Of a stretch of DNA of 39,698 nucleotides, positions 1 through 39,698 are shown in pieces. The position numbers were made by a program, and so were the translations under genes. Numbering within the stretch: the stretch's first letter is position 1; each line of letters begins with the position of its first letter. This DNA comes from a virus, in IMG/VR virus record IMGVR_UViG_3300006176_000003, positions 1 through 39,698 of that record. The stretch is one strand, 5' to 3'. Below the pieces are notes generated by a model. It was not told the origin of the DNA. It made no database searches and was given only the letters and a program-made list of their open reading frames with translations.

Positions 1-321
1 AACGAAGGTCACAACGTCAACCGCTGTCGCGGAGCCCGATGTCGCTGCGAAGCCGACAGCCTTATATCCGGTCGCCCATGTCACGGTGAACGAACCAGCG
101 CCCGACTGCCGAAGGATGAACGTCAATTCCTCGCCCGCGAACGGTCCAGCGTCAACGCTGTCGTAAACGGGCTTTGCGATGGTCGCGTTGACCGTCAGCG
201 TGTAGTCGATGACGTGACCGAGCGAAGGGTTCGGCGCGGCCGGGGTAGCTCCCGCCGCAGCGGTAACCTGAATCCCGAAGTTTGCCGGTCCTTTGTCGCT
301 ATGAGATGGGGTGCGTGCCAT
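1..321 (-). CDS. Head-decoration-like protein, 5' part (gene crosses the contig join)
   Basis: ATG at 321 reads leftwards for 107 codons to base 1 and continues in the same frame from base 39675 to a TAA at 39622-39624, giving a 124-residue protein. It directly follows the major capsid gene and precedes a strong terminator, the usual place of a head decoration or stabilising protein. The sequence is beta-rich and Ala/Gly/Thr-rich (start MARTPSHSDKG), without a motif I can name, so the function is inferred from position. The start has no SD; TAGAGT lies 6 bases before ATG, and the 17 bases at 319-335 are identical to those at the major tail protein start (37346-37362). Confidence 0.8.
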   Translation of the reverse strand, partial: MARTPSHSDKGPANFGIQVTAAAGATPAAPNPSLGHVIDYTLTVNATIAKPVYDSVDAGPFAGEELTFILRQSGAGSFTVTWATGYKAVGFAATSGSATAVDVVTFV

Positions 322-356
322 GTCTTTACTCTACCTTTTTCCGTTACTACGCGCGG

Positions 357-1688
357 TTACGCGTGGTTCTGCAAGCTGCGAAGTGCAGCCGCGTCGTCTG
401 TGTTTCCGTCGCCACGAACGTAGCCGATGAAACCCGTCTGTCCGTAGTCCGCGTACCGTTCCTCAAGCCGCAGCACGGCCATCGAAGCGGTGACATCGCG
501 CACGATGTACCCGGACTTGAAGTCCCCGAAGATAACGGGAGCAGCCGCGCCGCTCGACGCCGAATCGGGAAGGTCATTGTTGACAACGATGGGGTAGCCG
601 AGCAGCGTATCAACGCCGCCGCCAAGGTCAAGGTTTTTCGTGACCGCGCCGGTCGCGATGCTGCCGAACGTGCCAGCCGGAACGAAAACCGGACGGCCGT
701 TAGCGTCAAGCAAGCCCTGAACCTTGCCCACGCTCTTGTCGTTCATCATGAACACGCAACGCCCGGACTGACGGTACGCCGCGTCAACCGAGTGAATGAG
801 CGTAAGCAGCGTGCCCACGGTGGTCATCGACGCGCCGCCAGCGGACAGCGGGTCCGCAGCCGCAGCGTTCTGAATCCCAACGGTAACGCCGTTGAGCCCG
901 CCCGTGATGCCGGTGCCGAGCGTAAACGCGGTGTTCTGCCCACGGCCGATACGCTTTGCGAAGCGGTCGCCCACGACGGTCTCAAGGTCAAACGCGCTGT
1001 CCTGCAACAGAGCGCGACCGATGCGCACCGCGCCAGTCGTCCACATGAACGCCGACAAAGTGCGCTGAGTGAACGAAAGATCGCTCTCGCCGACTTGTGT
1101 GTTTTCGCCGATGATGGTCGCCGCGTTCGCGGTGTCATCGTTGACGGGCCACACAAGAGACTGTCCCGAAGTGGTCTCGATTGCGTTCGCCACAAGACGC
1201 ACGCCGCCGTAAAACTTGAGGACTTCGGTGATCTTGCTCAGGAAGCCGGGCGGCACCAAGTACCCGCCCGCCGAGTTGGACGCTTCGCCCATGTCTCGGT
1301 ATTCCTTGCTGTTCGCGATGTTGCGCCGCTCAAGCATGTCGAGATTGTCGCCGCGCAGCCCTGCGAATCCGCGCCGAAGGTAGCGCTTGAAAACGTCCTC
1401 ATAGCCGTCATCCGTCGCGCGGTCGCGCTCCGTGATGGGCTCGCCGGTCGGCACGCCGAGCGTCGGCGCGGGAGCGTCCATGACACGAGCGAACGCCGCA
1501 GCGCGAAGCTCAACGTCCATAGTGTCCCCTGCGGACTTCATCTCACCTTCCAGCGCGGCAAAACGCTGTGTTTCCTCCGCGCTAAGTGCGCGGTCCTCTG
1601 CGCGAGCGACTTCCAGAAGTCCGCGCATATCGTTCCACGCCCGTAGGCGCTTGTCCTTGAGCCGCTCGATGACGGCAGTATCAGTCAT
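357..1688 (-). CDS. Major capsid protein, HK97 family
   Basis: Forms the icosahedral shell. The 443-residue product has the HK97-type layout: a charged helical N-terminal region of about 115 residues (scaffold-like delta domain, removed by the prohead protease in this family), then the shell domain beginning near GEASNSAGGYLVPP and ending with LRLEERYADYG and VRGDG. It lies downstream of portal and protease genes as in HK97. The start has no SD; TAGCGT sits 7 bases upstream of ATG, and a TGAGATCGAA motif lies at 1722-1731, near where a -35 would be. The family call is firm from sequence and gene order; cleavage is inferred. Confidence 0.96.
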   Translation of the reverse strand: MTDTAVIERLKDKRLRAWNDMRGLLEVARAEDRALSAEETQRFAALEGEMKSAGDTMDVELRAAAFARVMDAPAPTLGVPTGEPITERDRATDDGYEDVFKRYLRRGFAGLRGDNLDMLERRNIANSKEYRDMGEASNSAGGYLVPPGFLSKITEVLKFYGGVRLVANAIETTSGQSLVWPVNDDTANAATIIGENTQVGESDLSFTQRTLSAFMWTTGAVRIGRALLQDSAFDLETVVGDRFAKRIGRGQNTAFTLGTGITGGLNGVTVGIQNAAAADPLSAGGASMTTVGTLLTLIHSVDAAYRQSGRCVFMMNDKSVGKVQGLLDANGRPVFVPAGTFGSIATGAVTKNLDLGGGVDTLLGYPIVVNNDLPDSASSGAAAPVIFGDFKSGYIVRDVTASMAVLRLEERYADYGQTGFIGYVRGDGNTDDAAALRSLQNHA

Positions 1689-1721
1689 GTTGCTAACGCT
1701 AGCACAAACCGTTAGTAGCCC

Positions 1722-1731
1722 TGAGATCGAA
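1722..1731 (+). promoter_or_regulatory. TGAGATCGAA motif upstream of the capsid gene
   Basis: One of the dispersed TGAGATCRAA motifs. It is in the short gap between the protease and capsid genes, about 20 bases upstream of the capsid gene's presumed -10 (TAGCGT, 1696-1701, minus strand), so a bound protein could block or help promoter use. The function is inferred. Confidence 0.4.
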
Positions 1732-1754
1732 TACCGTTGCAGCGCAACGGGTTA

Positions 1755-2582
1755 TTACAGTCGGAAGTCGCCCGCGATGCTGCGGCTGTAACCGTCGTAA
1801 CGATCCCAAAGCTCGCGCATTTCGTCGCGCGTTGCGATGTCCTCGGGCGCGTCGAGCGTACCGTCATCGCCGCTGATTTCGTCGCTGCGCTTTTTGACCG
1901 GCTTACCGCCGTCATCCTCTGCGCCGTTGTCGTTGTTATCGCTCTGCGCTTCGGTCTTTTGCGCCGCGCGCTTCGGTGCGTTACGCCGAGCAACCTTGAT
2001 CGCGTCGCTGCGCACACTCGCCGTCGTGTCGCCGTAAGCGGGCATGACACACGGGCTGACATCGTAAAGCCCCAAGTCGAAAAGCTGCCGAAGCTCGCCA
2101 CCATCCGGCAGCACGCTCCACCGCTCGCCGCCCGGATTGACCATAAACGAAAAGCTCATGCCGGTCACGTCGCCGCGCTCGACAAGGATTGCAAGGTCAC
2201 GGCCGACTGTCGTTGCGGGAAGGTCGTTGACAGCGCGCAGCCCCGACTTGTCGCTAGTAAGCGTCAGCGTGCCCGACTTCGTGCGGCCGAGCATGAGGCT
2301 TATATCGTGGTTGTAAAGGCACACGCAGTCAAGGTTATCGGAGCGCAGCGCATTGTCAAACGCCCCTTGCATGACTTCCTCATAGAAGCCCCACGGGTCA
2401 TCATCCGGGCCGTTGCCCGCGCCGATCCATGTACGCGAGCCGTACATCGCCGCGTAGCCCTCAAACGTCGATGGTGCGTCGCCGCTCTTTGCGCGCAACG
2501 TCACGCCGCTTACTAGTGTGCGGGTCTCGATGTTGCCGTTACCAGCCTCAGCCCGCGCGACACGCGCATCATCCATGCTCAT
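1755..2582 (-). CDS. Prohead protease, HK97 family (peptidase U35)
   Basis: Serine protease that matures the prohead by cutting the capsid N-terminal region. From ATG 2582 the protein has 275 residues. It shows the family pattern FEGYAAMYG, then YNHD carrying the catalytic His, then GMSFSF carrying the catalytic Ser, and LYDVSPCVMPAY. The C-terminal quarter is charged and low-complexity (KKRSDEISGDD). The reading frame is open far upstream into the portal gene, but that part is a shadow; ATG 2582 or ATG 2576 is the real start. It sits 10 bases after the portal stop, so it is probably co-transcribed. Confidence 0.93.
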   Translation of the reverse strand: MSMDDARVARAEAGNGNIETRTLVSGVTLRAKSGDAPSTFEGYAAMYGSRTWIGAGNGPDDDPWGFYEEVMQGAFDNALRSDNLDCVCLYNHDISLMLGRTKSGTLTLTSDKSGLRAVNDLPATTVGRDLAILVERGDVTGMSFSFMVNPGGERWSVLPDGGELRQLFDLGLYDVSPCVMPAYGDTTASVRSDAIKVARRNAPKRAAQKTEAQSDNNDNGAEDDGGKPVKKRSDEISGDDGTLDAPEDIATRDEMRELWDRYDGYSRSIAGDFRL

Positions 2583-2592
2583 ATCGTAACGC

Positions 2593-3855
2593 TTAGTTTT
2601 CCTGCGGTCCGTTTGGCTTAGCAGTCGGCAGCGGTGCGACCACGAAGTTGTATGAATCCAAGCCGTATCCGTCCGAGCCGGGGAAGTCTGCGGGCTCGAC
2701 GCGCGGCCGTCCCTCCATGCCGCGCACTTCGTTCGGATTGAGCCAATGCGCACCGATTGCCTGACTGTAAGACGAGTAACGCGCGACTTGATCGCCCTGA
2801 ATAAGCGGGGTGATGTCAAACTCCGCGTACTGTCCGGGCAAAAGCAAGCGCTTCGTAATGCGCTGCGCGTAACGCTCCATCCATCCCGACAGCGTGTAAC
2901 GCACGAACGAAAGCGATTGCTCCGCAATGCCCTTGCCCCACGAGCTTGTCTTGTCAATTTGCATCGCGAGATGTGGCGGCACGCCGTACAGTCGGCACAC
3001 TTCCTCAATCGCAAACTGCCGCGTTTCCAAAAACTGCGCTTCGTTCGGTGGTATGCCAATCGGTGTCCACTTCAAGCCCGCGTCCATTACGATAACTTCG
3101 TGTGACTTTTGCAGCCCGGCAACCTTGTCGCGCCAGCGCGCTTTCATGGTCTCGGCTTGCTCCGGGGTCATCTTTTGATCCGTGCTTACGATGCCCGACA
3201 TGAGCGAACCGCTGCCGAACAGACGCGCGCCGTACTGCTCTGCAGCGACGCCGAGCCCGATAGTTTGACGCGCATGCGCAATCGGGCTCAGCCCTCGGAT
3301 GCCATCGTAACCGATGCCGGGGAAGTGCACGACTTGCGCGTCAGTAAGCGTCAGCCCTTCGTTGATGGCAACGTGATACGTCTTAGCGCCGGGGATACCC
3401 TTGCTCGCGGACTGCGAACGGCTCACCCATGTTTGCCACGGCGGGAGCGTCCAGACTTGCGAGATGCGGTCGCCGCCGTTCGTAAGCACGGGCAGCCAAT
3501 ACGCGTTGCCCCACAAGAGATCATGGACAATCGACGTTTCCAAAAACTCATACCATGTCACTTCGGGGTTCGGGTCCGTAATCCACGGCGTATCAATGGC
3601 CTTGCGGTCGATCTTGTCGCCGCGCTTGCCCTCCCACACGTTGAGCGGGCACTCCGCGATGCTGCCAGCGATAAGCGAGATGCACCGCCACACGGCAGCC
3701 GCACGCATCGCCGTAAACTCGGAGATGTTGACGCCGCTGTCGGTACTGACTTGCCCGGCAATCAACGCCCATGCTTGCGGTGAGGCTAACGGGATCGCCG
3801 GGTTTTCAAGCGAATCGCGCCGCTCCATCGTTCGACCCATGCCAAGGAAAGCCAT
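2593..3855 (-). CDS. Portal protein, HK97 gp3-like
   Basis: Forms the dodecameric ring at the DNA-entry vertex. The 420 residues match the family's usual length and pattern: FTAMRAAAVWRCISLIAGSIAECP near the N-terminus, WGNAYWLPV, then FLETRQFAIEEVCRLYGVPP and a C-terminal stretch with LNPNEVRGMEGRP. It lies between the large terminase and the prohead protease, the canonical order. The start has no SD; GACACT lies 6 bases before ATG, in line with the leaderless pattern. The last codons overlap the only SD-like bases upstream of the protease gene. Confidence 0.95.
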   Translation of the reverse strand: MAFLGMGRTMERRDSLENPAIPLASPQAWALIAGQVSTDSGVNISEFTAMRAAAVWRCISLIAGSIAECPLNVWEGKRGDKIDRKAIDTPWITDPNPEVTWYEFLETSIVHDLLWGNAYWLPVLTNGGDRISQVWTLPPWQTWVSRSQSASKGIPGAKTYHVAINEGLTLTDAQVVHFPGIGYDGIRGLSPIAHARQTIGLGVAAEQYGARLFGSGSLMSGIVSTDQKMTPEQAETMKARWRDKVAGLQKSHEVIVMDAGLKWTPIGIPPNEAQFLETRQFAIEEVCRLYGVPPHLAMQIDKTSSWGKGIAEQSLSFVRYTLSGWMERYAQRITKRLLLPGQYAEFDITPLIQGDQVARYSSYSQAIGAHWLNPNEVRGMEGRPRVEPADFPGSDGYGLDSYNFVVAPLPTAKPNGPQEN

Positions 3856-3872
3856 ACGCTTAGTGTCTCACG

Positions 3873-5369
3873 TTAGTAGATGTCGCCAGTAAACATGTCA
3901 CTCTCGACGGGCTCAAGCGCACGGTCGAGCGCGACCACGGCGGCAATCGCAAGGTCGATATGCTTCGTTGAGCTTGACGTTTCCTTGACGATGCGCGGAC
4001 CTTTGTAATCGGTCTTGAGCTTAGCGTTTGCGATGTGCTTAGCAAGGTCCGGGTCGCCGTCGTGCTCAAGCATGCCGTCGCGCACATAGTCGGAGAAGAT
4101 CGTGCACGAGCGAACCATTCGCGCGGGGCTCGTGGTGAGGTATTCGACTATCGGTATGCCCAAATCGGCGAGCACTTGCATGCTCCGCTGCCAGCGGTAC
4201 GGGTCGCAAGCGACTTCGCGCACCGCGTATTGCTTGCAAAGCTCAACGATTGTGCGCTCCACTTCGGCAATATCGACGCGCCAGCCATCCCCTTGCTCCC
4301 CTTTTGGGCGCTCCCATAATGCCAACTTTGTCAAAAACGGTACTTCGCGGTCCGTCGTGCACGCTACTATCGCCGTGCTGTCGCCCGAAAACGAACCATC
4401 GAACGCGAGCACAACGGCTTCGGTGTCAGTAAGCGCGTGCTCCGCGTTAGCAAGCCGGTCCCACGAGCCGTAAGGCAACCATGCTTCAACGCTGCCCGTC
4501 CATTGATTGAGCCGGTAACGTCGAAACTCATTCTCGCCGCCGCGCGCTTCCGCTTCCGCGCACGCTGCACGAAAGTCCTCGATGTTTTGGAAGTCACCTA
4601 GTCCGGGGTTCGCTTCGTGCCATGCGCGCTCGTCTTTCCAGTCGCAGTTACGGTCAGCGGGCTCAAACCAGCGGAACATAAAGCCCTTGACGAGACCCTT
4701 GAGCCCCATTTCGTACAGTCGCCCGCACAAACTATCCATGTCGTAACCGGCAGTCGTGATGCCGAGCACACATGCGCGCTCGCGTGTCGCGCTACCGTTT
4801 GTCATAACCGCCCATAGCTTGCTGTTTTTCTGCACATGCACTTCATCGAACACGACAAACGATGGGTTATAGCCCTCGGCTGTCGCGTAATCCGCGCTCA
4901 ATGCTTTGTAAACTGAGCCGGAAGCGGGGTGCAGTATGGTCGCTTGAGCGTCGCGGATAACGCACACGGCTGACAACTCGGGCTCAAGCCGCACCATGCG
5001 CATCGCGGTATCGAAACAGATGCGTGCTTGATCGCGGTCACCCGCGACGCTATAGACTTCCGCGCCGGTCTCGCCGTCAGCTAGTAACGCGTACAACGCG
5101 AGACATGCGCCGAGCATGGTCTTGCCATTCTTACGCGCAAGCCCCCACAAGCCGCGCCGGTACACGCGACGGCCGGTCGCGTCGAGCCGGAATAGCTCTA
5201 GGATCAACTCTTTTTGCCACGGCCGCAGCCGAATAAGCTGCCCCGCGAACGGTCCGTTTACGTTACGGCAAAAGGCTTCAATGAACCGGATGACGCGGTG
5301 CCCGTCTGTCGCGAAATCGACCGGCGCAGCCGCGTATAAACGCGCCGTTTGCTTACTTGCGCTGGACAT
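3873..5369 (-). CDS. terL: Terminase large subunit (ATPase and nuclease)
   Basis: Packages DNA into proheads and cuts the concatemer. The 498 residues show an N-terminal ATPase with the deviant P-loop GLARKNGKT (about 76-84) and Walker B FVVFDEVH (about 171-178), then the RNase-H-like nuclease beginning at LAFDGSFSGDST (acidic residue about 324) and ending with the conserved KHIDLAIAAVVALDRA near residue 465. This is the Terminase_1 type found with HK97 heads. It overlaps the upstream zinc-protein gene by 17 bases and ends 18 bases before the portal start. Confidence 0.97.
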   Translation of the reverse strand: MSSASKQTARLYAAAPVDFATDGHRVIRFIEAFCRNVNGPFAGQLIRLRPWQKELILELFRLDATGRRVYRRGLWGLARKNGKTMLGACLALYALLADGETGAEVYSVAGDRDQARICFDTAMRMVRLEPELSAVCVIRDAQATILHPASGSVYKALSADYATAEGYNPSFVVFDEVHVQKNSKLWAVMTNGSATRERACVLGITTAGYDMDSLCGRLYEMGLKGLVKGFMFRWFEPADRNCDWKDERAWHEANPGLGDFQNIEDFRAACAEAEARGGENEFRRYRLNQWTGSVEAWLPYGSWDRLANAEHALTDTEAVVLAFDGSFSGDSTAIVACTTDREVPFLTKLALWERPKGEQGDGWRVDIAEVERTIVELCKQYAVREVACDPYRWQRSMQVLADLGIPIVEYLTTSPARMVRSCTIFSDYVRDGMLEHDGDPDLAKHIANAKLKTDYKGPRIVKETSSSTKHIDLAIAAVVALDRALEPVESDMFTGDIY

Positions 5370-5535
5370 TCCGAGCCCTCGCAGCGCGTCGCGCGACCGC
5401 TACAGAGCGCTCAACGGGCCGTTTACGCGTACCGCTGCACACGACGCACATGACTTTGTAAACCAAGCCGTCGCCGCGTAGCATCAACTCATACCCGCGA
5501 CCCTCACATTGCGGGCACTCGGTCGCGTCGCTCAT
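5353..5535 (-). CDS. Small zinc-binding protein, DnaJ-type CxxCxGxG
   Basis: A 60-residue basic protein with CPQCEGRGYE near the N-terminus and CVVCSG about 20 residues later: two CxxCxG knuckles that would bind one zinc ion, as in half of a DnaJ zinc domain. It has a highly basic Ala/Arg C-terminus. It sits between terminase genes, starting by an ATGA overlap with the gene upstream and running into the terL start, so it may be translated with terL. A DNA- or protein-binding role in packaging is a guess from position. Confidence 0.8.
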   Translation of the reverse strand: MSDATECPQCEGRGYELMLRGDGLVYKVMCVVCSGTRKRPVERSVAVARRAARARNVQRK

Positions 5536-5861
5536 GACAGCGCCGTCAGGAAACGCGCGAGCACGACGGCGCGCGTAACCTTGCCGCAGCTATTGCAGCG
5601 CACCGGATAGATGCCGGGCTCGTGTACTTCGTGGTCCGCAGTCACTTCGCGACCGCATCCGCTGCATTCATAACGGGGCGCGCGGGGCACGCATGGCAGC
5701 CGTAACGGGATTTTGTGCCCGTTATCGAGCGTCACGATGCCCGCAAAGCGCCAGTCCTCAGTCACAATGATCTCGGCTTCGCGAAGTGACGCCGCAAGCG
5801 CCGCAGCATACGGGGCAAAAACCGTTGCCCTGCAACGCATTTCGCCCATGCTGCGAGCCAC
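5532..5861 (-). CDS. Zinc-ribbon protein of unknown function
   Basis: A 109-residue product with a four-cysteine ribbon: CSGC and, about 20 residues later, CNSC, in the C-terminal half. The start is GTG 5861, or ATG 5849 four codons further on; no upstream start exists before an in-frame stop. It lies in the terminase cluster, ending by overlap with the next zinc protein. I do not recognise the N-terminal part (an Ala-rich helix followed by beta-like sequence). Confidence 0.75.
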   Translation of the reverse strand: MARSMGEMRCRATVFAPYAAALAASLREAEIIVTEDWRFAGIVTLDNGHKIPLRLPCVPRAPRYECSGCGREVTADHEVHEPGIYPVRCNSCGKVTRAVVLARFLTALS

Positions 5862-5900
5862 ACGGGGTCCGTAACGGGCGATTCTGTCGCGGGGTAGGGC

Positions 5901-6143
5901 TCACGGGAGCGTGACATCGGGGTAGCGCTCCGGGTTTTCGACCCATCGCACGTCGATTGCGCTGTCCACAACGATCATGACGGGCCAGTCGTTAGTCTCG
6001 GTCGCGTGCTTGATGCGCTCGCGGATGACTTCGCCGCGCTCTTGCAAGGTCTCGGCTTGCTGCGCAGTCAGTCGCATTTCCGTTGACAGTATGAGGATTT
6101 GCGAGCCCTTCGGTGCCTCAAGATTGATCTCGTGCGTGCGCAT
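5901..6143 (-). CDS. Hypothetical protein between terminase genes
   Basis: An 80-residue acidic protein starting directly at the terS stop (ATG 6143, TAA 6144-6146), so translation is probably coupled. It has a helical charged centre (LTAQQAETLQERGEVIRER) and an Asp-rich end; no cysteine and no membrane segment. I do not recognise a family. Its place, between small and large terminase subunits, suggests a virion or packaging accessory, but nothing in the sequence proves it. Confidence 0.72.
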   Translation of the reverse strand: MRTHEINLEAPKGSQILILSTEMRLTAQQAETLQERGEVIRERIKHATETNDWPVMIVVDSAIDVRWVENPERYPDVTLP

Positions 6144-6608
6144 TTACTCGCCGCTCGCACGGAACGCGTCGAGCCGGGAGCCCGGCCGATGCTCTGTCTT
6201 GATGCCGAGCGATTGACGGGCGCGCGGACCGACGCCGAGCGCCGCAGCGAGCGTGATTACCATGCCCTCAAGCTGCCGGATGACTGCGATTGCTTCGCGC
6301 TCGTCAAGCGTCGCCGCCGTGCCGTTACTAAACGCGTCATCCGCGCGCCGTTGCATAAGCTCCCACCGCTTCGTCAGCGCGTCAAGGTACTCAAACAGAC
6401 GCATGACAGCGGGCACGTCCTCGGCGCGCAACGCTTTCGCTGTCTCGCTGCGCTCATACGCGCGAAACGCTGCGCGTGTCTCGGTCAGCCAGCGGTTAGG
6501 AAGTCGCGGAAACGTCAGCGCCGTCGCGGTCATCTCCGCGTCGCCGAGCGAGCGACCGGCACGCGCTCGCGCGCTGTCATCGGCGAGATTACGCGGGCGA
6601 CCGGCCAT
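6144..6608 (-). CDS. terS: Terminase small subunit-like protein (P27-like)
   Basis: Recognises phage DNA and hands it to the large subunit. The 154-residue product has the typical opening of P27-type small terminases (MAGRPRN), a central helical part (YERSETAKALRAEDVPAVMRLF and following) and a C-terminal segment LGVGPRARQSLG resembling the P27 tail. It is first in the head operon. The start has no SD; CATACT lies 6 bases before ATG, and a perfect 7-base inverted repeat (6606-6612 with 6628-6634) covers start and box. The family call is moderate because small terminases diverge strongly. Confidence 0.8.
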   Translation of the reverse strand: MAGRPRNLADDSARARAGRSLGDAEMTATALTFPRLPNRWLTETRAAFRAYERSETAKALRAEDVPAVMRLFEYLDALTKRWELMQRRADDAFSNGTAATLDEREAIAVIRQLEGMVITLAAALGVGPRARQSLGIKTEHRPGSRLDAFRASGE

Positions 6609-6634
6609 GCACTAAGTATGCAATAACGTGCATG
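6606..6634. promoter_or_regulatory. Perfect inverted repeat over the terS start
   Basis: CATGCAC (6606-6612) and GTGCATG (6628-6634) form a perfect 7-base inverted repeat with a 15-base spacer. The spacer holds the minus-strand CATACT box, and the left arm overlaps the terS start codon. It may be an operator for the head operon or a terminase recognition site; the sequence alone cannot decide. Confidence 0.5.
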
Positions 6635-6827
6635 ATGTGCCCCGAAAGTGCGTCACATTTGTAACGCTAACCGTCACCCGTCTGAGATCAAAACGTCACA
6701 AAATAGGGCCAAAATGGGCATTTCCGCATTGATTTCAATGAGGGTACGGTGGTCCGCTGCCGCTATTTGCCGCTAGACTTTTGACGACTTCGTAACGATG
6801 TGACGGCGTAGCTGGGTGCATATCTGC
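6635..6827. other. Intergenic control region between the head operon and a plus-strand gene
   Basis: No convincing gene. The stretch carries a TGAGATCAAA motif at 6683-6692 and an AT-richer part around 6690-6750 with short A and T runs. It divides the minus-strand head operon from the plus-strand ORF at 6840, so it may hold promoters for both. I see no clear -35 hexamer and no terminator. Confidence 0.5.
6683..6692 (+). promoter_or_regulatory. TGAGATCAAA motif upstream of the head operon
   Basis: Exact copy of the motif also found at 11001 and 35960. It lies about 65 bases upstream of the presumed terS -10. Its repeated presence in gaps between genes suggests an operator or activator site; no binding protein is proven. 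Confidence 0.45.
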
Positions 6828-6833
6828 TACGTT
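6828..6833 (+). promoter_or_regulatory. -10-like TACGTT for a leaderless start
   Basis: TACGTT preceded by TGC (extended -10 form), ending 6 bases before ATG 6840. This matches the spacing seen at many other starts here and is the best evidence that the plus-strand ORF is expressed. There is no good -35. Confidence 0.4.
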
Positions 6834-6839
6834 GAGTGC

Positions 6840-7028
6840 ATGAATAATCACCCCGTCGAGCGCCGCTCGCGTCTGCGCCGCGGGCGCGCTGTAGAATCCA
6901 CACATAAGGGCACGCCGCGCAGCGTCGAGCGCACGAGCAAGGAAGCGCCACGCGTTGACCCATGTGTCGGCTGCAATGACTGCCCGTGCAAGAGCACGAG
7001 CCGCGCTGTCGAGCGCCGCTACACCTAG
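6840..7028 (+). CDS. Small basic Cys-rich protein with VER repeats
   Basis: A 62-residue ORF on the plus strand, isolated between two minus-strand operons. Short repeats (PVERRSR, AVESTHK, SVERTSK, AVERRYT) are interrupted by a cysteine cluster CVGCNDCPC. Third codon positions are mostly G or C in this frame. A TACGTT box 6 bases before ATG fits the leaderless pattern. It is convergent with the gene ending at 7046, with a hairpin between. No family recognised; a zinc-binding nucleic-acid or anti-host protein is possible. The opposite strand also has long open frames, so it is uncertain. Confidence 0.45.
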   Translation: MNNHPVERRSRLRRGRAVESTHKGTPRSVERTSKEAPRVDPCVGCNDCPCKSTSRAVERRYT

Positions 7029-7034
7029 CCCACA

Positions 7035-7059
7035 CCGCACGCACGCTAGTCTAGTGCGG
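7035..7059. terminator. Hairpin between convergent genes
   Basis: CCGCAC (7035-7040) pairs with GTGCGG (7054-7059) across a 13-base loop, right between the ends of the plus-strand gene (7028) and the minus-strand gene (7046). No T-run follows on either strand, so termination would be weak; the placement is the main argument. Confidence 0.4.
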
Positions 7060-7252
7060 GCTCGTCCTCGGTGCCGTTGAGTGTGTTGCTCAAGCCCCAC
7101 CATGCAAACCGATCATATGCATGATCGAGCCTATGTGTGCCAGCGTTGCGCTCATAGTGGTCGCCGTCATGTGAGCGCATCATGTGATGTCGTAACGGCT
7201 CGCTGTCATCCTCAATGCCGCCCGTGATGTGCACATGTCTGCGCAGTATCAT
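7046..7252 (-). CDS. His-rich small protein, unknown
   Basis: A 68-residue product from ATG 7252, which overlaps the stop of the upstream gene (ATGA). It is rich in His, Asp and Arg (RHHMMRSHDGDHYERN) and ends in an acidic tail. It is the last gene of the small-gene operon that runs from 10820 to 7046. No family recognised. The His/Asp pattern could bind metal, but no HNH or HD arrangement is clear. Confidence 0.65.
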   Translation of the reverse strand: MILRRHVHITGGIEDDSEPLRHHMMRSHDGDHYERNAGTHRLDHAYDRFAWWGLSNTLNGTEDEPALD

Positions 7253-7470
7253 CGCGGGTCGTATGACTTGATCCGTGTGCTGCAAAGCTCCATGAGCTTA
7301 CGTCTTGCCGCATTGAGCTTGTCTTGTGCGGCTTCGTATCGAGCCCACATCTCACTATTGCCTTGCCGGTGAAACGTGCCGGTCATCGCATCGTCAGCAT
7401 CGCAAAACTCTTTGTCTGCAATGGTAAAGTCGATGGCAGCGTTGAAAATCTCGTGTGCCTCTGCAAGCAT
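7249..7470 (-). CDS. Small helical protein, unknown
   Basis: A 73-residue product. ATG 7470 is chosen over longer in-frame options because GGGGAGA lies 7 bases upstream. It is acidic and helical (MLAEAHEIFNAAIDF, then YEAAQDKLNAARRKLMELC), resembling a short coiled coil. It starts just after the previous gene's stop and ends by ATGA overlap. No family recognised. Confidence 0.7.
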   Translation of the reverse strand: MLAEAHEIFNAAIDFTIADKEFCDADDAMTGTFHRQGNSEMWARYEAAQDKLNAARRKLMELCSTRIKSYDPR

Positions 7471-7471
7471 G

Positions 7472-7726
7472 TCATTCTCCCCGTAGTTGCTGACTGACAG
7501 TAACGGGCTGCGACAGCGTGCTACGCGTGCGACGAACGCTCGCCAAACGCGAAAGCCTACGCCGTCCGTCAGCCGACTTGCCGAGCGCGCGATATTCGGC
7601 TTTGCGTGCCTTGATCCAATCGCCGTCGTGCTTGATTTCATGCCCGGTCGCTTCGTAAGCGTGCTTGCTTGATAGCGGCACGCGATTCCGCTCGCGCCGA
7701 GCTTGCTTTGCGGTCGATCCGCTCAT
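7472..7726 (-). CDS. Small basic protein, unknown
   Basis: An 84-residue, strongly basic product (KQARRERNR, WIKARKAEYRALGKSADGRRRL). It overlaps the gene before it by ATGA and leads into the next gene with 1 base between. Its charge suggests nucleic-acid binding. No known family seen; the C-terminal part (RTRSTLSQPVTVSQQ) is low-complexity. Confidence 0.65.
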   Translation of the reverse strand: MSGSTAKQARRERNRVPLSSKHAYEATGHEIKHDGDWIKARKAEYRALGKSADGRRRLSRLASVRRTRSTLSQPVTVSQQLRGE

Positions 7727-7866
7727 GACTTGCGAGCCTTGCGAACGATCTTCGTGCGAACGGCTCGCGCAGCCGTCAGTAACGCGCGAATATCGTCATC
7801 CGTAGGGCCATCGACAAGCCGCAGCTTGCGCGCGAGCTTGCGCGCCGGAAAGTTGCGCGGCTTCAT
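7723..7866 (-). CDS. Very small basic protein, unknown
   Basis: A 47-residue product from ATG 7866, which overlaps the stop of the membrane-protein gene. It is basic, with FPARKLARKLRLVDGPTDDDIRALL in the middle and RTKIVRKARKS at the end. A longer in-frame reading is blocked by the better-supported neighbours. No family recognised. Confidence 0.6.
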   Translation of the reverse strand: MKPRNFPARKLARKLRLVDGPTDDDIRALLTAARAVRTKIVRKARKS

Positions 7867-8000
7867 GCTCCCACGAGCCGCGACAGCGCCGCCCAAATCG
7901 GGGTAATGTGCGTCAGGATAAACGCGAGCACGATGACGCCGAGCACCGAAATTGCGCAGCCCATGCAACCAAGCGGGCTCGCGGTAACTTGTCCGTTCAT
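7863..8000 (-). CDS. Single-pass small membrane protein
   Basis: A 45-residue product with one clear membrane segment (AISVLGVIVLAFILTHI, residues about 16-32), a short N-terminus containing CMGC and a short C-terminus. The start at ATG 8000 is fixed by GGAGG 8 bases upstream, one of the best ribosome sites here. It lies in the small-gene operon, far from the lysis genes, so superinfection exclusion or membrane modification is as likely as a holin role. Confidence 0.75.
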   Translation of the reverse strand: MNGQVTASPLGCMGCAISVLGVIVLAFILTHITPIWAALSRLVGA

Positions 8001-8230
8001 GAAATGTACCTCCGTATTTCGCTCTGTAGTGCAACGTCGAGCGCCGCAAGCGCGCGGCATGGTCCGCAGTCCCCGCAGTCTGCGCTAGGGTCTGACATCG
8101 CGCACGCGATAGCCGAGACTTGCATAAGCGCGCGGATTGTCGGGACTTGCAAAGTAAACGTGTCGGCTTTGTTGTTTTCGACAGCGAAGTCAAAAACCTT
8201 TTCCAGATGACCGGCTAGCTTGATGTCCAT
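7997..8230 (-). CDS. Small Cys-containing protein, unknown
   Basis: A 77-residue product starting inside the stop of the upstream gene (TAATG at 8228-8232). It has a hydrophobic/helical first half (HLEKVFDFAVENNK, VPTIRALMQVSAIACAM) and a compact CGDCGPC motif near residue 55, which could bind a metal or be redox active. No family recognised. Confidence 0.7.
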   Translation of the reverse strand: MDIKLAGHLEKVFDFAVENNKADTFTLQVPTIRALMQVSAIACAMSDPSADCGDCGPCRALAALDVALQSEIRRYIS

Positions 8231-8829
8231 TACGCGACCGCCGCAGCGACGTGCTCGCGCGCATGTATGCCGCCAGCGATTTCCTCGTCAGTCGCGTCTA
8301 GGCAACAGTCGCGAAAGCGATCCTCAACGCCCGCGTAGCCTTGTCTCGGCGAGCTTGCATGACGGTCAAAAGCGTACACGCCGCCATCGCCGTCCTTACA
8401 AAGCGGGGTCATCTTTTCCAATTCACTCGCGAGCTTAGCATGGAGATCGGCGACCATGTAGGCACCCTCCGCAGCGGTGCGAAAACGGCGTGCCGCAAGC
8501 TCAAAAAGCCCGTCCTCATACGCGAGCGAGCCCCGGCTATTCGCTAAGCTCAGCGCCGAAGCTGCCGCGTAAATCTCCGTCATGATGCCCGAGTAAGCGA
8601 AGTCGCCGGGCTGCGAGTTTGCCGCCATACCGCGCGCGATGATTTCAAGTCGCATGTCCTCGCGCCAGCTTGCCGTCGAGCGTTCGCGCTTAGCTTCGCG
8701 TACCCGCTTGCACTCTAGGCAATCGCCGTGCGGATTGCCGCGCTCCGGGTTTGGCTTTCCTCTGTTCGTTGCGCCGCACTTTTCGCACGGCTTGATCGGT
8801 GAGCGTGCAGTAACGTCCTTTGTTTCCAA
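8230..8829 (-). CDS. Zinc-ribbon protein, about 199 residues, unknown
   Basis: The start is TTG 8829, since GGAGG lies 7 bases before it; a TTG two codons upstream would touch the ribosome site. The N-terminus carries a zinc ribbon, CEKCGAT and about 18 residues later CLECKR. The rest is helical with conserved-looking stretches (AYEDGLFELAARRFRTAAEGAYMVADLHAKL). It has its own promoter (8884-8913) behind a tandem repeat. Probably nucleic-acid or RNA-polymerase related, but unproven. Confidence 0.72.
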   Translation of the reverse strand: METKDVTARSPIKPCEKCGATNRGKPNPERGNPHGDCLECKRVREAKRERSTASWREDMRLEIIARGMAANSQPGDFAYSGIMTEIYAAASALSLANSRGSLAYEDGLFELAARRFRTAAEGAYMVADLHAKLASELEKMTPLCKDGDGGVYAFDRHASSPRQGYAGVEDRFRDCCLDATDEEIAGGIHAREHVAAAVA

Positions 8830-8854
8830 GCCCAAACCTCCGTAACCGTTTTCT

Positions 8855-8896
8855 GTCGATACGCTGCCGTACCGTCGATATGTACCCTACCGTACC
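8855..8896. repeat. Imperfect tandem repeat overlapping a promoter
   Basis: Two units: GTCGATA-cgctg-CCGTACC (8855-8873) and GTCGATA-tgtacccta-CCGTACC (8874-8896). The second unit contains the minus-strand -10 (TAGGGT, 8884-8889), and the first lies just downstream of it. The layout is that of a pair of operator half-sites. Confidence 0.55.
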
Positions 8897-8913
8897 GAGC
8901 GCATGCTTGTCAA
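8884..8913 (-). promoter_or_regulatory. Sigma70-like promoter
   Basis: On the minus strand TTGACA (8908-8913) is followed by an 18-base spacer and TAGGGT (8884-8889). It would drive the zinc-ribbon gene starting at 8829 and the seven genes after it. The -35 is perfect, the -10 weak. Confidence 0.6.
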
Positions 8914-8935
8914 GCCCCTTGCGTTTGACGCGATT

Positions 8936-9118
8936 CTAACCGGCTAGGAAGCGCTCAGCTTGCTCATATGTGTCAACGGTTCCGACGCGCTTTGCACGGC
9001 CGTCTTGACGCTCCCACAGAGCATAACGGCTGACAGCGTAGAGCTTGCCGTCAGCGTCCGCGCGATAGCTCCGCGATTCGCGTATGTAGCGGTAGCCGTC
9101 CTCCGTGCTCGCGGTCAT
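8936..9118 (-). CDS. Small protein, unknown
   Basis: A 60-residue product from ATG 9118, overlapping the upstream stop by ATGA. Rich in Tyr, Arg and Asp (YRYIRESRSYRADADGKLYAVSRYALWER), it looks like a small beta-sheet protein. It is the last gene before the internal promoter region at 8830-8935. No family recognised. Confidence 0.68.
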   Translation of the reverse strand: MTASTEDGYRYIRESRSYRADADGKLYAVSRYALWERQDGRAKRVGTVDTYEQAERFLAG

Positions 9119-9339
9119 GATGCGATGATGGTCGCCGTTGCGGTTTGTGTCGCGCGGTACTCGGCTGCGACCGCTTCGTAGTGCTTGCAATGATGCCGGT
9201 AACGGAAGCCCTTGCACGGGCAGCCGTCGAGCAAGTTGCCCGGCAGCGATTCGCCCGTGTCCGGGTCCGTGTAATGCCAAGCCCATCCGCGAAGCTCCGC
9301 ACCGATTGCCGCGTCAGCTTCCGCGTAATCGCCGCTCAT
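9115..9339 (-). CDS. Small SWIM-type zinc-finger protein
   Basis: A 74-residue product with the pattern CPC-(8)-CKH near residue 45 (GCPCKGFRYRHHCKH), which fits the SWIM zinc finger CxCx(n)CxH, preceded by a short beta-like stretch HYTDPDTGESLPGN. SWIM fingers bind DNA or protein partners and occur in recombination-linked and transposase-like proteins. The start ATG 9339 overlaps the preceding stop. The motif is seen; the role is unknown. Confidence 0.72.
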   Translation of the reverse strand: MSGDYAEADAAIGAELRGWAWHYTDPDTGESLPGNLLDGCPCKGFRYRHHCKHYEAVAAEYRATQTATATIIAS

Positions 9340-9518
9340 GACAGCCCGTCGTTGCCGACATAATCGACAGTCCAATCTTTGACCGTATAATCGCTGTCGC
9401 CGAAGCACGAGCCGTCCGACGCTGCCAGCGCGTCAGCGACAGCCGTGCCGATGGCATCGAGCCCGACCGAGTTGGTTTCGACCACGACGCGCACGCGTAG
9501 CTCGATCATGGTAGTCAT
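9336..9518 (-). CDS. Small acidic protein, unknown
   Basis: A 60-residue product (start MTTMIELRVRVVVE) with a regular beta-alpha-beta look and an acidic C-terminal half (SDYTVKDWTVDYVGNDG). The layout recalls small ferredoxin-like folds. ATG 9518 overlaps the stop of the membrane-protein gene. No family recognised. Confidence 0.66.
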   Translation of the reverse strand: MTTMIELRVRVVVETNSVGLDAIGTAVADALAASDGSCFGDSDYTVKDWTVDYVGNDGLS

Positions 9519-9772
9519 TCCGGCACCGTAGTACTCAGCGCCGAGCCTATGCCGCCCGTAACGGTCGGCGCGGGGCTGTACGGGGCTTGTGGGGCTAGTG
9601 CCGAGCCGAGCGACACAAAGACCCATATTGCCAGCGCCACGAGCGCCACGGCCGTTATAACGGCGCAAGCTGCTGTCAGCCGCCCGACGCTCCGCTTGAC
9701 ACCCGCAAGGTACGGGTCGCCGAGCGTAACGTCATCATCGGGCTCAGGTATCCACCGCTGCGCCGGTTTCAT
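9515..9772 (-). CDS. Single-pass membrane protein
   Basis: An 85-residue product with an acidic cytosolic N-terminus (PEPDDDVTLGDPYLAGVKRSVGR), one strong membrane segment (AACAVITAVALVALAIWVFVS, residues about 34-54) and a Pro/Ala-rich outer tail. This is the commonest layout of actinophage orphan membrane proteins. It overlaps both neighbours by ATGA, within the small-gene operon. Confidence 0.75.
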   Translation of the reverse strand: MKPAQRWIPEPDDDVTLGDPYLAGVKRSVGRLTAACAVITAVALVALAIWVFVSLGSALAPQAPYSPAPTVTGGIGSALSTTVPE

Positions 9773-10080
9773 GACTTCAACTCGGCAAAGCGAGCCTCCA
9801 TGATGACGAGATCGGCGAAGCGCTGCGCTTCGTTATTGTCCGGGTCTCCGGTCACGGTCGCGCGCATGAGCCCGATGAAGTCGAGCGCTTCGCCGCTGAC
9901 GGAGCCGTCGCCGTTGATGTGCATGTCGGACGGGTCCGCAATGAGAATGTCGCCGGGCTCAAGCGAGCCGATCCAAGCGTAAAACCCCGCGTCGCGTTCG
10001 TCCTCTCTGATCCATGCGTCGCCGATTGTCGCATAGAGTGTGCCGTCGCTGCGGTAGCTGCTAAGCCGTGTCGCGGTCAT
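9769..10080 (-). CDS. Acidic protein, unknown
   Basis: A 103-residue product. ATG 10080 overlaps the upstream stop (ATGA) and has GGAGG 9 bases before it; an ATG at 10086 is possible but too near the ribosome site. It is strongly acidic with a beta-rich first half (LYATIGDAWIREDERDAGFYAW, GDILIADPSDMHING) and a helical end (EAQRFADLVIMEARFAEL). No family recognised; anti-host or DNA-mimic roles are only possible because of the charge. Confidence 0.7.
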   Translation of the reverse strand: MTATRLSSYRSDGTLYATIGDAWIREDERDAGFYAWIGSLEPGDILIADPSDMHINGDGSVSGEALDFIGLMRATVTGDPDNNEAQRFADLVIMEARFAELKS

Positions 10081-10244
10081 GACCATGATCCTCCGTAAAC
10101 GAGTTTGCGAGCCTTGCGCGGCTCATTCTGTGCCGTGTCGTTGAGTACCCGCGCCGCGCGGGGTCCGTCGTGCTTTGCCTTGCGCTCAGCCGCACGCTTA
10201 CGCGTTGCCTCACGCTCGCACCATTTGTCACTCTGCCATTGCAT
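10077..10244 (-). CDS. Small basic protein, unknown
   Basis: A 55-residue product; ATG 10244 is supported by GGAGG 8 bases upstream. It is highly basic and helical (REATRKRAAERKAKHDGPRAARVL), suggesting nucleic-acid or membrane binding. It starts within the 3' end of the gene upstream. No family recognised. Confidence 0.68.
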   Translation of the reverse strand: MQWQSDKWCEREATRKRAAERKAKHDGPRAARVLNDTAQNEPRKARKLVYGGSWS

Positions 10245-10410
10245 CGCCGGTTCCTCCGTTGCCGTTTGCCGTTTCGTTATTACGTCGCTCGATGCGTCGC
10301 CGTTCGACGCGTGCCAGCGCGGGCCAGTCCGCGCAAATCGCCGCAAACTCCGCTGCGACTTCCTCCGGTGTGAGCCAGCGCCGACGCTCGCCCGTGCGCT
10401 GCTCCGTCAT
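10228..10410 (-). CDS. Small protein, unknown
   Basis: A 60-residue product from ATG 10410, overlapping the upstream stop. It opens with a basic stretch and then LTPEEVAAEFAAICADW, a helix typical of small adaptor or DNA-binding proteins, and ends Asn/Gly-rich. No family recognised. Confidence 0.66.
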   Translation of the reverse strand: MTEQRTGERRRWLTPEEVAAEFAAICADWPALARVERRRIERRNNETANGNGGTGDAMAE

Positions 10411-10820
10411 GACGCGAAGTCCGAGTGATCCGCGCCGCTCTTGACCCATCCGAAAGCCATGTGATTTACGTCGCTCGTGCTGATACCTTGATCGGGGTTA
10501 CGCCGAGCCTCACGCGTGCAAAGCCCGTGCCGGATTGTCTGCCAGTCGCCGTACACGCCCGCGCGGAGATCGCGCTGCACGGTATCCCATTCGGTCGCTT
10601 CGGCTTGCTGCGCCGCGCGAACCGTCATCGGGTCTGAGCGACCGCCGCCGAGCGTTACGCTCTTGCGCGAGCGATGCCAGCGCTCGTGCTGCTCAGCTTC
10701 GTAAACCGCGATAGTCTCAAGCGAGTAACGCGCCACGTCGCCGCATGTGTCGCAGAGATTTGCGAAGCCGTCGAGTGCGCCGGGTCCGGTCGCTGCTACG
10801 GGGTTGGTGGTAACGCTCAT
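10407..10820 (-). CDS. Unknown protein, first gene of the small-gene operon
   Basis: A 137-residue product; ATG 10820 has GGAG 7 bases upstream. The N-terminal part contains CDTCGD (a lone cysteine pair), the middle YEAEQHERWHRSRK and the C-terminus HMAFGWVKSGADHSDF. It lies downstream of a control region with two 26-base repeats (10898-10985). No family recognised; as leading gene of the operon it is likely expressed early. Confidence 0.72.
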   Translation of the reverse strand: MSVTTNPVAATGPGALDGFANLCDTCGDVARYSLETIAVYEAEQHERWHRSRKSVTLGGGRSDPMTVRAAQQAEATEWDTVQRDLRAGVYGDWQTIRHGLCTREARRNPDQGISTSDVNHMAFGWVKSGADHSDFAS

Positions 10821-11000
10821 GTCGGGTCTCCGATTCGCCGGGGGTTTGTCCCGGTCGCCGTCATCATCATCGCGCCGAGCGTGTGCGTTCAGGTCGGATG
10901 ATTCGGTAACAGGCTTGCAACGGAAAGTGCCGTAAACAAAGAGACACCGCGCGGATCGCATGAATCGGCTACAGGGTTGTAACGGGAAGATGACGGCCGC
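10821..11000. other. Divergent control region
   Basis: No gene. It separates the minus-strand small-gene operon from the plus-strand cassette and holds the pair of 26-base direct repeats. I do not see a convincing minus-strand -35/-10 pair, although the operon must start here. Confidence 0.5.
10898..10985. repeat. Two 26-base near-identical direct repeats
   Basis: ATGATTCGGTAACAGG with its following bases (10898-10923) recurs as ATGAATCGGCTACAGG with its following bases (10960-10985), 62 bases apart, differing at five or six positions. Both lie upstream of the minus-strand gene at 10820, which suggests binding sites for a regulator of the small-gene operon. Confidence 0.55.
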
Positions 11001-11010
11001 TGAGATCAAA
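11001..11010 (+). promoter_or_regulatory. TGAGATCAAA motif beside the cassette promoter
   Basis: Exact copy of the dispersed motif, ending 9 bases before the -35 of the strong plus-strand promoter. This is the position of an activator site or an upstream operator. Confidence 0.5.
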
Positions 11011-11019
11011 ACTAGGTAC

Positions 11020-11049
11020 TTGACAAGCTCCGGGCTAACGTGGTATTGC
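11020..11049 (+). promoter_or_regulatory. Sigma70-like promoter of the plus-strand cassette
   Basis: TTGACA (11020-11025), 18-base spacer, TATTGC (11044-11049). Transcription should begin near 11057, which is also an ATG opening an 18-codon frame overlapping the next gene's start; this could be a leaderless leader peptide. Confidence 0.65.
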
Positions 11050-11090
11050 TTCCGGTATGACGTTAGCCCGGCACAAGCGGGGTAAGCAAA

Positions 11091-11417
11091 TTGGCAATGG
11101 CAGCACACCGTAAGCGGATGGCAGTACCGGCCGGGATTTACTCGGGCCGTGCGGAAGTCGTGCCGCATGAGGACGGGTTTGCCCTTGCCTTGTGGGGCGC
11201 GCGCAACGTCACGAACGGCCGAGCGATTCGCGACGGAGCACGTTATAAGCCGCGCGAGCTTGAGCGCTGGATCGCCGACAAGCAACTTGTCGAGGGTGAC
11301 ATCGTAAACGTGACGTTCGCGCGCGTGTCGCCGCATATCTCGATGGTGCTGCGCATGTCGAGACCGCGCAGCGCATCGCGGCTCAAAGGTCGTCAAGTAG
11401 CGTTACGATCAACGTAG
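11091..11417 (+). CDS. Stand-alone orphan-domain protein, related to the AAA+ N-terminus
   Basis: A 108-residue basic protein. TTG 11091 has GGGG 8 bases before it; ATG 11097 is the alternative. Residues about 15-85 match the N-terminal domain of the AAA+ ATPase at 28436-29842: shared pattern G-Y-GRA-VV-HE, AL-LWG, then IR--AR--P and VT--R-SP. I recognise no described family. It is first in a cassette with its own promoter, followed 39 bases later by a secreted-protein gene. It may bind the ATPase, its target or a shared ligand. Confidence 0.75.
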   Translation: MAMAAHRKRMAVPAGIYSGRAEVVPHEDGFALALWGARNVTNGRAIRDGARYKPRELERWIADKQLVEGDIVNVTFARVSPHISMVLRMSRPRSASRLKGRQVALRST

Positions 11418-11456
11418 AATCGGGCGGGCGCACAGGAAACACACGGAGGGCATAAC

Positions 11457-12050
11457 ATGCGATACAAAATCCGCCAGCGCGGAGCCGCACGGGTTGCGGT
11501 CATCATTGCCGGGGCTGCCGGTCTTATCGGCGCGGGAGCGTTCGTGGCAACGGCTGCGGTCGTAAGTGCGCACAACGTCCAGTCAATCTACGGGCTCGTG
11601 GATTGCCAGGGTGATTACGCGGTGTACGTTCAAGCGGACGTGTACGGCGGTCACAAGCTGCGCGTTGAGCTTGACGGCACGGTCATTTCGGACCTTGCTT
11701 ACAACGGCTCGTCAGCCGTGCAAGGGTTCGGGCCGTTTACCGGCAGCGGTGCGAGTGCGGGCGAAACGATTACCGCACAAGCAACGCAACCCAACGGAAC
11801 CGCTGAGGGATCGCTACAGACGGGCAAGCTGACGCTTGAGGGTGACGGCTGTTCGTCGCCGAGCCCGTCGCCGACAGCTACGCCGACAGCTACGCCGACA
11901 GCTACGCCTACCCCCACCGCAACCCCGACGCCGACGCCGACGCCGAGCGCAACGCCGACCCCTACGCCGAAGCCTACGCCGACGCCCAAGCCGTCGCCGA
12001 AGCCGACGCCACCTAGCGTGCCGATTCCGGTTACCGGCGCGGGGTTCTAA
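11457..12050 (+). CDS. Secreted Pro/Thr-rich surface protein
   Basis: A 197-residue product with GGAGGG 7 bases before ATG. It has a basic N-terminus and hydrophobic signal segment (RVAVIIAGAAGLIGAGAFVATAAV, about 12-35), a small beta-rich domain with one cysteine pair (Cys near 50 and near 131) and a 60-residue tail of TPTATPTP-type repeats. It ends PIPVTGAGF, resembling an LPxTG sorting signal but lacking the membrane anchor and basic tail, so it is probably secreted or loosely wall-bound. It has its own terminator. Lysogenic-conversion or surface-masking roles are inferred. Confidence 0.82.
   Translation: MRYKIRQRGAARVAVIIAGAAGLIGAGAFVATAAVVSAHNVQSIYGLVDCQGDYAVYVQADVYGGHKLRVELDGTVISDLAYNGSSAVQGFGPFTGSGASAGETITAQATQPNGTAEGSLQTGKLTLEGDGCSSPSPSPTATPTATPTATPTPTATPTPTPTPSATPTPTPKPTPTPKPSPKPTPPSVPIPVTGAGF
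11872..11907 (+). repeat. Tandem 12-base repeat inside the Thr/Pro tail
   Basis: Three adjacent copies of a 12-base unit (GACAGCTACGCC and phase variants) encode the repeated TATP of the tail, followed by degenerate ACGCC-type units up to about 12010. Such repeats can change copy number by slippage. Confidence 0.7.
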
Positions 12051-12072
12051 GGCAACCCAAACCCCCCTTTCG

Positions 12073-12109
12073 GGACCGCTCGCGCAATGTGCTGCGGGCG
12101 GTCCTTTTT
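12073..12109 (+). terminator. Rho-independent terminator of the cassette
   Basis: GGACCGC (12073-12079) pairs with GCGGTCC (12098-12104), followed directly by TTTTT (12105-12109), 23 bases after the stop of the secreted-protein gene. Confidence 0.85.
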
Positions 12110-12111
12110 CG

Positions 12112-12280
12112 TGTCGCCAAAGTGTCGCCATTGTCGCCATGTGTGTTTTTGCCAATGAGATCAATATATACATGTCTGTGGTAGTAAACACTCCCTCACA
12201 TGAATACACTCTCAACTTTTGCGCTAGTGGCGACGGCTACATGGCTACACGTCGCCACGGATGGCTACGCGGATGGCTAC
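12112..12280. other. Candidate origin of replication: AT-rich core with repeats
   Basis: Three direct copies of TGTCGCCA (12112, 12123, 12132), an AT-rich core (about 12140-12220), then an inverted pair GTGGCGAC/GTCGCCAC (12227-12234, 12251-12258) interleaved with four GGCTAC copies, three of them ATGGCTAC, two in 12-base phase (12259-12280). It lies between the cassette terminator and the end of the primase-helicase gene and has no ORF. Iterons, an AT-rich core and a neighbouring replication gene fit an origin; none of this proves it. A TGAGATCAAT variant is at 12156-12165. Confidence 0.5.
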
Positions 12281-12294
12281 AGACCGGGGACCGC

Positions 12295-14475
12295 TTACGC
12301 GGGCGGGTAGATCGCCTCATACCGGGCGCGCAGAGCTTTGATCGCATCGCTCGTGCGGCAGCCCGCAACGTGCGCGTTCTGCGCGTCGCGCCATGTCTTT
12401 CCGGGGTGACGCTTGAACCATTCGCGAGCCTTATCGACGGCCACGTCAAGCCCGCGCTCATACGCCGGGATTGTCGGATCAATGACGCCGGTTGCCATGT
12501 GCTCAAGCGCGCCGTCAACGAACCATGCCAGCACGCGCAGCGCGCGCGTAACGGTCTCGGGCTCGATGGTCGTGCCGCGCATACCGTTCGGGTCTCCCGC
12601 GATGTGCAGCAAGAGAATCAGCCGCGCCGCATGACTTTCCAGCTTGCCGAGATAGTCGGCGCGCTCCGCGTTTTCCTCGTCATTGGCGCGGTCAATGGTC
12701 GCGTCGCGCCATGTGCGAAACGCATCGTAAGCTGCGAGCGAAAGCTGACACTCAAGCGGACCGGCGCGCTCATGGAGCGTATGCACGAGCGCAGCCCATG
12801 CCAGCGTGACGCGTGACACGTCCGCGTCGGTCGGATGCGTGCGCTTACGGTCCTCAAGATGCGCCGTCAGCCAGCGGCCGGTCATGCCGTCCGCGCCGCG
12901 CAACGCATCCGCAAGGTCAGGCTGTATGGTGCCCGTTACGGTGCAAATCGGATGCGGCACGAAGATACTCTCCGAGCCGACGCGATCAACGCGTAACGCG
13001 TCGCCGCTCCACAACTTGAGGTAAAGCTGCCGGTCGTTGCCCTTGCCGCCCTTGTACTGATTCATGCCCGACACAACGCCGCTAAGCTCGTCAGCCGCGA
13101 CAAGGATACCGCGCGGATTCGCGTCAAGCAAGCGCGCGAGCTTTTCGGCTGTCGTGTCATCGGCAAGCGTGCGCTTTGGATCGGGCACGGTCTTGTCAGC
13201 CGCTTTGCGGTCGCGCCACGCGTCAACGGCCGCAACGTCAAGCGCCTCAAGCGGCGACTTCGCGAGCCGCAGCGCCGTTGACTTCGCGGTGCCGGGACGC
13301 GCAATAACGGCGGTCCAGACTACGGCGCGTTGCTTCCAGTTACCAATAGTAAGCACGGCCGAATTGCCGATAGCTGTGCCGAGCACGGAAAGACCATGCG
13401 CTGCAACGGCTTCCGGCACGCATCCCGACGCCGCGCCGCCGTCAATCGCGAGCGCCGTAAGCTGACGCGGTAGCGCGTCGAAAGGAAAGGTTACGTCCGA
13501 TCCTTGCGTTACCGCGACGGGCTCGTCAGCCTTCGCAGCGTCGCGCGCGTCGCGCTCCGCGTCGGTAAGCCCCGAGTGCTTGATAACGCCCGTACCGGGC
13601 GGGCTGTACGTTTCGCGCAGCGACGCAAGCGCGTTCGGTATGTCATGGTTTACCAGCTTGCGGTCATCGCCGTCACGGTCAAAGCCCATCGCTGCGACCA
13701 TGCGCGCAAGCTGCTCCGTGTCTTGCGTGTAGAACGCGAGCAAGTTGACGGCCGCAAAGCGTGCCTCTGACGGGCTGTCGTAAGCGCTCCAATCGCCGTT
13801 ATACAACGGCGCAAACTTCGCGGAGTTGGCAGCGCGTAACGCGAGCCCGAAGATCACATCATCGTCAAGCGCCGGGGTACTGCGCTCTGTATCAAAGTTG
13901 ATAGGTTCCGCAGTAGTGTCCTGCGGGAAAAGCTCAGCGTGCAGCGTGTCAAGGTCAACGTGTCGCAGCGTTGTGCTCGACGTATCCTCAAGGATCAAGC
14001 GCCGCCCGGTTACCGCGATGTAGCGATTGTCATTCGGTCCGTACATCTCGACGGTGCCCTTGCGCCGACGCCCGGCCGGGGGAGTGCCGATTACGAAGAT
14101 GTGCAGCCCGTCGCCGCTCTGCGATGTCTCGGTGTAACTGTCAACTTTGGCGACAATAGCCTCAGCCCACGGCTCGATGATGCCGTCAACGATGCAATGG
14201 TCAAGGTCAATGCAAGTAACGTCGCCGCCCGCGAGCATGAGCCCGATGCCGTCAAAGTCATCATTAGCCGAGTACACGCCGAGCGCGTCGGTAAACGTGC
14301 TCCATGTCTCGGGGTCGCTGCTCGACGCTGCGCGCTTAGCACACGGATCAAACGGCACTTTGGTAGGCTTGCCGTCACGCGGCACCATGCGCCACACTAC
14401 CCAAGCGTTACGCGCGCGCAGCGCTGCGGGTATGTGTGCAGCGAGCACGGGCAACGGTGCGGTTTTGGTCTCCAT
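12295..14475 (-). CDS. Primase-polymerase / DUF3987-type helicase
   Basis: A 726-residue replication protein from ATG 14475; longer in-frame reading is a shadow. The N-terminus has a prim-pol layout: NAWVVWRMVPRDGKPTKVPFDP, acidic pair in CIDLDH (D90, D92), then SYTETSQSGDGLHIFV. The C-terminal half is a DUF3987-type ATPase with P-loop ARPGTAKST (about 392-400) and Walker B ILVAADELSG (about 457-466). It likely primes and unwinds phage DNA. With no polymerase gene in the genome, elongation must use a host enzyme. TAGGCT lies 8 bases before ATG, extended by TGC, so it may be leaderless. Confidence 0.9.
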   Translation of the reverse strand: METKTAPLPVLAAHIPAALRARNAWVVWRMVPRDGKPTKVPFDPCAKRAASSSDPETWSTFTDALGVYSANDDFDGIGLMLAGGDVTCIDLDHCIVDGIIEPWAEAIVAKVDSYTETSQSGDGLHIFVIGTPPAGRRRKGTVEMYGPNDNRYIAVTGRRLILEDTSSTTLRHVDLDTLHAELFPQDTTAEPINFDTERSTPALDDDVIFGLALRAANSAKFAPLYNGDWSAYDSPSEARFAAVNLLAFYTQDTEQLARMVAAMGFDRDGDDRKLVNHDIPNALASLRETYSPPGTGVIKHSGLTDAERDARDAAKADEPVAVTQGSDVTFPFDALPRQLTALAIDGGAASGCVPEAVAAHGLSVLGTAIGNSAVLTIGNWKQRAVVWTAVIARPGTAKSTALRLAKSPLEALDVAAVDAWRDRKAADKTVPDPKRTLADDTTAEKLARLLDANPRGILVAADELSGVVSGMNQYKGGKGNDRQLYLKLWSGDALRVDRVGSESIFVPHPICTVTGTIQPDLADALRGADGMTGRWLTAHLEDRKRTHPTDADVSRVTLAWAALVHTLHERAGPLECQLSLAAYDAFRTWRDATIDRANDEENAERADYLGKLESHAARLILLLHIAGDPNGMRGTTIEPETVTRALRVLAWFVDGALEHMATGVIDPTIPAYERGLDVAVDKAREWFKRHPGKTWRDAQNAHVAGCRTSDAIKALRARYEAIYPPA

Positions 14476-14620
14476 CGAACGGCAGCCTAGCACCACGCGG
14501 CAAGGGCTCGCGGGAGCCGCCGCGCGGGGTCGCTGCGGAGCTTTACGGTCTCGGCTGTCTCCTTCCCAAGCCGGGCGAAGCGCCGCGCTAGCCCGGTCGG
14601 GGACGGGGGAGCCAACGCGA
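14476..14620. other. Divergent promoter region, primase / early operon
   Basis: Short gene-free stretch between the minus-strand primase gene and the plus-strand early operon. It contains the minus-strand TAGGCT box (14484-14489). No clear -35 is visible for either direction. Confidence 0.5.
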
Positions 14621-14626
14621 TAGAAT
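14621..14626 (+). promoter_or_regulatory. -10 box of the early operon
   Basis: TAGAAT, 5 of 6 matches to TATAAT, followed directly by the ribosome site AGGAG (14627-14631) and ATG 14637. The transcript would carry a very short leader. No good -35 at the usual distance. Confidence 0.5.
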
Positions 14627-14636
14627 AGGAGACACG

Positions 14637-14948
14637 ATGGCAGCACGTCAGACCAGTCAGCCCCGGCCGCGCTCGACGGTTCGGCGCAAGCCCGCAGCAG
14701 AGCCCGAGCCCGAAACGCTCGCCGCAGCCGCAACGCGTATCGCGTCCGAAGCGCCGATGCTTACGGGGCTCAAGGCTGATCTCATTGACACGGCAATCGC
14801 GGCCGGTGCTTACCGTCGCACGTTGATCCGCGAGGGCATACCGCAAGAGCTTGCGGACCGCTTCGTAAGCGACTGGCACGACAGCTACATGGGTGTCACG
14901 AGCACGGAGCATGACGAGATTGCCGAGGACGGCCGCGAGCCCGTCTGA
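14637..14948 (+). CDS. First early-operon protein, unknown
   Basis: A 103-residue product with a clear ribosome site (AGGAG, 5-base spacing). The first 30 residues are Pro/Arg-rich and look disordered; the rest is helical (LTGLKADLIDTAIAAGAYRRTLIREGIPQELADRFV) and ends acidic. Being first in the early operon suggests an early regulatory or replication accessory role. No family recognised. Confidence 0.75.
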   Translation: MAARQTSQPRPRSTVRRKPAAEPEPETLAAAATRIASEAPMLTGLKADLIDTAIAAGAYRRTLIREGIPQELADRFVSDWHDSYMGVTSTEHDEIAEDGREPV

Positions 14949-14949
14949 C

Positions 14950-15024
14950 ATGTGGACGGGCGATAGCTGCTACTGCGAGGACTGCGAAGCCGAGCTAGAA
15001 GCGCTAGGGATCGGAGCCCGTTAG
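14950..15024 (+). CDS. Cys-rich 24-residue microprotein
   Basis: ATG 14950 overlaps the preceding stop region (TGACATG). The 24-residue product contains CYCEDCEAELEALG, three cysteines in CxCxxC spacing. It may be real because it is tightly placed behind an early gene; it may also be chance. No ribosome site visible. Confidence 0.3.
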   Translation: MWTGDSCYCEDCEAELEALGIGAR

Positions 15025-15033
15025 CGTTAGCCC

Positions 15034-15059
15034 GCATGGTCTCGCTGCGGAGTGCGACC
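15034..15059 (+). promoter_or_regulatory. Leader hairpin before the SSB-like gene
   Basis: ATGGTC and GACCAT form a perfect 6-base stem around a 14-base loop in the 88-base gap before the SSB-like gene. No T-run; a processing or attenuation element is possible. Confidence 0.3.
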
Positions 15060-15112
15060 ATCGCGTTACTCTCACAAGCAAAGCCCCATGAGGGCCAAAA
15101 TCTAGGAGCGAC

Positions 15113-15616
15113 ATGGCACGAGTTACCCCTACCAGCGGGCGCGATCTCTCGGCGTATGAGGACGGTGTTTGGTACACCCTGACGCTTGAGAAGTTGCAGC
15201 GCGGCAACGCAAAGCAAAGCGCGTTCGGGCCGACCATCGTTTTTGACTTCCTTGACGAAAACGGCAACCCCGGACCGGGTGTCCTTGCGTCGCTTTCGCT
15301 CAACGATGCGCCGGGCGGCAAGCCCGCGAAGCTCAAGGGCATTGTCAACTCACTCGGCGGATTCCCCGCGAACACGCCGGTTGCGGCTTTCGATGACGAG
15401 ACCTTCGCCGTCGAGTATGAGGATGCAACGCAAGACTTTACCGTTGAAGTCGGGTTGCGTCTTGAGGCTCGCGGCGAGTGGGGCGCAGCGAAGCCGGGCG
15501 ACGAAGTGACGTATAAGCTCGTCGCGTTTCGGCCGGTCGGTGCGCAGAGCAAGCCCGCTGCCCGCGTCGCGCCCGCAGCACGTCAGACCGCAGCCGCCGC
15601 AGCGGTTCCGTTCTAA
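15113..15616 (+). CDS. Single-strand DNA-binding-like protein
   Basis: A 167-residue product with AGGAG before ATG. It has a beta-rich body (WYTLTLEKLQRG, TIVFDFLDENGNPGPG, FTVEVGLRLEARGEW) consistent with an OB-like fold, then an Ala/Pro linker and C-terminal VPF, recalling the partner-binding tip of SSB proteins, though the usual acidic residues are missing. Position between early genes and a RecB-like nuclease supports a recombination or replication role. The SSB call is moderate. Confidence 0.6.
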   Translation: MARVTPTSGRDLSAYEDGVWYTLTLEKLQRGNAKQSAFGPTIVFDFLDENGNPGPGVLASLSLNDAPGGKPAKLKGIVNSLGGFPANTPVAAFDDETFAVEYEDATQDFTVEVGLRLEARGEWGAAKPGDEVTYKLVAFRPVGAQSKPAARVAPAARQTAAAAAVPF

Positions 15617-15633
15617 CTAAGTCAGCGCTTGCG

Positions 15634-15664
15634 GACCGGGTTGCGTTGCAACGCGCCCGGTCCT
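15634..15664 (+). promoter_or_regulatory. Long hairpin between early genes
   Basis: GGACCGGG (15634-15641) and CCCGGTCC (15657-15664) pair perfectly; the loop itself contains the palindrome GCGTTGCAACGC. No T-run follows, so it is more likely an RNA-processing or stability element, or a binding site, than a terminator. Confidence 0.5.
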
Positions 15665-15686
15665 AGAGCACCACGGAGTAATAAGC

Positions 15687-15932
15687 ATGTCCGAAGTTTC
15701 CGAGATTACTGACGCCGAAGTTATCAAGGTTGCCGAGCCCGCCGTGCGGCTCGCGGCAATGCAAAGCGGCTTGCCGTTTGACCTTGATGACGCGCACGAC
15801 TACATTGACAGTATGTTGACGCTCGTGCTTGCGTTGACAGTCGGCGCGCTTGACCGCGCGACCGATTCTCGCGATGTGGCCGCGTGTCGCGCAGTCATCG
15901 GCACGCTCATGCGCGTCGCGATTCTGTCGTAA
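15687..15932 (+). CDS. Small acidic helical protein, unknown
   Basis: An 81-residue product (GGAG 10 bases before ATG) with helices EVIKVAEPAVRLAAMQSG and MLTLVLALTVGALDRATD. It ends in TAATG, overlapping the nuclease start, so the two are translationally coupled and may act together. No family recognised. Confidence 0.75.
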   Translation: MSEVSEITDAEVIKVAEPAVRLAAMQSGLPFDLDDAHDYIDSMLTLVLALTVGALDRATDSRDVAACRAVIGTLMRVAILS

Positions 15933-16861
15933 TGGCACGCGTTGTAAACCCCGCGTTGCGCGGCAGCGGTGTACGGGGCACGACGGGGCTACTCGATGTC
16001 CCGACGTACCTGAGCTTTTCGCAGCTTACCAAGCTGTCAAGCCGTTACCGTAACGCGTGCCCGCGCGCATGGGCTTACAACAAACTCATGGGGTTGCCGG
16101 GCGGTGTCGGTAACGGCATGATTCTCGGCCGGTCGCTTGACAACGCGGTCACGTCGTTTTTCCAGCGACGCACACTCGGCGACGATTTTGAGCACGCTTA
16201 CGATGCTGCGTCGCGCGAGATTCCGGCCGCGATCAACGCTGACGGTAACGGCTTTGAGGACAACGCGAAGCGCGAGCGTAGCGAGTACGTTGACATGATG
16301 AACCGCGCGTTTGCGACGTTCGCGGAAGTCTATGCCGAGCACATACCCGCGAGCTTGCAGCATGACCACGTTTACGAAGTCCGCACCGAGGGATACGGCA
16401 ACGTGCGCATGGTCGGTTACTCCGACTGGATCGACGCTGACGGCACGATCAATGACCTAAAGTGGAGCGGTGCGCCGAAGTGGGACGCGGACGGGGTTTG
16501 GTATGACGATTACCTTGCGCAAGTCCGTGACCAAATCTGCACCTATTACATGGGGCGCGTTTACGCTGAGCGCATGGGTGTGCTCGACGCAACCGCGCCG
16601 GTCGTGCCGCGCGGTCGTGTAGTGGTCGTAACCGGCAAGGTCAATAGCAAGACCATCGCAGTCAAAACTCACGACTTTGAGTTTACTGACGAGCTTGTCA
16701 AAGAGATCGCCGACGCGGTGCGCGAAGCCGTCGAAATCGCACACTCGGAACGGCACCCCGCGCGGCCGGGCGACATGTGCAGTTATTGCCCGTACCTTGA
16801 GCGCTGCCGCAAAGACAGCGCGCGTTACACAGTCGGCACCGCCGCGCTCGCGCTGCCATGA
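15932..16861 (+). CDS. Cas4/RecB-like PD-(D/E)XK exonuclease with Fe-S cysteines
   Basis: A 309-residue product starting inside the previous stop. It shows the RecB-type core: SDWIDADGTINDLKW (acidic residues about 165-175, Lys 177) after a helical region, with QVRDQICTYYMGRVYAERMG as the QhxxY-like helix. One cysteine near residue 43 and a C-terminal CSYCPYLERC (Cx2Cx5C) supply four ligands, as in the 4Fe-4S clusters of Cas4/AddB-type nucleases. It probably resects DNA ends for phage recombination or degrades host DNA. There is no CRISPR array or Cas1, so a Cas role is not suggested. Confidence 0.88.
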   Translation: MARVVNPALRGSGVRGTTGLLDVPTYLSFSQLTKLSSRYRNACPRAWAYNKLMGLPGGVGNGMILGRSLDNAVTSFFQRRTLGDDFEHAYDAASREIPAAINADGNGFEDNAKRERSEYVDMMNRAFATFAEVYAEHIPASLQHDHVYEVRTEGYGNVRMVGYSDWIDADGTINDLKWSGAPKWDADGVWYDDYLAQVRDQICTYYMGRVYAERMGVLDATAPVVPRGRVVVVTGKVNSKTIAVKTHDFEFTDELVKEIADAVREAVEIAHSERHPARPGDMCSYCPYLERCRKDSARYTVGTAALALP

Positions 16862-17061
16862 CAAAGCTCTATGAGCAGCGCAAAGCGATGCGCGAGCGCG
16901 TTGAGGTTTGCGTCGTAACCGGCACATGTGGCGAGACATGGGTGGACTTGCAGGATTGGCTTGACAATATGCTCATGATCCCCGCGCCATTCCGGTTTAC
17001 GCAAGACGGACCTATCACGCTCACGGAGTACAAACAGAAGTGCACCCCGGAGCCGCGTTGA
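16858..17061 (+). CDS. Small protein, unknown
   Basis: A 67-residue product overlapping the nuclease stop (ATGA). Helical basic start (YEQRKAMRERVE), a cysteine pair VCVVTGTC and an aromatic centre (WVDLQDWLDNM). No family recognised. Confidence 0.72.
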   Translation: MTKLYEQRKAMRERVEVCVVTGTCGETWVDLQDWLDNMLMIPAPFRFTQDGPITLTEYKQKCTPEPR

Positions 17062-17062
17062 T

Positions 17063-17308
17063 ATGCCATACATCAAGCAAGCGGATCGCGTGCGGCTCGT
17101 GCACGACAAACCCCGCACCGTAGGCGAGTTGAATTACCTGATAACGCGTTTGTGCCTTGAGTACCTTGACAACGCGAAGCCGGAAACGTACTCGATTATC
17201 AACTCCGTCATAGGCGCGCTAGAGTGTGCGAAACTTGAGCTATACCGGCGCGTCGCGGTGCCGTATGAAAACATCAAGCGCAACGAAAACGGAGAAGTTT
17301 ACCCATGA
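17063..17308 (+). CDS. DUF6899-like protein
   Basis: An 81-residue product with the pattern I associate with DUF6899, a small phage/bacterial family: MPYIKQADR at the start, GELNYLITRLCLEYL in the middle, INSVIGALECAKLELYRR and PYENIKRNENGEVY at the end. The function is unknown; members often lie near nucleotide-metabolism genes, as here. It starts one base after the previous stop and overlaps the next gene's ATG. Confidence 0.78.
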   Translation: MPYIKQADRVRLVHDKPRTVGELNYLITRLCLEYLDNAKPETYSIINSVIGALECAKLELYRRVAVPYENIKRNENGEVYP

Positions 17309-17952
17309 AAACGGCAAAGCAAAACGCCGGGGTTGCGCTTATCCGCGCAGCGCTCGCACATTCCGACTGCTACAACGCGGGCGACTATGACGGGCTCGCG
17401 GGCTGTCTCGCGCGCGCCGAGCTTGAGCTTGCCGTCGATGCTTACCGCGACGCGAAGCCCGAGCCCGCTGTCGGGGTAACTCTCACGGCCGATGCAACGC
17501 AAGCGATTGCGCAGCTTGACGAAGTGCTGTGGCGGCTGACTGAAATCCAACGCATCGCCGACGCGTTTGACGTGCCGGTCGAAATGCTCGCCGGGCCGGT
17601 GCGCGTGCCGGGCGGTTATCAGCCGGGCGGTTATTACTACGTCAAGGTTTCGGATCAACTCGTCGCGCAGCTTCGCGAAGCGCCGTCAAACCCCGTCGTA
17701 ATCGCGGAGATCGGCGAGCGCGCAACCGAGCACGGCACCGAGCTTGAGCTAATCATGCGCACGCATGAGTGCGACACGTCGGGCAACCGCACGCCGTATG
17801 AGACCTTCGTGCTCGCTGCTGCGACCGCATGGTATCACGCTTACAATGCAATCGCGGACGGCACCGAGACACGGCGCGCGCGTGACCTTGCAAGCTCAAT
17901 CGGCCGGATGCTCGACGCCGATTCGCGGAAAGTCGTGCACGGTTTCGACTGA
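17305..17952 (+). CDS. Unknown protein, 215 residues
   Basis: Overlaps the DUF6899-like gene by ATGA. The first part is helical (AGVALIRAALAHSDCYN, LARAELELAVDAYRDAK), the middle carries PVEMLAGPVRVPGGYQPGGYYYVKVSDQLVA, the end EIGERATEHGTELELIMRTHECDTS. No domain recognised. It is probably co-translated with the 2-deoxyribosyltransferase-like gene downstream. Confidence 0.75.
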   Translation: MKTAKQNAGVALIRAALAHSDCYNAGDYDGLAGCLARAELELAVDAYRDAKPEPAVGVTLTADATQAIAQLDEVLWRLTEIQRIADAFDVPVEMLAGPVRVPGGYQPGGYYYVKVSDQLVAQLREAPSNPVVIAEIGERATEHGTELELIMRTHECDTSGNRTPYETFVLAAATAWYHAYNAIADGTETRRARDLASSIGRMLDADSRKVVHGFD

Positions 17953-17953
17953 C

Positions 17954-18370
17954 ATGAAGTGCGTCATGCTGCGGTGCATTTATATCGCGGGACCGATGCG
18001 CGGGCGGGAGCTTTTCAACTTCCCCGCGTTTGACGCCGCGCGCGATTTGCTTACTGCGCAAGGCTGGCATGTGCATAGCCCGGCCGATCATGACCGCACA
18101 ACGGGTTTCGACCCCGTTGCCGGTGTCATGCCCGCAGACTTTGACGTTACTGCGGCTTTCCGGTGGGACGTGCAAACCATTCTCGACGTTGACGCGGTGT
18201 ACTTCCTTGACGAGTGGGAAGCGAGCGCGGGCGCGAACACGGAGCACGCAATCGCTGTCAGCATCGGCATTGAGCGCATTTACCAAACCCCGCGCGATGA
18301 ACGCGTTTACATGTACCTTCCGCATGTAGCTTTCAAGAGACCGAAGGGAGCGCGACGCAATGGCATTTGA
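17954..18370 (+). CDS. DUF4406 / nucleoside 2-deoxyribosyltransferase-like protein
   Basis: A 138-residue product with the family pattern: YIAGPMRG near residue 10, FNFPAFDAARDLL, GWHVHSPADHDRTTGFDP, then VDAVYFLDEWEASAGANTEHAIAVSIGI. This Rossmann-like family relates to nucleoside 2-deoxyribosyltransferases and probably handles nucleotides or base transfer. It lies next to two pyrophosphohydrolase genes, giving a nucleotide-metabolism block. It overlaps the next start by 11 bases. Confidence 0.88.
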   Translation: MKCVMLRCIYIAGPMRGRELFNFPAFDAARDLLTAQGWHVHSPADHDRTTGFDPVAGVMPADFDVTAAFRWDVQTILDVDAVYFLDEWEASAGANTEHAIAVSIGIERIYQTPRDERVYMYLPHVAFKRPKGARRNGI

Positions 18371-18923
18371 CAAACACGAAGCCGCGCGCGACATGCAACG
18401 CCGCGAGCGCGTTATACCGCTACACGACGCCGATGACGTGCTTGAGTGCTCCGCGTGTATCGCGGACGGCAGCACGCGGCTTTTCGGTATGCCGGTCTCG
18501 CATGACATCGCGCAAGACATGCAAACGGATTGGGCTGCCGCGATTGCCGCGCAGCCGGGCCGACAGTCGTTCGTAATCGGACCGGGCGAAGTGCGCGTAA
18601 CGAACGCCGAAACGGGCGGCATGAAAGGCTCCAAGCTCGCGCGTTTCGACATGCTCCCGGCTGCGCAAATGATCGAGCTTGCGGAGCACTATGGCAAGGG
18701 CGAAGCGAAGTACCCGACCGGCGCGGACCGGATACCCAACTTCCGTAAGGGTTATGCATGGTCGCTGTCGTATGCCGCGTTACTGCGGCACGCTACACAG
18801 TTTTGGGCCGGTGAGGACATCGACCCCGAGACCGGCAGCAAGCACATGATTGCGGTTGCGTGGCACGCGCTGAATCTCGCGACGTACATTGACGAGCATC
18901 CTGAGTTGGATGACCGCGTATGA
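18360..18923 (+). CDS. dATP/dGTP pyrophosphohydrolase-like (MazZ / DUF5664 N-domain)
   Basis: A 187-residue product. The C-terminal two thirds match the dATP/dGTP diphosphohydrolase N-domain family, which includes MazZ of cyanophage S-2L: ETGGMKGSKLARFDMLPA (about 83-101), ELAEHYGKGEAKYP, NFRKGYAWSLSYAALLRHATQFW, ETGSKHMIAVAWHALNLAT. It should cut (d)NTPs to monophosphates. No PurZ, DatZ or DpoZ gene is present, so a 2-aminoadenine genome is not supported; pool control is the safer view. The N-terminal 80 residues, with one cysteine pair, are unmatched. Confidence 0.85.
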   Translation: MAFDKHEAARDMQRRERVIPLHDADDVLECSACIADGSTRLFGMPVSHDIAQDMQTDWAAAIAAQPGRQSFVIGPGEVRVTNAETGGMKGSKLARFDMLPAAQMIELAEHYGKGEAKYPTGADRIPNFRKGYAWSLSYAALLRHATQFWAGEDIDPETGSKHMIAVAWHALNLATYIDEHPELDDRV

Positions 18924-19195
18924 AAACTGTCACGCACATCGTTTCGACGTTTGCGGTGCGCAGCGAAACGCTCGACGTTTTCGGCGAGATCGCTGACGAG
19001 CGCGCGTCACAAGACATGAAATGGGGCGAGCAAAATCACGGTTCCGACCGTTGGCTTACCGTGCTCATGGAGGAAGTCGGCGAGATGTCGAAGGAAAATC
19101 TTGAGGGTCGCCCGGACCGTTACCGCGCCGAGCTTGTGCAAGTCGCTGCGGTCGCTGTCGCGATGCTTGAAGCGTTCGACCGTAACGGACTATGA
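18920..19195 (+). CDS. MazG-like nucleotide pyrophosphohydrolase
   Basis: A 91-residue product overlapping the previous gene by ATGA. It has the short MazG-type metal motif: WLTVLMEEVGEMSKEN (E51, E52, E55), then YRAELVQVAAVAVAML (E71), where the usual following Asp is not obvious. It probably hydrolyses a (d)NTP or signalling nucleotide such as ppGpp. Together with the MazZ-like enzyme it forms a nucleotide-hydrolysis pair. Confidence 0.82.
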   Translation: MKTVTHIVSTFAVRSETLDVFGEIADERASQDMKWGEQNHGSDRWLTVLMEEVGEMSKENLEGRPDRYRAELVQVAAVAVAMLEAFDRNGL

Positions 19196-19395
19196 CAGCC
19201 GGTAACCGCGTGCGTGTCGCGGGACCGCCGAGCGTGTACCCTGCGCCGCGCGACGGCACGGTCACGAAAGACACGGGCGGCTTGTGCGTGCTTGTGACGT
19301 TCGATGACGGCTACAGAGGGCCGGTACGCCGCTCAGCGCTGACCGAGATACCAAACACGGCTAACGGCGCGCTACGCCGCCCGGTGCGGCCGTGA
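19192..19395 (+). CDS. Small KOW/SH3-like protein
   Basis: A 67-residue product overlapping the MazG-like stop by ATGA. NRVRVAGPPSVYPAPRDGTV and LVTFDDGYRGPVRRSAL recall small SH3-like barrels found in phage nucleotide-pathway operons. The C-terminus is Pro/Arg-rich. The fold is inferred; no function. Confidence 0.7.
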   Translation: MTAGNRVRVAGPPSVYPAPRDGTVTKDTGGLCVLVTFDDGYRGPVRRSALTEIPNTANGALRRPVRP

Positions 19396-19499
19396 GCCCG
19401 CTGACGTGGTTTGTATGGGGCGTGCTGTCCATGTGCGGCTGCGCGGCAACGCTCGCGGGTTGCTTCGTGCTTACGTTACTCGGCGTGCTGCCCCGGTGA
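19392..19499 (+). CDS. 35-residue membrane microprotein
   Basis: GTG 19392 overlaps the preceding stop (GTGA), and its own stop overlaps the next GTG, so it is part of a coupled chain. The 35 residues are nearly all membrane segment with three cysteines (WFVWGVLSMCGCAATLAGCF). The perfect two-sided GTGA overlaps are the main argument for it. It could modify the host membrane; too short for a classic holin. Confidence 0.6.
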   Translation: MSPLTWFVWGVLSMCGCAATLAGCFVLTLLGVLPR

Positions 19500-19744
19500 G
19501 ACTGTTTGCGCTGAGCACCGCGCGGCTCGCGTTCCGTTACGCGCGGGCTCATAAGCACGACGGTCTCGGGAGCATCGCAATCCGTTGCGTGCGCTGCGCG
19601 CCGCTTAGTTACGATGGGTCCGCGCAGTACGCCGGGCCGATGCCGAGCGAGCCCGTAGCTGACGGCAAGGTCTTGCGGCTCGCGGACTTGCAAGCGAAAG
19701 ACATGGACGCGCGCGACCGCCCGCCCGATGTCGCCCCGTTCTGA
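19496..19744 (+). CDS. Unknown protein with CVRC
   Basis: An 82-residue product from GTG 19496, which overlaps the microprotein stop. It has a basic helix at the start (FALSTARLAFRYARAHKHDG), CVRCAPLSYDG in the middle and an acidic end. One cysteine pair only; no family recognised. Confidence 0.66.
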   Translation: MRLFALSTARLAFRYARAHKHDGLGSIAIRCVRCAPLSYDGSAQYAGPMPSEPVADGKVLRLADLQAKDMDARDRPPDVAPF

Positions 19745-19750
19745 TAGGCT
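19745..19750 (+). promoter_or_regulatory. TAGGCT box for a leaderless start
   Basis: TAGGCT, 6 bases before GTG 19757, within TGATAGGCTGCGC, a 13-base string found again at 20392-20404. It is the best-repeated -10-like element of the window. Confidence 0.55.
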
Positions 19751-19756
19751 GCGCTC

Positions 19757-19939
19757 GTGGTAAGAGACTTCGCCGGGCACGTCATACCGTCGCCGGTTGA
19801 CACGCGTTGCGTTGCGTGCGGCCGTAAGACTTACACGATGCCTAACGGCCGGTGCGACCGTTGCCAGTATCGGAATGACCCCGTGCTCCGCGCATGGGTC
19901 GTGCGCGCTCTAGGAGACCGCCATGCCGCGACGCGTTAG
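19757..19939 (+). CDS. Small zinc-ribbon protein
   Basis: A 60-residue product from GTG 19757. Four cysteines in two pairs (CVACGRK and CDRCQY, about 16 residues apart) form a zinc ribbon typical of small DNA- or polymerase-binding proteins. The start has no SD but a TAGGCT box at leaderless spacing. It overlaps the next gene by 17 bases. Confidence 0.72.
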   Translation: MVRDFAGHVIPSPVDTRCVACGRKTYTMPNGRCDRCQYRNDPVLRAWVVRALGDRHAATR

Positions 19940-20393
19940 CCCCCGGATTGCCAAGGCTCGCGAGACCGTCGAGCGGCTTTCGCGCTCTGGCATGAGCGTG
20001 CACGAAATCAGCCGCAAATCGGGCGTGTCGCGGGTTACCGTGTATAAGTGGCTGACAGCCCTCGATAGCGGTAAAGTTTCGATCTCAAGCAAGCGGTCGC
20101 ACGGGTCCGAAGTCGTTAGCAGTAAAGCTAGCGTGCCCGGTCTCGCATGGTCCGAAGCCCTCGACGCGGCATGGGATACCCGACGCCGGGCCGGTGGTCG
20201 CGAGCGTTACCGCGTCACGCTGCGCCGGTTCGCCGGGAGCTTCGCCGAGCCCACGGACCCCATGCCGGTCAACGGCAAGGTTACGCGCGGACGCACCGCG
20301 CCGTGCGGTGTGTGTATCCCATCCGATGCCGCGCGCAGCGAGTGCCCCGGACACAACGCGCCAAAGTTGCCGCGCGGCTTCGTTTACGCGTGA
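19923..20393 (+). CDS. Helix-turn-helix DNA-binding protein
   Basis: A 156-residue product, AGGAG 6 bases before ATG. Residues about 10-50 form a resolvase/Hin-type helix-turn-helix (ETVERLSRSGMSVHEISRKSGVSRVTVYKWL). The rest is basic with a cysteine pair near residue 130 (CGVCIPSD) and one further Cys. A TGAGATCGAA motif lies inside the gene on the opposite strand (20078-20087), so it is a candidate reader of this motif and possible phage regulator. It lacks a recombinase catalytic domain. The regulator role is inferred. Confidence 0.78.
   Translation: MPRRVSPRIAKARETVERLSRSGMSVHEISRKSGVSRVTVYKWLTALDSGKVSISSKRSHGSEVVSSKASVPGLAWSEALDAAWDTRRRAGGRERYRVTLRRFAGSFAEPTDPMPVNGKVTRGRTAPCGVCIPSDAARSECPGHNAPKLPRGFVYA
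20078..20087 (-). promoter_or_regulatory. TGAGATCGAA motif inside the HTH gene
   Basis: Minus-strand copy of the dispersed motif. Its downstream bases (two bases, then TTTACCGCT) match those following the copy at 35960, so the shared site is about 21 bases long in these two places. Confidence 0.4.
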
Positions 20394-20399
20394 TAGGCT
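20394..20399 (+). promoter_or_regulatory. TAGGCT box for a leaderless start
   Basis: TAGGCT exactly 6 bases before ATG 20406, within the 13-base string shared with 19743-19755. No SD sequence precedes the ATG. Confidence 0.55.
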
Positions 20400-20405
20400 G
20401 CGCGC

Positions 20406-20657
20406 ATGGCTGACATTACGCGCGACGTTTACCGCGAAGCAATCGACTTGATTGACGATGACATCATCGAAGCAATCAACTCGCGTCGCGAGCTAGCGCA
20501 AGCGATTATTGCGCAACGCGTACAGGAAGGTCACCCGCGCGTTGACCCGGACCGCGTTGCCGAAATCAGCGCGCGTTACGCTGCCGGTGTCAAAGTACCC
20601 GACGCCGCGCGCCGCGCGCGTAACTTCGCCGACGCCGTGCTGTCGGTGTGCGCGTGA
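20406..20657 (+). CDS. Chorismate-mutase-like (AroQ fold) small protein
   Basis: An 83-residue product whose first 55 residues follow the AroQ chorismate mutase pattern: YREAIDLIDDDIIEAINSRRELAQAI and then HPRVDPDR. By E. coli numbering, R11 (R10 here), R28 (in RREL), D48 (D47) and R51 (R50) have counterparts; K39 appears as Arg 38 and E52 as Val 51. The third helix with Ser84/Gln88 is short or missing. It may therefore be a binding protein or altered enzyme instead of a true mutase. Its leaderless promoter box suggests independent expression. Confidence 0.62.
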   Translation: MADITRDVYREAIDLIDDDIIEAINSRRELAQAIIAQRVQEGHPRVDPDRVAEISARYAAGVKVPDAARRARNFADAVLSVCA

Positions 20658-20769
20658 TGTGTCGCCGACTGACGGTTACTTACTAGCAATGTCGGCAGCA
20701 CTCGCCGCCATCAATGCGGTTTTCCCCGGTTCGACGTTGACAAAATCAACCCTCAAGAGGACAAAGCCC
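20658..20769 (+). other. Intergenic gap within the early operon
   Basis: A 112-base gap. It holds an in-frame upstream ATG (20689) for the next gene and a TTGACA (about 20736) without a good -10. No terminator seen. Confidence 0.4.
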
Positions 20770-20946
20770 ATGACCGAAACCCCGCCCGAAAACGCCGAGC
20801 ATGAGGCAATGCTTGAAGCGTTGCGTCAGGCTTACACGTTGATCGCGGCTCAGCGACGTTTCATCAATCCGGCTGCGGAGCCCGCGCTTGACGCTGCGCT
20901 CGCCGGTATCGCGTCGTGCGCGACCATCGCGAAGGAAAACCCATGA
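20770..20946 (+). CDS. Small acidic helical protein, unknown
   Basis: A 58-residue product. ATG 20770 has GAGGA 8 bases upstream; ATG 20689 in the same frame would add 27 residues. It is helical (EHEAMLEALRQAYTLIAAQRRF) and overlaps the next gene by ATGA. No family recognised. Confidence 0.66.
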   Translation: MTETPPENAEHEAMLEALRQAYTLIAAQRRFINPAAEPALDAALAGIASCATIAKENP

Positions 20947-21236
20947 GCGCGCAAGACGGCAAGTATGTGCAGACCGTCATCATCATCTCGACGCCGCAAG
21001 GCAATGTGCCGGTAAGCGTTTCGTGCGGTGTCGATGCTGCCATCAAAGAGCTTGAAAAGACAACGGACGGCACGACATGGGCGAAGTTTACTAGCCCGTC
21101 CGCGTTCGGCATGATGGCTTCGCGTCCGCTCATGCTCCCGCCCGGCACGCATGTCGTGATGGTCTTTGAGCAGGAAGTGACCGTGCCCGCCGAAGTGCGA
21201 GCACAGATGGCGGGCATTTCGCTCGCGCAGCGGTAA
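20943..21236 (+). CDS. Unknown protein, 97 residues
   Basis: Starts by ATGA overlap. Beta-rich start (YVQTVIIISTPQGNVPVSVSCG), then helix and a second beta part (LMLPPGTHVVMVFEQEV). The layout is compact, like a small alpha/beta binding domain. No family recognised; conserved position between the early accessory genes and the HNH gene. Confidence 0.7.
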   Translation: MSAQDGKYVQTVIIISTPQGNVPVSVSCGVDAAIKELEKTTDGTTWAKFTSPSAFGMMASRPLMLPPGTHVVMVFEQEVTVPAEVRAQMAGISLAQR

Positions 21237-21251
21237 GGGCAACGGCCGCGC

Positions 21252-21536
21252 ATGCCGACACAGTTTGCGCGGCCGTGCCTGACGTGTCGTAAGCTCACGC
21301 GTAACGGACCGCGCTGCCCGGAGCACACGCGCGAAAAGCGTGCGCTGTATGGTGGCATTTACCCGGTCATCGCGCGGGCATGGATTCGGACGCATCCGCA
21401 ATGCGTCAAGTGCGGTCATCGCGGCAGCCCCGATAATCCGCTTACGGCCGATCATGTCGAGCCCGGCAGCATGCGCAAGGGTTTGCAGACGTTGTGCCGC
21501 CGCTGTAATTCGCGGAAGGGTGACCGTGCCGCGTAA
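21252..21536 (+). CDS. HNH endonuclease
   Basis: A 94-residue product with a zinc-supported HNH core: CVKCGHRG (about 51-58), LTADHVEPG carrying the first His, then LQTLCRRCNSRKG with the Asn/Lys end. A second cysteine pair with CPEH near the N-terminus may bind another zinc. In phages of this type an HNH protein often helps terminase or is a homing-type nuclease; this one is in the early operon, far from terL. It overlaps the next start. Confidence 0.9.
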   Translation: MPTQFARPCLTCRKLTRNGPRCPEHTREKRALYGGIYPVIARAWIRTHPQCVKCGHRGSPDNPLTADHVEPGSMRKGLQTLCRRCNSRKGDRAA

Positions 21537-21774
21537 GCGCGCAGCGCCGAAGCCCGCACGCACGCGCGAGCGTTTCGCAGACGGCCGCGCCGAGCGTTAC
21601 GCCGAGCAAGGCACGCACGTCGAGCTTGAGGCTAAGCCTAACCGCACGTCGATACGTTGCCCCGTGTGTGCGAAGGGCTACGGGCTCGCAATGGGTGCGC
21701 AGGGTCGCCGCGTGCTGTTAGAGTGCGAGTATTGCAACCGCCGTTGGTTTCCTAACCAAATGGAGCGACCGTAA
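21526..21774 (+). CDS. Zinc-ribbon protein, unknown
   Basis: An 82-residue basic product from GTG 21526, overlapping the HNH gene by 11 bases. Basic N-terminus (RKRAAPKPARTRERF) and a four-cysteine ribbon CPVCAKG and CEYCNRRW, about 27 residues apart. It ends in TAATG, coupled with the next gene. Probably a nucleic-acid-binding accessory. Confidence 0.72.
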   Translation: MPRKRAAPKPARTRERFADGRAERYAEQGTHVELEAKPNRTSIRCPVCAKGYGLAMGAQGRRVLLECEYCNRRWFPNQMERP

Positions 21775-21983
21775 TGCTTTACCCCGGAATGGTTATTCGC
21801 TGCGCTCAATGCGGGCAGCAAGCGATATGGCTTGTCGATCAACGCACGCGTAAGGTTGCGTCCGTGACCGTCGCGGAAGTGCTGGGCGGAAACATCGAGC
21901 TATTGCCGGATGATGAATACATGGTAGTCGCTCCCCATCCGGCCGTCGAGCGGCACGCGTATCACGCAAGCGTCTGTGAGTGA
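21774..21983 (+). CDS. Small protein with CAQC, unknown
   Basis: A 69-residue product starting inside the previous stop. CAQCGQQ near residue 10, acidic middle (NIELLPDDEYMVVAPHP) and a His/Cys end. A half ribbon completed by HAYHASVC is possible. No family recognised. Confidence 0.68.
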   Translation: MLYPGMVIRCAQCGQQAIWLVDQRTRKVASVTVAEVLGGNIELLPDDEYMVVAPHPAVERHAYHASVCE

Positions 21984-22182
21984 CAAAGACGCACGGTACA
22001 ACGTGTCAGCTAAGGGCCGGGCTCGTCAAGCCCGCTACCAAGCATCCGAGAAGGGCAAGGCACGGATTGCCCGTTACCGCGACACAGAGCGCGGACAGCT
22101 ACTAGCCGTGACAGCCGCAGTCTGCAACCGAGCCCGCCGCGCCGAGCGAGCCATACATGAGAGGATAGAAGCTAATGGCTGA
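21976..22182 (+). CDS. Basic repeat protein (RYxxSxKGxAR units)
   Basis: A 68-residue product from GTG 21976, overlapping the previous gene by 8 bases. Three 13-residue repeats: RYNVSAKGRARQA, RYQASEKGKARIA, RYRDTERGQLLAV. This basic, evenly spaced layout suggests nucleic-acid binding, as in DNA-binding repeats of some phage and integrase-linked proteins. Family not recognised with certainty. Confidence 0.7.
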   Translation: MSDKDARYNVSAKGRARQARYQASEKGKARIARYRDTERGQLLAVTAAVCNRARRAERAIHERIEANG

Positions 22183-22414
22183 ATCGTACAGAGTGAAATC
22201 GGAGCGCGCGCTTGCGTTTGAGGATGACGTGGCACACGCTGCGCTCTTGATCCGGCGCATTGAGGTTCGTGTCGCGAATATCGTCAAGGGTGAGATTTCG
22301 GCGCGGCACCGCGCAGCGGTGCAGCGGGGCGAGACCGTGCGAGTGCGGTTTACTGAGGACGAAATCGCCGACTTGATCCGCGAGCGACTTGACAAGACGC
22401 TGCGCATTTCGTAA
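22175..22414 (+). CDS. Small charged helical protein, unknown
   Basis: A 79-residue product (GAGAGGA 9 bases before ATG) that is strongly helical and charged (ALLIRRIEVRVANIVKGEISARHRAAVQ, FTEDEIADLIRERLDKTL). It ends in TAATG, coupled to the exonuclease. A partner or regulator of that enzyme is possible. Confidence 0.7.
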   Translation: MAESYRVKSERALAFEDDVAHAALLIRRIEVRVANIVKGEISARHRAAVQRGETVRVRFTEDEIADLIRERLDKTLRIS

Positions 22415-22986
22415 TGCCTACTGAGACCCGAACCGGCAAGCTGCGCGTGCTGGATTTCGACATCGAAAACCGGCCGCTAACGTATCTCGGTCAAGACTTT
22501 ACAACGTCCGACATTACCGCGATTGCATGGAGCTTTGGCGGTCCTATCGAATGTCGTTTGCTTGTCAACGATCCTGACGGTGTGTCGCAATGTGACATGC
22601 TGCTAGACTTCCAGAGCGCTTACGATCTCGCGGACATCGTGACCGGGCATTACATTCGGATGCACGACTTGCCGATTATCAACGGCGCGTTGTGCGAGTG
22701 GGGGCTTGAGCCGCTTACGCCTAAGCTCGTGAGTGACACGAAAGTTGACTTGATCGGATTCAAGGGTGTGAGCAAGTCGCAGGAAAGTCTCGCCGGGATG
22801 CTAGGCATACGCGCGCCGAAAATCACGATGACACAGACCGATTGGCGCGAAGCAAACCGGCTGACTGACAGCGGGCTCGCGCTTACAAAGCGCCGCGTCG
22901 TCGCGGACGTGCGGCAGCACATGAAGTTGCGCGCCGAGCTACTTGAGCGCGGCATGTTGAAAGCGCCGACGTACTGGCAGCCGTGA
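22414..22986 (+). CDS. DnaQ-like 3'-5' exonuclease
   Basis: A 190-residue product with the DEDD layout: LDFDIENR (D16, E18), ITAIAWSF as the following strand, GHYIRMHDLPIING as the Exo II-like motif, and VVADVRQHMKLRAEL as the Exo III-like motif with Asp. It probably trims 3' ends in replication or recombination. There is no polymerase domain in the protein or the genome. It overlaps the resolvase gene by 4 bases, suggesting joint function. Confidence 0.82.
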   Translation: MPTETRTGKLRVLDFDIENRPLTYLGQDFTTSDITAIAWSFGGPIECRLLVNDPDGVSQCDMLLDFQSAYDLADIVTGHYIRMHDLPIINGALCEWGLEPLTPKLVSDTKVDLIGFKGVSKSQESLAGMLGIRAPKITMTQTDWREANRLTDSGLALTKRRVVADVRQHMKLRAELLERGMLKAPTYWQP

Positions 22987-23375
22987 GCAACCCGAGTAAG
23001 CAAAAGGGCACCGCGTTTGAGACCGCGTGCGTGCGGTACTTGCAAGCTCAAGGTTTCGACGCGCGCCGTATCGCGCTCAGCGGCAGCGCCGACAGCGGCG
23101 ACATTGCCGTTGAGGGCTTTGTGCTTGAGGCAAAAAACCGCAAGGGTTATGCCATCGGTGAGGCTGTCGATCAAGCGAAGCTAGAAGCGTTGCAAAACGC
23201 GATCCGTAACGCGCGCACGATTGACGAAACCCCGAAAGGGCAACCGCGTTACGCCGCAGTAATCAAGCGCGTCGGTAAGGGTGATCCGGCGCGCGCGTTC
23301 GTGGTCATGGAGCTAGAGCAATTCGCCGAGATACTTGACGAGCTTGCCGTGCTCACGGATTACCGCAACAGCTAG
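22983..23375 (+). CDS. Holliday-junction resolvase-like nuclease (Hjc-type)
   Basis: A 130-residue product with the archaeal Hjc/phage endonuclease pattern: KGTAFETACVRYLQAQGF (E13), GSADSGDIAV (D40) and LEAKNRKG (E49, K51), the PD-(D/E)XK core. It should resolve branched DNA before packaging. It is the last gene of the early operon; its TAG is shared, in the palindrome CTAG, with the stop of the convergent minus-strand gene. Confidence 0.85.
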   Translation: MSNPSKQKGTAFETACVRYLQAQGFDARRIALSGSADSGDIAVEGFVLEAKNRKGYAIGEAVDQAKLEALQNAIRNARTIDETPKGQPRYAAVIKRVGKGDPARAFVVMELEQFAEILDELAVLTDYRNS

Positions 23376-23671
23376 AGCCCGGCGCGGCGATGGTCCGCGA
23401 TAACGTCCTCATGCGTTACGCCGTCGCGGATGCTCTCGCGCGGATGATGCTTGCGGCACACGATATGCTCAGTCCCCGCGACCGCGTGTCGCTGCAAGCG
23501 CCAGCATCCTTTGACGTGGCAAGTGTGCTTGCGGTACGCCGCGACCATAGCGCCGATGATTGCGACTTCGCCTACGTCCGAGCCGAAGCCCGACCAAAAC
23601 GCGTAAATCTCGCCGCCCGAGTTGTCAACGCCGGTCCAATGTAGGAACCAAGCCCACAACGCCGCGAACAT
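23372..23671 (-). CDS. Conserved actinophage-type membrane protein
   Basis: A 99-residue product. The N-terminus has an aromatic hydrophobic segment (MFAALWAWFLHWTGVD), a glycine-rich part (FWSGFGSDVGEVAIIGAMVAAYRKH) and a cytosolic Cys/His part (CHVKGCWRLQRHAVAGTEHIVCRKHHP), typical of a small membrane protein seen at the end of lysis regions of many actinophages. It may be a lysis accessory. Follows the holin-like gene by 3 bases. Confidence 0.78.
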   Translation of the reverse strand: MFAALWAWFLHWTGVDNSGGEIYAFWSGFGSDVGEVAIIGAMVAAYRKHTCHVKGCWRLQRHAVAGTEHIVCRKHHPRESIRDGVTHEDVIADHRRAGL

Positions 23672-23674
23672 GCG

Positions 23675-23941
23675 TTACGGCAGCGGTGTCGAGCTTACCG
23701 GCGCGGGCTTTGGGGTCTCGACGGTCTTAGTACCCGTCAAGCTGTCGAGTGTCGTGCGGCCGAGCGTGAGCAGCGCGCCGACTGCGCCCGCTTCCTGCAC
23801 AAGCTGCGCGCTGTCAACGTGCACGCCGAACGCGGCGAGCGCCGTAACGATAACCGCAGCCCCGGCAGCGACCGCGCCAGCGACCACAACGCCGTCCTGA
23901 GCGATGCTTGAAACGTCCGCGAGAAGGTTAGGATTTGCCAT
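23675..23941 (-). CDS. Holin-like protein
   Basis: An 88-residue product with one clear and one possible membrane segment (GVVVAGAVAAGAAVIVTALAAFG, about 17-39; AGAVGALLTLG) and a Pro/Thr-rich tail. This length, glycine/alanine-rich membrane part and place between a cell-wall hydrolase and another membrane protein fit a holin. It starts inside the 3' end of the hydrolase gene. Confidence 0.68.
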   Translation of the reverse strand: MANPNLLADVSSIAQDGVVVAGAVAAGAAVIVTALAAFGVHVDSAQLVQEAGAVGALLTLGRTTLDSLTGTKTVETPKPAPVSSTPLP

Positions 23942-24419
23942 GAGCCCATTTTACCAAAGCGTAAAGGTCGGCCGGTGTGTCAAACGTCGCATCCGGTCCG
24001 CAATCGACGTTAGCCCGTGTCAGCGCGTCGGCCGCGTCGCCGCTGCAAATCTCCGTACCCGCGAGCCCGAACCGCAGCCGCGTGCCGGTCATGAGCGACA
24101 GCGCGACGCTCACGAAGGTTAGGAAGCCGTAACCCTCGCCGACTGACGCGCGCATCGCAGCGACCGCGTTAGCAGCTTCGCCCGGCGCATACGGCGGGGT
24201 CTTGATGACGTAATCCTCGCCCGCGTACTTGCTCACGTTGCCCGCCGTTACGCCGCTAGGCAAAGCCTCGATGATTCCGCCATCGCTGTCCGTAACCATG
24301 AAAACATGGTTGTAATGCGCGGCCGGTACGTCGCCGTACTTGTGACGCTGCGCAAAGCGAATGAGCGCCGCTATCGGGTCGCCGCGTTTCGACAGAAACC
24401 CAATGTCGCCCGCTTGCAT
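23928..24419 (-). CDS. Permuted NlpC/P60-like hydrolase (YiiX-type)
   Basis: A 163-residue product from ATG 24419, overlapping the previous stop (TAATG). GDIGFLSKRGDPIAALI opens the domain as in permuted papain-like NlpC/P60 enzymes; the His is in AHYNHVFMV (H38), the acidic residue in IIEALPSG, and the nucleophile in TEICSGDAADAL (C125). In this clan the order His before Cys marks the permuted form. As the only hydrolase next to the holin-like gene it is the best endolysin candidate, though many relatives act on other amides or esters. Confidence 0.78.
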   Translation of the reverse strand: MQAGDIGFLSKRGDPIAALIRFAQRHKYGDVPAAHYNHVFMVTDSDGGIIEALPSGVTAGNVSKYAGEDYVIKTPPYAPGEAANAVAAMRASVGEGYGFLTFVSVALSLMTGTRLRFGLAGTEICSGDAADALTRANVDCGPDATFDTPADLYALVKWAHGKS

Positions 24420-25342
24420 TACGCCGGTCCGATGTCCTCGACCGTCAACCAACTATAGATCGACGTGTTGTTATAAGACGACAGCGTGTTAGCTGCCGAT
24501 GACCATGCGTTGAGAGTGTATTGATGCACGCCCGCAGTCGGGGTGTCAAGAAACTCGATGGTGCATTGCTCATACGTTGACGAGACAACGGTGGTCATGT
24601 ACTTGAAACCTAGCTGCGTGCTGCCGTCGCGGTACACGGCGGTAACGCACGTCACCGCAGCGGACGGGGTGAAATTGAAAAAGCCACGGACGCGGATTTT
24701 GCGGTTCGCTTGAGTATTGACAACGCATGTCAGCCCCGGTACAACGGTGCCCGGCGCAGCGGTGCCGGTGTTCGTGCCGCCCGTGCTGACTGCGGATGCA
24801 AGTAAGCCCTCGGAGCGCATCGGTGTAAACGGGTACGCGTCCGGGTTATTCGTGCCGGTCGTGCCGTTGATGTTCGCGGTCAGGATTGACGCCGCGCCCG
24901 TGCCGACGTAAATGTGAGCGAGCACGAGACTATCGGCCGGTGTCGCGGGCACCGTAGGCGAAACGGCGGGAGTGCCGGTAACGTCTTGCAAAATTGCGGT
25001 GTTCGATCCGCCCGCGTAATAAGCGTCCTCGATGGTCGCGCAAATCAAGTCAATGCGCGGATGCGAAGGGTCCGCAGTCGGCACCGTAACGGTCACGTTC
25101 GCGTCGTTGTAAACGTGATACTGACCCTGAGCCGGTGCGCTGTCGGTGCCGCTTATCAGCGCGAAGCCGGATGACACGATGACGGACATTGCGCCGCCGC
25201 CGTTTTGCGTTACTGCAAGGTCGGTGCCGTGCAAGATACCGTCACGCGCGCCCGACAAACAGCTAATAAGCTGCCGCAGCACTTCGGGCTCCATGTTGTC
25301 AGCACGGATGACGGGTCCGACCGTGCCGGTATGTAGCGCCAT
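24419..25342 (-). CDS. Minor tail / fibre-like protein
   Basis: A 307-residue product. N-terminal part (MALHTGTVGPVIRADNMEPEVLR, YHVYNDANVTVTVPTADPSHPRIDL, DAYYAGGSNTAIL) matches a baseplate-fibre module common in actinophages; C-terminal part is a beta-sandwich-like head (YRDGSTQLGFKYMTTVVSSTYEQCTIEF). It probably recognises the cell surface. It is apart from the tail operon and sits between two hydrolase genes, which suggests it works with one of them. Confidence 0.8.
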   Translation of the reverse strand: MALHTGTVGPVIRADNMEPEVLRQLISCLSGARDGILHGTDLAVTQNGGGAMSVIVSSGFALISGTDSAPAQGQYHVYNDANVTVTVPTADPSHPRIDLICATIEDAYYAGGSNTAILQDVTGTPAVSPTVPATPADSLVLAHIYVGTGAASILTANINGTTGTNNPDAYPFTPMRSEGLLASAVSTGGTNTGTAAPGTVVPGLTCVVNTQANRKIRVRGFFNFTPSAAVTCVTAVYRDGSTQLGFKYMTTVVSSTYEQCTIEFLDTPTAGVHQYTLNAWSSAANTLSSYNNTSIYSWLTVEDIGPA

Positions 25343-25345
25343 GCG

Positions 25346-26071
25346 TTACGCCGAGTGGAGCGCTGCGTCGATCTTTTCGAGAAGCGCGAGAATCGTTGGA
25401 ATCTGCGCAAGCTGCGCGATCTCGGCAGCGGTTAGCGCAACGCCAGTCGTGACAATCTCCGCGCCGTTTGCGGCCGGGTAGGGCTGCGCATACGGGCTCA
25501 GCTTGCGCCGAATGATGTCAAGGTTATTGGGCTTTGCCGGACCTTCGCCGCCGTTGACAGCGGCCGGTCCGAAAAGCGCCGTCCAAATGTCGGCAATCTG
25601 TGCCTCGGCTTGTGCGCTCATGTCATCTGTATTGTCCCACACGCCCGGAGTGGAGATCGAAACAAACTCGCCCGCGCTCGCCGCCGCGTAAGCGCCGAAG
25701 TCGGAAGCCGGAAACACTCGCCCGCCTAACGGGTTCATGACCACGCCCGCCGCGAGCGTGCCGTTACCAGCGCTTGCCGCGAGCCCGAGATCGTGCAGCG
25801 CGCGCACGAGCCCCGCCGCTGTCGTGCCTTGCGATGACGCGCCCGCGTCGTGCTCGATAGTAAGCACATCGGCATTGATCTTGCGGTCGTAAAGGCTTGA
25901 CCGGATGCTCGCTTCGCCGCAATCCGCGTGCGGGTATTTGCCGTCATCGGTGAGTTGGTTTACCGGCGCGGGATGAAGGTTGCTCGTGACGCGTACCCAA
26001 TGCAAGTAAGCGCCGCCGCGCAGCGGGTCGCCGTTGCCGTTGGAGTGGATAAGCTGTAGCCCGTCGCTCAT
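25346..26071 (-). CDS. C39-like cysteine peptidase / cell-wall hydrolase
   Basis: A 241-residue product. YPHADCGEASIRSSLYD (C51) followed by VLTIEHDAG fits a papain-like C39-type peptidase seen in phage lysis or tail regions; the C-terminal 80 residues are helical and may bind wall or tail. The active-site His cannot be assigned with certainty. It overlaps the basic-protein gene by ATGA. It may be a virion lysin used at entry, since the fibre-like gene is next. Confidence 0.68.
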   Translation of the reverse strand: MSDGLQLIHSNGNGDPLRGGAYLHWVRVTSNLHPAPVNQLTDDGKYPHADCGEASIRSSLYDRKINADVLTIEHDAGASSQGTTAAGLVRALHDLGLAASAGNGTLAAGVVMNPLGGRVFPASDFGAYAAASAGEFVSISTPGVWDNTDDMSAQAEAQIADIWTALFGPAAVNGGEGPAKPNNLDIIRRKLSPYAQPYPAANGAEIVTTGVALTAAEIAQLAQIPTILALLEKIDAALHSA

Positions 26072-26283
26072 TTCGCCCGCGTCCCGGCGCGCGTCTTGCT
26101 CACGGTGAAGCTGCGCGAACGGGCTTTCGTCTTGCCCTTGCGCTTGTGCGTCGCGGGCATGAGCCGCGCGAGCGTCGTGACGTGTGTGACCGCGCGCCCG
26201 TGCCCCGCGTGCTTCGTGTGAAGGGCCGATTTAGCATCGCTACCAAGCCGCCCCTCGTCAGCGCTATGGTGCTCTGTAGGCAT
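26068..26283 (-). CDS. Small basic His/Lys-rich protein
   Basis: A 71-residue product from ATG 26283, with TACCAT exactly 6 bases upstream and no SD. It is very basic (HKRKGKTKARSRSFTVSKTRAGTRAK) and His-rich, suggesting DNA, RNA or wall-polymer binding. It leads the peptidase-fibre-hydrolase-holin block and may carry the promoter of that block. No family recognised. Confidence 0.62.
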   Translation of the reverse strand: MPTEHHSADEGRLGSDAKSALHTKHAGHGRAVTHVTTLARLMPATHKRKGKTKARSRSFTVSKTRAGTRAK

Positions 26284-26289
26284 ACTCTC

Positions 26290-26295
26290 ATGGTA
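26290..26295 (-). promoter_or_regulatory. TACCAT box for a leaderless start
   Basis: Minus-strand TACCAT at the 6-base spacing before ATG 26283, probably the start of the lysis-block transcript. The plus-strand gene at 26309 lies back to back. Confidence 0.45.
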
Positions 26296-26308
26296 CGCTG
26301 TAAGCAAT

Positions 26309-26641
26309 ATGGACAGCACGGTCGGGGCAATCCCCGCGCCGCGTAAACGCGCACCGCGTCATGCGGTCGAAGTGGTCTCGATACACGCGCCCGCTTCGGA
26401 CCTTTCGACTGAGGAACGGGTCGTTAGCATGACCGATGCCGAGCGCATTTTGCTCGCGGCAACGCTGCTCAATACACACACGACGGCATTGCTCGCCGGT
26501 CGCTCAGCCGAGCACGGTAAGCGACGGCTTGAGGCATGGCAAGTCATCGGCGTAATCTTCGCGACGCTAACGGGGCTCATACTCGCGGGCTCCGCGATTT
26601 ACTCGACGTTTTTTGGGCTGTCGCACTCGATCTTGCACTAG
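26309..26641 (+). CDS. C-terminal-anchored membrane protein
   Basis: A 110-residue plus-strand product inside a minus-strand region. The N-terminal 75 residues are soluble with a helix (TDAERILLAATLLNTHTTALL); the C-terminus has a membrane segment (WQVIGVIFATLTGLILAGSAIYSTFF, about 76-101). No SD is present; a TACGCT lies 9 bases before ATG. An isolated, oppositely oriented membrane gene is typical of morons such as superinfection-exclusion genes. No family recognised. Confidence 0.72.
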   Translation: MDSTVGAIPAPRKRAPRHAVEVVSIHAPASDLSTEERVVSMTDAERILLAATLLNTHTTALLAGRSAEHGKRRLEAWQVIGVIFATLTGLILAGSAIYSTFFGLSHSILH

Positions 26642-26847
26642 CCCCGGTTGTAACAAGTTGGCGACGGGGCGCGCGTAACGGCCGCGCCGGGTTTACCATG
26701 AACGGCAGAGCCGTTGAGGACGGGGACGAGTAACCGGACTTTGCCTACTTGACTAGGCACACTTCAAGCCCGCGAGCTTGACCGATTCTCCGGGGCTACA
26801 CGGTGCCCGAAATGCCGCCCGGCTGTTTCTGGACACGAGCGACGGGG
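26642..26847. other. Gap between convergent genes
   Basis: No supported gene. It holds a GGTTGTAAC (26646-26654), seen also at two other control regions, and the tandem hairpins at 26742-26781. Confidence 0.5.
26742..26781. terminator. Two adjacent perfect hairpins between convergent genes
   Basis: TGCCTA-(6)-TAGGCA (26742-26759) and TCAAGC-(6)-GCTTGA (26764-26781) are two perfect 6-base stems, each with a 6-base loop. They lie between the plus-strand gene ending at 26641 and the minus-strand gene ending at 26848. No T-runs, so bidirectional termination is possible but unproven; a structured RNA or protein-binding site is the alternative. Confidence 0.45.
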
Positions 26848-27072
26848 CTAACGGGGCTTGTGGGCTCTCTGAGTGCCCTTAGCGGCGATGCTGCGCGGGT
26901 CATCGGTGCCCGCGAAGCGCTCGACGGTCGGCCGCAGCGCTGCGAGCCGCGCGAGCCGAGCCCGTAGCAGCGGGCGAGCCGCGTTACTGTACGGGCTCAC
27001 GAACCGGCGCACGGTGCCCGCGTAAAGCTCGCGCAGCCCGTCAGCCGAGCCCGTGTCAAGCAAGCCGCTCAC
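26848..27072 (-). CDS. Small Arg/Ala-rich protein, unknown
   Basis: A 74-residue product from GTG 27072, which overlaps the preceding stop (GTGA). Helical and basic (LRELYAGTVRRFVSPYSNAARPLLRARLARLAALR). Last gene of the AAA+/VWA transcript. No family recognised; an adaptor of that pair is possible only by position. Confidence 0.62.
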   Translation of the reverse strand: MSGLLDTGSADGLRELYAGTVRRFVSPYSNAARPLLRARLARLAALRPTVERFAGTDDPRSIAAKGTQRAHKPR

Positions 27073-27239
27073 GGCTTGAGGCTCGCGGGCTCGCACGTTG
27101 AGCAAATCACGGGGATCAACGGATGCCCCGCGTCAGCGTGCCGCGCTTGATCCGCGCGCCGTATCTCGCGCGCGCAGTCGGTGCAGTAAACCGATGCGAT
27201 GCAATCGCAGTCGCGGCCGGTTTTCGCGCTGTAGCTCAT
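27069..27239 (-). CDS. Cys-rich 56-residue protein
   Basis: Start ATG 27239 with GGAG 8 bases before it, 3 bases after the VWA-like gene stop. The 56 residues contain six cysteines: CDC, CTDC and CSTC, plus His, enough for a zinc site or two (start MSYSAKTGRD). The tight placement and ribosome site make it credible despite its size. No family recognised. Confidence 0.7.
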   Translation of the reverse strand: MSYSAKTGRDCDCIASVYCTDCAREIRRADQARHADAGHPLIPVICSTCEPASLKP

Positions 27240-27242
27240 GGT

Positions 27243-28181
27243 TCACACTCCGTAAACGGACTTGCTTGCCGCCATGCGCTGCGCGTTTTCCGCGCGCCGC
27301 TCGTCCTCGTCAAGCTCGTCATCCTGATACCGCAGCATGGTCTCGGCTATGAAAGCCTCAGCCGCAGCGAGCGACCGCACGTTATGCGGCACGGTGATGT
27401 CCGCGAGCAACGCGCCCGTGTAAGGCTTCGGCGAGCCCATGTCGCTGTCGCAAACCATGTCGGTGCTCATGCGAAACGCAAACCGCAGTAGGCGATTGAC
27501 GCCGCCGTGACACATGACCGCAAGCGCGTGCTCGCTCACAACTTCGTCAGCTTCCTTGACAGTAACGGCCATGTTCATGATGCCCGCAGACATCTCGGAC
27601 GCGTTGACCGCGCGCAGCACGACGCGATAGCCGAGCGATTCAAGCAAGTCGGTCAGCGCAACCGCAACCGCGCCAGTCCATTCCAGCGACATCGCATCCT
27701 CGGCCGCGTGCGCGCTCGCGGTCGTGTGAATGACGAGCGTGCCCTTGCGCGGCTGCTCACGGCGCACGCGCTGCTCCCAAAACGCTTGATCCTTGACCGC
27801 GCCGCGCCGCCAGCGCTCATATTCGTAAGCGCTCCCGATGCGCGTACCCTCGGGGCGATAATTGCGACGCTGTACGCGCGTTTGCTTGCTCCGTAGCGCG
27901 ATGTCATCCGACAAGCGGTCGCGCACGGCTGCGGCTTTGTCGCTGAGTTTGTATGTGCTCATGGTCTCGGCAAGATTGACCGCGTTGACCCCACGGTAAA
28001 ACTTGTCACCGCTGCGGCTGTAGTAACTGTCAGCCGGATCAAAGCTCAAGTACGCGACGGCTTGCTTGAGCGCCGCGTTATTCGCGTGCGGCTTCGGGAT
28101 CGGCAGCACATCGGCGAGCGTAAGGTCCGCGTCAACGGCCGTCGCGCGTCCCCCAGTGTTTCGCGTAATCGTGATGCTCAT
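27243..28181 (-). CDS. VWA-like protein, partner of the AAA+ ATPase
   Basis: A 312-residue product (GGGAG before ATG). Residues about 147-250 look like a von Willebrand A fold: GTLVIHTTASAH at the place of the MIDAS strand, then WTGAVAVALTDLLESLGYRVVLRAV and EHALAVMCHGGVNRLLRFAF. The canonical DxSxS is replaced by H-x-T-x-S, so metal binding may differ. The N-terminal 140 residues are basic and helical. Its neighbour is a MoxR-like AAA+ gene, as in MoxR/VWA chaperone pairs (RavA-ViaA, CbbQ-CbbO). It has its own promoter copy. Fold call moderate. Confidence 0.68.
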   Translation of the reverse strand: MSITITRNTGGRATAVDADLTLADVLPIPKPHANNAALKQAVAYLSFDPADSYYSRSGDKFYRGVNAVNLAETMSTYKLSDKAAAVRDRLSDDIALRSKQTRVQRRNYRPEGTRIGSAYEYERWRRGAVKDQAFWEQRVRREQPRKGTLVIHTTASAHAAEDAMSLEWTGAVAVALTDLLESLGYRVVLRAVNASEMSAGIMNMAVTVKEADEVVSEHALAVMCHGGVNRLLRFAFRMSTDMVCDSDMGSPKPYTGALLADITVPHNVRSLAAAEAFIAETMLRYQDDELDEDERRAENAQRMAASKSVYGV

Positions 28182-28217
28182 GTCAGGCTCCCTAGTCGGT
28201 GGTCGGGTATGGGGCTC

Positions 28218-28246
28218 ACTCTGAGCGCTCCCCGCGCGCGTGTCAA
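28218..28246 (-). promoter_or_regulatory. Promoter of the VWA-like gene
   Basis: Minus strand: TTGACA (28241-28246), 17-base spacer, CAGAGT (28218-28223). A second CAGAGT lies upstream at 28259-28264, 41 bases away. The same arrangement occurs before the AAA+ gene. Confidence 0.65.
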
Positions 28247-28383
28247 GCCCTCGTCACCACTCTGTTACACGGACCGATTCTAACGGGCTGCACGGCGGCC
28301 GAAACCCTCGGACGCGTAAAGCTGCGGGCCGTAGGCTGCCGGGCCGTGTAGCCCGTCCTAACGGCTCCCACGGGGCAAACGAA

Positions 28384-28408
28384 AGCCCCGGCCGCGTTGA
28401 CCGGGGCT
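28384..28408 (-). terminator. Terminator of the AAA+ gene
   Basis: On the minus strand AGCCCCGG pairs with CCGGGGCT across 9 bases, followed by TTCGTTT. It shares GGGGCTTTCGTTT with the terminator at 39545-39580. Confidence 0.8.
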
Positions 28409-28435
28409 CCCGCTAGGGTGTGAGATTCGGAAGGG

Positions 28436-29842
28436 TTAGCGCGCCGCCCGTGCGGGCTGCGGGACGAGCCCGCGCTGCGCGGCCGACTGAGTGTCGGCAA
28501 CGGACCATGCCCCGAAGTAATCGGCACGGAGCTTCGCGAGCGTGATGCCCGCTTCGCGCAGCGCGATCCAATCGGACAGCTTGCGCGTCGAGTAAACCCG
28601 GCGCAGTCCGCTCGCGTTGATGACTTCGCGGATCGCCGTGCGGAAGTCCGCAAGCTCGATCAAGTCGCTGTCACGGAGCACGCCGCGCGCCCGCGCTCCC
28701 TCAAGCAATCCGGCTTCGTACTCGATGTCATAGTCAACGGTCATGAAATTGAGCCGATCAAGTGTCGCGGTGTCAAGCTCATTGCGGCCGACGTACACGC
28801 GCGAGCCCGTGCCCCAAGTGTTGACGGCTGCGATGAAATGGAAGTCAGCGTGCCGCACGACGCGCTCATTGCCGATGCGCTCGCTGCAAAACATGTGACC
28901 GTTCGCAAGCGCCGCGTTGAAAGCAAGCACGGTGTTCGCGTCCGCAGCGTCAAACTCGTCAGCGAGGTACACGCCGCCATTCTCATAGAAGTCAACGAAC
29001 GTGCTCGTGAGGTACACGAAACCGTTGCCATCGGCAGCGGGCTCGCGGCGACCCATAAGCTCATACTTCGCGGTTTCCTGACCGAAGCTGTCGAAACCGA
29101 ACCGCGCGCCGAACCGCTCAGCCGCGAGCGCTGCAATCGTTGACTTGCCGCAACCGGACGGGCCGACAAGCGCGTGATTCAAGCGGTAACCGCGATAATC
29201 GCGCGCGGTCATGCGCTGGCAAAGCTCGTCAAGCGCCGACTGCGGCACGAGCGAAGCGGCAACCGCAATCGCGTCGATGATGCGACCAAGCATCGCATCC
29301 TTTTGCGCTTCGTCCTCAAGCTGCGCGGCAGCCGCTTCCGCGATTGCGCGACCGATGCGCTGCGCCGTTAGGCGAGCTTCGTAATCGCGTGCAAGCTGCT
29401 CACGCTCCGCGTTACGCGCTGCGAGACCGGCAGCCGCTTGCGCTTGCGCCGCCGCAAACTCGGCAGCCGCAGCCGCCGCGCCCGCAGCCGCGTCATCATC
29501 AATCGCTGTCGTGTCGGCCGACTTCGCATCGGCGACGGTTTTAGCAAAGCGCTCCGCGTCGCTCGCGTTGAGCCCCGTGTCGCTGTCGCTGTCCACAACG
29601 GTTAGGGACGTTAGCAGCGACTTGCGCGGCGACTGCCGCACTAGGGTCACGTCGAGCACGGTGCCGAGCGCATGGTAGGGCATGTTCGCGGGCACAAAGC
29701 GCGCCGCGTTGCGGATGGGCTGCGAGCCCGTCGCGGCGTGAACCATTCCCCAAAGGCTGAGGGCCGAGTGTCCTTCGTGCGCTACCACAATGGCGCGACC
29801 CTTATACTGTCCGAGCGGGCTGTCGAGGCTTTTCCGTGTCAT
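28436..29842 (-). CDS. MoxR-like AAA+ ATPase with orphan N-terminal domain
   Basis: A 468-residue product (AGGAG before ATG). Domains: residues about 8-82, an orphan domain also found in the 108-residue protein at 11091-11417; about 115-185, an Ala/Glu-rich coiled-coil-like linker; about 215-440, an AAA+ module with Walker A GPSGCGKST (227-235), Walker B GGVYLADEFDAAD (DE 295-296), sensor 1 IAAVNTWGTG and LDRLNFMTVDYD. The MoxR/AAA_5 type remodels proteins, often with a VWA partner; the VWA-like gene follows. Target unknown. Confidence 0.88.
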   Translation of the reverse strand: MTRKSLDSPLGQYKGRAIVVAHEGHSALSLWGMVHAATGSQPIRNAARFVPANMPYHALGTVLDVTLVRQSPRKSLLTSLTVVDSDSDTGLNASDAERFAKTVADAKSADTTAIDDDAAAGAAAAAAEFAAAQAQAAAGLAARNAEREQLARDYEARLTAQRIGRAIAEAAAAQLEDEAQKDAMLGRIIDAIAVAASLVPQSALDELCQRMTARDYRGYRLNHALVGPSGCGKSTIAALAAERFGARFGFDSFGQETAKYELMGRREPAADGNGFVYLTSTFVDFYENGGVYLADEFDAADANTVLAFNAALANGHMFCSERIGNERVVRHADFHFIAAVNTWGTGSRVYVGRNELDTATLDRLNFMTVDYDIEYEAGLLEGARARGVLRDSDLIELADFRTAIREVINASGLRRVYSTRKLSDWIALREAGITLAKLRADYFGAWSVADTQSAAQRGLVPQPARAAR

Positions 29843-30080
29843 GGCTTCCTATCTCCTAGCGGTGGTCCGGTGTCTGCCGGGCTCGATGCTCACTCTGAGG
29901 CTAGCCCGTTAGCAAGTCAACCCCCGTTGCCACTCTGTTACAACCGTTACCAGCTTATGCGATCTGCGGGCCGTCCCGACTTCCGGGCAGGGTCGGTCAC
30001 CATGCCCCCGATCTCGTCGGCTCGCGCCGTGAGCTTACACCCGGCCGAGCCCGTTAGTACGCGCCGTCACCAACCTGTTA
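29843..30080. other. Control region upstream of the AAA+ gene
   Basis: No gene. It carries the AAA+ promoter (29892-29920). A terminator for the tail operon that ends at 30081 is expected here, but I see only weak GC-rich stems around 29970-29990. Confidence 0.55.
29892..29920 (-). promoter_or_regulatory. Promoter of the AAA+ gene
   Basis: Minus strand: TTGACT (29915-29920), 17-base spacer, CAGAGT (29892-29897), with a further CAGAGT at 29932-29937, 40 bases upstream. The following leader also resembles that of the VWA-like gene (GGTGGTC near CCTAG). Confidence 0.65.
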
Positions 30081-30638
30081 CTAACCGGCAAGCGTGAAAA
30101 GATTGCCGATCATGTTCGTTGACGGGCCGACGTTGCCCGCGACGGTAAAGACGGCAGCCGCGCCCGCGTAAAGCCATTGAGCTTGCACATGGTACGTCCC
30201 CGCGGGCATGGTCGCGTAGAGCACATACGCGCCGCTGCCGAGCGCGTTAGCGTTCGACGGGTCCATCCCGACGATGCCCGACTGTGCGGGGTTGCCGTTG
30301 ACATCGTTCGCCGGGGTAGTTGACGCAAAACTTGTCGTAAACACTACGCGAGTGATCGCGAAGGTTGACGTGCCCGAGACCCCGTAAAAGAGCCCGATGC
30401 TGCCGAGAAAGAGCACGGGCTGCGCGCGCGTAAGCGTAAACGCCCAATCGAACGGAGCCGTTGTAAAGCTCGCCCATGTCGCCGTGCCCGGAGTAAGCGA
30501 CTGCGATGCGGTCATCGCGATATTCGACCCTATGCTTGTGAGCGAGCCCGCTGTAAAGCTCTCGCGTCGCGTAAACCGCGCGTCAAGGTCCGCAAGCTGC
30601 TCCGCAAGACTGACGGGTCGCTTTTGACGGCTAGGCAC
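30081..30638 (-). CDS. Tail-tip protein, paralogue B
   Basis: A 185-residue product from GTG 30638. A short helical start (MPSRQKRPVSLAEQLADLDARF) is followed by a beta-sandwich-like body rich in Ser, Thr and Gly, ending LFTLAG. It has the same length, same start pattern and same end as the gene before it (30641-31198), so the two arose by tandem duplication. Last gene of the tail operon; a receptor-binding or tail-tip decoration role is inferred. Confidence 0.75.
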   Translation of the reverse strand: MPSRQKRPVSLAEQLADLDARFTRRESFTAGSLTSIGSNIAMTASQSLTPGTATWASFTTAPFDWAFTLTRAQPVLFLGSIGLFYGVSGTSTFAITRVVFTTSFASTTPANDVNGNPAQSGIVGMDPSNANALGSGAYVLYATMPAGTYHVQAQWLYAGAAAVFTVAGNVGPSTNMIGNLFTLAG

Positions 30639-30640
30639 GG

Positions 30641-31198
30641 TTAGCCCGCAAGCTGCATGACTAGGAACGTGACGTTAGCCGTGCCCGAAATCGGGCCGGG
30701 TACGTCAAAGCCGGTGGTCGCCCCGCCGTCGCAAAAGTATTGCAGCGCAAAGTACCATGAGCCCACGGCCGGTCCTGCGGGCAGCACGCCGCTAATAACG
30801 AACGTCGCCGACTGCGTTATGCCCGTGACATTCGCGACGGTTGCCATGCCCGACTGTAGCGGCACGCCGGTAATCGCATCGGCTTGCACGGGTCCGTCGT
30901 TATTGAGGCACGCGAAGCGCGCACACACATACGATGATGTGCCCGTCGCGCTGCCGTAGAATTGCCCCACCGTGCAGTAAGCGAGAATCGGGATCGGCCG
31001 GATGGTCGGTGACACGACAGCGTAATTGAAAGCGACGTTAGCCCACGACGCGCTAAAGCCCATCGCGGAGTTTGCGCCCGTGCTTGACACGAGCACCGTT
31101 GCGCCGTTCGCCGGGAAGGTCTCAAGTTTTGTCGCGCGCGCTTGCAACGCTGCGATTTCTTCCGCGACACTCGTGCGCCGCTTTTGGATACTAGGCAT
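30641..31198 (-). CDS. Tail-tip protein, paralogue A
   Basis: A 185-residue product starting in the stop of the preceding gene (TAATG). Start MPSIQKRRTSVAEEIAALQARATKLETF, body beta-rich (GFSASWANVAFNYAVVSP, GQFYGSATGTSSYVCARFACL), end FLVMQLAG. The N-terminal helix probably docks on the baseplate, and the body may bind the host surface. The two paralogues share the start and the end much more than the middle, which suggests diversifying receptor contacts. Confidence 0.75.
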   Translation of the reverse strand: MPSIQKRRTSVAEEIAALQARATKLETFPANGATVLVSSTGANSAMGFSASWANVAFNYAVVSPTIRPIPILAYCTVGQFYGSATGTSSYVCARFACLNNDGPVQADAITGVPLQSGMATVANVTGITQSATFVISGVLPAGPAVGSWYFALQYFCDGGATTGFDVPGPISGTANVTFLVMQLAG

Positions 31199-32298
31199 TA
31201 CGCGATGTTACTTGACAACGGGTCGCCGAAAGTAACCTTGACAATCTCGGGACTGTTCGCAGTCTGCGGCACCACGTCGTAACCGATGATGCGCTGATAG
31301 AGAATCGTGCCCGTTGGGTAAAGCGGGTCCGTTATGCGGATGGCAACTTCGTCGCCCGTGTCAACGCCGCTGCCGTACCATGACGAGCCGAGAATGACAG
31401 CGCTAAAGACCATTGACGAGCCGCCATGCGAGCGCGTCTGTGCCTCTGCAACCGCGTAAGCGTTGACCGCCGCTTGTGTCGCAAGGTTGCCGTCGTTTAC
31501 AACGGCTTGCAGCTTCATGTAGCCGGGGATCGGTGTCGCTTTGCTCGCTTGCAGTAACGTCAGCCCCGCGCCCGCGCCGGTCACGATAAGCTCCGTTGCA
31601 AACTCGCCTTGCTGCGCGTTACGCGACAGCGCGAGCGCCGCAAGGTCTCCGGGGTAATCCCATTGCACGCCGGTCTGAATCGCGTTACGCCCGCGACGCG
31701 GAGCGCTCACGATAAAGCACACTTGCGGGTTGCCGTTCGCGTCAACGCCGCGCACGTCAAAGCTCCAATCTATGCCGCCCGGATTCTGCGCGACGTAGCC
31801 CGTGAGCAAGTCAGCGACGCAATGCTGTTCGTAAGCGTTGAAAGTGCCCGTAAGCGTTGTGCCGGTCAGCGTGATCGCCGTCGTGATTGTCGGACCGCCA
31901 TCGGCGAAAACTTGCGTCACCCAATCGTAAGCAAGGTTTGCAACGTCATCGCTGTAGCTGACGGCCGCATGTATGAACCGCGCCGAAAGATAGCTCCCCA
32001 TTTCGGAACCGCTTATGTCGAGCGTCGCGCTCGCGCTGTCGTAATCGTGAGCCCATAGCAGCCCGGTCCAATCGGGCACGCCGTCGCGGTAGCACACGAG
32101 CGACGCGAAGCCCGGTTCAAGCGCGTTGTTCGTTAGCAGCTTGAGCTTTTTGATGTTCGGATCGCTGAGCAAGATGTTGCCCTCGCACACGCCGTTATCG
32201 TTGAGCACGCGCGAGTGATGATAGTCCGCGACCGGAAGCTCCGCAATGGGTACGTTTGTCAGCGCGTTAGTCGCAACGAGTACATGCTTGCCGCTCAT
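31198..32298 (-). CDS. Baseplate / tail hub-like minor tail protein
   Basis: A 366-residue product. Its sequence (VLNDNGVCEGNILLSDPNIKKLKLL, WTGLLWAHDYDSASATLDISGSEMGSYL, then DTGDEVAIRITDP and a last IIGYDVVPQTANSPEIVKVTFGDP) resembles Gp37-type baseplate proteins of actinophage siphoviruses, which form the hub under the distal tail protein. It lies directly after the Dit-like gene as in that order. Confidence 0.75.
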   Translation of the reverse strand: MSGKHVLVATNALTNVPIAELPVADYHHSRVLNDNGVCEGNILLSDPNIKKLKLLTNNALEPGFASLVCYRDGVPDWTGLLWAHDYDSASATLDISGSEMGSYLSARFIHAAVSYSDDVANLAYDWVTQVFADGGPTITTAITLTGTTLTGTFNAYEQHCVADLLTGYVAQNPGGIDWSFDVRGVDANGNPQVCFIVSAPRRGRNAIQTGVQWDYPGDLAALALSRNAQQGEFATELIVTGAGAGLTLLQASKATPIPGYMKLQAVVNDGNLATQAAVNAYAVAEAQTRSHGGSSMVFSAVILGSSWYGSGVDTGDEVAIRITDPLYPTGTILYQRIIGYDVVPQTANSPEIVKVTFGDPLSSNIA

Positions 32299-32299
32299 G

Positions 32300-33166
32300 C
32301 TAGAGCCACGCGGATTGCCAGCTTATCGTAAGCTGCGAGCCCGTAAGCGTCGAGTTTGCGGTGTACTGTACGGTCGTGTAGCCCGGCGCGAGCGTCCACC
32401 ATGACGAGCCCGCGCTAAGCAAGCCGCGCTCATTCGTTGTGCCGTTGAGGATCGCCGTGTGCGCGTGCATGTCCACAACGAACACGTCGCCGACGCCGAG
32501 CGTGAGCCCGGAAAACGTGAGGTATTGCCCGGTCGTGACGTTCGTAAATGTCGGGTTAGTAACGGGTCCGGCAAGCGACAGCACGGGCCGGGTCTCGATG
32601 TTGCCCGCGTTCTGAATCGACGCGGTGCCGACGTTCGATGACGAGCCCCACGAAGTCGGCCATACAATCGGCCAGCCAGCGCCCGCGTTGTAAAGCGGAA
32701 GCGGCACGATGGTCGTCTGTGTCGTGCTGTCGTAAATCTTCGGATCGGTCGCCCAAAACGTCACGCTCGCCGTCGCGAAGTGCCGCGTGTAAGGGTAGTC
32801 CACCACTAGCTGACGGTCGCTGACGCGCACGTTGCTCTGACGCGATGCCTGAGCCCATCCGGGCAAGCACACGGCAAACGGAAGCTCTGTATCCGGTTGC
32901 GTTTGCATCGCAGCCGTAAACGCGTCGATGGTCGTGCGAAAGCTCGTGTCAGAGCCGGTCGTGTCGCTGATTTCAACGCTCAGCACAAGCTCGCGGCCGG
33001 TCGAAAAGTAAGACCCCTGATACTGCCCCCAATCGCGCAGCCGGTCGATGTCCGATTGATTGATTGTCGGGAGCGCGTCAAAGCCCGTAAGCGACACAAT
33101 GTCGATGTTCGTTTGATCGCCCATCGTGAGCCCGTTGAAACTTACCTGATATGCGGCGAGCGTCAT
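32300..33166 (-). CDS. Distal tail protein (Dit-like)
   Basis: A 288-residue product starting in the tape-measure stop (TAATG). N-terminal part: YQVSFNGLTMGDQTNIDIVSLTGFDALPTI, then DRLRDWGQYQGSYFSTGRELVLSVEIS, FRTTIDAFTAAMQ and YPYTRHFATASVTFWATDPKIY, which is the Dit/Sipho_tail pattern; C-terminal half is a galectin-like beta domain. It forms the ring connecting tube and baseplate. Position after the tape measure is canonical. Confidence 0.88.
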   Translation of the reverse strand: MTLAAYQVSFNGLTMGDQTNIDIVSLTGFDALPTINQSDIDRLRDWGQYQGSYFSTGRELVLSVEISDTTGSDTSFRTTIDAFTAAMQTQPDTELPFAVCLPGWAQASRQSNVRVSDRQLVVDYPYTRHFATASVTFWATDPKIYDSTTQTTIVPLPLYNAGAGWPIVWPTSWGSSSNVGTASIQNAGNIETRPVLSLAGPVTNPTFTNVTTGQYLTFSGLTLGVGDVFVVDMHAHTAILNGTTNERGLLSAGSSWWTLAPGYTTVQYTANSTLTGSQLTISWQSAWL

Positions 33167-34932
33167 TAGATTGCGGTGACCCCACTAGTGCGCAAACCCT
33201 TGAGCACGGCGCGGTTTATCGCGTCCGGGGTTGCTTGTGTCTGTATGTACTGTGTAATGCTTACGCCCTTGCCGCCCGCGCCGCCCATCATGCCGCCCGG
33301 ATTCGTGCGCCAGTTTTTCGGAAGCGGCACAATCGCTTCGTCCTGGTTTTTGTCGCCCACGACGGCAAGCTGTCCACCGCTTGAGCCGAGCGCGATGCCG
33401 CCCGTGTAAAGATGCGGCACGGGGATTTGCGGAATGTTGAAACCGATTCCGAAGGTCTTACCGCCAATAAGCGGCACCCATCCGGGTATCGCGATATTGA
33501 AATGGATATGGTTTAGCAAGCCGGTCACGAAGTTGATCGCGGTTATAAGCAAGTCCCACGGCGCGAGCAAGATGTTCGCAACGGGCTTCATGACCGCAAC
33601 GATGTCGCCGACCGCTGTCTTGATGAAAGAGACAACGAAGCTAAAGACAGAGTTGACAATATCTCGAAAGCCCTTGATGTGCGTGTAAGCGAGCACGAAA
33701 CCGCCGACAAGGATCGCGATGGCAGCCACCACGAGCATGATCGGGTTCGCATCCATCGTGCCGTTGAGTAACACTTGCACGAGCGCGAAAGCCTTAGTAA
33801 CGCCGGTAATGGTCTCGGTGATGACCTTGTAGGCGACGAACGCCGCAATAACGGTGCCGATGACCGGCGCGATTACGTCGAGATGTTGCATGAGGAAGCT
33901 AAGGAAGCTGAGCAAGTCGCCGATGACCTTGAGCACGATAGGCATGACCTTCGCGCCAGCTTCGTTTAGGTGCGCGTTGAAAATCTCCCATTGCACGCCC
34001 AAGTCCTTGACGTGCGCTTTCGCTTGCCCGCCGACCTTTTTGTCAAGCGCGTCATGTATCACGCCCAAGTTGTGCGTCTTGACCCATGCCGCGTCGAGCG
34101 TCGTATTGAGCTTATCCTGTATCGTCTTGAGCGCGATTTGCGCGCCGCCCAATGTCGTTGACGCTGCGCCCGCTTGCTTACTCTCGGGTCCGTACTTTTT
34201 GATCGCCGCCGTGAGCTTTTCCTGATCCAAGTGCACGGTCCGTTGCGCTTTCGCGAGCGTGTTATGCGCGGCAGTAAGCGCGGTGAATGTCGGCAGCGCG
34301 ACAATGCCGACCACTCCAAACTCTTTCAAGCCGCGTGCCGCGCCGTTGATGCCCTTCGTAATCACTTGCGTCGCGGTTGCAAGGTCGATGCCCTTAGCGC
34401 GCGCCAAGTCCTCGACTTGCGGAAGCTGCGCGAGCGCTTGCGCGGTCGTGAGCCCCGCCATTGTCATGTTCGCGAGCGCCGACGTTACTGCGCTTCCCTC
34501 AAAGCCCAAATCCTCGCCCGCTTGCTGAGCCTTGCGCAGCGCAGCCTCAAAAACGGGTGTGTCCTTTTCGCCCGCGTCGCGCATCGCGGTCTTGAGCGTT
34601 ACGGTCGCGTCGTGCAGCCTATTCCATTCGTCGTAAACGCCGTGTGCGACAAGCGCAACCGCGCCGAATCCCGCGATGATTGCACCTTGCCCGAGCGACA
34701 GCCCCGTAAAGGATTGCAGCATCCCGCTCGTGCCTTTCGACATGTCCTTTTCGGCTTTTTCGGCACTCTTGCCGATGCCGCCCATGCTGCTCTCGGCTTC
34801 CTTGCCAGCCTTGCCGAGCTTACCCGTTGAGCCTAGCTCGCTTTCGGCTGTCGCTCCCACGCGCGCAAGTCCCGCCTCTGCACTCGCGGTGCTCGCGATA
34901 ATGCGAAGGTCAATAACCGTATCGGCAGCCAT
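33166..34932 (-). CDS. Tape measure protein
   Basis: A 588-residue product that sets tail length. N-terminal coiled-coil/Ala-Glu-Lys-rich part, a central helical part (AQALAQLPQVEDLARAKGIDLATATQVITKGINGAARG), hydrophobic segments around residues 340-450 (VIAPVIGTVIAAFVAYKVI, PIMLVVAAIAILVGGFVLAYT) and a Gly-rich C-terminus. At about 1.5 angstrom per residue this predicts a tail near 90 nm, if the whole chain is used. No SD; TAAACT 6 bases before ATG. It follows the G/G-T frameshift genes, as usual. Confidence 0.95.
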   Translation of the reverse strand: MAADTVIDLRIIASTASAEAGLARVGATAESELGSTGKLGKAGKEAESSMGGIGKSAEKAEKDMSKGTSGMLQSFTGLSLGQGAIIAGFGAVALVAHGVYDEWNRLHDATVTLKTAMRDAGEKDTPVFEAALRKAQQAGEDLGFEGSAVTSALANMTMAGLTTAQALAQLPQVEDLARAKGIDLATATQVITKGINGAARGLKEFGVVGIVALPTFTALTAAHNTLAKAQRTVHLDQEKLTAAIKKYGPESKQAGAASTTLGGAQIALKTIQDKLNTTLDAAWVKTHNLGVIHDALDKKVGGQAKAHVKDLGVQWEIFNAHLNEAGAKVMPIVLKVIGDLLSFLSFLMQHLDVIAPVIGTVIAAFVAYKVITETITGVTKAFALVQVLLNGTMDANPIMLVVAAIAILVGGFVLAYTHIKGFRDIVNSVFSFVVSFIKTAVGDIVAVMKPVANILLAPWDLLITAINFVTGLLNHIHFNIAIPGWVPLIGGKTFGIGFNIPQIPVPHLYTGGIALGSSGGQLAVVGDKNQDEAIVPLPKNWRTNPGGMMGGAGGKGVSITQYIQTQATPDAINRAVLKGLRTSGVTAI

Positions 34933-34963
34933 GAATCAAGTTTACCGTGCGGGGTGTGCTAGA

Positions 34964-35454
34964 TTAGCGCCGCTTGAGTTTGTCGGCTTCCTTAGCCTCA
35001 GCCTCTAGCGCTTCGTTCATGTAATCGACCATGCCGACAAGGTAGCGCCAGCGTAAGCGCCGAATGTCAAGCGGTGACGCGCCGTAAAACTTGACAAGCT
35101 GCGCAAGCTGTCGCGGCGACGGTACTACGCTTTGGTCTTTCCCCGCGCGCTGAGCCCGGCGCGACGCGGCTGCGCTAAAGGGTCGGGCTTCCCCTGCGCG
35201 GGTGTCTTGTGCCCGATGTCAACGGCAAGCGAGCGCAAGCCCGGCATGGTCGCAAACGTCATGTTCGCGTTGCCGGGTGTCTGTCGCAGTTTCCAAAGCA
35301 CGAACGCGCGAATGGTGCGAAACGAAAGCTCGCCGCTCTCAAACTCGCGCGCAATCGGATGACCGGCAAGCGCCTCGATTTCCTCAAGCTGCTCCCAATC
35401 AATGTCGTCAAGGTCGATAGTAAGCGCGGTGCTCGTCACTTCGTCAGTCATCAT
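34964..35454 (-). CDS. Tail assembly chaperone G-T fusion by -1 frameshift
   Basis: Ribosomes reading gene G can slip at GGGAAAG (35137-35143), phased G GGA AAG, into the -1 frame. That frame stays open from 35137 for 57 codons (start DQSVVPSPRQLAQLVKFYG, then RWRYLVGMVDYMNEALEAEAKEADKL) to TAA 34964-34966, giving about 163 residues. The heptamer is the one used by phage lambda G/GT. The T part has the usual helical, charged end. The frame is seen; slippage is inferred from family and sequence. Confidence 0.88.
35125..35454 (-). CDS. Tail assembly chaperone G
   Basis: A 109-residue acidic product that keeps the tape measure soluble during tail assembly. Pattern: LDDIDWEQLEEIEALAGHPIAREFESG, LSFRTIRAFVLWKLRQT, then a Pro/Arg-rich end holding the slippery site three codons before the stop. 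GAGGA precedes ATG 35454 closely and ATG 35451 by 5 bases, so the latter may be the real start. It lies directly upstream of the tape measure, the canonical place. Confidence 0.9.
   Translation of the reverse strand: MMTDEVTSTALTIDLDDIDWEQLEEIEALAGHPIAREFESGELSFRTIRAFVLWKLRQTPGNANMTFATMPGLRSLAVDIGHKTPAQGKPDPLAQPRRAGLSARGKTKA
35137..35143 (-). other. -1 ribosomal slippery heptamer GGGAAAG
   Basis: Minus-strand heptamer phased as G GGA AAG in gene G, identical to the lambda G-T slip site. Re-pairing gives GGG AAA and then reads the T frame. Confidence 0.85.
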
Positions 35455-35501
35455 GTCCTCGGTGTGTGATTTGTGCGCGCGCAGCGCTACCGTTTAGCAT
35501 A

Positions 35502-35912
35502 TCATTCCGCAGCTTCCGCGAGCGCTGCGATCACCGCACGCGTGTATTCCTCCATGATCTGCGGCTCGATTGCCTCGATGCGATCCATAACCGGGTCGTA
35601 CATGCGCTTATAACGCCCCTTCCGACCGAAAAACTGCGGCCGAGCATACGGTAACGCGACGCCGCGCCCGACTTGCACATGAGCGATACGCTGCGACGCG
35701 AGACCGCGCACGGAGCCCGCGAGCGCGCCCGGATGCTTGTCGCGGTCGCTCGTCTTGCCGTGCGGTATCGCGCTCGCGACCACGGCCGCAACGTCATCGG
35801 CCGCAACCTTGCTCGCGACCGTAAGCTGAGCCGGTAGCGTCTTGCCGCCCACGGACCGAAGGTAGCGCAAAAACTTGCCGAGCCCCTGAGCCTCTATAAC
35901 GGTCTGTGTCAT
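35502..35912 (-). CDS. HK97 gp10-like neck/minor tail protein
   Basis: A 136-residue product with the gp10 pattern: RSVGGKTLPAQLTVASKVAADDVAAVV, then HPGALAGSVRGLASQRIAHVQVG, ALPYARPQFFGRKGRYKRM and a helical end. Such proteins take part in head-tail joining. It usually precedes the tail terminator; here it follows the major tail protein, an unusual order. No SD; TAAACT 6 bases before ATG, and a TGAGATCAAA motif at 35960-35969 upstream. Confidence 0.8.
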   Translation of the reverse strand: MTQTVIEAQGLGKFLRYLRSVGGKTLPAQLTVASKVAADDVAAVVASAIPHGKTSDRDKHPGALAGSVRGLASQRIAHVQVGRGVALPYARPQFFGRKGRYKRMYDPVMDRIEAIEPQIMEEYTRAVIAALAEAAE

Positions 35913-35959
35913 GGGTTTAGTTTACTGCGGACGGTTACCGGGTCATGCGGGCAAGCCGT

Positions 35960-35969
35960 TGAGATCAAA
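35960..35969 (+). promoter_or_regulatory. TGAGATCAAA motif in the tail operon
   Basis: Exact copy of the dispersed motif in the 66-base gap between the nuclease gene and the gp10-like gene, about 36 bases upstream of the latter's -10-like box. Confidence 0.45.
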
Positions 35970-35978
35970 GGTTTACCG

Positions 35979-36335
35979 CTACGGACGGCCATCGCCGACA
36001 AGTACATGATCGCGCGCATCGCGAGTTTGGGTAACGCCGCCCTCGCGGAGCGCTAAAGCGGCGACTTGCTCATAGGAAAGCGCGAACCATTCGCCGTGAT
36101 GCCAAGCCCCGCCCGGTTGCCCGATGCGGTGCTCCATGTGAAGCGCAATCTCGCAATCGCCGGGTATAACCGCCCAAAGCGCGAGCATGATCGGCGAGCC
36201 TATTTGGAGCGTGCGCATCCGCTGCGCTAGGTCATGCGTGCGACCGATCTTGACTAAGCCCGTAAATGTGTCAGCGCCGACAAAATAGGTCACCATTTCA
36301 GCGCGGGCGCGTTGATGCGGTAGCAGGGTATCCAC
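35979..36335 (-). CDS. T5orf172/MUG113-type GIY-YIG nuclease-like protein
   Basis: A 118-residue product. VTYFVGADTFTGLVKIGRTHDLAQRMRTLQ and GEWFALSYEQVAAL with an intervening HMEHRIG fit the T5orf172/MUG113 domain, a GIY-YIG relative: KIGRT, R in QRM and E in EHR/GEW are the expected catalytic positions. GTG 36335 is supported by TAGGCT 7 bases upstream. It is inserted in the tail genes between the major tail protein and gp10-like genes, behaving like a free-standing mobile nuclease. Confidence 0.8.
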   Translation of the reverse strand: MDTLLPHQRARAEMVTYFVGADTFTGLVKIGRTHDLAQRMRTLQIGSPIMLALWAVIPGDCEIALHMEHRIGQPGGAWHHGEWFALSYEQVAALALREGGVTQTRDARDHVLVGDGRP

Positions 36336-36364
36336 TCCCGCGAGCCTAACAGACAGCGGGCCGA

Positions 36365-37348
36365 CTAAGCCGCAGCGTCAGACGTGACGTAGACGAGCGA
36401 GATAGCAGCCGCGTCGGTGCTACCGGACGCCGAAACCTTGACCGGCAGCGTCAGCGGGACGAGCCCCGGACCGCTCACCACGGGGGTCTCGCCGTCGTAA
36501 CGGCAGTTAGCCGTCAGCGTCAAGCTGTAATGCGTTGTGGCAGCGCCGGGGATCAATGCGCCCACGAAGCTCGCGACCACGGAAAGCTCATCGCCGTTTA
36601 CGAAGTGGTTGTATTGCGTCATGCTCTCAAAGTCAGCGGCAAGCGTGCCGGTGTACTCGCGCCACGAGTTTTCCAGCGGTTGCTTGATGGTCGCTTGCGA
36701 TGCGATGCGGAAACGCGTTGCGTCGAGCTTATTGTCAACCTTGAAATTGAAATCCGTGAGCGCAACGGCAACGCCGCCGCATGTGACGCTCGCGCCGACA
36801 AAGCTCATGAGGTAAATCGACGGATCGGTGTACGCGAGCAACGCGTGCGTCGCGGCATACGTTTCCGCTTGCCCCACGACGCCGAGCTTGAGCCCCAAAA
36901 GCTCGCCGGTCTTTAGCGAAAGCTCCGCAGTATTGACGCGGCAACCCGTGTAGTTGAAAGGGTTTACCGTGCCGTCAATCGACGGCTTGCCAATCTGCAT
37001 TGAAAAGCCGGGCGGCAAGTCGGTCGGTGACAGCGTGTGCGTGTAAGCAACGGTATCGGTCGGGCCGGTAATCGCGTCGGTGCCGAAGATTTGCGCGAGC
37101 ACCATGCCGAAGCCGATGCCGTTGACTTCAAGGTCGATGTCGCCCGCGCTCGATGTCTTGCCGGGCAGCCATTTCCCCACAATGCGACGCCCCGCGCGCA
37201 AGCCCTTGCTCTCGATGCGCTCGATGGTCGTTTTCATGCTCTCGCTTACCATTTCCAGCGAGCGAGCCGGTGCGACCCATGTGCCGTATGTGACTTCCTG
37301 CGAAATCATAAGCTGCGACGCGAGACCGGAGTGAATCGTATCCGTCAT
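36365..37348 (-). CDS. Major tail (tube) protein
   Basis: A 327-residue product that forms the tail tube. Pattern: SQLMISQEVTYGTWVAPARSLEMVSESMKTTIERIESKGLRAG, then LEVNGIGFGMVLAQIFG, FNYTGCRVNTAELSLKTGELLGLKLGVVG and FKVDNKLDATRF, typical of actinophage major tail proteins. It follows the tail terminator-like gene. TAGAGT lies 6 bases before ATG with no SD; the 17-base start context is identical to that of the decoration gene, so both abundant proteins share one expression signal. Confidence 0.92.
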   Translation of the reverse strand: MTDTIHSGLASQLMISQEVTYGTWVAPARSLEMVSESMKTTIERIESKGLRAGRRIVGKWLPGKTSSAGDIDLEVNGIGFGMVLAQIFGTDAITGPTDTVAYTHTLSPTDLPPGFSMQIGKPSIDGTVNPFNYTGCRVNTAELSLKTGELLGLKLGVVGQAETYAATHALLAYTDPSIYLMSFVGASVTCGGVAVALTDFNFKVDNKLDATRFRIASQATIKQPLENSWREYTGTLAADFESMTQYNHFVNGDELSVVASFVGALIPGAATTHYSLTLTANCRYDGETPVVSGPGLVPLTLPVKVSASGSTDAAAISLVYVTSDAAA

Positions 37349-37352
37349 GTCT

Positions 37353-37577
37353 TTACTCTACCGCATCGCTAACGATGCGCCGGGGCTCAAGATAGCTCGC
37401 AAACGGTGTGCCCTCGGGCACCGCGACGGGCGCGGGCTCAACGGCGGGCGCGGGCGCGGGCTCGACGGGCGCGGGGTCCGCTGCCGGTGCGGGCTGCGCA
37501 GCCGCTTCCGCAGCCGCTAGATTCGCTTCCGCTGCCGCTACCGCTGCGGCTGCCGCTGCAACTTCCTCGTCGCTCAT
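37353..37577 (-). CDS. Ala/Pro-rich low-complexity protein
   Basis: A 74-residue product: Ala-rich helix (EEVAAAAAAVAAAEANLAAAEAAAQ), then PAPAPA-type stretch and a short folded end (TPFASYLEPRRIVSDAVE). TAGAAT lies 6 bases before ATG. It ends 5 bases before the major tail protein start. A disordered tether of a virion protein is likely; no family recognised. Confidence 0.78.
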   Translation of the reverse strand: MSDEEVAAAAAAVAAAEANLAAAEAAAQPAPAADPAPVEPAPAPAVEPAPVAVPEGTPFASYLEPRRIVSDAVE

Positions 37578-37586
37578 GATTCCATT

Positions 37587-38063
37587 CTACTGTAGCCGTG
37601 CGCTGACAGCGATTTTCGCAATGCAAAGCACCGCCCACCCTTGCCGTTGGTCATCCATGAACGGCCGGGTTTCCCATGACCGGATATAGGCTTTCCACAC
37701 GCCGGTAGTATTCATCGGGCCGGTTACGCCTTGCGTCATGTTGCTCGCGAGCAAGTTGTCAATTTCGCCGAGCACGCCGAGCGCCGCAGCCTCGGCTTGC
37801 GTTGTGTCCGCGAGCCCGGTTGCAACGTCGATAATAAGCTCAACGGTGTATTCCTCTTGCCGCTTGACGCGCGCGGTACTCGTCATGACCGGCAGCGTTT
37901 GATCCGCTTGCGTCTTGCCGTAGTAAATCGCTTGAGCGCGTAACGTGCTGCCGGGGTAAACGCTCGTGATTTGCCAGCCCGCAAGGTTCGTGTCGGCTTG
38001 CATGTTCGCGAGTAACGCGGCTTTCCATGCAATCGCGGTCGTTGTGGCGACGGGGGACGGCAT
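37587..38063 (-). CDS. Tail terminator-like protein
   Basis: A 158-residue product with a beta-alpha layout (AWKAALLANMQADTNLAGWQITSVYPG, YTVELIIDVATGLADTTQAEAAALGVLGEIDNLLAS, then TRPFMDDQRQGWAVLCIAKIAVSARLQ) matching tail terminator or completion proteins by pattern and by position directly before the major tail protein. It starts right after the zinc-protein stop. Function inferred mainly by order. Confidence 0.74.
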   Translation of the reverse strand: MPSPVATTTAIAWKAALLANMQADTNLAGWQITSVYPGSTLRAQAIYYGKTQADQTLPVMTSTARVKRQEEYTVELIIDVATGLADTTQAEAAALGVLGEIDNLLASNMTQGVTGPMNTTGVWKAYIRSWETRPFMDDQRQGWAVLCIAKIAVSARLQ

Positions 38064-38315
38064 TTAGGCTACGCGCACGCGCGTCGCGCCCTCGCCCAAG
38101 CACTTCGGGCAAACCTTGCCGCCCGTCGCGTCAACGGCACCGCCGTAGCAGTCGCACGCGACAAGCTCATAACGGCCACGGTAGAGGCTTTCCGGGTCAC
38201 GGTACGGGATGACCTTAGCGCCGCCGCAGCGCGCGCACAAGACTTCCGGCGCGCTGACGGATTGCATGAAATGCACGGTGCCCTTGCCCTTGCAATCGGG
38301 GCATTGCACGTTCAT
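38064..38315 (-). CDS. DnaJ-type zinc-finger protein
   Basis: An 83-residue product made almost wholly of DnaJ-like knuckles: CPDCKGKG, CARCGGAK, CDCYGG (imperfect) and CPKCLGEG, enough for two zinc sites. It starts by TAATG overlap with the connector gene. In DnaJ this domain binds unfolded protein; the J domain is absent here. In the head-tail joining block it may serve as an assembly chaperone. Seen: the motifs; inferred: the role. Confidence 0.82.
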   Translation of the reverse strand: MNVQCPDCKGKGTVHFMQSVSAPEVLCARCGGAKVIPYRDPESLYRGRYELVACDCYGGAVDATGGKVCPKCLGEGATRVRVA

Positions 38316-39517
38316 TACGCAAAGCTCGCGACGCGCTCGCCGTAACGCCGTAGCACGCTGTCAACGGTGTCAATGCCAGTCGGATTCTCCCACGCGTTAG
38401 CCTGACCGATGCGGAACGTACCAAACTCGGTCGTCATGCTTGTCGCGCGGTCCGGGGTGCGCGTGTTACTGTGCAGCACGAGATACCGGATATAGAACGC
38501 AAGCGCTTCCCACAAGTCAGCGGGCATGAATTGCTGCCCCGCGATGTACTCGACTTGCACGTTTTGCATCCCGCGCGGAAACGCTGACACGCCGATCTGA
38601 GCCTCAAGCTCGCCGCTCGTGTAAATCAGATAATCGGCCGACAGCGCGGGCGGGATCGTGTAAGTGTCGCCGAGCGTCGGCACGACGGTATCCGTTGACG
38701 AGCCTATCGGGTCGCCCTCACTATCGAACCATCCGCCGCTTACTGTCCATTTCGTGCCGAGCCCGGCCGTATTGCCGGTGATGTTGCCGTAAAAAAGGTT
38801 CGGACCGATGTTGACGTTTTGCCCGTTGTCTTGATTGAGCAAACGGGTTTGCGCGCTGTCGGTGAATGAGTGCAAGTCAGCCGCCGTAACGGTGCCGGTC
38901 GCCGGAAGGTTGTTGACCGTCATTACGCCGTCGAGTAGCAGCGTCAAAAGCTGCTGCGGGTAACGCTCGCGGAGCATGAGCCGCTTGTAGGGTATGTAAT
39001 CAATCACGTCGCGCACGGCCGACATCATGCTTACGCGGTAGTTTGGATCGCCGTCGAGTATATCCATGACGTAATGCGGGGTCCAAAACACTCCGGTCGC
39101 AGCCTCAAAAAGTGTCTCCGCGTTGTCTCGCTTTTCGACAAGCATCGCGGTCGGATACGCGGACGTGTCCGCGAGCCCGTCAAGCGTGCGAATGTCGGCT
39201 AGCTCGATGTAGTGCGATTGCATGACGCGCACATACTGCACGGTCTTGCACGCGACGCCGCCCACGGTGTAATCCCATGTGGCGACCGCGTTGCACATCG
39301 CGCCGATTGGCGGCACGGTAACGCTAAAGACGCCCGCGCTGCCGGGGGTCGCAGCCGTGCGCGCCACGAGCGTAGTGCCGTTGACGTGCGTGAGCGTAAA
39401 GTGCGCCGCGTCCCCGTCCGGGCTTGTCGCGGTCTCGCTGTCCTGCGCATAGAGCGTGATGCTCATGGTAAACGGCTGCTCTGTCGTAACGCGCCGGATT
39501 TTGGTCAAGCTCGACAT
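38315..39517 (-). CDS. Head-tail connector-like protein, fused
   Basis: A 400-residue product. The N-terminal 110 residues look like a beta-sandwich (FTMSITLYAQDSETATSPDGDAAHF, TWDYTVGGVACKTVQYVRVM). The middle and end (ADIRTLDGLADTSAYPTAMLVEKRDNAETLFE, IDYIPYKRLMLRERYPQQLL, ALAFYIRYLVLHSNTRTPDRATSMTTEFGTFR, TGIDTVDSVLRRYGE) match head-tail adaptor proteins of actinophages. It leads the connector/tail operon after a terminator. TACACT lies 6 bases before ATG, no SD. The fused N-domain is unusual. Confidence 0.75.
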   Translation of the reverse strand: MSSLTKIRRVTTEQPFTMSITLYAQDSETATSPDGDAAHFTLTHVNGTTLVARTAATPGSAGVFSVTVPPIGAMCNAVATWDYTVGGVACKTVQYVRVMQSHYIELADIRTLDGLADTSAYPTAMLVEKRDNAETLFEAATGVFWTPHYVMDILDGDPNYRVSMMSAVRDVIDYIPYKRLMLRERYPQQLLTLLLDGVMTVNNLPATGTVTAADLHSFTDSAQTRLLNQDNGQNVNIGPNLFYGNITGNTAGLGTKWTVSGGWFDSEGDPIGSSTDTVVPTLGDTYTIPPALSADYLIYTSGELEAQIGVSAFPRGMQNVQVEYIAGQQFMPADLWEALAFYIRYLVLHSNTRTPDRATSMTTEFGTFRIGQANAWENPTGIDTVDSVLRRYGERVASFA

Positions 39518-39544
39518 GCTCTAAGTGTACCGCATGGCAAAACG

Positions 39545-39580
39545 AAAGCCCCGGTTGCCGCGAGTGCGGGCCGGGGCTTT
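39545..39580. terminator. Strong hairpin terminator between head and tail transcripts
   Basis: AAAGCCCCGG (39545-39554) pairs perfectly with CCGGGGCTTT (39571-39580). On the minus strand it is followed by TCGTTTTG, so it ends the head operon after the decoration gene; on the plus strand the T-run is short. Confidence 0.85.
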
Positions 39581-39621
39581 GCGTGTGCGCCGTTCCTTGC
39601 GACGCTAAAGTCTTGCGAGGG

Positions 39622-39698
39622 TTACGCGGTGCCGCCCTTGACGAAGCTCGCGATGTTCCAAGTCGTGCCGTCGAAAACGAAGGTCACAACGTCAACCG
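39622..39698 (-). CDS. Head-decoration-like protein, 3' part (gene crosses the contig join)
   Basis: Continuation of the gene starting at 321. Bases 39676-39698 duplicate 1-23. From 39675 the frame continues (FDGTTWNIASFVKGGTA) to TAA 39622-39624, adding 17 residues to a total of 124. The exact frame match across the join shows that the genome is circular or circularly permuted. Confidence 0.8.
   Translation of the reverse strand, partial: VDVVTFVFDGTTWNIASFVKGGTA

Follow-up and report, generated by a model that had tools for sequence, protein, structure and literature searches.

NorQ and NorD, the chaperones of FeB insertion into nitric oxide reductase, combine a MoxR/CGN-type AAA+ ATPase with a VWA partner. 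NorD is a 70 kDa protein whose MIDAS is needed for the target (PMC9976466). CobS and CobT comprise related AAA+ and VWA domains, and a phage cobST forms a two-gene cluster in tailed viruses (PMC8651126). Viral AAA+/VWA pairs have been described either as cobST (PMC8651126, PMC11288001) or as MoxR-vWA chaperones (PMC7824862, PMC2147016, PMC7911831), and both the jumbo-phage MoxR-vWA genes (PMC7824862) and, in Bacillus phage 0305phi8-36, a MoxR pair (PMC2147016) are viewed as chaperone and co-chaperone. In ATV p618/p892, a viral MoxR ATPase has a VWA protein as its binding partner (PMC4124505); ATV is an archaeal virus with extracellular tail growth, and the ATPase is a virion component. Phage AAA+/VWA pairs are thus already known. 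What appears to be new here is the partner, DUF7192, as a short, MIDAS-degenerate VWA adaptor distinct from true phage CobST. DUF7192 is a Pfam family without an assigned function, and a literature search found no paper on it and no description of it as a VWA relative.

The window, meaning the whole stretch of DNA analyzed, is a 39,698-base virus record (IMG/VR IMGVR_UViG_3300006176_000003). Its ends (1–25 and 39676–39698) share an identical 23-base overlap, and contig L103 (1–9675), which comes from another metagenome and is 99.99% identical to the window over 9,673 bases, starts with bases that match the opposite end of the window. The genome is therefore very probably complete and either circular or circularly permuted; the record carries no end-repeat flag despite the overlap. 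Its large terminase is closest to those of Pontimonas and Streptomyces phages, suggesting that the host is an actinobacterium. Searches of the window for tRNAs and Rfam RNAs found none. The minus strand carries the late genes (terminase, portal, head, and tail) as well as the module at 26848–29950, and all four open reading frames (ORFs) of the original prediction are present there.

The module had been placed between tail and lysis genes, and the upstream half of this description stands, with minor tail genes followed by two 185-aa genes and then the module. The downstream half is not confirmed, since the 241-aa gene at 25346–26071 matches Peptidase_C39 only below threshold and 24419–25342 encodes a virion structural/minor tail protein. 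The adjoining 185-aa genes (30081–30638 and 30641–31198, minus strand), without a match in the family search, are apparent paralogs by eye, with starts and ends alike. A 110-aa ORF on the plus strand (26309–26641), opposed to the late genes and likewise unmatched in the family search, has one likely membrane helix and looks holin-like by eye. No close phage relative spanning the module was found: one candidate (L010) is partial, and L103 stops at window position 30026, short of the AAA gene.

The motor gene (28436..29842, minus strand) encodes a 468-aa AAA+ protein with an N-terminal region of unknown fold, an Ala-rich linker, and an AAA core at approximately residues 200–430. The product matches phrog_249, whose description is “porphyrin biosynthesis” (E 7.7e-44), and Pfam AAA_5 (PF07728; E 1.1e-12). 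It has Walker A (GPSGCGKST) and Walker B (VYLADEFDA) motifs and keeps sensor-1 N341 together with R363, R405, and R420. The P loop, the Walker B Asp-Glu, the sensor-1 Asn, and the key arginines are invariant in eight diverse relatives, and the window protein has them all. Among the solved structures nearest to the AAA profile are midasin, CobS, CbbQ, and NorQ. These invariant motifs and structural relatives place the protein in the MoxR/CGN group as a predicted active ATPase, in keeping with the MoxR-like assignment made from sequence. In a tree of AAA proteins, the window falls near L021, L013, and L024 with weak support, and this placement was therefore not used. Seven weak bacterial AAA loci, most of them from Planctomycetes, were left out of the tree because they lack DUF7192 and the one inspected is a generic AAA+ rather than a MoxR protein.

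The partner gene (27243..28181, minus strand) encodes a 312-aa protein that matches DUF7192 (PF23822) with an E value of 3.7e-10 and 40.1 bits, against a gathering score of 27 bits. BLAST of this protein against phages returned nothing, and profile searches were therefore used; wide alignments proved too diverse for scanning the collection. The AlphaFold model, made with 64 relatives, has a pLDDT of 76 overall and approximately 90 in the core. It runs in the order β1 (148–154), α1 (163–182), β2 (186–197), β3 (200–209), two helices (217–223 and 226–238), β4 (262–264), and a final helix. When this model is compared with 350,542 PDB chains in Foldseek, the top four matches are NorD VWA domains from NorQD complexes. 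As a check on the fold match, we modeled a better-sampled DUF7192 relative (L043; pLDDT 91.5, pTM 0.87), and its five best PDB matches are again NorD VWA domains in NorQD complexes (E 9.9e-6 to 1.4e-2, probability up to 1.00); below these, Ku and von Willebrand A1 domains predominate, with insignificant E values. The TM-scores of the NorD matches are low (0.24–0.36), so the likeness is one of local structure and order rather than of close superposition. The start of the VWA topology is present in the models and the last strands of a full VWA are absent, and DUF7192 is accordingly modeled as a partial or divergent VWA domain. The VWA-like fold claimed for this protein has thus held up, with a predicted structure that is VWA related and specifically NorD related.

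A structure search of BFVD returns other DUF7192 proteins first and then phage CobT and VWFA proteins. Aligned by hhalign with a profile of 26 bacterial CobT VWA domains, DUF7192 scores 33.9, with a probability of only 35%; the controls reach at most 23.4 (40 column shuffles), at most 20.5 (12 unrelated families), and 17.7 (reversed profiles). This alignment spans β1, the MIDAS loop, α1, and β2. A DUF7192 sequence search of the PDB lists CobT at an E value of 0.68, insignificant by itself. Matches to Cas12f in the PDB search (E 0.02) cover only a short basic stretch and were judged to be chance.

A MIDAS occurs in many VWA domains, though not all, and the full motif (DxSxS…T…D) is absent from DUF7192. 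The window protein has H152-x-T154-x-S156 at the expected DxSxS position, confirming the altered motif first noticed there, and the region is in the same register in relatives carrying IHTTTP (L038) and IDTTTP (L046). Of 64 aligned family members, 30 have Asn and 18 have Asp at position 1; position 3 is usually Gly or Ser and position 5 Ser or Asn, and there is neither a conserved Thr after β3 nor a conserved Asp after β4. Conserved instead are G116, G127, W135, K209, R230, and G249. Judged from the alignment, MIDAS decay extends throughout the DUF7192 family, and HxTxS in the window is one version of it. Since the MIDAS of NorD is not required for NorQ binding (PMC9976466), DUF7192 could, by analogy, retain contact with the motor and reach its target by another surface.

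The AAA and DUF7192 genes are almost inseparable. Among 80 IMG/VR loci fetched by the AAA alone and counted with annotated phages and the window, 83 of the 84 with enough sequence contain a DUF7192 gene, on the same strand as the AAA in every paired locus and downstream of it in 82. The gap has a median of 2 bp, and 74 loci have the genes within 200 bp of each other. Among the annotated phages examined, DUF7192 lies 3′ of the AAA in Staphylococcus G1, Listeria A511 and LP-037, Lactobacillus 3-521, Acinetobacter Ab15, Rhizobium X2_24, Gordonia Sephiroth, and crAss cr118_1; the order is reversed in Enterococcus CECAV_04, where DUF7192 is upstream. One AAA locus with 2.4 kb of downstream sequence (L061) has no detectable partner, and in another (L028) the two genes are 4 kb apart. 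Within L028, many genes at 5416–11820 are preceded by a repeat that reads …HTRIRTM in frame; this could be a promoter or a ribosome-binding leader present in repeated copies. Searching the phage collection for the AAA yields 236 Staphylococcus and 70 Listeria records, and searches with DUF7192 sequences of these two groups give identical numbers (236 and 70), with many close relatives among the records. In bacterial assemblies, DUF7192 is beside the AAA in five of five strong AAA loci; in one bacterial class, it is present in only 3 of 289 genomes, versus 42 of 58 for CobT_C.

The co-conservation expected of the whole module therefore applies to these two genes and not to the two small ORFs. 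The six-Cys ORF (27069..27239, minus strand; 56 aa), which starts 4 bp after the stop of the VWA-like gene and contains CxC, CxxC, and CxxC motifs, may encode a zinc-binding protein. Family searches gave no significant match, and none of the surveyed phage loci has a counterpart next to the pair, so we regard this ORF as local. The basic ORF (26848..27105, minus strand; 85 aa) has weaker support as a gene and a TTG start; it overlaps the six-Cys ORF by 37 bp, has a GC content by codon position of 0.73/0.58/0.81, and found no match in family searches. Both had been counted as module parts and fall outside the conserved module.

Near-identical promoter-like elements precede the AAA gene (GTAACAGAGTGGCAACG - TTGACT - N17 - CAGAGT; 29892..29941, minus strand) and the VWA-like gene (GTAACAGAGTGGTGACG - TTGACA - N17 - CAGAGT; 28218..28268, minus strand). 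The window has exactly two occurrences of TTGAC[AT]-N17-CAGAGT, both at these sites, against an expected 0.00, a figure that is optimistic because the pattern was picked after both sites had been viewed. Each site is preceded by a 17-bp element (GTAACARRKTGGYRACG), the four copies of which all lie inside or at the edges of the module; the next best scores are clearly lower. The third copy (GTAACAGGTTGGTGACG; 30065..30081, minus strand), at the upstream edge, has no TTGAC box, and the fourth (GTAACAAGTTGGCGACG; 26650..26666, plus strand) is at the downstream edge on the opposite strand, 8 bp past the stop of the 110-aa ORF. Two weaker relatives of the element lie ahead of a TTGACA box at 10906–11000 (plus strand). 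The proposal that the module has its own promoters is thus partly supported by these elements, but a generic sigma-70 scan found no promoter excess. The pattern fits a self-contained cargo unit with putative promoters.

The pair differs in several ways from the described systems. DUF7192 has the NorD VWA domain as its best structural match, yet it is only approximately 300 aa long, has a degenerate MIDAS, and has no linked target gene; cNOR (NorBC) was found neither among the window families searched nor among recurrent neighbors of the pair. The vWA of the jumbo phages carries a fused metallopeptidase domain, whereas DUF7192 is short and is not described in those reports. In the phages examined, CobS is preceded by a long CobT with an intact MIDAS, whereas DUF7192 is short and follows the AAA. 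In cyanophage S-RIM32 and Rhizobium phage N1_15, CobS stands farther from its partner, which comes first, is 712 or 847 aa long, and has an intact DWSGSM or DCSGSM motif; CobT_C (PF11775) is present in the CobT of N1_15 and absent from the window partner. Because these are two distinct phage architectures, the DUF7192-type pair should not be named CobST. The “porphyrin biosynthesis” label has been propagated in phrog_249/RefSeq phage annotation to AAA proteins partnered by DUF7192, not CobT.

After removal of near-duplicates, the neighborhood survey comprises 71 loci, and any third gene family is found with the pair in at most 8 of them. The recognizable neighbors are clamp loader, helicase, Cas4 exonuclease, SSB, ParB, RecE, and RecT genes, and terminase or portal genes near the pair are often on the opposite strand. 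These features favor a function other than particle assembly. The window departs from the pattern in position, its pair lying among late structural genes. A role confined to the virion is less likely than remodeling of a host or non-virion complex. We read the pair, with a probability of about two in three, as a NorQ/NorD-like remodeling machine that most likely acts on a host complex or on a phage complex outside the virion. The observed basis is family membership, intact ATPase motifs, a fold relationship, tight linkage, and a degenerate MIDAS. Following the NorQD mechanism (PMC9976466), the AAA+ protein would form a hexameric, ATP-driven ring, on which DUF7192 would be seated as a short VWA-fold adaptor, with its long β2-β3 hairpin (186–209) as a candidate “finger” inserted into the pore. 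The N-terminal part of DUF7192 and the conserved basic residues K209 and R230 would be turned to the target, in place of a working MIDAS. ATP hydrolysis would then force a single bound protein complex into another conformation; the gene neighborhood suggests that this is a host or non-virion phage complex. During infection, the pair probably disassembles or remodels some protein complex.

The pair might instead be a virion-assembly chaperone that remodels tail or head proteins during morphogenesis, as suggested for the jumbo-phage pairs (PMC7824862) and for ATV p618/p892; p618, itself in the virion, binds virion proteins as well as a VWA protein (PMC4124505). Its position in the window, with tail-type genes on one side and a structural protein on the other, agrees with this idea. 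We nonetheless consider it unlikely, because the pair in relatives usually lies by replication or small accessory genes, away from structural genes or on the strand opposite to them, and because it recurs in very different phages (crAss-like, Herelleviridae, and others) with no structural gene co-conserved. A special case of a host target would be a counter-defense or defense-like device that disassembles or blocks a host defense complex, or excludes other phages. The pair occurs in many lineages, has its own promoter-like elements, and is in an accessory position in the window, as would suit moron-type cargo, and a paper on prokaryotic conflict systems makes heavy use of MoxR and vWA terms (PMC7159879). 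However, PADLOC models give only marginal, generic P-loop matches and no defense family, no linkage to known anti-defense genes was seen, and in Staphylococcus and Listeria phages the genes behave more as a fixed pair than as an arms-race gene, which makes such a device decidedly doubtful.

Hijacking of cobaltochelatase, in which a phage CobST would act with host CobN to raise cobalamin supply, has been proposed for viral cobST in haloarchaeal tailed viruses (PMC8651126). The porphyrin label of the AAA family, CobS among its nearest solved relatives, and the distant relationship of DUF7192 to the CobT VWA all point that way. Even so, we find this reading very improbable: the true phage CobST partner is the long protein with an intact motif ahead of CobS, DUF7192 has no intact MIDAS, and no CobN was found within the 39,698-base window. 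In addition, the main hosts of DUF7192-type phages include Staphylococcus, Listeria, and Acinetobacter, which are not known to use the CobNST route.

A broader form of the remodeling-machine reading, tentative and less likely than not, is that DUF7192 proteins are a phage-specific class of metal-free VWA adaptors in which a conserved Lys/Arg surface replaces the MIDAS, and that the pair is a general remodeler of one host complex targeted by phages whose hosts span many bacterial phyla, phage K and A511 included. The pair is present in more than 300 sequenced phage records, those of phage K and A511 among them, under such names as “porphyrin biosynthesis” and “hypothetical protein.” Interpreting it as a NorQD-like motor and adaptor puts a testable mechanism in place of a misleading metabolic label. 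DUF7192 would be a natural VWA adaptor that may work metal-free, and the pair points to a complex that very different phages seem to need remodeled.
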